Shown here piece after piece: positions 1-31,332 of a stretch of DNA of 31,332 bases. Made by a program: the position numbers and the translations under genes. Source of the stretch: Planctomycetota bacterium (GTDB lineage: Bacteria; Planctomycetota; UBA11346); assembly GCA_024641365.1 (NCBI GenBank), contig JAHEDF010000001.1:10317-41648 (forward strand). Reading direction: 5' to 3'. How positions within the stretch are numbered: position 1 is the stretch's first letter; each line of letters starts with the position of its first letter. Under the pieces are notes generated by a model. It was not told the DNA's origin and searched no databases. It was given only the letters and a program-made list of their open reading frames with translations.

Positions 1-785
1 AACATACCACCATACAATGCGTCCATTTGTATATCAGAGGTAGTGCCACCGAGTCGTTCCGAAATTGATTGTGCATAGGCACTGTCGGGATCAGCTTTTT
101 TTGTACCGCCAAAAAACGTGTAATCGAAGTCGGTGGATAAAAAATCGTCAACAAATCCACTTATTTTTGCCCCGTCTACTGATACTTGACCATCTCTTAA
201 GCGAATGGGGTAAATTGATTGTGGTAAAAATACCGGCGTACGTGCAGGATCATTATCTTGTAAATCATTATATAATCCGGCAGGAACTTTTACGCGACCT
301 GCCTGTACCACCAGTGATTGATGAAACGTATATTCGGCGAAAGCCCAATCCAAGCGTGGATCGCCATTTTCGTAACGACCTAAATCGCGTAAATATAATT
401 GAGCACCAATTCGCACGCGATCCCATGGTCGCAGACTCGCATTCATAGCAGCTTCATAAAAATCTGTTGAGCCATCTAATGAATCTGCAGCTAAATAATT
501 ATTTCCCCACGTGCGAAAATAACCAAAACTAACAAATCCATGTGCCTCCAAACGCACCCGCTCTGCTATATCTTGGGCGGTTTCCTCAACCGCATGCAGC
601 TGCGTACCACCAAACCACAACATCGACGCGCTCACTGCCGCTATGCTCAGGCAGTGGAGTGGCTGCCTATCAGTAGGACTCGTCGTCAATTGCCAAAATT
701 GCCGATAATGTGCCAAAAACGCCTCTTTATACGCATACTGTCCTACCCGCGAAAGGTACAACTGCAATGTATTGCCCCGCGCCAT
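1..785 (-). CDS. Outer-membrane porin-like beta-barrel protein (N-terminal part, 3' end outside window)
   Basis: The minus strand is open from a possible ATG at 785 to the window edge, giving about 261 residues. The N-terminus has a hydrophobic stretch (LSIAAVSASMLWFGG) ending near an LHA site, which suggests a signal peptide. The mature part alternates polar and aromatic residues as in beta strands (GFVSFGYFRTWGNN, RIGAQLYLRDLG, LDWAFAEYTF) and has the pattern 'VVQAGRVKVPAGLYND', which resembles porin-like proteins whose barrel carries 'RAGRLGLPLYL'. By inference it forms an outer-membrane channel, so the cell has an outer membrane. Substrate is unknown. The start is uncertain: the signal-like stretch lies about 45 residues in, so a later start such as a TTG is possible, and the ATG at 785 sits only 12 bases from the likely start of the divergent cysQ-like gene. 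Confidence 0.6.
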   Translation of the reverse strand, partial: MARGNTLQLYLSRVGQYAYKEAFLAHYRQFWQLTTSPTDRQPLHCLSIAAVSASMLWFGGTQLHAVEETAQDIAERVRLEAHGFVSFGYFRTWGNNYLAADSLDGSTDFYEAAMNASLRPWDRVRIGAQLYLRDLGRYENGDPRLDWAFAEYTFHQSLVVQAGRVKVPAGLYNDLQDNDPARTPVFLPQSIYPIRLRDGQVSVDGAKISGFVDDFLSTDFDYTFFGGTKKADPDSAYAQSISERLGGTTSDIQMDALYGGM

Positions 786-796
786 GGTACACCACG

Positions 797-1621
797 ATGG
801 CACACGTGCACAATACCCCCTACGCCCATGAAATGTCGATCGCTTTACAAGCCGCACGCGAAGCAGGGGCTACCGCACTTAACATGCAAGCTGCTATCGA
901 AGCAACACGTAAAGATGACGGTTCACCCGTAACGCCAGGTGATCTTGCTGCTGACGCCGTGGTGCGACACTACCTCGCCCTGCATTTTCCTGACGACGCT
1001 ATTTTAAGTGAAGAACAAACTGATTCCGCTGAACGATTACAACATAACCGTCTGTGGATAATTGATCCGATTGACGGCACTCGTGATTACGTGGCGCAAA
1101 GTTCCGAATGGGCTGTGCAAGTTGCGCTCGCTGTCGATGGGAAATTAGTTTTGGGTGTGCTTGATTTACCTGCTGAAGGCGTGTGTTTAGTTGGTCTACC
1201 CGGGCATGGCGCATGGCTCATCGACAAGCAGGGGCAACGACCGTTATACATTAATAACGACAACGCCGATGTATTAATTACCAGCAATAGTAAACGAAAC
1301 GCCCAAGCAGTCGCAAAAGTATTAAGCGTATTGCCAGAATTTCGTTCTCTTAATGCGACCTCAGTCGGTGTAAAAATATGGCGCATGATTAATGGATTAG
1401 CTGGTTTATACGTGCATCCACGACCCCTTGCGGAATGGGATGCTGCTGCACCCGCTGCGGTTTTATTGGCAGCAGGTGGCACGGTGACTTCTCTCAGTGG
1501 TGATACATTAACTTTTAATTCTGCCTCGGGTCGCTGTGACGGTTTAGTCTATTCGAAGCGTTCTGATCATTATGAATTAATTAAACGCATGTATGTCGGT
1601 GGTGTGGAGCTAATGATATGA
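797..1621 (+). CDS. cysQ: Inositol monophosphatase family / 3'(2'),5'-bisphosphate nucleotidase (CysQ-like)
   Basis: This 274-residue protein has the metal-dependent inositol monophosphatase fold signatures: 'DGSPVT' near residue 41, 'SEEQ' at 71-74 (metal-binding Glu pair), 'WIIDPIDGTRDY' at 87-98 (the WxxDPxDGT motif) and 'EWDAAAPAAV' near 213-222 (the WDxAAP motif). CysQ members remove the 3' phosphate from PAP or PAPS in sulfur assimilation; related members act on inositol phosphates, so the substrate is inferred. An upstream ATG at 710 keeps the frame open, but the family normally starts close to 'ALQAAREAG', so ATG 797 (or 833) is preferred; starting at 710 would also overlap the divergent porin gene. 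The stop overlaps the start of the following lipoprotein gene (ATGA), indicating translational coupling. Confidence 0.85.
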   Translation: MAHVHNTPYAHEMSIALQAAREAGATALNMQAAIEATRKDDGSPVTPGDLAADAVVRHYLALHFPDDAILSEEQTDSAERLQHNRLWIIDPIDGTRDYVAQSSEWAVQVALAVDGKLVLGVLDLPAEGVCLVGLPGHGAWLIDKQGQRPLYINNDNADVLITSNSKRNAQAVAKVLSVLPEFRSLNATSVGVKIWRMINGLAGLYVHPRPLAEWDAAAPAAVLLAAGGTVTSLSGDTLTFNSASGRCDGLVYSKRSDHYELIKRMYVGGVELMI

Positions 1622-2205
1622 CATTGCGTAATTGTTTTCTGATGACGGTGTTAATGTCGGTATTTATAGGATTCACCTCTGGTTGCAGCTCCACACGTGG
1701 TCTTGAAAATAATCACGCCGAATTAGTTGCTTGGTATATTGAAGATGTCGTACGTGGCACGGCACGACAACCAACTGAATTACAAGTCACCAATTCAAAT
1801 CAGGCTCTTGAGCGTGTTGCGGGATGGTTATTAGGCGGCGATGTTAAAGGGACACACATTCATCCAAATCAAATTCAAGATCGTATGCGGCGATGGTCTG
1901 CGCTGCGAACTTTATTTATTCAAGGACACGTTGTGGTGTTACAAGATGGATTAGTAGCACCCGCACAAAAATTATTACGTGAAGATAAAGCGTATGTTTT
2001 ACCAGTTGTGGATGCGGAAAATCAAGATCGTCGCAGCATAGATGCATTAATTATTAGCATGAGCGATGCGGACCGACCAGCAGCGCGGCAATGGCTTGAT
2101 CAGGCGGCCAAAGCTCGTGTGACATTGGACAAGCAGGCCGGTGCACAAGTGTGGTTGCAACCAGCCAACACCGCCACCGATCCACGCATTCGCATAACGC
2201 CTTAA
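1618..2205 (+). CDS. Small lipoprotein, possibly DUF1318/YdbL-like
   Basis: This 195-residue protein begins with a lipoprotein signal: charged start, hydrophobic MTVLMSVFIGF, then lipobox TSGC with Cys23 as the lipidated residue. The rest is soluble and probably periplasmic. Two stretches resemble the DUF1318 (YdbL) pattern: 'ALRTLFIQGHVVVLQDGLV' (family: short helix, G-hydrophobic-V, then a Gly-rich turn) and 'VDAENQDRRSIDALI' (family: ENxDRxxLY). This match was recognised by eye and is weak. The gene overlaps the cysQ-like stop by four bases, so the two are probably co-transcribed, but no functional link is known. Its stop lies inside a short palindrome (2198-2209). Confidence 0.6.
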   Translation: MTLRNCFLMTVLMSVFIGFTSGCSSTRGLENNHAELVAWYIEDVVRGTARQPTELQVTNSNQALERVAGWLLGGDVKGTHIHPNQIQDRMRRWSALRTLFIQGHVVVLQDGLVAPAQKLLREDKAYVLPVVDAENQDRRSIDALIISMSDADRPAARQWLDQAAKARVTLDKQAGAQVWLQPANTATDPRIRITP

Positions 2206-2298
2206 GGCGCACCTGATAGTGCATAAGGCGCTGTCACGAACTGAGGCGCCCTTGCACCTGTTGAAGCCATCTCACCATGCGCCCACGAGGCCCGTACT

Positions 2299-3189
2299 AT
2301 GACACCTGCAACGACCACAGCCCTCCAAGCATCGCTTATCGAATTAATTCGTGTTACATCGACGGTGTTGCCACGCGACGCTGTTAGTGCCGTACAAGCA
2401 GGCAGACAACAAGAAGACGCTGGCACGAATGCTGCCTATGCGCTTGATGTTATTGACTGCAATATTGATTTAGCGAAATCATCTAGCCAGCCGCTCTGCC
2501 AAGATACCGGATCTATTTTGGTCTATGTCCATACACCCGTTGGTTACGATCAAATTATTTTTGAAGAAACTTTTATTGAAGCGGTGAAAGAAGCGACCAC
2601 CAAAGGTTATTTACGACAAAATTCAGTCGATTCCGTTACTGGAAAAAATAGTGGTAATAATGTCGGTCCGGGAACACCTGATTTCCATTTTCATCAATGG
2701 CGCAAAAACTATGTTGAAGTCAAATTAATGCTAAAAGGAGGCGGCTGTGAAAATGTTGGCGCTACTTATACTTTACCAAATCCAAATTTTGGTGGTCGTG
2801 ATTTAAAAGGTGTTGAAAATGCCGTACTCGATTGCGTCTTACAAGCACAAGGCCAAGGTTGCGGACCAGGTATTTTAGGCGTCGGCATAGGTGGCGACCG
2901 CGTCAGCGGTATGGCGTGCGCGAAGGAGCAATTATTACGCACTTTAGACGATACCAATGATGACCCGGTATTAAGTGAACTGGAAAAAACTATCGTCAAA
3001 AAATCAAATCAATCTGGTATTGGGCCGATGGGTTTTGGTGGCAAAACCACTTTGCTTGGTTGCAAAGTCGGAAAACGAAATCGCGTACCAGCATCATTTT
3101 TTGTATCGATCAGTTACATGTGTTGGGCATTTCGACGCCAAGGCATTAACCTGAAAACAGACGGCTCAATTGCTACTTGGCTTTATTAA
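2299..3189 (+). CDS. Class I fumarate hydratase, alpha (Fe-S) subunit
   Basis: This 296-residue protein belongs to the fumarase/tartrate dehydratase alpha family (PF05681), which converts fumarate and water to malate with a labile 4Fe-4S cluster. The three expected cluster cysteines are visible at family spacing: C67 in 'LCQDTGSI', C188 in 'GCGPGILGVGIGGD' and C275 in 'SFFVSISYMCWAFRR'. 'KGGGCENVG' (about 146-154) is the substrate-loop equivalent. It is encoded apart from the beta subunit, which follows 161 bases downstream on the same strand, so this is the two-gene type (like TtdA or archaeal fumarases) and not fused FumA. L-tartrate dehydratase activity cannot be excluded, but no tartrate genes are nearby. 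The ATG at 2299 has only a weak Shine-Dalgarno. Confidence 0.92.
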   Translation: MTPATTTALQASLIELIRVTSTVLPRDAVSAVQAGRQQEDAGTNAAYALDVIDCNIDLAKSSSQPLCQDTGSILVYVHTPVGYDQIIFEETFIEAVKEATTKGYLRQNSVDSVTGKNSGNNVGPGTPDFHFHQWRKNYVEVKLMLKGGGCENVGATYTLPNPNFGGRDLKGVENAVLDCVLQAQGQGCGPGILGVGIGGDRVSGMACAKEQLLRTLDDTNDDPVLSELEKTIVKKSNQSGIGPMGFGGKTTLLGCKVGKRNRVPASFFVSISYMCWAFRRQGINLKTDGSIATWLY

Positions 3190-3300
3190 TTAATAGCAGC
3201 AAGCGACGATCTGCTAGTTTGAAGTCACCTACTATAAACACCTACCGAGAACACCAACACCGCCTACTTAATTTCTGTATTCTATTTTCTTTTCTAAAAA

Positions 3301-3330
3301 CTCGTAGCTCGTAGCTCGTAGCTCGTAGCT
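3301..3330. repeat. Four tandem 7-bp repeats between the fumarase subunit genes
   Basis: The heptamer ctcgtag is repeated four times without interruption (3301-3328), followed by a partial 'ct'. It lies 20 bases before the beta-subunit start. A 7-bp unit is prone to slippage, so copy number may vary between strains. The downstream spacer 'aaaacccaaagggtttttc' (3332-3350) holds an AAACCC/GGGTTT inverted repeat just before the ATG. Confidence 0.9.
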
Positions 3331-3350
3331 TAAAACCCAAAGGGTTTTTC

Positions 3351-3923
3351 ATGTCAGTCCTATCGCTAACCACCCCAATAACCGAAGAACAAATTCGCAA
3401 CCTCACAGTTGGCGATACCGTAGAAATTACTGGTCGACTCTATACTGGTCGTGATGCCGTGCATCACCGCTTACATCATGGCGAAAAACCACCGGTCGAT
3501 TTAGCTGGCCATATTATTTATCACTGCGGACCCGTAATGGTTAAAGACGGTGACAAATGGCTGTGCAAAGGTGCTGGTCCAACAACGTCGTCACGTGAAG
3601 AACCCTATCAGTGGGAAGTGATGCGCGACCACGGCATTCGCGGCGTCATTGGTAAAGGCGGCATGGGCCCAAAAACATTAGAAGGCTGCGTTAAATATGG
3701 CTGTGTATATTTGCATGCGATTGGTGGCGCAGCGCAAGTCGCGGCACAAAAAATTACCCGTGTTGATGGTGTTGATTGGATGGATTTAGGCAGTCCCGAA
3801 GCTATTTGGCATTTGTGGGTCGAAAAATTTCCCTGCATTGTGACCATGGATAGCCACGGTAATTCGCTGCACAAACAAGTGTTCGACGCATCGGCCGCTG
3901 CTTTGCAGCGACTCAAAGCCTAA
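3351..3923 (+). CDS. Class I fumarate hydratase, beta subunit
   Basis: This 190-residue protein matches the Fumerase_C family (PF05683), the partner of the Fe-S alpha subunit. Visible hallmarks are 'GDTVEITGRLYTGRDAVHHR' near residues 21-40, 'AGPTTSSREEPY' near 75-86, 'GVIGKGGMG' near 99-107 and 'LHAIGGAAQVAA' near 121-132, followed by 'DLGSPEAIWHLWVEKFP'. Length is normal for a stand-alone beta subunit. With the alpha gene it should form the active fumarase of the citric acid cycle. The 161-base gap between the subunits is larger than usual for such a pair and contains tandem heptamers, so translation of the two may not be tightly coupled. Confidence 0.92.
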   Translation: MSVLSLTTPITEEQIRNLTVGDTVEITGRLYTGRDAVHHRLHHGEKPPVDLAGHIIYHCGPVMVKDGDKWLCKGAGPTTSSREEPYQWEVMRDHGIRGVIGKGGMGPKTLEGCVKYGCVYLHAIGGAAQVAAQKITRVDGVDWMDLGSPEAIWHLWVEKFPCIVTMDSHGNSLHKQVFDASAAALQRLKA

Positions 3924-3967
3924 GCGCATTTATTTCCGTTGGGGTCGTCCCGCGCCTACCTACAAGA

Positions 3968-3993
3968 GTTTTCGACAATCGATTGTCGAAAAC
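3968..3993. promoter_or_regulatory. Perfect 26-bp palindrome between fumarase and ribonucleotide reductase
   Basis: The sequence is an uninterrupted palindrome centred between 3980 and 3981, with core ttcgacaatcgattgtcgaa. It begins 45 bases after the fumarase beta stop and lies about 130 bases before the nrdJ start. No T-run follows, so it is not a classic intrinsic terminator. A dimeric regulator site or an mRNA hairpin are both possible. Its half-site 'tcgattgtc' reappears at 4049-4057. Confidence 0.6.
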
Positions 3994-4037
3994 CTGACTA
4001 AAAGTTGAGAACTTGGTCGAAAACCTGTCTAAAAGGT
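3986..4037. repeat. Pair of imperfect 21-bp direct repeats upstream of nrdJ
   Basis: gtcgaaaacctgactaaaag (3986-4005) is repeated as gtcgaaaacctgtctaaaag (4017-4036), a start-to-start spacing of 31 bases with one mismatch in 20. The first copy overlaps the right half of the 26-bp palindrome. This 31-base phasing (about three helical turns) fits either repeated binding sites or a small local duplication. Confidence 0.75.
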
Positions 4038-4121
4038 AGCTAAAGACTGTCGATTGTCCGTCGGAATCTGACAATTGATTGCAGCTGCCAGCTCTATGAT
4101 TCCGCCTACTTAGGACCTGCC

Positions 4122-6371
4122 ATGACACTCGCACAATTACAAGACTACACCTTCACCACAAAATATGCGCGCTGGAATCCAACACTGGGTCGACGCGAAA
4201 GTTTTAGTGAAGCCGTTGATCGCGTAATGAGCATGCACGCCACCACCTATGCCGGAAAAGATATTGCAGAAGAATTAACTTTTGCTTCCGAAGCAATGAA
4301 AGAGCGTTTAGTTTTAGGCAGCCAGCGTGCCCTGCAATTTGGTGGCAAGCCAATCGCCGATAAAAATGCACGCTTATATAATTGCACAGTATCCTATTGT
4401 GACCGTCCACGATTTTTCCAAGAAGCCTTATGGTTATTATTATGTGGATGCGGCGTTGGATTTTCAGTTCAGAAACACCATATTGCTCGCTTACCAGAAG
4501 TAGCACGTCCAGGAAAAAGTCGCGCAACCTACGTCATTGAAGACTCAATTGAAGGATGGTCGGACTCGCTTGGCGTATTAATGTCGTCGTATTTTACCAG
4601 CGATCAGCCATTCCCAGAATATGCCGGCAAACAAATTAAATTTGATTATTCAAAAATCCGCCCAGCTGGTGCTGCATTATCAAGTGGCATTGGTAAAGCG
4701 CCTGGCCCAGGACCACTTAAACGATCTCTCGAACAAATCCATTTATTAATTGAAGCACGTTTGGCCAGCATCGGCCAACGTTGTGCATTACCACCTGTTG
4801 ATTGTTACGATATTATTATGCACGCCAGCGATGCGGTTCTGGCTGGTGGGGTACGACGTTCAGCAACCATTTGTATTTTCTCACCCGACGATCACGACAT
4901 GGCCACGGCAAAAACAGGCGACTGGTTTGTTAAAAATCCACAACGTGGCCGTTCAAATAACTCTGCTTTATTACTGCGTGATAAAACAAAATATGACGAT
5001 TTCGCCGCACTCATGCACTCAGTGCGCGAATTTGGAGAACCGGGTTTTGTATGGGCAGATTCAACTGAAATTATGTACAACCCGTGTGTTGAAATCGGCA
5101 TGTATCCAGTCGATGTACAAACTGGTGAAAGTGGTTGGGCTTTTTGCAATTTATGCGAAATTAATATGAAGGCCTGCACGACACCTGCAATTTTTGAACG
5201 TGCATGCAAAGCCGGTGCAATATTAGGCACTCTTCAAGCAGGATATGCATCGTTCGATTATTTAGGCACCACCACCGAACGCATAGTTAAACGCGAAGCA
5301 TTACTTGGCTGTTCCATGACCGGGATGATGGATAACCCAACGATCGCCTTTGATCCGGCACTACAAGATCGCATGGCGAAATTAATTTTAAAGACTAATG
5401 AGGAGTTCGCGAAAAAATTAAGCATTAATCCAGCTGCCCGTGCGACCTGCGTTAAACCTGCTGGAACAACCAGCTGCATTTTAGGCACCGCATCTGGTAT
5501 TCATGCCCACCACGCCAAACGTTATTTCCGTCGTGTGCAGTCAAATAAAAACGAAATACCTTACCAATATTTCCAACTACATAATCAACGTGCGGTTGAA
5601 AATAGTGTGTGGAATCCCAATGGCACCGACGCCATTATTACCTTCTGCATTGAAGTCCCAGAAGAAGCGCGCACTAAAAATGACCTGTCTGCTGTCGATT
5701 TATTGGATCATGTCCGCCTGACGCAAGATCATTGGGTTGCGAGTGGTCGGCGCGAAGATCGCTGCACCGCACCGTGGTTGCGCCATAATGTCAGTAATAC
5801 GATTACTGTACGTGATAATGAATGGGATGAAGTTACGGCGTTTATTTTCAAACATCGTGATGCATTTGCGGGCGTTTCTCTGTTGCCAGAGGGTGGTGAT
5901 TTAGATTACCCGCAAGCCCCTTTTTGTGCCGTGTGGACGCATGAAGAAATTATTAAAGAGTATGGTGTCGGCAGCTTGTTCGCTTCCGGATTAATTGTCG
6001 ATGGGCTACATGCATTCGATGATGATTTATGGGGCGCATGTGCATGCGCTTTAGGAACGGGTAAATCCCTAGAGCTACCTGCATTAAAAACTGATGGCAC
6101 GCAGGATCTTGAATTATTGCATGAACAAGTGAAAAAATTGCTGCTGCAAAAAGACTGGGTTCGGCGCTCCCATAAATTTGCTAAGAATTACTTTGGTAAT
6201 GATCTGCGCCGCATGACCTATTGCTTGAAGCGCGTTCATAACTGTAAACTTTGGGAAGATTTACAGCGTGAATATATTACGGTGGATTACACCTTAATGT
6301 TGGAAACCGTCGATAACACAGGGCGTGTAGAATTAGATCCAGCTTGTGCTGGTGGTAAATGTGTGATGTAA
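4122..6371 (+). CDS. nrdJ: Adenosylcobalamin-dependent (class II) ribonucleoside-triphosphate reductase, monomeric type
   Basis: This 749-residue enzyme reduces ribonucleotides to deoxyribonucleotides and matches the monomeric RTPR type (Lactobacillus leichmannii enzyme, about 740 residues). Key features: C88 in 'LYNCTVSYCD' and C342 in 'GWAFCNLCEIN' fit the reducible active-site pair; 'NPCVEIG' at 320-326 supplies the thiyl-radical cysteine C322 with neighbouring Asn320 and Glu324; 'CVKPAGTTSC' is the conserved PxGT-type loop; the C-terminus 'CAGGKCVM' (C742, C747) is the thioredoxin-exchangeable tail pair. No small subunit or class III activase gene is adjacent, consistent with class II. 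No cobalamin riboswitch box and no NrdR box were seen upstream; instead there is a palindrome with direct repeats (3968-4037). ATG 4122 follows 'ggacctgcc'. Confidence 0.93.
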   Translation: MTLAQLQDYTFTTKYARWNPTLGRRESFSEAVDRVMSMHATTYAGKDIAEELTFASEAMKERLVLGSQRALQFGGKPIADKNARLYNCTVSYCDRPRFFQEALWLLLCGCGVGFSVQKHHIARLPEVARPGKSRATYVIEDSIEGWSDSLGVLMSSYFTSDQPFPEYAGKQIKFDYSKIRPAGAALSSGIGKAPGPGPLKRSLEQIHLLIEARLASIGQRCALPPVDCYDIIMHASDAVLAGGVRRSATICIFSPDDHDMATAKTGDWFVKNPQRGRSNNSALLLRDKTKYDDFAALMHSVREFGEPGFVWADSTEIMYNPCVEIGMYPVDVQTGESGWAFCNLCEINMKACTTPAIFERACKAGAILGTLQAGYASFDYLGTTTERIVKREALLGCSMTGMMDNPTIAFDPALQDRMAKLILKTNEEFAKKLSINPAARATCVKPAGTTSCILGTASGIHAHHAKRYFRRVQSNKNEIPYQYFQLHNQRAVENSVWNPNGTDAIITFCIEVPEEARTKNDLSAVDLLDHVRLTQDHWVASGRREDRCTAPWLRHNVSNTITVRDNEWDEVTAFIFKHRDAFAGVSLLPEGGDLDYPQAPFCAVWTHEEIIKEYGVGSLFASGLIVDGLHAFDDDLWGACACALGTGKSLELPALKTDGTQDLELLHEQVKKLLLQKDWVRRSHKFAKNYFGNDLRRMTYCLKRVHNCKLWEDLQREYITVDYTLMLETVDNTGRVELDPACAGGKCVM

Positions 6372-6373
6372 AT

Positions 6374-6397
6374 ATATAACCAAGACAGTTATATAAT
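6374..6397 (+). promoter_or_regulatory. 7-bp inverted repeat with overlapping TATAAT after nrdJ
   Basis: atataac (6374-6380), a 7-base loop, and gttatat (6388-6394) form a perfect inverted repeat immediately after the nrdJ stop. A TATAAT hexamer at 6392-6397 overlaps its right arm and lies about 33 bases before the acetyltransferase ATG. No good -35 box is visible at 17-base spacing, so the promoter reading is tentative; the hairpin is too AT-rich to be a strong terminator. Confidence 0.3.
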
Positions 6398-6429
6398 CAG
6401 CACCATTGTCACCTTGTAAGGAAACCAGG

Positions 6430-6939
6430 ATGCAACCGGAATCTGCAGCCCAGCCGTTAATTCGTTTAGCGACCGAGCATGACCTGGGCGCTATTAATGA
6501 TATTTATTCGTACTCAGTTTTATATTCCACTGCGACGTATCAAACTGAACCGAGTACCATGGAAGAGCGCACCGCTTGGTTTAAGGCCCAAAGTCCGCAA
6601 CACCCAGTGATTGTTGCTGAAATTAATGGCACGGTAATCGGTTGGGGATCATTAGCCCCCTTTCGTCAACGCGCCGCTTATCGCCACTCCGTTGAAGAAT
6701 CCGTTTATATTCATCACGATTATCATCGGCGCGGCATTGGTCGCACCATTTTATTAGAATTAATTGAGCTCGCAAAAAAGCATGGTCATCACCGTGTCAT
6801 TGCAACTATTTCAGGTGACCAAGAGCCAAGTCTTGCGCTGCATCGTGCCGTTGGATTTATTGAAGTCGGACGACTTACAGAAATTGGCTATAAATTTGGG
6901 CGCTGGTTAGACGTCGTTTATTTAGAATACCGACTCTAA
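6430..6939 (+). CDS. GNAT N-acetyltransferase, phosphinothricin/methionine-sulfone acetyltransferase (PAT)-like
   Basis: This 169-residue protein transfers an acetyl group from acetyl-CoA to a small amine. It has the PAT/MddA-type signatures: 'LIRLATEHDLGAINDIYSY' at the N-terminus, 'TYQTEPSTMEER' near residues 37-48, 'GWGSLAPFRQRAAY' (family: G(W/Y)AxxxxFRxRxAY), 'EESVYIHHDYHRRGIGR' with the acetyl-CoA loop RRGIGR, and 'SLALHRAVGFIEVG'. The substrate could be phosphinothricin-like herbicides or methionine sulfone/sulfoximine; this is inferred from family only. An upstream TTG (6406) keeps the frame open, but ATG 6430 is preferred because AAGGA stands about eight bases before it and the family begins near this residue. 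Confidence 0.88.
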   Translation: MQPESAAQPLIRLATEHDLGAINDIYSYSVLYSTATYQTEPSTMEERTAWFKAQSPQHPVIVAEINGTVIGWGSLAPFRQRAAYRHSVEESVYIHHDYHRRGIGRTILLELIELAKKHGHHRVIATISGDQEPSLALHRAVGFIEVGRLTEIGYKFGRWLDVVYLEYRL

Positions 6940-6957
6940 TTCCATAACGAAGACAGC

Positions 6958-7401
6958 CTATTTACCCTCAACGTAACGCATGTCTTTTCCGTCATACGGC
7001 GGGTAATATTGGACGTAGCATTCCACTGGGACAGATCCTACTCGGTCAATTTGGTAAATAGATCCGCGCGGAATTTCGACAATATCTCCGGTATTGGCTC
7101 GGTGCCATTTTCCGGCTAGGCGAAAATCAGCCGCACCTGAAATAACCACCATGACAACATCATGTCGATCATGAACACGGGATTCGCATGTGCCCGTCAA
7201 GCGCAACGCATGCGTACTAGTTCCTGCGGCTGAGTGTAAATTTTTAAATGAAAATATTTGCTGTTGCTCAGTTTCATTCCATGCAATTCGTCGCTTATCA
7301 ATCCCAGGTGTTATTATATCACTCCGTGCGGAGCCACCACATCCATTAATCACCATAATTGCAAATACGACAAAAGATGATTTTAAATAAATCGACAGCA
7401 T
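6958..7401 (-). CDS. Cupin-fold lipoprotein (second of tandem pair)
   Basis: This 147-residue protein starts with a lipoprotein signal ending in lipobox INGC (Cys21). The remainder is one small cupin barrel: 'VHDRHDVVMVVISGAADF' (cupin motif 1 with His and Asp), then 'ANTGDIVEIPRGSIYQ' (motif 2, GDxxxIPxG). Cupins of this type often bind a metal or sugar; the motif-1 histidines are partly retained, but the substrate is unknown. It lies seven bases downstream of a paralogous cupin lipoprotein gene (7409-7861) on the same strand, so the two probably arose by tandem duplication and are co-transcribed. It converges on the acetyltransferase gene, with only 18 bases between the stops. Confidence 0.72.
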   Translation of the reverse strand: MLSIYLKSSFVVFAIMVINGCGGSARSDIITPGIDKRRIAWNETEQQQIFSFKNLHSAAGTSTHALRLTGTCESRVHDRHDVVMVVISGAADFRLAGKWHRANTGDIVEIPRGSIYQIDRVGSVPVECYVQYYPPYDGKDMRYVEGK

Positions 7402-7408
7402 AAAATCC

Positions 7409-7861
7409 TCACGGTGCTGGTGGAGTGAATGGAAGCACGGGAATATTATCTAAGCCATTATAAGGAGGAGAAAATATGACATACACCTCACTGGTTTGTC
7501 CGATGAATTCAGCCCAGTGTACTATTCCGCGTGGTATTTCCATGACATCACCTGGTAATACATCGATAGAACGTTCGCCAATATGCAAACGAGCTGCCCC
7601 AGATAACATCACTACCATCAAATCATGTTTTTGATGAATATGTGGTTTTTCACTGTCGGCTAAGCGGATAAGATGCACGCTTTTTTCGTCCGTTGCCCGC
7701 AAGCGTCGTGCCGCAATCGGTTTTGTTTTTTCTTCGGCTGTCCACAGTATTTTATCGACGGTTTCGTCAATGGTAACTATACGACCTGTTGGTGGCGTGG
7801 CACAACTGGCAATGAAAAAGGCGGTTAAGCATAATGCAAAATAACGAAGGCGTACACGCAT
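7409..7861 (-). CDS. Cupin-fold lipoprotein (first of tandem pair)
   Basis: This 150-residue protein has a lipoprotein signal with lipobox IASC (Cys20) and a single cupin domain: 'PHIHQKHDLMVVMLSGAA' (motif 1, with three histidines) and 'VLPGDVMEIPRGIVHW' (motif 2, GDxxEIPxGxxH). This copy keeps the C-terminal motif-2 histidine that the neighbour lacks, so it has the better metal-binding set. Both copies share the layout HxxHD-MVV-SGAA, GD-EIPRG, and a terminal PPY-G. By inference both are anchored in the periplasm. The divergent GNAT-nitrilase gene starts about 180 bases away. Confidence 0.75.
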   Translation of the reverse strand: MRVRLRYFALCLTAFFIASCATPPTGRIVTIDETVDKILWTAEEKTKPIAARRLRATDEKSVHLIRLADSEKPHIHQKHDLMVVMLSGAARLHIGERSIDVLPGDVMEIPRGIVHWAEFIGQTSEVYVIFSPPYNGLDNIPVLPFTPPAP

Positions 7862-8039
7862 GTCCCGATTAGTGACACGTCACCGCAATCAGGCAACTAC
7901 TCTCAATAAAATTTGGCCAGCGCTGCATCGCACAGTATTCGCGCGGTGCAATTCATTGCTTAACAAAATAAAACACGGGAAATAACCTAATTATACTCCT
8001 CTATTGGATAAGTTCTATTTATTGTTAGCCTTTCCTCAT

Positions 8040-9623
8040 ATGACAAACAATGTGCAGAACAAATCACCCAATAAAGAACATATTAAAGTACGCGTTGCAA
8101 AACCGGAAGACGCCGCTGGCATTGCTGCTGTCGCAAAAGCCGCTTATGCTTCTTGGTCTTCTGTCGCTAATGAACGTAATTACTCGTTTCAAATAGCAGC
8201 ATATCCGAATGGGCAATTCGTTGCTGTCGCTGGCAAAGAAATTATTGGCTACGCCACGAGTTTGATTGTGCAATTAGATGATGACAGCCCGTGGTATAAT
8301 CACTCTGAGATATCTGGAAATGGCTCATTTAGCACCCACGATCCAGCCGGTGAAACGTTATATGGTGCGGATATTGCCGTTCATCCCGATTGGCAAGGAA
8401 AGGGCGTTTCCCAATTATTATATCAAGCCCGTCGTACTTTAATGAAACGGAATAATTTAAAACAAATGGTTGCCGGTGGCCGCATACCTGGTTTCGCTGC
8501 AGTCCGTGGTCAATTATCGGCACAAGAATATGTCGACAAAGTCAAATCTGGGGAATTAAAAGACACCGCATTAAATGCGCATTTAAGAGCCGGATATGAA
8601 GTTAAAAGTGTTCACTATGGTTATTTAAATGATCAAGAAAGTCTTGGCTATGCCACGCATTTAGTGATGAGCAATCCTAATTACCAACCGCGCAAACGTT
8701 TAATCGCTGGCGCGCCAGTTCGCCGTACTGCACGACATGTGCGCGTATGCGCAACGCAATATGATCAACGCCGTATTAGTACATTTGAAGACTTCGCCGA
8801 ACAAATTGAATACTTCGCCAATACCGCCGCGTGTTACGATAGCCATATTTTATTATTCCCAGAATTTGTCACGTCACAATTATTTACCACCTTTACCCGT
8901 GGCATCCCACTATTAGAGGCCGTTGATAAATTAGCGGAATTAGCTCCGCGTATTGACACCTTATTTAAAGAAACAGCACAACGTCATCACATCTATTTAG
9001 TCGGCGGCACCACGCCCGTTCGCACTGAAAAAGGCATGCGTAATATTGCGCACCTGTATTCACCTAGTGGCAATGTTTACACCCAAGAAAAATTGCATAT
9101 TACCCCATCTGAAAGAGATCACTGGGGCATTTTACCTGGTGAAGGCATTAAAGTCTTTGAAACGTCTATTGGACGACTTGCGATTGTGATTTGTTACGAC
9201 ATGGAATTTCCTGAATTAGCACGCATTTTAGTTGAGCATGGGGTGGATATTATTTTAAATCCATTTGCCACCGACGAACGCAAGAGCTATTTGCGTGTCC
9301 GTTACTGCGCTCAAGCACGTGCGGTTGAAAATATGGTCTATGTTGTGATGTCTGGGAATGTTGGTGGATTATCGCGCAGCCCATCTATGTTTCTTAATTT
9401 CGGCCAGGCAGCTATTTGTACCCCAAGCGATTTCGCCTTTCCTATGAATGGCATTGCCGCAGAAGGCATCGTAAATACACAAACTGTAGTAATTGCCGAT
9501 CTCGATTTAGGAGCATTAGACATTCAACGACAATCCGCCTCTGTCCGTCCGCTACTCGACCGCCGGCATGACCTTTATGAATTACATACCAAAGTACCTG
9601 TTGAACATCTGACTGTTAACTAA
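8040..9623 (+). CDS. GNAT acetyltransferase fused to carbon-nitrogen hydrolase (nitrilase superfamily)
   Basis: This 527-residue protein has two catalytic domains. Residues about 15-210 form a GNAT acetyltransferase with the acetyl-CoA region 'DIAVHPDWQGKGVSQLLY' (111-128). Residues about 232-520 form a nitrilase-superfamily amidohydrolase with the Glu-Lys-Cys triad: E275 in 'LLFPEFVT', K351 in 'YTQEKLHITPSERDHW', and C385 in 'LAIVICYDMEFPEL'. Such bifunctional fusions are known as a family; their physiological substrates are not settled, and acetylation and hydrolysis of linked amides is an inference. A TTG at 8004 extends the frame, but ATG 8040 is preferred because the upstream residues are not GNAT-like; no clear Shine-Dalgarno precedes either. 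Confidence 0.88.
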   Translation: MTNNVQNKSPNKEHIKVRVAKPEDAAGIAAVAKAAYASWSSVANERNYSFQIAAYPNGQFVAVAGKEIIGYATSLIVQLDDDSPWYNHSEISGNGSFSTHDPAGETLYGADIAVHPDWQGKGVSQLLYQARRTLMKRNNLKQMVAGGRIPGFAAVRGQLSAQEYVDKVKSGELKDTALNAHLRAGYEVKSVHYGYLNDQESLGYATHLVMSNPNYQPRKRLIAGAPVRRTARHVRVCATQYDQRRISTFEDFAEQIEYFANTAACYDSHILLFPEFVTSQLFTTFTRGIPLLEAVDKLAELAPRIDTLFKETAQRHHIYLVGGTTPVRTEKGMRNIAHLYSPSGNVYTQEKLHITPSERDHWGILPGEGIKVFETSIGRLAIVICYDMEFPELARILVEHGVDIILNPFATDERKSYLRVRYCAQARAVENMVYVVMSGNVGGLSRSPSMFLNFGQAAICTPSDFAFPMNGIAAEGIVNTQTVVIADLDLGALDIQRQSASVRPLLDRRHDLYELHTKVPVEHLTVN

Positions 9624-9715
9624 TGTATCGTTTATCTGGAAAGCCTCGTAAAAAGCTAAATAACTCACGTCCTACTCCCGCATTGCCAATTTCAGCGTGA
9701 ATCTACGCTGCCATC

Positions 9716-10327
9716 ATGCGCGTAGCAATTATAGATTATCAAGCTGGCAACCTCACATCAGTTCAACGAGCATTGCACCACATAGGGCACGATGCGGCAG
9801 TAACTGCCGATCCAGATATAATTGCAAAAGCAGATAAAGTCATTTTTCCAGGAGTTGGCGCTGCTGAAAGTTGCATGGCCAATTTACGTTCCGCTGGCTT
9901 AGATCAGGCATTAAGCACCGTTATAAAAGCAGGAACGCCGCTTTTATGTATCTGTGTTGGAATGCAGTTATTATTTGATCATAGCGAAGAAGACGGTGGC
10001 ACCACGTGTTTAAAAGTGGTACCCGGTGAAGTGAAAAAAATTACTCCCCACGATAGCACTATCAAAGTGCCACACATGGGGTGGAACCCCGTTCGCTGGG
10101 AAAGTCCCGACCCAATTTGGCACGGCATTTCCAATGAAACCCCGTTTTATTTTGTCCATAGTTACTACTGCGCACCAGCATCAGGTGTGACTCCATTAGC
10201 CACTTGTCATCATGGCGAGCGCTTTTGTGCCGGAATTCGACATAATGCACTGATTGCGGTACAATTTCACCCAGAGAAAAGCGGTTCAGTCGGTTTGTGT
10301 TTATTGGAAAATTTTCTACGTAGTTGA
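9716..10327 (+). CDS. hisH: Imidazole glycerol phosphate synthase, glutamine amidotransferase subunit HisH
   Basis: This 203-residue class I glutamine amidotransferase releases ammonia from glutamine for HisF in histidine biosynthesis. Signatures are 'AIIDYQAGNLTSVQRAL' at residues 4-20, 'FPGVGAAESCM' at 44-54, the nucleophile C80 in 'LLCICVGMQLLF', 'HMGWNPV' at 120-126, 'YFVHSYY' at 145-151, and the catalytic H185 and E187 in 'QFHPEKSG'. The nucleophile loop has Cys where most HisH have Gly (LGICLGMQ becomes LCICVGMQ), which is mild. Length is standard. No hisF or other his gene is adjacent, so the pathway genes are scattered in this genome. Start ATG at 9716 fits the family. Confidence 0.93.
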   Translation: MRVAIIDYQAGNLTSVQRALHHIGHDAAVTADPDIIAKADKVIFPGVGAAESCMANLRSAGLDQALSTVIKAGTPLLCICVGMQLLFDHSEEDGGTTCLKVVPGEVKKITPHDSTIKVPHMGWNPVRWESPDPIWHGISNETPFYFVHSYYCAPASGVTPLATCHHGERFCAGIRHNALIAVQFHPEKSGSVGLCLLENFLRS

Positions 10328-10714
10328 TGGCAGTACTTTTTAAAAAAATGAAAAAATTATGACCGTTTCGAACGCTTCTAGATCATACCATCTAATGTGA
10401 ATCTACCTGTGCCAATGTCACTCAACAACGCGGTTTATTCCGTGTATTTGTTATACTAATTCCGCCTCAAATCATCCGTAATGGCAACAGATTAACATGG
10501 AGAACCAGAGAACCGAAGAGTAAAGCTGTGCTTTTTTTCAATAACCACAGGATTTTCACCTTGGTATTTCTCCGTTTCTCCGGTCCTCCATGTAAGTGTC
10601 TTATTATTTAGGATCTATTGAGCCGGAATTGGTGTTAGCCTTGGTAATATTGCGATTTACAAAGAGCGCCCTTCACTTCATAACGAATTTTCCATTCGCT
10701 TTACTGGATCACTT
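10328..10714. other. Intergenic region of 387 bases with an inverted repeat
   Basis: No convincing ORF or RNA gene is seen. The stretch holds a poly-T/poly-A patch near the hisH end (10338-10360) and an imperfect inverted repeat at 10495-10593. A promoter for the following cytochrome gene is expected here but no clear -35/-10 pair could be assigned. Confidence 0.6.
10495..10593. repeat. Imperfect 24-bp inverted repeat (dispersed-repeat-like)
   Basis: Left arm 10495-10518 (acatggagaaccagagaac...) pairs with right arm 10570-10593 (...tctccggtcctccatgt), matching at 20 of 24 positions with a 51-base loop. The left arm is preceded by 'cagatta', which also precedes the hairpin at 15330-15357 ('cagattaaccgcagaggacg'), suggesting both belong to a purine-rich 'CAGAGGA/CAGAGAA' repeat family that occurs between genes in various bacteria. 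Confidence 0.55.
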
Positions 10715-13700
10715 ATGAAAACAATTACTCCGTTTGTGCTGATCGCCATGTGCGCACTTGCCTGCCATGGCGCTGAAAAATTGTCCTACAATCGCGACGT
10801 GCGTCCGATTTTATCTGATACGTGCTTTAAATGCCACGGCCCAGATAAGTCCAACGTCAAAGGCAAGCTCCGTCTCGATATCGGTGAATTGGCACTCAAA
10901 AAAGAAGCCTTTATTCCTGGGAAGCCACAAGAAAGCGAATTAATTAAACGTATTCGCACCAAGGATGAAGACGACGTCATGCCACCGCCTGATGCGCCTC
11001 GCCAATTATCCGAGGCACAAAAGAAAATATTAGAGCAATGGATAGCAGAAGGTGCTCAGTACGAACCACACTGGGCCTACATCCCTCCGGTTAAAACCCC
11101 TGTTCCACAAGTCAGTGATAAAAAATGGGGCGCACAACCAATTGATGCATTTATCTTACAAAAATTAGACGATAAAAAAATCACGCCCTCACCAATCGCA
11201 GATCGTGCAACACTGCTACGTCGTATTACCTTGGATTTAATTGGATTGCCACCAACTGAAAAAGAATTAGCTGATTTTTTAGCTGACAAATCTGAACTAG
11301 CTTATGAAAAAGTTGTCGACCGTTTAATGGCGTCCCCTCATTTTGGCGAACGCATGGCGGTTCCGTGGTTGGATGCGGTACGTTTCTCTGACACAGTTGG
11401 CTTTCATGGTGACCAAAACCAAAATAATTTTCCGTATCGCGATTGGGTTATTAATGCCATTAACACCAATATGCCATTTGATCGCTTCACGGCAGAACAA
11501 CTCGCTGGTGATTTATTACCAGACGCAACAACCAGTTCGAAAGTCGCCTCTGGATTTAATCGCTTAAATATGATGACCCGCGAAGGCGGCGCACAACCTG
11601 ATGAGTACATGGCAAAATATGCAGCCGATCGAGTTCGTACACTCGGTGGAGCATGGCTTGGATCGACTTTAGCCTGCTGTGAATGCCATGACCATAAATA
11701 TGATCCGTGGAGCACAAAAGACTTCTATCAATTCGCTTCGTTTTTTGCCGACATTCGCCAATGGGGTGTCTATGCTGATTACGGTTATACCAGAAATCCA
11801 GACCTCAAAGGATTTAATAACGATTATCCATTTCCACCAGAAATTGAAGTTGATAGTCCCTATTTAATTAATCGAATTGATCGCTTACGTAAACAAGGTG
11901 AAGCGCTTGCTGGTACGGCAATTAAAAAGGACGACGCCGGTTTTGCTGAATGGCGCAAATCAGTGGCAGCTTTTACTGCATCACATCCAGATGGATGGGC
12001 CGCGGTTAAACCAACAGCTCCGGCTGCGAAAGCACCGTATTCATTAGGCAAAAATGGCACCTTAAACATTACGGCAAAGCGTGACAGCAATGTCATCTTA
12101 CCGCTCAGCGTTGAGGCTGGGTGGATTGCTGCCATTCGTATTACTTTAGCACAAGAAAACAAAGGTTCTGCGCTTTTATCTGATAAAGGAAAAGGTAATC
12201 CAAATGTCAGTATTAAACTACAACATTTAGCTAAAGGTGAAAAAAAATCAGCTACGATTGGTTATCGCATAGGTGATGCGAGCGATAAAGTGGAGCGCTA
12301 CCGTAGTGGCTCTAGTATATTAGGAATTAGTGGTGGTTGGAACTTTAGCGATGAAATTGCTAAAACTCCCGCAACTGCAATTTTTATTCTTGATCGCCCA
12401 ATTAACATTGGGGCAGAAGATAGCGTTGAGTTAGTCTTAGAAAAAAATGATCTCTACAGCTTCCATATCGCTGTTTCCCCATTTGTTCCTACTGATTTGA
12501 AAAAGGGAACGATTAATGCTGATTTTGTAAACTCCCTGAAAAACTCCTCGGCACCAAAATCCGATGCGCTCGTTTATGCATATGCGCTTGGTACTGCGGT
12601 GAATAGCGACCTCTACAATCAATTAACAGCAATTGATAAAACAATTGAAGCGTGCCGTAATGGAAAAGCCATGACAACGGTGGCCGAAGCATGGCAACCA
12701 AAGGAGGTACGCGTATTACCCCGTGGCAATTGGCAAGATACCAGCGGTGAAGTAGTGTCACCGGAAGCGCCTGAATTTTTAAATGATTTTCCGACCAAAA
12801 AATCTGCACGTCGTACACGATTAGATTTAGCCACCTGGTTAACTTCAGCTGATAATCCACTAACAGCACGTGTATTTGTGAATCGTTTATGGGCTCAGTT
12901 AATGGGCGTTGGCTTATGCGCTACAGTCGATGACTTTGGCTTGCAGGGAGAATGGCCGTCACATCCTGAATTACTTGATTGGTTAGCCGTTGATTTCCGT
13001 GAGCATAAGTGGGATGTGAAGCGCATGGTAAAACAAATTGTTATGAGTAATACCTATTGCCAATCTGCCGTTCAACGTACTGACATCCTTGCACATGATC
13101 CAGCAAATCGCTTACGTGCCATGCAATCACCTCGTCGCTTAGATGCAGAATTTATTCGTGACAATGCGTTATTTATCAGCGGTTTATTAACGAGTTATAT
13201 TGGTGGCCCCAGTGTAAAACCATATCAGCCCCCTGGCTATTATGCGAATCTACAATTTCCAAATCGTGATTATGTCAGCGACACTGATGATGAACAATAT
13301 CGCCGTGGCTTGTACATGCATTGGCAACGTACCTTTTTACATCCCATGCTTGCCAATTTCGACGCACCTTCACGTGATGAATGTGCTGTCTTTCGCACCC
13401 AAGCTAACAGCCCACAACAAGCACTGACATTATTAAATGACCCAACCTTTGTGGAAGCCGCTCGTGCATGGGCGGCCAAAATTGTCGACACAAAAGGAAC
13501 TGACGAACAGCGCATTCGTAACGCATTTAAAGTAGCGCTCTGCCGTTCACCGTCTGCTGAGGAATTACAGCCCTTGTTAAAATTCTTGGCCAAACAACGC
13601 CAACATTTTTCTATGCAAAAAGAAGCCGCTGATGCGCTGCTCAGAACTGGGCTCGCTCCACTGCCTCCAGAAGATAAGCGCGTAGAAGTAGCGGCATGGG

Positions 13701-13753
13701 CTCAGCTGTGCCGTGTCATTTTAAATTTACACGAAACCATTACCCGTCTTTAA
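10715..13753 (+). CDS. PSCyt1-DUF1549-DUF1553 cytochrome c-type protein
   Basis: This 1012-residue protein has a Sec signal (MKTITPFVLIAMCALACHGA) and three domains typical of Planctomycetes and relatives. PSCyt1 (about 25-105) carries the haem-binding 'CFKCH' at residues 37-41 and the 'DDVMPPPD' motif. DUF1549/PSCyt2 (about 140-345) carries 'AVPWLDAVRFSDTVGFHGD' and a second CxxCH, 'CCECHDHKYDP', at 321-331. DUF1553/PSD1 (about 695-990) carries 'RTRLDLATWL', 'NPLTARVFVNRLWAQLMG', 'SPRRLDAEFIRDNAL' and 'ALTLLNDPTFVEAARAWA'. The middle part (about 420-640) is a beta-rich insert. The biochemical role of the family is unproven; an extracytoplasmic redox or catabolic role is inferred. The DUF1501 partner follows after 42 bases, the usual arrangement. 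Confidence 0.93.
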   Translation: MKTITPFVLIAMCALACHGAEKLSYNRDVRPILSDTCFKCHGPDKSNVKGKLRLDIGELALKKEAFIPGKPQESELIKRIRTKDEDDVMPPPDAPRQLSEAQKKILEQWIAEGAQYEPHWAYIPPVKTPVPQVSDKKWGAQPIDAFILQKLDDKKITPSPIADRATLLRRITLDLIGLPPTEKELADFLADKSELAYEKVVDRLMASPHFGERMAVPWLDAVRFSDTVGFHGDQNQNNFPYRDWVINAINTNMPFDRFTAEQLAGDLLPDATTSSKVASGFNRLNMMTREGGAQPDEYMAKYAADRVRTLGGAWLGSTLACCECHDHKYDPWSTKDFYQFASFFADIRQWGVYADYGYTRNPDLKGFNNDYPFPPEIEVDSPYLINRIDRLRKQGEALAGTAIKKDDAGFAEWRKSVAAFTASHPDGWAAVKPTAPAAKAPYSLGKNGTLNITAKRDSNVILPLSVEAGWIAAIRITLAQENKGSALLSDKGKGNPNVSIKLQHLAKGEKKSATIGYRIGDASDKVERYRSGSSILGISGGWNFSDEIAKTPATAIFILDRPINIGAEDSVELVLEKNDLYSFHIAVSPFVPTDLKKGTINADFVNSLKNSSAPKSDALVYAYALGTAVNSDLYNQLTAIDKTIEACRNGKAMTTVAEAWQPKEVRVLPRGNWQDTSGEVVSPEAPEFLNDFPTKKSARRTRLDLATWLTSADNPLTARVFVNRLWAQLMGVGLCATVDDFGLQGEWPSHPELLDWLAVDFREHKWDVKRMVKQIVMSNTYCQSAVQRTDILAHDPANRLRAMQSPRRLDAEFIRDNALFISGLLTSYIGGPSVKPYQPPGYYANLQFPNRDYVSDTDDEQYRRGLYMHWQRTFLHPMLANFDAPSRDECAVFRTQANSPQQALTLLNDPTFVEAARAWAAKIVDTKGTDEQRIRNAFKVALCRSPSAEELQPLLKFLAKQRQHFSMQKEAADALLRTGLAPLPPEDKRVEVAAWAQLCRVILNLHETITRL

Positions 13754-13759
13754 TAGCTA

Positions 13760-13781
13760 AGCGACAGTCCTAGCGACAGTC
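13760..13781. repeat. 10-bp direct repeat before the DUF1501 gene
   Basis: agcgacagtc occurs at 13760-13769 and again at 13772-13781, ending just before the Shine-Dalgarno of the DUF1501 gene. It is probably a small local duplication in the spacer. Confidence 0.6.
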
Positions 13782-13795
13782 ATGTGGAGTTTGTT

Positions 13796-15208
13796 ATGAA
13801 TAAAAATATAAACTATTTACAGCGCCGCGCTTTCTTAGCGCAATCGATGTATGGCCTTGGCGGCATTGCTTTGGCGTCGTTATTACCCGGCACTGCTCAG
13901 GCCGATGAACGGTGGCGTGGCATTATCACAAAACCACATACACCTGTTAAAGCGAAACGGATTATTCATTTATGCATGGCTGGTGGGCCATCGCATTTAG
14001 AAACGTTTGATTTTAAACCACAATTAAAAGCCTTAAATGGCAAGCCGTTTCCAGAGTCATTTACCAAAGGGCAACAATTAGCACAGTTACAAAATGCTGA
14101 ATTAAAGGCTCGTGGACCATTTACTGAGTTTAAAAAATATGGTAAATCGGGACAGGAAATCTCGACACTATTTCCTCATTTGGGCTCAGTCGCTGACGAA
14201 TTGTGCATTATACGTTCCATGCACACCGAACAAATTAATCACGACACAGCGCATGCGTTCATGAATACGGGATCAATTGTAAAAGGTCGCCCCAGCTTTG
14301 GCTCCTGGATGTTATATGGTTTAGGTGCTGAAACTGAAAATCTTCCCGGTTTTGTGGTCATGACCTCACAAGGAAAAGGCGGTGGTGCACAACCCGTTTC
14401 TGCTCGCCAATGGTCAGCAGGATTTTTACCAAGTCGTTTCCAAGGTATTCAATTTCAATCGAAGGGTGACGCCGTTCATTATGTTGCAAATCCAGATGGC
14501 ATTGACGCGCCTTCGCAGCGCGGTGTCATTGATGAAGTCAATCGCATGAATGGATTGCTGGCCGAACAATTACACGATCCAGAAATTCACACCCGCATTA
14601 GCCAGTATGAAATGGCTTTTCGCATGCAGTCATCAGTGCCTGAATTAACTGATTTCAGTAAAGAATCAAAAGCCATGCTGGACCGCTATGGCATAACCAA
14701 ACCTGGCGATGGCAGTTTTGCCAGTAATTGTTTATTAGCCCGGCGCATGGCAGAACGCGGCGTTCGATTTATTCAACTTTATCATCGCGCCTTTGATCAC
14801 CATGGTGGCATTGAAAAAGAATTACCAAAAGCAGCAGCGGAAACAGATCAAGCAAGTGCGGCATTAATTATGGATTTAAAAGAACGCGGCTTATTAGATG
14901 ACACATTAATTTTATGGGGCGGAGAATTTGGACGCACACCCATGGGCCAAGGCAGTGGACGCGACCATCATATTCTCGGTTTCTCTGTCGCCTTAGCTGG
15001 TGGCGGCATTAAAGGTGGCACATCCTACGGCGGCACAGATGAACTCGGCTATAAAGCCGTCGATAAACCAGTCAGCGTTCATGATCTACATGCGACTATG
15101 CAACACCTATGTGGTATTGATCACCTCAAATTGACCTACCGCACCCAAGGACGCGACTTCCGCTTAACCGACGTATTCGGTGAAGTGGTACATGATATTT
15201 TAGCGTAA
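13796..15208 (+). CDS. DUF1501 family exported protein (sulfatase-like fold)
   Basis: This 470-residue protein belongs to the DUF1501 family (PF07394). The N-terminus 'QRRAFLAQSMYGLGGIAL' has twin arginines followed by a hydrophobic stretch ending near TAQA, consistent with Tat-type export. Family features are 'RIIHLCMAGGPSHLETFDFKP', 'LCIIRSMHTEQINHDTAHAF', 'SWMLYGLGAETENLPGFVVM', 'GVRFIQLYHRAFDHHGG', 'LWGGEFGRTPMGQGSGRDHH' and 'VHDLHATMQHLCGID'. The role is unknown; the family almost always sits beside a PSCyt1/DUF1549/DUF1553 gene, as here, and the two are inferred to act together outside the cytoplasm. A GTG at 13784 extends the frame, but ATG 13796 is chosen because GGAG stands seven bases before it and the Tat signal starts there. 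Confidence 0.93.
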   Translation: MNKNINYLQRRAFLAQSMYGLGGIALASLLPGTAQADERWRGIITKPHTPVKAKRIIHLCMAGGPSHLETFDFKPQLKALNGKPFPESFTKGQQLAQLQNAELKARGPFTEFKKYGKSGQEISTLFPHLGSVADELCIIRSMHTEQINHDTAHAFMNTGSIVKGRPSFGSWMLYGLGAETENLPGFVVMTSQGKGGGAQPVSARQWSAGFLPSRFQGIQFQSKGDAVHYVANPDGIDAPSQRGVIDEVNRMNGLLAEQLHDPEIHTRISQYEMAFRMQSSVPELTDFSKESKAMLDRYGITKPGDGSFASNCLLARRMAERGVRFIQLYHRAFDHHGGIEKELPKAAAETDQASAALIMDLKERGLLDDTLILWGGEFGRTPMGQGSGRDHHILGFSVALAGGGIKGGTSYGGTDELGYKAVDKPVSVHDLHATMQHLCGIDHLKLTYRTQGRDFRLTDVFGEVVHDILA

Positions 15209-15329
15209 AAATATTTTTATACGGTTCTGGTATAATTATGAATTAATAAAGGCATTCAACTCAGAGACAATGCTATTCGGCTAATAATCGCGTTTTCCCT
15301 TGGAAAATACTTTTAATCGAAGACAGATT

Positions 15330-15357
15330 AACCGCAGAGGACGCAGAGAGTGCGGTT
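15330..15357. repeat. Hairpin within a CAGAGGA-type repeat between convergent genes
   Basis: aaccgca (15330-15336) and tgcggtt (15351-15357) form a perfect 7-bp stem around a 14-base loop containing 'gaggacgcagagag'. It lies between the convergent DUF1501 and cysteine desulfurase genes, 47 bases from the latter's stop, so a bidirectional terminator role is possible, though no long T-run follows. It resembles the repeat at 10495-10593. Confidence 0.5.
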
Positions 15358-15403
15358 TGATTTATAAAACTTATGTAAATTGTTGACTTATGGTTGCCGT
15401 TTA

Positions 15404-16546
15404 TTATTTCGCCTTCATGGCTGTCATCGCTGTTACTTCGCTAATATACGCAGCCACAAAAGCATCTATATTATCTGCAGTCGTTGTCGATCCGACAGAA
15501 ATACGCAAAACACTTTTTGCTAAATCTAAATCAATGCCAAGCGCAGCGATTACATGACTCGGTTCTCCACGTGCAGCCATGCACGCTGATCCAGTCGATA
15601 CTGACACGCCCGCTAAATCGAGTCGCATGACAAGTGCGCCATTAACTACGCCCGGATGCAATAAACTCATGGTATTCGGCATGCGTTCAGCTTCATGTGC
15701 CAACCACTGCACGTTTGGTAATGATTTTTTAATGCGCGCATAAGCGCCTTCTAACAACATCCGTTGACGCACGCGTTCTTCTTCACCATGCGACAACGCG
15801 TCTTCTAATGCTGCTGCTAATGCAGATAAATTTGCAGCATCCTCTGTACCGCTGCGACGATCCTGTTGTTGTTTCCCACCATAAATTAATGGAGAAATTT
15901 TAACGCCATTTTTTACATATAATAAACCAACACCTTTCGGAGCGCCAATTTTATGTCCCGCAACACTGGCAAAATCGACACCTAATTCATTGAAATTAAT
16001 ATCGACCTTTCCAGCCCCTTGCGCACAGTCTAATAATACTCGTGCTTGTGGAGCGATTTCACGCATGACCGATACGAGTGCGGGAATATCTTGGCGAACA
16101 CCAATTTCATTATTGGCAAATTGCACGCACAATAAGCGTGTCTTATCGGTAACCGCTGCGCGTACCGTTTCTGGCAATAAACGACCACAACTATCCACTG
16201 GTAATTTTTTAGCGTGAAACCGCTCGCTATTTCTCAGCACAGAACTGTGCTCAATAGCCGACATTAAAATAAGATTATCGTCCGGCGCTGCATCAGCGAC
16301 CGTCGAAGTAATTGCTAAAGCATTTGCCTCCGTACCACCACTGGTGGCAATTAATTCGTGTGGTTTACATCCCAATAAACGAGCACAAGTCGCTTTCATG
16401 TGATCAATATGATGACGCGTTGCTTGTCCTGGTGCATGTACAGATCCAGGATTTGCCCATGCTATGTCGTAAGCATTAATCCATGCTTGTTTAGCGGCTG
16501 GCGATAAAGGGGCGGTAGCATTCCAGTCTAAATAATGTTGTGTCAT
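15404..16546 (-). CDS. Cysteine desulfurase (NifS/IscS family)
   Basis: This 380-residue PLP enzyme removes sulfur from cysteine for Fe-S clusters or thio-tRNA. Visible signatures: 'YLDWNATAPLSPA' at the start, 'NPGSVHAPGQATRH' near 32-45, 'TSGGTEANALAI' near 68-79, the stacking His100 in 'SAIEHSSV', D173 in 'LLDCAQGAGK', PLP lysine K199 in 'SVAGHKIGAPKGVG', 'DRRSGTEDAAN' near 229-239, and the catalytic C322 in 'STGSACMAARGEPSHVI'. It is the last gene of a probable minus-strand operon, 88 bases after the MnmE-like gene. No iscU or sufU scaffold gene is adjacent, so a role in tRNA thiolation, fitting its neighbours, is a reasonable inference beside general Fe-S assembly. Confidence 0.93.
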   Translation of the reverse strand: MTQHYLDWNATAPLSPAAKQAWINAYDIAWANPGSVHAPGQATRHHIDHMKATCARLLGCKPHELIATSGGTEANALAITSTVADAAPDDNLILMSAIEHSSVLRNSERFHAKKLPVDSCGRLLPETVRAAVTDKTRLLCVQFANNEIGVRQDIPALVSVMREIAPQARVLLDCAQGAGKVDINFNELGVDFASVAGHKIGAPKGVGLLYVKNGVKISPLIYGGKQQQDRRSGTEDAANLSALAAALEDALSHGEEERVRQRMLLEGAYARIKKSLPNVQWLAHEAERMPNTMSLLHPGVVNGALVMRLDLAGVSVSTGSACMAARGEPSHVIAALGIDLDLAKSVLRISVGSTTTADNIDAFVAAYISEVTAMTAMKAK

Positions 16547-16634
16547 GGCGCGCAGTGTGTTTTATCTGGTTAGGGCTCAATACGCAGACGCCGGAACTAC
16601 TACAACTTGTCAGAGTCGTTTTACGGCTCCTCCA

Positions 16635-17489
16635 TCAGTGTGGCGGTCGCCTGATCATCGCCGGCAGACCTAAACGCGCTAATACACGCGCACCTAATTG
16701 TTCCAGTAATTGCGTTACTGTCAGGTGGTCAGCGCCCAATGAGGACCAAAACACAGACCCATGCTGCGGGTCTAAGTCGGCTTTTCCACTCACGATCAAA
16801 TCATCTGGTAGGCCGCCATCATCTCCAGGAGGTTGTAAATATAAAACAAGGTCCGCCGTGCGCCGCGCTTGCTCGACCAAAGCTTGCCCTGCTTGCTCAA
16901 TGGAATCGCCTGCCGGTCGCAATCCTGCTGAATCAATAAGCGCACATCGCCATCCACCTATAAGCGTTTGTCCGGTAATTAAATCACGTGTCGTTCCAGG
17001 AATATCGCTCACCAATGCCCGCTGATGTCCACACCATGCATTCAGCAAAGTGCTTTTACCAGCATTGGCTGGTCCGGTAATTAATATGACAGGCATTCTG
17101 AATAAATAATCAGATAAAAATGGTGGCGATGCATCACCATATTCTAATAACCACGCAACCGCTGCTGGGCTTGATGCACGGCTGAGCGATTTCCATGTAG
17201 CTGATTCAGTTGTCGTTGTTCCCCGTTGGAGCCCATGGCTAACACATGCTACCTCAACAGCTGCGCGCATGCCTGGGCCACCATGGCACGCAATTTCAAT
17301 TAGCGAATCGCCCAAGCGCGTAACAACAACTTCATCAATGATTGTTCCATTATGGTGGCGTAAACACGCAAACCGTGCTTTACCGATTGCCGGAAGTGGC
17401 CTATCTAAAAGTTCTGCACGAGCAGCAACATGCAGCACGGCAATTGCCGCTGGCGCACTGCCGGTTTGCCAGACCCATTCATTATTCAT
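16635..17489 (-). CDS. Reduced MnmE/TrmE-like GTPase
   Basis: This 284-residue protein looks like MnmE (usually about 450 residues) with most of the helical domain removed. The N-terminal part keeps traces of the folate-binding domain ('APAAIAVLHV', 'SLIEIACHGGPGMRAAV' near 62-78). The GTPase core is clear: P-loop GPANAGKST at 139-147, switch 'SDIPGTTRD' at 161-169, DSAG at 186-189 followed by 'LRPAGDSIEQAG', and a weak G4 'SGKAD' at 234-238 in place of NKxD. The usual GEFTxRAFLNGK segment and the C-terminal CxGK motif of MnmE are absent. MnmE works with MnmG to modify the wobble uridine of tRNAs; whether this form can is unknown. Its start overlaps the GluQ-RS stop by eight bases. Confidence 0.8.
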   Translation of the reverse strand: MNNEWVWQTGSAPAAIAVLHVAARAELLDRPLPAIGKARFACLRHHNGTIIDEVVVTRLGDSLIEIACHGGPGMRAAVEVACVSHGLQRGTTTTESATWKSLSRASSPAAVAWLLEYGDASPPFLSDYLFRMPVILITGPANAGKSTLLNAWCGHQRALVSDIPGTTRDLITGQTLIGGWRCALIDSAGLRPAGDSIEQAGQALVEQARRTADLVLYLQPPGDDGGLPDDLIVSGKADLDPQHGSVFWSSLGADHLTVTQLLEQLGARVLARLGLPAMIRRPPH

Positions 17490-18417
17490 GAATAACCTCT
17501 AATTTACTCCCTGTCCAATTGACAACAACATCGTCGAATCGCACTTTGCTCCACGAAAAGTCTGCACGAAGCAAATCGGGGCTGCAAGGCTCCGCCGTCG
17601 ATCGTAAACCTGAAATATGCGCCAAGAATCCACATAATTCAGTTGCGCTGTAATGTTGTTGTAATTGTGCAGCGCCAACTGATCCATGCAATTTGGCTAA
17701 TTTTTTATCGCGTTGCTCAAGCAACAAAAAATGATGTCGGTACCGTGGCGTGCGATACCCTAAAATCTGTTGCAAAGCCATTTGCGTTGCCGTGCTACTC
17801 GCAATATCATGACCACGTACAATATCGGTGACCCTGCTTACGGCATCATCAACGACAGCCACTAAATGATAGGCAAATGCACCATCGCGTCTGCGTACAA
17901 TCGGATCACCAAAAGTCTGCGTTGGTATTTGAGTCAACACACGCCCACCTCTGTCATGCGGAGCAAATTCGTCATCTGGCAATTGTACGCGTAAAGGATC
18001 ACTGCACGTACGCCATCCCGTCGTCGGCAACGGTGTGCCACGTTCACTATTGTCGTATGCCCAACCACCATCTGGCGTTTTGCGGCCAATAATTTCCAAA
18101 TTTTTACGGGTCATGTGACTTGGGTACAATAACCCACAATCTGCCAATTTATCTAAAATTGTACTATATCGTTCGATCTGCTGTGATTGTTTTTCAATAA
18201 CATCCCAGGATAATCCGAACCACTGTAAATCATTTATCATTGCAGTTGCAAAATCCGGCTGACATCGCTCTGGGTCCAAATCTTCTAAACGTAATATGAC
18301 ACGACCGCCTCTGCTGCGTATATCTAACCAACACAGTAAAGCCGCCAATAATGTGCCTGGATGAGCTGGACCTGTTGTTGATGGCGCAAAGCGTCCAATA
18401 ACGATGTCAGATTTCAC
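17482..18417 (-). CDS. gluQ: Glutamyl-Q tRNA(Asp) synthetase
   Basis: This 311-residue protein is the catalytic half of a glutamyl-tRNA synthetase without the anticodon-binding domain, the size expected for GluQ-RS, which attaches glutamate to queuosine at position 34 of tRNA(Asp). Seen are 'GRFAPSTTGPAHPGTLLAAL' (HIGH-motif region, here PAHPG), 'ILRLEDLDPERC', 'DPIVRRRDGAFAYHLVAVVDD' (family: RRxDGxxAYxLAVVxDD), 'VTDIVRGHDI' and 'RDKKLAKLHG' (KMSKS-like). The zinc-binding cysteines of the E. coli enzyme are missing: the YxCxCTR position reads YPSHMTR, and the later Cys is a Ser. The gene follows the SMI1-like gene by 15 bases and overlaps the MnmE-like gene. Confidence 0.88.
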   Translation of the reverse strand: MKSDIVIGRFAPSTTGPAHPGTLLAALLCWLDIRSRGGRVILRLEDLDPERCQPDFATAMINDLQWFGLSWDVIEKQSQQIERYSTILDKLADCGLLYPSHMTRKNLEIIGRKTPDGGWAYDNSERGTPLPTTGWRTCSDPLRVQLPDDEFAPHDRGGRVLTQIPTQTFGDPIVRRRDGAFAYHLVAVVDDAVSRVTDIVRGHDIASSTATQMALQQILGYRTPRYRHHFLLLEQRDKKLAKLHGSVGAAQLQQHYSATELCGFLAHISGLRSTAEPCSPDLLRADFSWSKVRFDDVVVNWTGSKLEVIHE

Positions 18418-18432
18418 ACGAGCAACTTTATA

Positions 18433-18936
18433 TTACCAACGTCGACGCAGGTAAAATGTCACATCATCATTCATCAAGCGATCAATTAATTCGCGGAACC
18501 CAGAAGCGACTTTATCAATTTGATAGCGCGTATAAATCGTATCAGGTTCACCTGAAAATGGGTCAACCACAAAATAATCATGTTCCGATGCTTCAAAAAC
18601 TGGCCACTCATTTGTTCGAAGTGGTGGATCTGGATTAATTTCAGCTTCACCCTGTACGAGAGCTGCAACGGTCAATGGATGTAAAATACGATTAGCAACC
18701 ATACGCCATTGATCATCTTTTGGCGCTTGGCTTCCCGCACGCAAAACGCCAAAACCAATTTCTTCATAAAATGCTCTGACTTGGCGAGGAAAGGTGTAAC
18801 CCAATCGCGCTTCAGCTTCTAAAATCGATCGGTGATCAAGACGACGAAACCACGTCGCTTTATCAGAAGGCGCTAAGTCCACGATATAGGGACGAATGTC
18901 GTCATAGAGACGAACAGATTGTGGTTGGTCGGACAT
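18433..18936 (-). CDS. SMI1/KNR4 (SUKH) family protein
   Basis: This 167-residue protein has the SMI1/KNR4 pattern: 'SILEAEARLGYTFPRQVRAF' near residues 37-56 followed by 'YEEIGFGVL', then a later 'WPVFEASEHDYFVVDPFSG' strand pair and 'FRELIDRLM' near the end. SUKH proteins are scattered in bacteria; many are immunity proteins against contact-delivered nucleases, others are regulatory or of unknown role. No toxin gene is adjacent, and it sits at the head of an operon with tRNA-modification genes, so a housekeeping or stress role is as likely as immunity. The C-terminus 'FYLRRRW' is strongly basic. Confidence 0.7.
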   Translation of the reverse strand: MSDQPQSVRLYDDIRPYIVDLAPSDKATWFRRLDHRSILEAEARLGYTFPRQVRAFYEEIGFGVLRAGSQAPKDDQWRMVANRILHPLTVAALVQGEAEINPDPPLRTNEWPVFEASEHDYFVVDPFSGEPDTIYTRYQIDKVASGFRELIDRLMNDDVTFYLRRRW

Positions 18937-19061
18937 GTCTGCTATCCTTGGTCTCCATCAACTATTTCAAGCACAGTACATCCACAACCTCATACCAACC
19001 CATGCTGATGGTGGCGATGTAAGTGCAATGCTGAGCTAAGTTCTGATTTAATACCGCACTT

Positions 19062-19078
19062 AGCGCCACTTTTGCGCT
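19062..19078 (-). terminator. Possible terminator hairpin after the large FecR-type gene
   Basis: On the minus strand agcgc (19078-19074) and gcgct (19066-19062) can pair around a 7-base loop, just 14 bases after the stop of the 19092-23102 gene. A second 7-bp inverted pair, taagtgc/gcactta, spans 19020-19062. Neither has a clear T-tract, so termination is only suggested. Confidence 0.3.
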
Positions 19079-19091
19079 CATACCTCAAATA

Positions 19092-22000
19092 TTACTCGCG
19101 AATGGTAAAGCGAATCTCAGTCGTATGGAAGACTTTATCTCGCTTATTATCTGTAAAGTATTCAACTTTAAGATGGTAATCTCCAGGCACTGGTTGCCAC
19201 TGTTTCATGTTTGGTCCATTATTACCTAAGGTAAACGGGCGGTAAAATTCATCCCCTGTTTCTTGCAGTGAACATTTCGGTAAATAAAATCGTAAATTAT
19301 TTACTTCATTCGGTGCCGCAAAACTAAAATTGATCACTTTGCTTGGCAACGCTGATAAAATAATGGTATCACCATCTTGTAACGACTCTAACCCTTCTAT
19401 AATTCCTCCGCTTTTTGCTTCATGAACTGATATGGCAAACTTACTGTTCTTAGCTTTATCTTCTTTTGTTTCTATTTTAATATTGTCTTTTATAATTTCT
19501 ATGCCCATTAATTGTGCATTTTTAAATTTAGGCGGAACGCGCAGTCGCATTTCTCCATCATTTACAGCTACTGGAAACGGTCCAAGTCGCTGCCATTCTC
19601 CTTCTTTTAAGCTTTTCATATTTAATGCTGTCTTGCGACCTTCAATTAAAAGCTCGAAAGACATGGGATCATTTGCATTTGTTTCTATGGTCCAAACATA
19701 CAGATAATAAGCGCCATTTGCTATGCGTACACCAATATCGATACCATTATCATCGGCCACAATGCCTCGACTCAACATGGTTCGTGTACCCATATCTACT
19801 GCTGGCTTCGGCATGATTGGTTTTGAACCCACCGTGCCAGCACGTAAAATTAAATCAGCCGCTGGTCGAGTTAATCGCGCATCTCCCCAATCCGCTACAT
19901 CGGATAGGTTAAAGCTTCCGCTATCAGTTACTATTAATTTTAATTCTCTCGCTCCCCGCACATCAATATCAATATCCTTTCCTTTATCATTTGCCCCCAT
20001 ATTCCCACTGTTAAACGCAAGTTTGTCATCCACATAGACTTCAATGGTTATGCTGCCGGTTTTATTCACCAACGCATTGACTCCAACCATTGCTTGAAAC
20101 TTTTCAAACTGACCACCGAGTGGATAAATAAGTTCAGCAGGAGCATGCGTACCAATGCCTTTTTTAAACGCTTCATTTCCAATTCTTAACTTATTACTTC
20201 CCAAGCCCTGCATATCACCATTTGATTTATCGAGTATAAGCGGGCCATATCCATTTTTTGCATACTTCCACTGCAGGTCTGATAACCACACTGTTTCTGA
20301 TTCTGTCTTTGCTTTCTTCTCTAATTCAACTTGTCCGATCCATTTTACGTCATTAATTGTCGTTGATGAGCCACCAAGATTGATCGCCTGCACAACTGTA
20401 ACATCAGTGCTATGTGGTATTGGCGGAAGTGCGATTTTCTTTTCTACGGGCATTAAGTATTCAGGGTTAGGAATGCAGTGATATCCGGGTATCGGTATTT
20501 CATAATGGCCATTTGGTAATTGCCAGGCAACCTCGACGTGATCATCGCCATCAGTTTCTTTCAACCATACTTCAAAATAATACCACTTTGTTTGTTGTAA
20601 TTCGATAATAGATGAAACCTGACTCTTTTGATGACCCCAATCATAAACCTTCACTCCAGATGCTTGATTGTCCAAGTACGCAATGCGTACTTTTTCTCCG
20701 TCCTCGTTTTGTAACCACATTTCACAATTATCATCACCCGCAATCATAAACTTATAACCACCCGAAATGGGTGGCACAATATAACCAGACAAACGTTGGA
20801 TATAATTATCACCATGCCGTGCCGTTGCGATTGAATTAACTGTAGTTTTTAGGTGTGGCATTTTACGCAACAAATTACTGACCTGCTCATAATCAAGGGG
20901 GTCATCTTGTTTATCGCGCCACACTTCTCGTGTTACGTGGCCACTTCCATATGAATTGCCAATATCTAATTGCACTGGTAAAGATTCGTAAACACCGCCT
21001 GTTTTATCGGTTGTCCGCAATATAATTTGTACACTGCCTGAGCGATCTGGTGTCCAATTAATATTATATGGTGCGATTCTTTGTGCGCCTACTACATCCC
21101 CGCCAATTACATAATCAATTCTTTCAATGTGAGTTGAATCTCCCTCCAACATTGATTCAATATACATTTCTTTACCAACATAAGTATAAATTTTATATGG
21201 ATCGCCTCGTATATAAACTGGCTGCGGCATCAATGCCCCCGTCGCATTTAATCCGTCAAGTTGTAAGCCAGAAACCACCAGGGGCGCTTGCAAGGAAAGC
21301 GTTATTTTTTTCTCTTTAACCGATGCTGGCACTGGCCCTAATCGATAAATGTTGTTACCAAGATGTACTGGATTGACAGTAATTTTTTCATCGCCAACAA
21401 TTAATGGAACCGGCATTAATTCCGATTTGCTGCTTGCCCACAATGTCATTTCTATATCACCATTCGGAGCAATTTGCGAAAATACCACCCCTTCCTTTGC
21501 GTTAATTCCCGTATGGCAAATGGCTCCAATGTCAGATGTATCCGTCTTATAGGCATCGTTTTTTACAAATTGAGTAACGGAGGTCACAAATCCTGCATGC
21601 ATAGCTTTCCGTTGACTTAACCATAATTTACCATCGATGTTTTTTTCATTGCCGCCTAAATTAATCCCTCGCATAAAAATTGGTTTCTGAACAACAACAG
21701 GCGTGTCGCCTTGGCGAGATCTGCCACGGCGGCCTGGTAAAATTGTTACTTCACCGGTCCCATTGGATTTTGCAAACAATGCCTGTCCTTTTTCTACCTG
21801 AACCTCAGTCCGGCCATATTTAATAGACACGTTAGCCTGAGCACCTTGTAATTGTACGATACCCTGAGGCGTTACCACTTTGACACCATCACTCGACATA
21901 CCGCGGCGATCAGTAACGACCAGTGAACCACGGTCTAATAGAATATTACACACTTTATCAACTATTTTATAAGACGCTATTTTACCTTCTTCGCCTAATT

Positions 22001-23102
22001 CTAAGCGAACATTGTTTGTTGTTTCTATAATTAATGAAGACGTGGTTTGCGTTTCAAAACTATCGCCATCATAAACATGATCTCCGCGTCGTGGCGTAAG
22101 ATTTTCGCTACCTCGTGCTAAGGACACCGTGCCTGAAACGGTAGCAATTTGAGATACGCTTTCTGTTGTTGATTTGCTTCCAGCGCTTGGCGCTGCCGTG
22201 CTGGTATTGAGTAAAACGACACCGAGTACAATTCCGATTCCGATAGTACCCAATATCATCAGCAAAGGTGCTGGCGATCCTTTTTTCTCTTTATGTGTTG
22301 CCAAGGTCGAAATTTGCGCCTGCGTGTAGGTATGGCGTACGGGTGTGCGGCCCGATGAAATACGCGACGTCTCTACGTTTTGTCGGTTGACCGCTGGCAT
22401 GCGAGTGCTGCTTTTTTTAGTCGGCGACAGTTCTACATACATCGCGGTTAATAATAAATGCAAACGAACTTGCCGCTCAAATCGCGACAATGAATCTAAA
22501 TTACGCGTCAGACTTGACGTTAATAATGCCAATGAGTCCGGATCAATTTTATTTAACACGTATTCACTTATTAACGTCGGAATTAATAATTCATTTGGAT
22601 TTACAGCCCATTCATCGCCATCTGAATACCAGTCGACTACTGACCGCACATGGCATAAATGGCCAGGAATTTCTTTCTCATTTATCCCTAATTCGCCAGC
22701 TAAGCCAGCAAATTCATAATGATCTCGATAATAGCACTCAATTATTTTTTTTAATTGATCGTCTATTCGTGTTATTTTTTGCAGCACTTTATCAGCACAG
22801 GTATTATTATAATTGTCTAGAGAGCGTAATTCTTGACTGGCATGTTGAACAACAACATGGGTAAGGGTGTCTTGGCTCTGAATGGCATGTTGTGCCGCCT
22901 GCTGTAAGTGTTCTGTAATTAAAGGTACGGCAACTGAAATATAATCATGCTCGGTAGGTGTTTCGCCGTCACATTCAGAAAAAACTGCTTGTTGAATTGC
23001 AAGCACAGCATCCCAGCTCTCCAAGTAGGTTGCTAAAAATAATAGCAGCCCGCGATGGGGATCGCGTCTCGGTGAGGATACGCTGAAGGCGTTAGTGCTC
23101 AT
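19092..23102 (-). CDS. Giant membrane protein: sigma-like N-terminus, FecR, PA14 and NPCBM domains
   Basis: This 1336-residue protein has no N-terminal signal peptide. Residues about 14-160 resemble an ECF sigma factor in degraded form: 'GLLLFLATYLESWDAVLAIQ' (region 2 like) and 'LKKIIECYYRDHYEFAGLAG' with the following helix (region 4 like helix-turn-helix). Residues about 172-225 ('LLIPTLISEYVLN...') resemble the N-terminus of FecR-type anti-sigma proteins. A single transmembrane helix lies near 278-301, then a FecR domain (about 320-465), a malectin-like segment starting 'FMRGINLGG' (473), an Ig-like region (about 640-710), PA14 (about 714-877, 'SGGYKFMIAGDDNCEMWL'), NPCBM (about 900-1077) and C-terminal beta domains. 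Inferred topology: N-terminus in the cytoplasm, sugar-binding domains outside. A TTG at 23123 was rejected in favour of ATG 23102, preceded by AAGGA. Confidence 0.8.
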   Translation of the reverse strand: MSTNAFSVSSPRRDPHRGLLLFLATYLESWDAVLAIQQAVFSECDGETPTEHDYISVAVPLITEHLQQAAQHAIQSQDTLTHVVVQHASQELRSLDNYNNTCADKVLQKITRIDDQLKKIIECYYRDHYEFAGLAGELGINEKEIPGHLCHVRSVVDWYSDGDEWAVNPNELLIPTLISEYVLNKIDPDSLALLTSSLTRNLDSLSRFERQVRLHLLLTAMYVELSPTKKSSTRMPAVNRQNVETSRISSGRTPVRHTYTQAQISTLATHKEKKGSPAPLLMILGTIGIGIVLGVVLLNTSTAAPSAGSKSTTESVSQIATVSGTVSLARGSENLTPRRGDHVYDGDSFETQTTSSLIIETTNNVRLELGEEGKIASYKIVDKVCNILLDRGSLVVTDRRGMSSDGVKVVTPQGIVQLQGAQANVSIKYGRTEVQVEKGQALFAKSNGTGEVTILPGRRGRSRQGDTPVVVQKPIFMRGINLGGNEKNIDGKLWLSQRKAMHAGFVTSVTQFVKNDAYKTDTSDIGAICHTGINAKEGVVFSQIAPNGDIEMTLWASSKSELMPVPLIVGDEKITVNPVHLGNNIYRLGPVPASVKEKKITLSLQAPLVVSGLQLDGLNATGALMPQPVYIRGDPYKIYTYVGKEMYIESMLEGDSTHIERIDYVIGGDVVGAQRIAPYNINWTPDRSGSVQIILRTTDKTGGVYESLPVQLDIGNSYGSGHVTREVWRDKQDDPLDYEQVSNLLRKMPHLKTTVNSIATARHGDNYIQRLSGYIVPPISGGYKFMIAGDDNCEMWLQNEDGEKVRIAYLDNQASGVKVYDWGHQKSQVSSIIELQQTKWYYFEVWLKETDGDDHVEVAWQLPNGHYEIPIPGYHCIPNPEYLMPVEKKIALPPIPHSTDVTVVQAINLGGSSTTINDVKWIGQVELEKKAKTESETVWLSDLQWKYAKNGYGPLILDKSNGDMQGLGSNKLRIGNEAFKKGIGTHAPAELIYPLGGQFEKFQAMVGVNALVNKTGSITIEVYVDDKLAFNSGNMGANDKGKDIDIDVRGARELKLIVTDSGSFNLSDVADWGDARLTRPAADLILRAGTVGSKPIMPKPAVDMGTRTMLSRGIVADDNGIDIGVRIANGAYYLYVWTIETNANDPMSFELLIEGRKTALNMKSLKEGEWQRLGPFPVAVNDGEMRLRVPPKFKNAQLMGIEIIKDNIKIETKEDKAKNSKFAISVHEAKSGGIIEGLESLQDGDTIILSALPSKVINFSFAAPNEVNNLRFYLPKCSLQETGDEFYRPFTLGNNGPNMKQWQPVPGDYHLKVEYFTDNKRDKVFHTTEIRFTIRE

Positions 23103-23142
23103 ATGAGCAACATCCTTGTCCAACTACGTGACGTGATAGAAT

Positions 23143-23159
23143 GACGTAAAAGTTACGTC
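23143..23159 (-). promoter_or_regulatory. Inverted repeat upstream of the 19092-23102 gene
   Basis: gacgtaa, a 3-base spacer and ttacgtc form a perfect 7-bp inverted repeat 41 bases upstream of the chosen start. Further acgtg/acgt half-sites follow at 23126-23135. It could be an operator or a leader hairpin; no matching sequence precedes the paralogous gene. Confidence 0.4.
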
Positions 23160-23237
23160 CCCTCTCAAAGAGCGGCACTGTTAACGTACCCTATAGAACG
23201 CTTATTCTCAACGCTACACGATTGCGATCTTCAACGT

Positions 23238-24170
23238 TTAGGAACGGGTGCGCGGATCACACCACACCAACCCTAAGTCGGCGAGTAAATTAAACCCAAC
23301 TAGCAGCACAGCATAGATAAGCGCTGCTCCACTCACGACTGTCCAATCTTGTTGTAAAGCCCCTGCCACAAAGAAATAACCAAGACCAGGGATAGCAAAT
23401 AAGCTCTCCACGACCATGGAACCGGTCAAAACACCAGCGGCAGCAGTCGCTAAATAGGCCAGTACAGGCCCAAACGCCGGACGCAGCGCATGATCGACTA
23501 CAATGGCAGATTCTCCAGCGCCTTTTGCTCGCGCAGTGCGGATAAAATCTGCGCCCAGTTCATCTACCATGCTTGCCCTGGTCAGTCGAGCGATTTGCGA
23601 TGCTAATGGAATACTGAGAGTTAAAATTGGCAAAATTAGTGCAGACATATGATCGATGCCACCTGCAGGTAGCCATCCCAACCACAAACTAAAAACCACT
23701 AACAATAATGGAGCTACAATAAAATCTGGCGTGCTAATACCAAGGGTGGTGGTGGTACGCACAACATCATCTTGCCAGCGTTGGCTAAAACGTGCGGCTA
23801 CCATGCCACCCCATAAACCTAAAAATATACCGACTAATAATGCGCCGCATCCTATTGTTAATGAAACCGGGGCAGCACGCGCTAATAATGACAGTACATC
23901 ATGCCCACGTGCTATTTTTAAACTAGCACCGAAGTCACCGCTTAATTTATTAGTGAGGTCTTGTGTATATTGAGTAAATAAGCTTACTTTATCTGACTGT
24001 CCGTATATTTCTTTCAGGCGCTCAACCGCAGCCGCTGGCAAGGTTCGGTCACCAGCGATATCAGCCCATGGATCGCCCGGCATTAAACGTAGCGCAATAA
24101 ACGTTAATAAGTGCACTAATATTATGACCGCAATCCCAGCTCCTAAACGTTTTACAATAATATTTAACAT
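23238..24170 (-). CDS. ABC transporter permease, DppB/OppB (peptide/nickel) type
   Basis: This 310-residue inner-membrane protein has the classic DppB layout: N-terminal helix 'MLNIIVKRLGAGIAVIILVH', then 'RLMPGDPWADIAG' (family: F.LxxLxPGDP), 'GDFGASLKI', and the EAA loop contacting the ATPase, 'GADFIRTARAKGAGESAIVV', ending with 'VVESLFAIPGLGYFFVAGAL'. It would import peptides, nickel or similar substrates with a DppC partner, a binding protein and ATPases, none of which is adjacent. The reading frame extends to 24257, but ATG 24170 is chosen because the helix starts there and GGGGA stands seven bases upstream. The neighbour on each side is unrelated, so it is an orphan in this window. Confidence 0.88.
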   Translation of the reverse strand: MLNIIVKRLGAGIAVIILVHLLTFIALRLMPGDPWADIAGDRTLPAAAVERLKEIYGQSDKVSLFTQYTQDLTNKLSGDFGASLKIARGHDVLSLLARAAPVSLTIGCGALLVGIFLGLWGGMVAARFSQRWQDDVVRTTTTLGISTPDFIVAPLLLVVFSLWLGWLPAGGIDHMSALILPILTLSIPLASQIARLTRASMVDELGADFIRTARAKGAGESAIVVDHALRPAFGPVLAYLATAAAGVLTGSMVVESLFAIPGLGYFFVAGALQQDWTVVSGAALIYAVLLVGFNLLADLGLVWCDPRTRS

Positions 24171-24303
24171 ACGTCCCCAACGCATGCACGGGGAATCAGG
24201 ATAATATAGAAAAAGTGGGGATAAATCACAGTTGTCTGAGCACCATGCCATGCGCACTTGTAAAAACTAGTGCCTCCATATTCAGTTGAAAAGTCACTGT
24301 ATT

Positions 24304-24771
24304 TCACAACATATCCCACTGCGAAAAAAGCGCCGCTTGTCCGATTAATTGCGCCTGATCATCATGTATATTCCACAAAATCACATCACGTATGCGAAAG
24401 CGTTTACCCGTACGACTTATGCGTACACCGTGATAATCATCAATATACCCATCACGTGCTGCACGAGCCAACAGCTGATCACGTGCACATTGCTCATCGG
24501 GTTCTGCGCTTAAACGTGATGGCATACCAATAAAAGCATCCGCATCCATGTCCCACAATTGTAGTGCTCGACGATTCGCGAACCAAAATAACGGGTCAGG
24601 CTCAGTACCATGCGAAACAATTACACACGGTGCTTCGTACAAGGCTTGTGCACGCGCAAGCGGTTCCACTGGTAAATCGTCAATAATTGGTCGTTTTAAC
24701 CACCGTGAAAAACTGGTCGCTAAAAAACCACACCGACGCATATCGGACTCTGAAAGCGATAAATGAGCCAT
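24304..24771 (-). CDS. MEKHLA domain protein (PAS-like)
   Basis: This protein of about 155 residues matches the MEKHLA domain, a PAS-like fold found stand-alone in bacteria and at the end of plant HD-ZIP III proteins. Characteristic stretches are 'RAQALYEAPCVIVSHGTEPD', 'PLFWFANRRALQLWDMD', 'FIGMPSRLSAEPDEQCARDQ', 'GYIDDYHGVRISRTGKRFRI' and 'GQAALFSQW'. A sensory or ligand-binding role is inferred from the fold; the ligand is unknown. The frame is open to 24906, and that extension includes a hydrophobic run (LLLSGFIVTAITYLGFVQFL), so a longer membrane-anchored form starting at 24906 cannot be ruled out. ATG 24771 is preferred because family members normally begin shortly before the domain. 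Confidence 0.78.
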   Translation of the reverse strand: MAHLSLSESDMRRCGFLATSFSRWLKRPIIDDLPVEPLARAQALYEAPCVIVSHGTEPDPLFWFANRRALQLWDMDADAFIGMPSRLSAEPDEQCARDQLLARAARDGYIDDYHGVRISRTGKRFRIRDVILWNIHDDQAQLIGQAALFSQWDML

Positions 24772-24957
24772 TGGGGCGCATCGTGGTAAGAACTGGACAA
24801 AGCCCAAGTAGGTGATTGCGGTGACTATGAAGCCGCTCAACAAGAGTTCCGGACTCGCGTATCCGATTATCTCCGTTAGAGTTTTACCCGACGGTAACAT
24901 GGCCATCCTTGGCCGCAGTTTCCGCTGTTAAAACCATTAGTCTCCCGTGGAAAGCCC

Positions 24958-25896
24958 ATGCTGAAACGCTTCATTTTCCTCCTTTTCTTACTGTCCGTGT
25001 CGATCGTTTCGTTGGACGCTGCCGAGAATAAACCGTCCCTGCTCGCCTTATTTGGGCGCATGCACATGGTGATTGTACATTTTCCAGTCGCATTGTTAAT
25101 TGTCCTCGGCGTCATTGAAGTATTTCGCTGGCGCAGCCGCACTGGCTCGGTCGATAAGACCATTGTTATAATTTCCATTTTCACCGCGCTCAGTTCACTA
25201 TTAGCGGTTGCGCAAGGATGGGTTTTAGCTGAACGCAGCGAACAATCCGACCTGTTAGAATTGCATCGCTGGTTAGGCATTTCGACGGCTACTGTCGCAA
25301 TTATTGTAGCGATAATTGCTATTCTTCGGCAATTTGGCGATTCTGCTGCGCTGGGAAAATGTTATCGCTACACGGTAATACCTGGAGCATTATTAGTGAG
25401 TTTAACTGGGCATTATGGTGGTGCAGCCATGCATGGGAAAGATTATTTACCAATAATGCCGTGGGAATTATATGATTATTTCTTTGGTAAGGAGGAAATT
25501 GTAACCGCTGATCCAAATCAAATTCCTGACGTCATTGATTTTAAAAAGCATATAGATCCTATATTTGTGAAGAATTGTTATGAATGTCACGATGATAAAA
25601 AACAAAAAGGTGAATTGCGCATGGATTCGCGTGAGTGGTTAGTCAAAGGAGGAGATGGAGGCACATCGATAGTGCCAGGAAAAGGTAAAGCGAGTTTGCT
25701 CTATAAGCGTTTATTTGAGACCGAAGATGATGAACGCATGCCCAAAAAGAAACCCGCTCTGTCTGCGTTGCAAATTGCGCTGATCGAAAAATGGATCGAC
25801 CAAGGCGCTATTTGGCCAGCAGATGTCCCTGCCGGCAAAGCTAATCCTGATGCAACGGCAGCCCCGGCTCACGGGGATACCCAGGACGTAAAATAG
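24958..25896 (+). CDS. DUF2231 membrane protein with C-terminal PSCyt1-type haem domain
   Basis: This 312-residue protein has an N-terminal signal-like helix, then a DUF2231 membrane domain with 'GRMHMVIVHFPVALLIVLGV' (33-52) and three more helices near 69-90, 105-123 and 139-155, closing with 'GHYGGAAMHGKDYLP'. The C-terminal part is a PSCyt1-type cytochrome c domain with haem motif CYECH at 207-211, 'KGELRMDSREWLVKGGDGG' and 'DDERMPKKKPALSALQIALI'. By inference it is a membrane-anchored c-type cytochrome carrying electrons at the outer face of the inner membrane. Such DUF2231-cytochrome fusions are common in Planctomycetes and Verrucomicrobia. ATG 24958 is preceded by GGAAAG. It is divergent from the MEKHLA gene. 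Confidence 0.88.
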   Translation: MLKRFIFLLFLLSVSIVSLDAAENKPSLLALFGRMHMVIVHFPVALLIVLGVIEVFRWRSRTGSVDKTIVIISIFTALSSLLAVAQGWVLAERSEQSDLLELHRWLGISTATVAIIVAIIAILRQFGDSAALGKCYRYTVIPGALLVSLTGHYGGAAMHGKDYLPIMPWELYDYFFGKEEIVTADPNQIPDVIDFKKHIDPIFVKNCYECHDDKKQKGELRMDSREWLVKGGDGGTSIVPGKGKASLLYKRLFETEDDERMPKKKPALSALQIALIEKWIDQGAIWPADVPAGKANPDATAAPAHGDTQDVK

Positions 25897-25970
25897 ACAC
25901 ACGGCTTGACGTTAACGTGTTTGAATAGCGTAACATGGTGGTAAGTGCTCTACGACGTAGTTGCCGATCC

Positions 25971-26127
25971 AGCAGGCTGCTGAAAAACACCAACCTGCTC
26001 GGTTTTAATAAATTGCGGGGCGACGTGCAGTCGCGATTTTCCCGCAATTTATTTAAACAGACTCTTAACCTAAGAGGGCCAGACGGCCCCCTTCAACCCC
26101 CGCAGGCTACTTTTTAAGCAGCCTGCT
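25971..26127. mobile_element. MITE-like element with 17-bp terminal inverted repeats
   Basis: The ends agcaggctgctgaaaaa (25971-25987) and tttttaagcagcctgct (26111-26127) are inverted copies matching at 16 of 17 bases, framing 157 bp with no coding capacity. Inside are a perfect 13-bp stem (26007-26019 with 26041-26053, 21-base loop), a ctctta/taagag hairpin (26062-26076) and a gggcc/ggccc pair (26076-26089). GCAGGCTGCTGAAAAA-type ends resemble those of some insertion sequences and their miniature derivatives. No obvious target-site duplication flanks it. Confidence 0.7.
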
Positions 26128-26255
26128 AGCTTGCAGTTACACGCTAACACGCCAAATGCTTTAACGCTCACTATCCAACAATTTGCATTGGCAGTGACCC
26201 ACTCTTTATGCTAACTTAAAGGGTAGTCGGTGCACAACTGCATATGAGCGATGCG

Positions 26256-26277
26256 TGCTAATAACCACTTATTAGCA
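26256..26277 (+). promoter_or_regulatory. 9-bp inverted repeat upstream of the second giant gene
   Basis: tgctaataa, a 4-base spacer (ccac) and ttattagca form a perfect inverted repeat ending 47 bases before the chosen start at 26325. Its placement mirrors that of the repeat before the paralogous gene at 23143-23159, though the sequences differ. A dimeric regulator site is one reading. Confidence 0.45.
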
Positions 26278-26324
26278 TGTGCTCTACGCTTATCGGTCAC
26301 CTCTCGTTTGGCCTTGGATCTCTC

Positions 26325-29180
26325 ATGTCCGCTCCTGAATTTTCACAACTCGTTACCAATGCCAAAGGCGGTCAACCAGAAGCCGTCACCAAGTTTATTT
26401 TAGCTATCGCTCGCGATTTACGTGCATTTATCGGAACGTTTGCGGCCTCACCAAAAATGCTAGAAGAAGTGCATGCCAACACCTGGATGCAAGTACGCCG
26501 CGAAATAAATACCTGTCCACCTTCATCGCAAGTGGTTACCTGGATTCGCCAACGCGCTATGGTGGTTTTAAAATATCACCTAGAAAATGAACGTAACCAA
26601 GCCATATCAGCAAAAGATGGACTGCGACATTTAATAGCACAAGACGGGTTAGAAAGTTTACAGGCGCTCTTATCACCAACCAATGATGGCGCGACACACA
26701 TCCATTCTCAATATCCACAACTTGATGAAACAGCACAATTTCTCATTCATCGTCGCTACAATGAAAAAGCGTCGCTTGACGAATTAGCAAGCGATATGCA
26801 ATTAAAAGGACCTGCTGAAATAGCCATTAAATTATTTGTTGCGCGTGCAACGCTGCATTGGCGCTCTTCAAAAGAAGATAAAAAATCGCCTGATGATCGT
26901 TTGTTGCCAATTGCCATAGAACAACATATGGCAGGCACCATTGCAAACGAAGCGCGTCAGGAATTATCGCAGAGTTTATTGAAAGATTTATCTCGAGCTG
27001 CTAGTTTTACACGTCAAATGCGTGTCGATATTTTACTGCGAGCTATATTTGGTGACTATAGTGAAAAAGATGCACTCGCGCTAGCCGCTAACATGGGGAA
27101 AATTGAAAATAAGCGGCGCAACGAGAGTAGCCTCTTACACGTTGCGCCGCCTGCTCGCACACCAATTGGTAGTGGTAGTGAAATTTACCGTGCGCAAGAA
27201 CGCATTGCGAATCGTCAAAACAGCTCATCAAGTTCTATTCGCACTGGATCAGGACCACGCCCACATGCATCTCGGCGACGCAGTAAAACGGGCAGTGACG
27301 AGCGACAGACGGATTTATATCAACGGCGTAGCGGACGCCGTAAAATGCCACCGACAGTGCTTATAGCTGGCTGTGTTATTGTAGTCGGTATCATAACATT
27401 ATTTATTGTCTGGAGCGGTGGTGGCTCAAGTGGATCAGCACATAACGCACAGACGACGCACGCTGGAAAAGTTGCTGCCGTTCTCGGGTTTGAACAAGGG
27501 TACACAATCTTAGATGGGCAAAAGGAAATTGCTGGGACACTTGGCGCAGAAATTAAAGCTGGCATGGGTGTGCGAAGTGGAAAAGGCACGACTACCATTG
27601 ATTTAAGTAATATTTCTCGCCTCGTTTTAAATCCACAAACTGAAATACGTTCATTTGATCAAGCCGTAGACGGTACCGGACAAGCGAATATTGATAAAGG
27701 AACCATAAATATTCAGAGCATGGCCTCACCCGGCATAGAAATTCGTACACCACAAGTGCGGGTTAATTTTGGCGTCGCGCGCGGGACGGTTGCCGTAGAT
27801 AGCGATCGCACTGTCGTACAAGCCACCAGCGGCCCAGTAACTGTAACTAATAGAGATGGTACCGGTACGATAACCATTCCTGCCGGGGCATCTGCAACAG
27901 CATTAACCGGTTCAACGCCAAAATTAATTCAGGCACGTGCCTTTGTGCGGGGAATTAATTTCGGTGGTAATAATGTAACTATCGATAGCCAAAAATGGTT
28001 TTCTCATCGTCAGGCTTTAACCGCTGGTATGCATTTAGCTCCTGGCACCGATATCGCGTCAATAGGTGCGCTTAGTGGTGTCGGTTTGGATTTTGATAAA
28101 AAATCCATGCTTGATACTGGGTTATATGGCAATCGAGCACCTATTGAAATTAACCAAACCATGCCCAATGGCGAATTTGATATTACGTTGTGGATTGGCA
28201 ATACGACACCAACTACGAATCAGGCTTTGTCCGTATTTATTAATGATAAAAAAATTGACCTAACTGACCTCTATTTACCACGCAGCGGCTGGGCTCAATT
28301 AGGGCCTATTACCACGCAAATAGCTAATAAAAAATTACAACTGCGCGTTGATGGACTTGGAACGAGTCGTTTATCTGGATGTTTATTAGAAGCGCCAAAA
28401 GACGCTGGTATGTTTTTGCCACCGGCAATTGCAATTATAAGCCCTACTGACGCTGCTACTTTTTACACGTCAGAACCTTTTGATATCATTGCGGATGTTG
28501 TTGGCGATGTCACGAAAGTTGCGTTTTACGCAGAAGATAAACTCGTCGGAGAAAGTAAATCAGCCCCCTATCGCACAACCGTCAAAGGATTGGAAATCGG
28601 CGATCATAAATTAACCGCCCATGCCTATTATGGTAAAGATCAAAGATCAATTTCGCTTCCACTTGGTATTTCAATTATAGAAGCTTTTGGATCTGGCTCT
28701 ATAACCTTTCAGATGTGGGATAATTTACGCGGCGTAAAACTGTCAGAAGCGAATGATTCAGAGCGCGTTAAAGGCAAACCGAAGGATACCTTTACCGCCA
28801 ATAAGTTTGAATCGAAAATTAATTGGGGAGAAAATCTATTTGTGAAAGCTCGTGGCTATATTCATCCGCCAATCACCGGTGAATATAAATTTTGGATGAC
28901 CTGCGATGATACTGGCGAACTATGGTTAAGTACCGATGAAAATGCTTCAAACATAAAGAAGATCGCTGGCGTAGACAGAAATACAAATGGTGTCCACGCA
29001 TGGACTACATACAAATTTCAGCAATCCAAACCGATTACATTAATGCAGGGCCAACGCTACTACATCGAATTACGCTACAAAGAAGAAGGGGTAGATGATT
29101 ACGGTGCCGTTGGTTGGCAACTGCCGAATGGAGTTTTAGATCGCCCAATTAATGGGGCACATTTAAGCCCAGCTGAATAA
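26325..29180 (+). CDS. Giant membrane protein: ECF sigma-like N-terminus, FecR, malectin/Ig-like and PA14 domains
   Basis: This 951-residue paralog of the 19092-23102 protein shows the sigma-like part more clearly. Residues about 24-92 follow the ECF region 2 pattern: 'MLEEVHANTWMQVRREI' (family: DAEDLVQETFLRAWR) and 'VVTWIRQRAMVVLKYHLENE' (family: AWLYRIARNLALDYLRRR). Residues about 130-180 follow region 4: 'AQFLIHRRYNEKASLDELAS' then 'EIAIKLFVARATLHW'. Residues 190-242 resemble the start of FecR anti-sigma proteins. A basic linker precedes one transmembrane helix (about 340-364), then FecR (380-525), malectin-like 'FVRGINFGGNNVTID' (539), an Ig-like module (about 700-785, 'TKVAFYAEDKLVGESKSAPY') and PA14 (788-951). 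An ATG at 26277 lies inside an inverted repeat; ATG 26325 is preferred because the truncated copy at 29293 aligns from there. Confidence 0.82.
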   Translation: MSAPEFSQLVTNAKGGQPEAVTKFILAIARDLRAFIGTFAASPKMLEEVHANTWMQVRREINTCPPSSQVVTWIRQRAMVVLKYHLENERNQAISAKDGLRHLIAQDGLESLQALLSPTNDGATHIHSQYPQLDETAQFLIHRRYNEKASLDELASDMQLKGPAEIAIKLFVARATLHWRSSKEDKKSPDDRLLPIAIEQHMAGTIANEARQELSQSLLKDLSRAASFTRQMRVDILLRAIFGDYSEKDALALAANMGKIENKRRNESSLLHVAPPARTPIGSGSEIYRAQERIANRQNSSSSSIRTGSGPRPHASRRRSKTGSDERQTDLYQRRSGRRKMPPTVLIAGCVIVVGIITLFIVWSGGGSSGSAHNAQTTHAGKVAAVLGFEQGYTILDGQKEIAGTLGAEIKAGMGVRSGKGTTTIDLSNISRLVLNPQTEIRSFDQAVDGTGQANIDKGTINIQSMASPGIEIRTPQVRVNFGVARGTVAVDSDRTVVQATSGPVTVTNRDGTGTITIPAGASATALTGSTPKLIQARAFVRGINFGGNNVTIDSQKWFSHRQALTAGMHLAPGTDIASIGALSGVGLDFDKKSMLDTGLYGNRAPIEINQTMPNGEFDITLWIGNTTPTTNQALSVFINDKKIDLTDLYLPRSGWAQLGPITTQIANKKLQLRVDGLGTSRLSGCLLEAPKDAGMFLPPAIAIISPTDAATFYTSEPFDIIADVVGDVTKVAFYAEDKLVGESKSAPYRTTVKGLEIGDHKLTAHAYYGKDQRSISLPLGISIIEAFGSGSITFQMWDNLRGVKLSEANDSERVKGKPKDTFTANKFESKINWGENLFVKARGYIHPPITGEYKFWMTCDDTGELWLSTDENASNIKKIAGVDRNTNGVHAWTTYKFQQSKPITLMQGQRYYIELRYKEEGVDDYGAVGWQLPNGVLDRPINGAHLSPAE

Positions 29181-29292
29181 TAGCATGACATCTACACGTA
29201 TATTTTTATATGGCTTATATATATTTTCCTGCACGTGTTATATGAACAACTATTAGTCACTATGACGTGGCGAATGGTATTCCTTAATATTT

Positions 29293-29442
29293 ATGCCCAC
29301 CGATCTCCCCACACTTATTAAAATTACTGTTGGTGATGACCCGAATGCTTTTGCTGAAATCTTAGTCGCTTTCCATGGTGATTTACGCACTTGGTTGGCT
29401 GGGTTCGCCATTAATAAAGCGCTGGTTGATGCTGCCGAATAA
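29293..29442 (+). pseudogene. Truncated copy of the sigma-like N-terminus (49 codons)
   Basis: A short ORF from ATG 29293 to TAA 29440-29442 encodes 49 residues. Its residues 16-43 (DPNAFAEILVAF, GDLRTWLAGFAINKALV) line up without gaps against residues 17-44 of the 26325 protein (QPEAVTKFILAI, RDLRAFIGTFAASPKML), and it breaks off just before the 'EEVHANTW' part of region 2. It lies 112 bases after the full-length paralog and only nine bases from the convergent mfd stop. The simplest reading is a remnant of a tandem duplication truncated next to mfd; a functional microprotein is possible but less likely. Codon use is like the neighbours. Confidence 0.65.
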
Positions 29443-29451
29443 GTTTAAAAA

Positions 29452-31332
29452 CTAAAACCCATGCCCTAAATATCCTAAATCAAGGCCTACTAAACGACAT
29501 AAAAAGCGTAGGCCTGAGTCTTGATCCAATGCTGTTTTTACAAACATAACCACGATTGATCCATCTAATTGCAAGTGCACTAACTCTGGTAATTTAACTG
29601 CTATTAACTCTTTTGGTAAACTGCTCGATACATGTAACCGTACTTGGCGATCTTGCACATCTATACGCGCTATGCCCATTTCTTTGCAGCGCAAACGAAT
29701 AGCTCGGACCTGGAATAAACGGGCCACTGGCGCAACTAAGGCGCCATAACGATCACGGGCCGTATGGGCAATTGCAGCTAAATCACTTTGGCGTCGGGCA
29801 TTATCTAATTGTTTATGTAATTCAAATTTGAGCGCTGGATTTTCTAACCATGTTTCAGGAATATACGCATCGACGGCTAACCCGAGTAATGTTTCTCCAT
29901 TTGTTGGCGCCGCATTGTTCGCTTTCCCTGCTTTTAAAACCAGGTTTTTCCCAGTCGTTGGATTTGTCGGAGTGGTCGTAGCTGACGATGCAGCCCCGGT
30001 TTTTAATCGCTCAACCGTTTCCGTTAATAATTTAGTATAGAGCTCATAGCCAATAGCGTCTATATTACCTGATTGCTCGCCGCCTAATAAATTACCCGCA
30101 CCGCGCAATTCTAAATCGCGCATCGCTAATTTAAACCCGGCTCCTAATTCGGCGTATTCTTGAATTGCGCTCAGTCGCTCACGTGCTTCTTCTGTTAGCT
30201 CACGATTTGGCGGCGTTAAAAAGTAAGCATAGGCTTGTCGTGAAAAGCGGCCAATACGACCACGAATTTGGTGTAATTCTGCTAAGCCGAAAAAGTGGGC
30301 ATTATTTACAAACAAAGTGTTCGCATTGGGAATATCAATACCGCTTTCGATAATTGATGTCGTCACTAAGCAATCGAGTTCCTTCTTGCGAAATGCTTCC
30401 ATTACACGGGCAATGCGCCCTTCCTCCATTTGACCATGAATGGTATCTAGTTTAATGCCTGGGCTTAATTTAGTTAATTTATAGGCTATAGAATCTAAAT
30501 CAGAAACACGATTGTGAACTAAAAACAATTGTCCGCCGCGTTCACGTTCTCGTTCAATGGCATGTCGCAATAATTGATCGTCCCACGGGGAAACGCGTGT
30601 TTCTACCGCTAAGCGATCGGCAGGCGCTTCTGCCAAAACACTAATATCACGCAAGCCTAACAAGCTAAAATGCAACGTTCGTGGAATTGGCGTTGCGCTT
30701 AATGTCAAAACATCGGGAGGAGTATGTATTGGCCTGGTTGCCGCACTTATTGGCACTTTTTCATTATCTGATGAATCTGCTGAACTAAGCCCAGCCGTTT
30801 TTGCTAAGAGGCGCAATTTTTCTTTTTGCTTCACGCCAAAACGATGTTCTTCATCGACGATCAATAATCCTAAATTAGCAAATTGTAATTTATCCGACAA
30901 AATAGCGTGCGTGCCAATTAATACCCGTACATCACCTGCCGCAACGCCAGCTAACACAGCACGTTTGTCCTCCATGCTATGAAAACGATTCATGCCAGCA
31001 ACTTGATAGGGAAAACCAGAAAATCGTTCAGTAAATGTTTCTAAATGCTGCTCTGCTAATAGCGTGGTCGGCACTAACACGGCGACTTGGAAACCAGCAA
31101 CACATGCTTTGAAAGCCGCACGCATCGCTACTTCTGTTTTTCCAAAGCCAACATCACCACATAATAATCGATCCATGGCAACTGGGCGTTCCATGTCCGC
31201 TTTTAATTCACGTACGGCTGCTAATTGATCTTCCGTTTCTTCAAAGGGAAATGCAGCTTCAAATTGACGAACGTCAGCAGTGTCATCGGGACACGCTATG
31301 CCACCTGCGGCAATACGTTGGGCTTGTGAGCG
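29452..31332 (-). CDS. mfd: Transcription-repair coupling factor Mfd (C-terminal 626 residues; 5' part outside window)
   Basis: The minus strand stays open in frame to the window edge, so the ATG at 31194 is internal. The visible part begins with the translocase entry 'FPFEETEDQLAAVRELKADM', then Walker A 'CGDVGFGKTEVAMRAAF', Walker B 'LLIVDEEHRFGVKQKEKLR', 'LTLSATPIPRTLHFSLLGLR', 'SIIESGIDIPNANTLFV' and motif VI 'QIRGRIGRFSRQAYAYF', and closes with the TRCF (D7) domain containing 'VDAYIPETWLENPALKFELH'. Mfd pushes stalled RNA polymerase off DNA lesions and recruits UvrA. Two Ser/Thr/Asn-rich inserts are visible: one between 'KEKLRLLAKTAG' and 'DVLTLSATP', the other after 'TVERLKTGAASSATTT'. 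Length and motifs otherwise fit Mfd rather than RecG. Confidence 0.95.
   Translation of the reverse strand, partial: RSQAQRIAAGGIACPDDTADVRQFEAAFPFEETEDQLAAVRELKADMERPVAMDRLLCGDVGFGKTEVAMRAAFKACVAGFQVAVLVPTTLLAEQHLETFTERFSGFPYQVAGMNRFHSMEDKRAVLAGVAAGDVRVLIGTHAILSDKLQFANLGLLIVDEEHRFGVKQKEKLRLLAKTAGLSSADSSDNEKVPISAATRPIHTPPDVLTLSATPIPRTLHFSLLGLRDISVLAEAPADRLAVETRVSPWDDQLLRHAIERERERGGQLFLVHNRVSDLDSIAYKLTKLSPGIKLDTIHGQMEEGRIARVMEAFRKKELDCLVTTSIIESGIDIPNANTLFVNNAHFFGLAELHQIRGRIGRFSRQAYAYFLTPPNRELTEEARERLSAIQEYAELGAGFKLAMRDLELRGAGNLLGGEQSGNIDAIGYELYTKLLTETVERLKTGAASSATTTPTNPTTGKNLVLKAGKANNAAPTNGETLLGLAVDAYIPETWLENPALKFELHKQLDNARRQSDLAAIAHTARDRYGALVAPVARLFQVRAIRLRCKEMGIARIDVQDRQVRLHVSSSLPKELIAVKLPELVHLQLDGSIVVMFVKTALDQDSGLRFLCRLVGLDLGYLGHGF

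Follow-up and report, generated by a model that had tools for sequence, protein, structure and literature searches.

Planctomycete membrane proteins that join a divergent sigma-like domain to an anti-sigma segment and extracellular modules

Two fused proteins in the window

The window, by which we mean the whole 31,332-nucleotide stretch that was analysed, carries two large open reading frames at the places originally predicted, encoding the paralogues P0001 and P0002 (Table 1). Each had been read as a single chain of sigma-like, anti-sigma, membrane-spanning and outer parts, and this fusion was confirmed by profile matches, by a tree, by an unfused two-gene counterpart and, for P0002 only, by structure prediction. 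Each of the two proteins has a single clear hydrophobic segment. The predicted outer modules held in part: Pfam recognized PA14, FecR, NPCBM (in P0001) and Big_7 (weak in P0001), whereas Pfam did not detect the expected malectin in either protein; in its place stands a module without a name, marked by an RGINxGG motif.

Table 1. Positions within the window of the two fused genes, their assigned parts and the genes conserved beside P0002
Feature	Position	Strand	Remarks
P0001, 1336 aa, paralogue	19092..23102	-	degraded sigma-like, ASD, TM, FecR, PA14, NPCBM
NPCBM domain of P0001	19869..20294	-	Pfam E 8.8e-42, above cut-off
PA14 domain of P0001	20490..20825	-	Pfam E 3.4e-6, above cut-off
Outer FecR domain of P0001	21780..22058	-	Pfam E 6.4e-6, above cut-off
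Predicted transmembrane (TM) helix of P0001	22203..22265	-	hydrophobic segment from residue 280
Anti-sigma domain (ASD) of P0001	22428..22592	-	ASD profile 68.7 bits; P0001 is among the profile's 19 rows
Degraded sigma-like region of P0001, ~residues 1-160	22623..23102	-	region 2 shortened; placed by profile and tree
MEKHLA-domain gene	24304..24906	-	conserved neighbour of P0002
DUF2231 (weak here) + PSCyt1 membrane cytochrome gene	24958..25896	+	upstream of P0002; conserved neighbour
P0002, 951 aa	26325..29180	+	sigma2-like, sigma4-like, ASD, TM, FecR, RGINxGG module, Big_7, PA14
Sigma2-like domain, P0002 residues 4-95	26334..26609	+	
Sigma2-sigma4 linker, P0002 residues 97-120	26613..26684	+	77% mean identity among 9 P0002-group proteins
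Sigma4-like domain, P0002 residues 117-182	26673..26870	+	
ASD, P0002 residues 190-246	26892..27062	+	homologous to FecR-type N-termini
Juxtamembrane stretch KRRNESSLL...GSGSE, P0002 residues 259-290	27099..27194	+	conserved in relatives
Predicted TM helix of P0002	27351..27416	+	hydropathy 2.95; hydrophobic segment from residue 344
Outer FecR domain of P0002	27582..27839	+	Pfam E 3.2e-4, 21.5 bits, just under the cut-off of 24
Big_7 Ig-like domain of P0002	28422..28619	+	Pfam E 2.3e-9
PA14 domain of P0002	28833..29129	+	Pfam E 4.9e-7

Homologues of P0002 begin at or near the same Met, which supports its start. Residues 21-178 match the NCBIfam model TIGR02989 (Sig-70_gvs1), a sigma family named after Rhodopirellula/Verrucomicrobium, with an E value of 1.7e-7, the score of 31.3 bits lying far below the curated cut-off of 124.55 bits. 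A Pfam scan of P0002 returned no sigma domain and matched Big_7, PA14 and FecR instead, and a PDB sequence search with the sigma part gave chance-level rows only (best 7ycx, 0.71; AlgU, 0.85). The AF2 model of residues 1-300 reached a pLDDT of 86 and a pTM of 0.79 (five models, 59.8-86.0). In agreement with the predicted sigma similarity, a Foldseek search with this model retrieved ECF sigma factors in all of the first 12 rows and ranked them first for both sigma2 and sigma4, with a best E value of 6.3e-3 and none below 1e-3. The model, whose support is limited to P0002, thus indicates that the sigma2 and sigma4 folds are kept. With profile A2, the matches were confined to Ig, fibronectin-like, chitodextrinase, PA14 and flocculin entries. 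A plasmid origin of P0002 was rejected, tblastn against PLSDB having returned two records that both match the PA14 end only.

The basic residues that precede the transmembrane helix of P0002 suggest that its N-terminus lies inside. By eye, a short NESSLL- or DSSRL-like motif recurs between the ASD and the helix in several subfamilies; it could be a docking or protease site.

The sigma reading had been called clearer in P0002 than in P0001, and this agrees with the profile match and fold of the former, as neither Pfam nor NCBIfam scans (TIGR02989 included) gave a sigma match in the latter. Against a profile of 52 stand-alone planctomycete sigma domains P0001 scored 18.6 bits, with an E value of 3.2e-4 when computed against the ORFs of the window and the analysed loci. 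It falls inside the fused clade of the sigma-domain tree, and the AF2 model of its N-terminal part was poor (pLDDT 53). Placed by homology only, P0001 appears to be a more degraded paralogue of P0002.

Distribution and origin of the fused family

We scanned 23 genomes of the order with a profile built on the N-terminal sigma-ASD-TM part (11 rows, 367 positions), and each of them has a match. Four of these genomes have matches that span all or most of the profile, at 17 loci among the matches listed (five in G001, six in G002, five in G005 and one in G006), with one to six fused copies per genome. Two matches in G005 (C250 and C238) extend only to positions 244 and 305 of the profile, and the remaining ones among those listed cover the sigma part only, with ends around position 176 and none beyond 193. 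Long frames with such a sigma-part-only match were seen in other genomes, e.g., one of 974 aa in G019. At an E value of 1e-30, the search for the same architecture that had been proposed with the original prediction found it in 4/23 genomes of the class (the same 23 as for the order) and in 4/392 drawn from the phylum, the phylum run scoring at most five candidates per genome. Three of the fused loci (L001, L047 and L084) are cut off by contig ends.

In the 19 non-redundant fused proteins, the most hydrophobic segment (2.19-3.21) follows the ASD, at residues 280-354. The outer modules vary among the 10 of 17 fused genome loci taken into Pfam scans and include NPCBM, PA14, Big_7, CBM_6, CBM_35, laminin-G-type and FecR domains; Pfam scans of 12 fused proteins gave no receiver domain. 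TIGR02989 matched seven of eight scanned fused N-termini at E values of 5.9e-6 or lower and the eighth (L083) at 0.023, its cut-off being reached by none. The two relatives found among genome contigs belong to Planctomycetota MAGs. A homologue search with a 12-row profile returned 26 rows, of which eight were new (P0023-P0030) and cover 7-18% of the query; they carry Ig, PA14, subtilisin and other domains and were judged from the listing not to be fused.

Two loci stand apart in their layout. L046 (1653-2711) encodes a fused protein that ends 32 residues past the hydrophobic segment and lacks an outer domain, unless the assembly is faulty; an Mfd-like gene (1-1566) adjoins it, as with P0002. 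L037 (841-9703, in G002) holds two tandem fused paralogues of 1505 and 1383 aa that lie near each other in the tree, likely a recent duplication.

When 22 fused and 52 stand-alone sigma domains were placed in one tree, all fused rows fell on one side of a single branch with a support of 100/100 and a length of 1.11. The place of a candidate nearest stand-alone relative has a support of 73/80. A profile of the ASD from 19 fused rows matched, besides the fused proteins, ORFs that directly follow stand-alone sigma genes, at E values of 1e-4 or lower in 6 of the 52 stand-alone loci, with L022 (43.7 bits, E 5.6e-12) and L074 (40.7 bits) scoring highest. L089 and L022 cover one and the same gene region. 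In L089, the sigma gene carries Pfam sigma regions 2 and 4 (TIGR02989 at 107.2 bits, below cut-off), and its TGA stop overlaps the start of the next gene at ATGA. That second gene encodes an anti-sigma match (26.2 bits, cut-off 100), FecR and PA14, with a hydrophobic stretch, seen by eye, between the anti-sigma match and FecR/PA14. The pair therefore shares with the fused proteins the succession of sigma, anti-sigma, hydrophobic segment, FecR and PA14, and differs from them in being two overlapping genes with a stand-alone sigma that retains Gln51 (as aligned for L022; see below). Since the same order of parts is here split over two genes, fusion would be a small step, and we infer that a sigma gene and an anti-sigma gene arranged as in L089 were joined. 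Most simply, an ECF sigma/FecR-type anti-sigma pair would have become one gene once, in a planctomycete lineage.

Residue loss in the sigma-like domain

We aligned 52 stand-alone sigma domains with 38 fused ones and made the counts on 19 non-redundant fused rows. The stand-alone set comprises 30 of 85 TIGR02989 matches and 22 loci resembling the fused profile, with L069 (a 615-aa frame) left out; the fused set comprises 16 of the 17 genome loci (L001, an orthologue of P0002, was left out) together with P0001, P0002 and P0021. Gln51, in region 2.2, we take to be a key contact to core polymerase. According to a review, sigma2 makes its main contact with the polymerase through region 2.2, onto the beta' coiled coil (PMC4598750). 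Gln at column 51 is present in 2/19 fused rows vs 50/52 stand-alone ones, and an acidic residue (Asp/Glu) at column 48 in 6/19 vs 52/52, or in 24 of all 38 fused rows. Basic residues at columns 79, 87 and 89 were counted in 3, 1 and 0 of the 19 fused rows vs 38, 42 and 26 of the 52, and the Arg position of region 4.2 (column 172) is basic in 2/19 vs 49/52. Other positions are partly lost, namely the acidic residue at 52 (7/19 vs 37/52) and the basic residues at 91 (8/19 vs 40/52) and 144 (11/19 vs 38/52). The basic residue at column 174 (Arg174) is kept in 19/19 vs 47/52, and Trp73, Tyr145 and Ala155 are retained in 13, 18 and 18 of the fused rows. The mean net charge falls between the two sets, from +4.7 in stand-alone to +0.7 in fused domains for region 2.3-2.4 and from +2.9 to -0.9 for the helix-turn-helix of region 4.2. 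P0002 itself has Glu48 and lacks Gln51 and the basic residues at 79, 87, 89, 91 and 172; in P0001 and P0021, both with a shortened region 2, a Gln does occupy the aligned column.

Because the stand-alone set had partly been chosen by TIGR02989 score, the count was repeated on the 22 stand-alone domains chosen for their likeness to the fused profile, of which 20 have the Gln and 20 the basic residue at 172. Misalignment was rejected as an explanation for the missing Gln: columns 51 and 73 are 22 apart in 51/52 stand-alone and 31/38 fused rows, and any Gln within columns 47-55 occurs only in L078, L085, P0001 and P0021 among the 19. The long tail itself was likewise not supported as a cause. Seven of eight non-fused loci in the same genomes (G001/G002) whose sigma factors have long C-terminal extensions served as the control (L035, L036, L039, L040, L042, L043 and L044, with L045 left out); all seven keep both Gln51 and the acidic residue at 48, hence the loss of these two residues does not come from a long tail alone. 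Their basic residues are present in 5/7 (column 87), 5/7 (172) and 3/7 (174). The best hydrophobic 19-mer scores at least 1.92 in six of them and 1.57 in L043, so that not all are surely membrane-bound; judged by sequence, the seven may be true tethered sigma factors.

The fused rows also share conserved positions of their own (W54, R58, D98, L112, A167 and W179 across the 19). Among nine P0002-group proteins, mean identity is 65.5% in sigma2, 77% in the linker, 59% in sigma4, 62.5% in the ASD and 73% in the juxtamembrane stretch, compared with 51-62% in the outer domains, the linker being the most conserved of the regions compared. In alignment A1, made of 17 of 19 homologue rows (P0015 and P0020 left out), the outer FecR domain is missing from 7/17 P0002-group rows and the sigma part from none, in a search that was seeded on the first 500 residues of P0002. 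That the sigma part is a decaying passenger without function is consistent with the very degraded state of P0001 and L085 (18.6 and 16.2 bits against the stand-alone sigma profile), but the identities of sigma2, linker and sigma4 (59-77% vs 51-62% outside) and the presence of the sigma part in every row argue against it, and we regard it as highly improbable. As the P0002-group sigma part is conserved about as well as the outer domains, with the linker and juxtamembrane stretch more so, it appears not to be drifting and to be no decaying relic. The original prediction had allowed for a sigma part without its original function; this fits the residue loss better than a working sigma, save that decay does not describe the P0002 group.

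One-piece sigma/anti-sigma arrangements are already known from IutY and ECF52, and sigma mimicry is known from PhyR. We take the anti-sigma part of IutY to be FecR-like and PhyR to have no membrane anchor. IutY of Pseudomonas putida (ECF243) is a one-chain sigma/anti-sigma membrane protein (PMC5411451) that is processed by Prc and RseP to release active sigma (PMC5411451; PMC8999054), and its group number, 243, is shared with FecR (PMC7406223), which supports a FecR-like anti-sigma part. The fused proteins likewise hold an ECF sigma domain, an anti-sigma segment and a membrane passage in a single polypeptide. In contrast, IutY has its sigma released by Prc/RseP and is partnered by an outer-membrane siderophore receptor, whereas the fused proteins lie near TIGR02989, have lost most core- and DNA-binding residues and carry large PA14/NPCBM/Ig outer modules. 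In Streptomyces coelicolor, the ECF52 protein SCO4117 is described as one chain that runs from a sigma through an anti-sigma-like zinc finger and a TM to a carbohydrate-binding domain outside (PMC5826349), an order of parts that the fused proteins share; unlike them, it has a zinc-finger anti-sigma, its sigma is reported active in vivo and the group is described as exclusive to Actinobacteria. The traits of FecR-type anti-sigma factors (N-terminal ASD, TM and outer FecR) are all present in P0001 and P0002, the FecR match of P0002 lying just below cut-off. The predicted departure from the separate genes of FecI-FecR systems is therefore real as an arrangement, but it has precedents in IutY and ECF52.

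The fused proteins had been suggested to be membrane-tethered sigma factors releasable by proteolysis, i.e., working ECF sigma factors cut loose as in IutY and as proposed for SCO4117. The order of parts as in IutY (PMC5411451; PMC8999054), the ECF52 precedent (PMC5826349), both sigma-domain folds retained in the P0002 model, Glu48 of P0002, Arg174 in 19/19 fused rows and the name 'sigma24 family' protein that JGI gives to two relatives would all fit such a role. However, the fused clade has lost most of the region 2.2, 2.4 and 4.2 residues for core polymerase and DNA that stand-alone sigma factors of the same order keep, and the residues of region 2.2 are intact in 7/7 other tailed sigma factors of the same genomes; for this reason we consider a releasable sigma quite unlikely, and the 'sigma24 family' names may mislead on function. 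As a counterpoint, the ASD could, by analogy, make up in cis for the lost contacts, which is conceivable since the N-terminus of E. coli FecR is needed for sigma activity (PMC7406223). New in the present family, as far as the alignment tells, is a fused sigma domain with most of the region-2.2 Gln, the 2.4 basic residues and the 4.2 Arg lost. Within the parts of the literature covered by our search, which had the main planctomycete ECF papers outside its scope, we found no description of either a membrane receptor whose sigma domain is disarmed or the planctomycete fused family.

A putative receptor and the gene neighbourhood

Our preferred reading, held tentatively and at a little short of an even chance, is that the fused proteins are receptors whose pseudo-sigma/anti-sigma module, derived from a fused gene pair, signals by protein contacts to a putative partner. 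The product would be a receptor that spans the membrane once, keeping the sigma-like domain and the ASD within the cell and exposing FecR, Ig, PA14, NPCBM or CBM modules on its surface. We call the sigma-like domain a pseudo-sigma because most of its residues for binding core RNA polymerase and promoter DNA are lost, while the fold would be retained. A ligand, probably a glycan, might bind outside and alter the packing of pseudo-sigma against ASD inside, and the module would then signal by protein contact, with the fusion, the direction of the signal and the partner all putative. No partner, ligand or signal was found for the fused proteins in this computational analysis.

The most likely form of such signalling would be an exchange of partners with some of the cell's many stand-alone sigma/anti-sigma pairs, as PhyR does with NepR. 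PhyR has a sigma2/sigma4-like domain that serves as a protein partner and not as a sigma (PMC4598750). The proposed pseudo-sigma would be similar in offering a sigma-like fold as a protein partner; PhyR is controlled by a receiver domain, whereas the fused proteins would be transmembrane receptors with a built-in ASD. It is tempting to speculate that they form a ligand-gated membrane analogue of PhyR, a sigma/ASD switch that, on glycan binding, exchanges partners with dozens of stand-alone ECF sigma/anti-sigma pairs, with several receptors per genome and varied outer modules, although this specific form seems to us somewhat unlikely. The two planctomycete genomes probed have 30 and 55 TIGR02989 matches, a few being fused proteins; the model also matches, below cut-off, in 8/14 control genomes. 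To our knowledge, few of the routes by which outer signals reach so many sigma factors have been described. If true, the receptor reading would link glycan sensing to sigma regulons by a route open to testing. It would also amount to a novel type of transmembrane receptor, with a former sigma factor as its non-transcribing signalling domain, and to a concrete case of a transcription factor turned sensor domain.

In the window, the MEKHLA gene (minus strand), the DUF2231-PSCyt1 gene (plus) and P0002 (plus) are direct neighbours, a trio that recurs in L001, L002 and L082. The conserved trio points to a possible functional link between the receptor and a planctomycete membrane cytochrome. Such a link would also suit a structural adaptor, in which the pseudo-sigma/ASD part anchors or clusters an outer glycan-binding complex or the DUF2231-PSCyt1 cytochrome complex and passes no transcription signal. 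The pairing with DUF2231-PSCyt1 and MEKHLA at four loci (the window, L001, L002 and L082), a further fused copy in L079 beside PSCyt2/DUF1501-type genes and the strong conservation of the linker and juxtamembrane stretch speak for an adaptor. On the other hand, the available flanks of the remaining fused loci, some of them short, did not show the pairing, and the keeping of a sigma fold together with an ASD would be odd for a mere anchor; we consider the adaptor unlikely, and retain the signalling receptor as the preferred reading.

L002 has the flanking SUKH, ABC permease and Mfd genes in common with the window as well. P0001 is absent from this collinear locus (G002, 6519-8219), where the SUKH and ABC permease genes are adjacent, and the P0001 paralogue has therefore been either gained or lost. 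Elsewhere in the window, a PSCyt1-PSCyt2-PSD1 gene is followed by a DUF1501 gene (10715-15208), and similar genes adjoin the fused gene of L079. Two small cupin-domain proteins are encoded next to each other at 6958-7861; by eye they are likely lipoproteins and paralogues.
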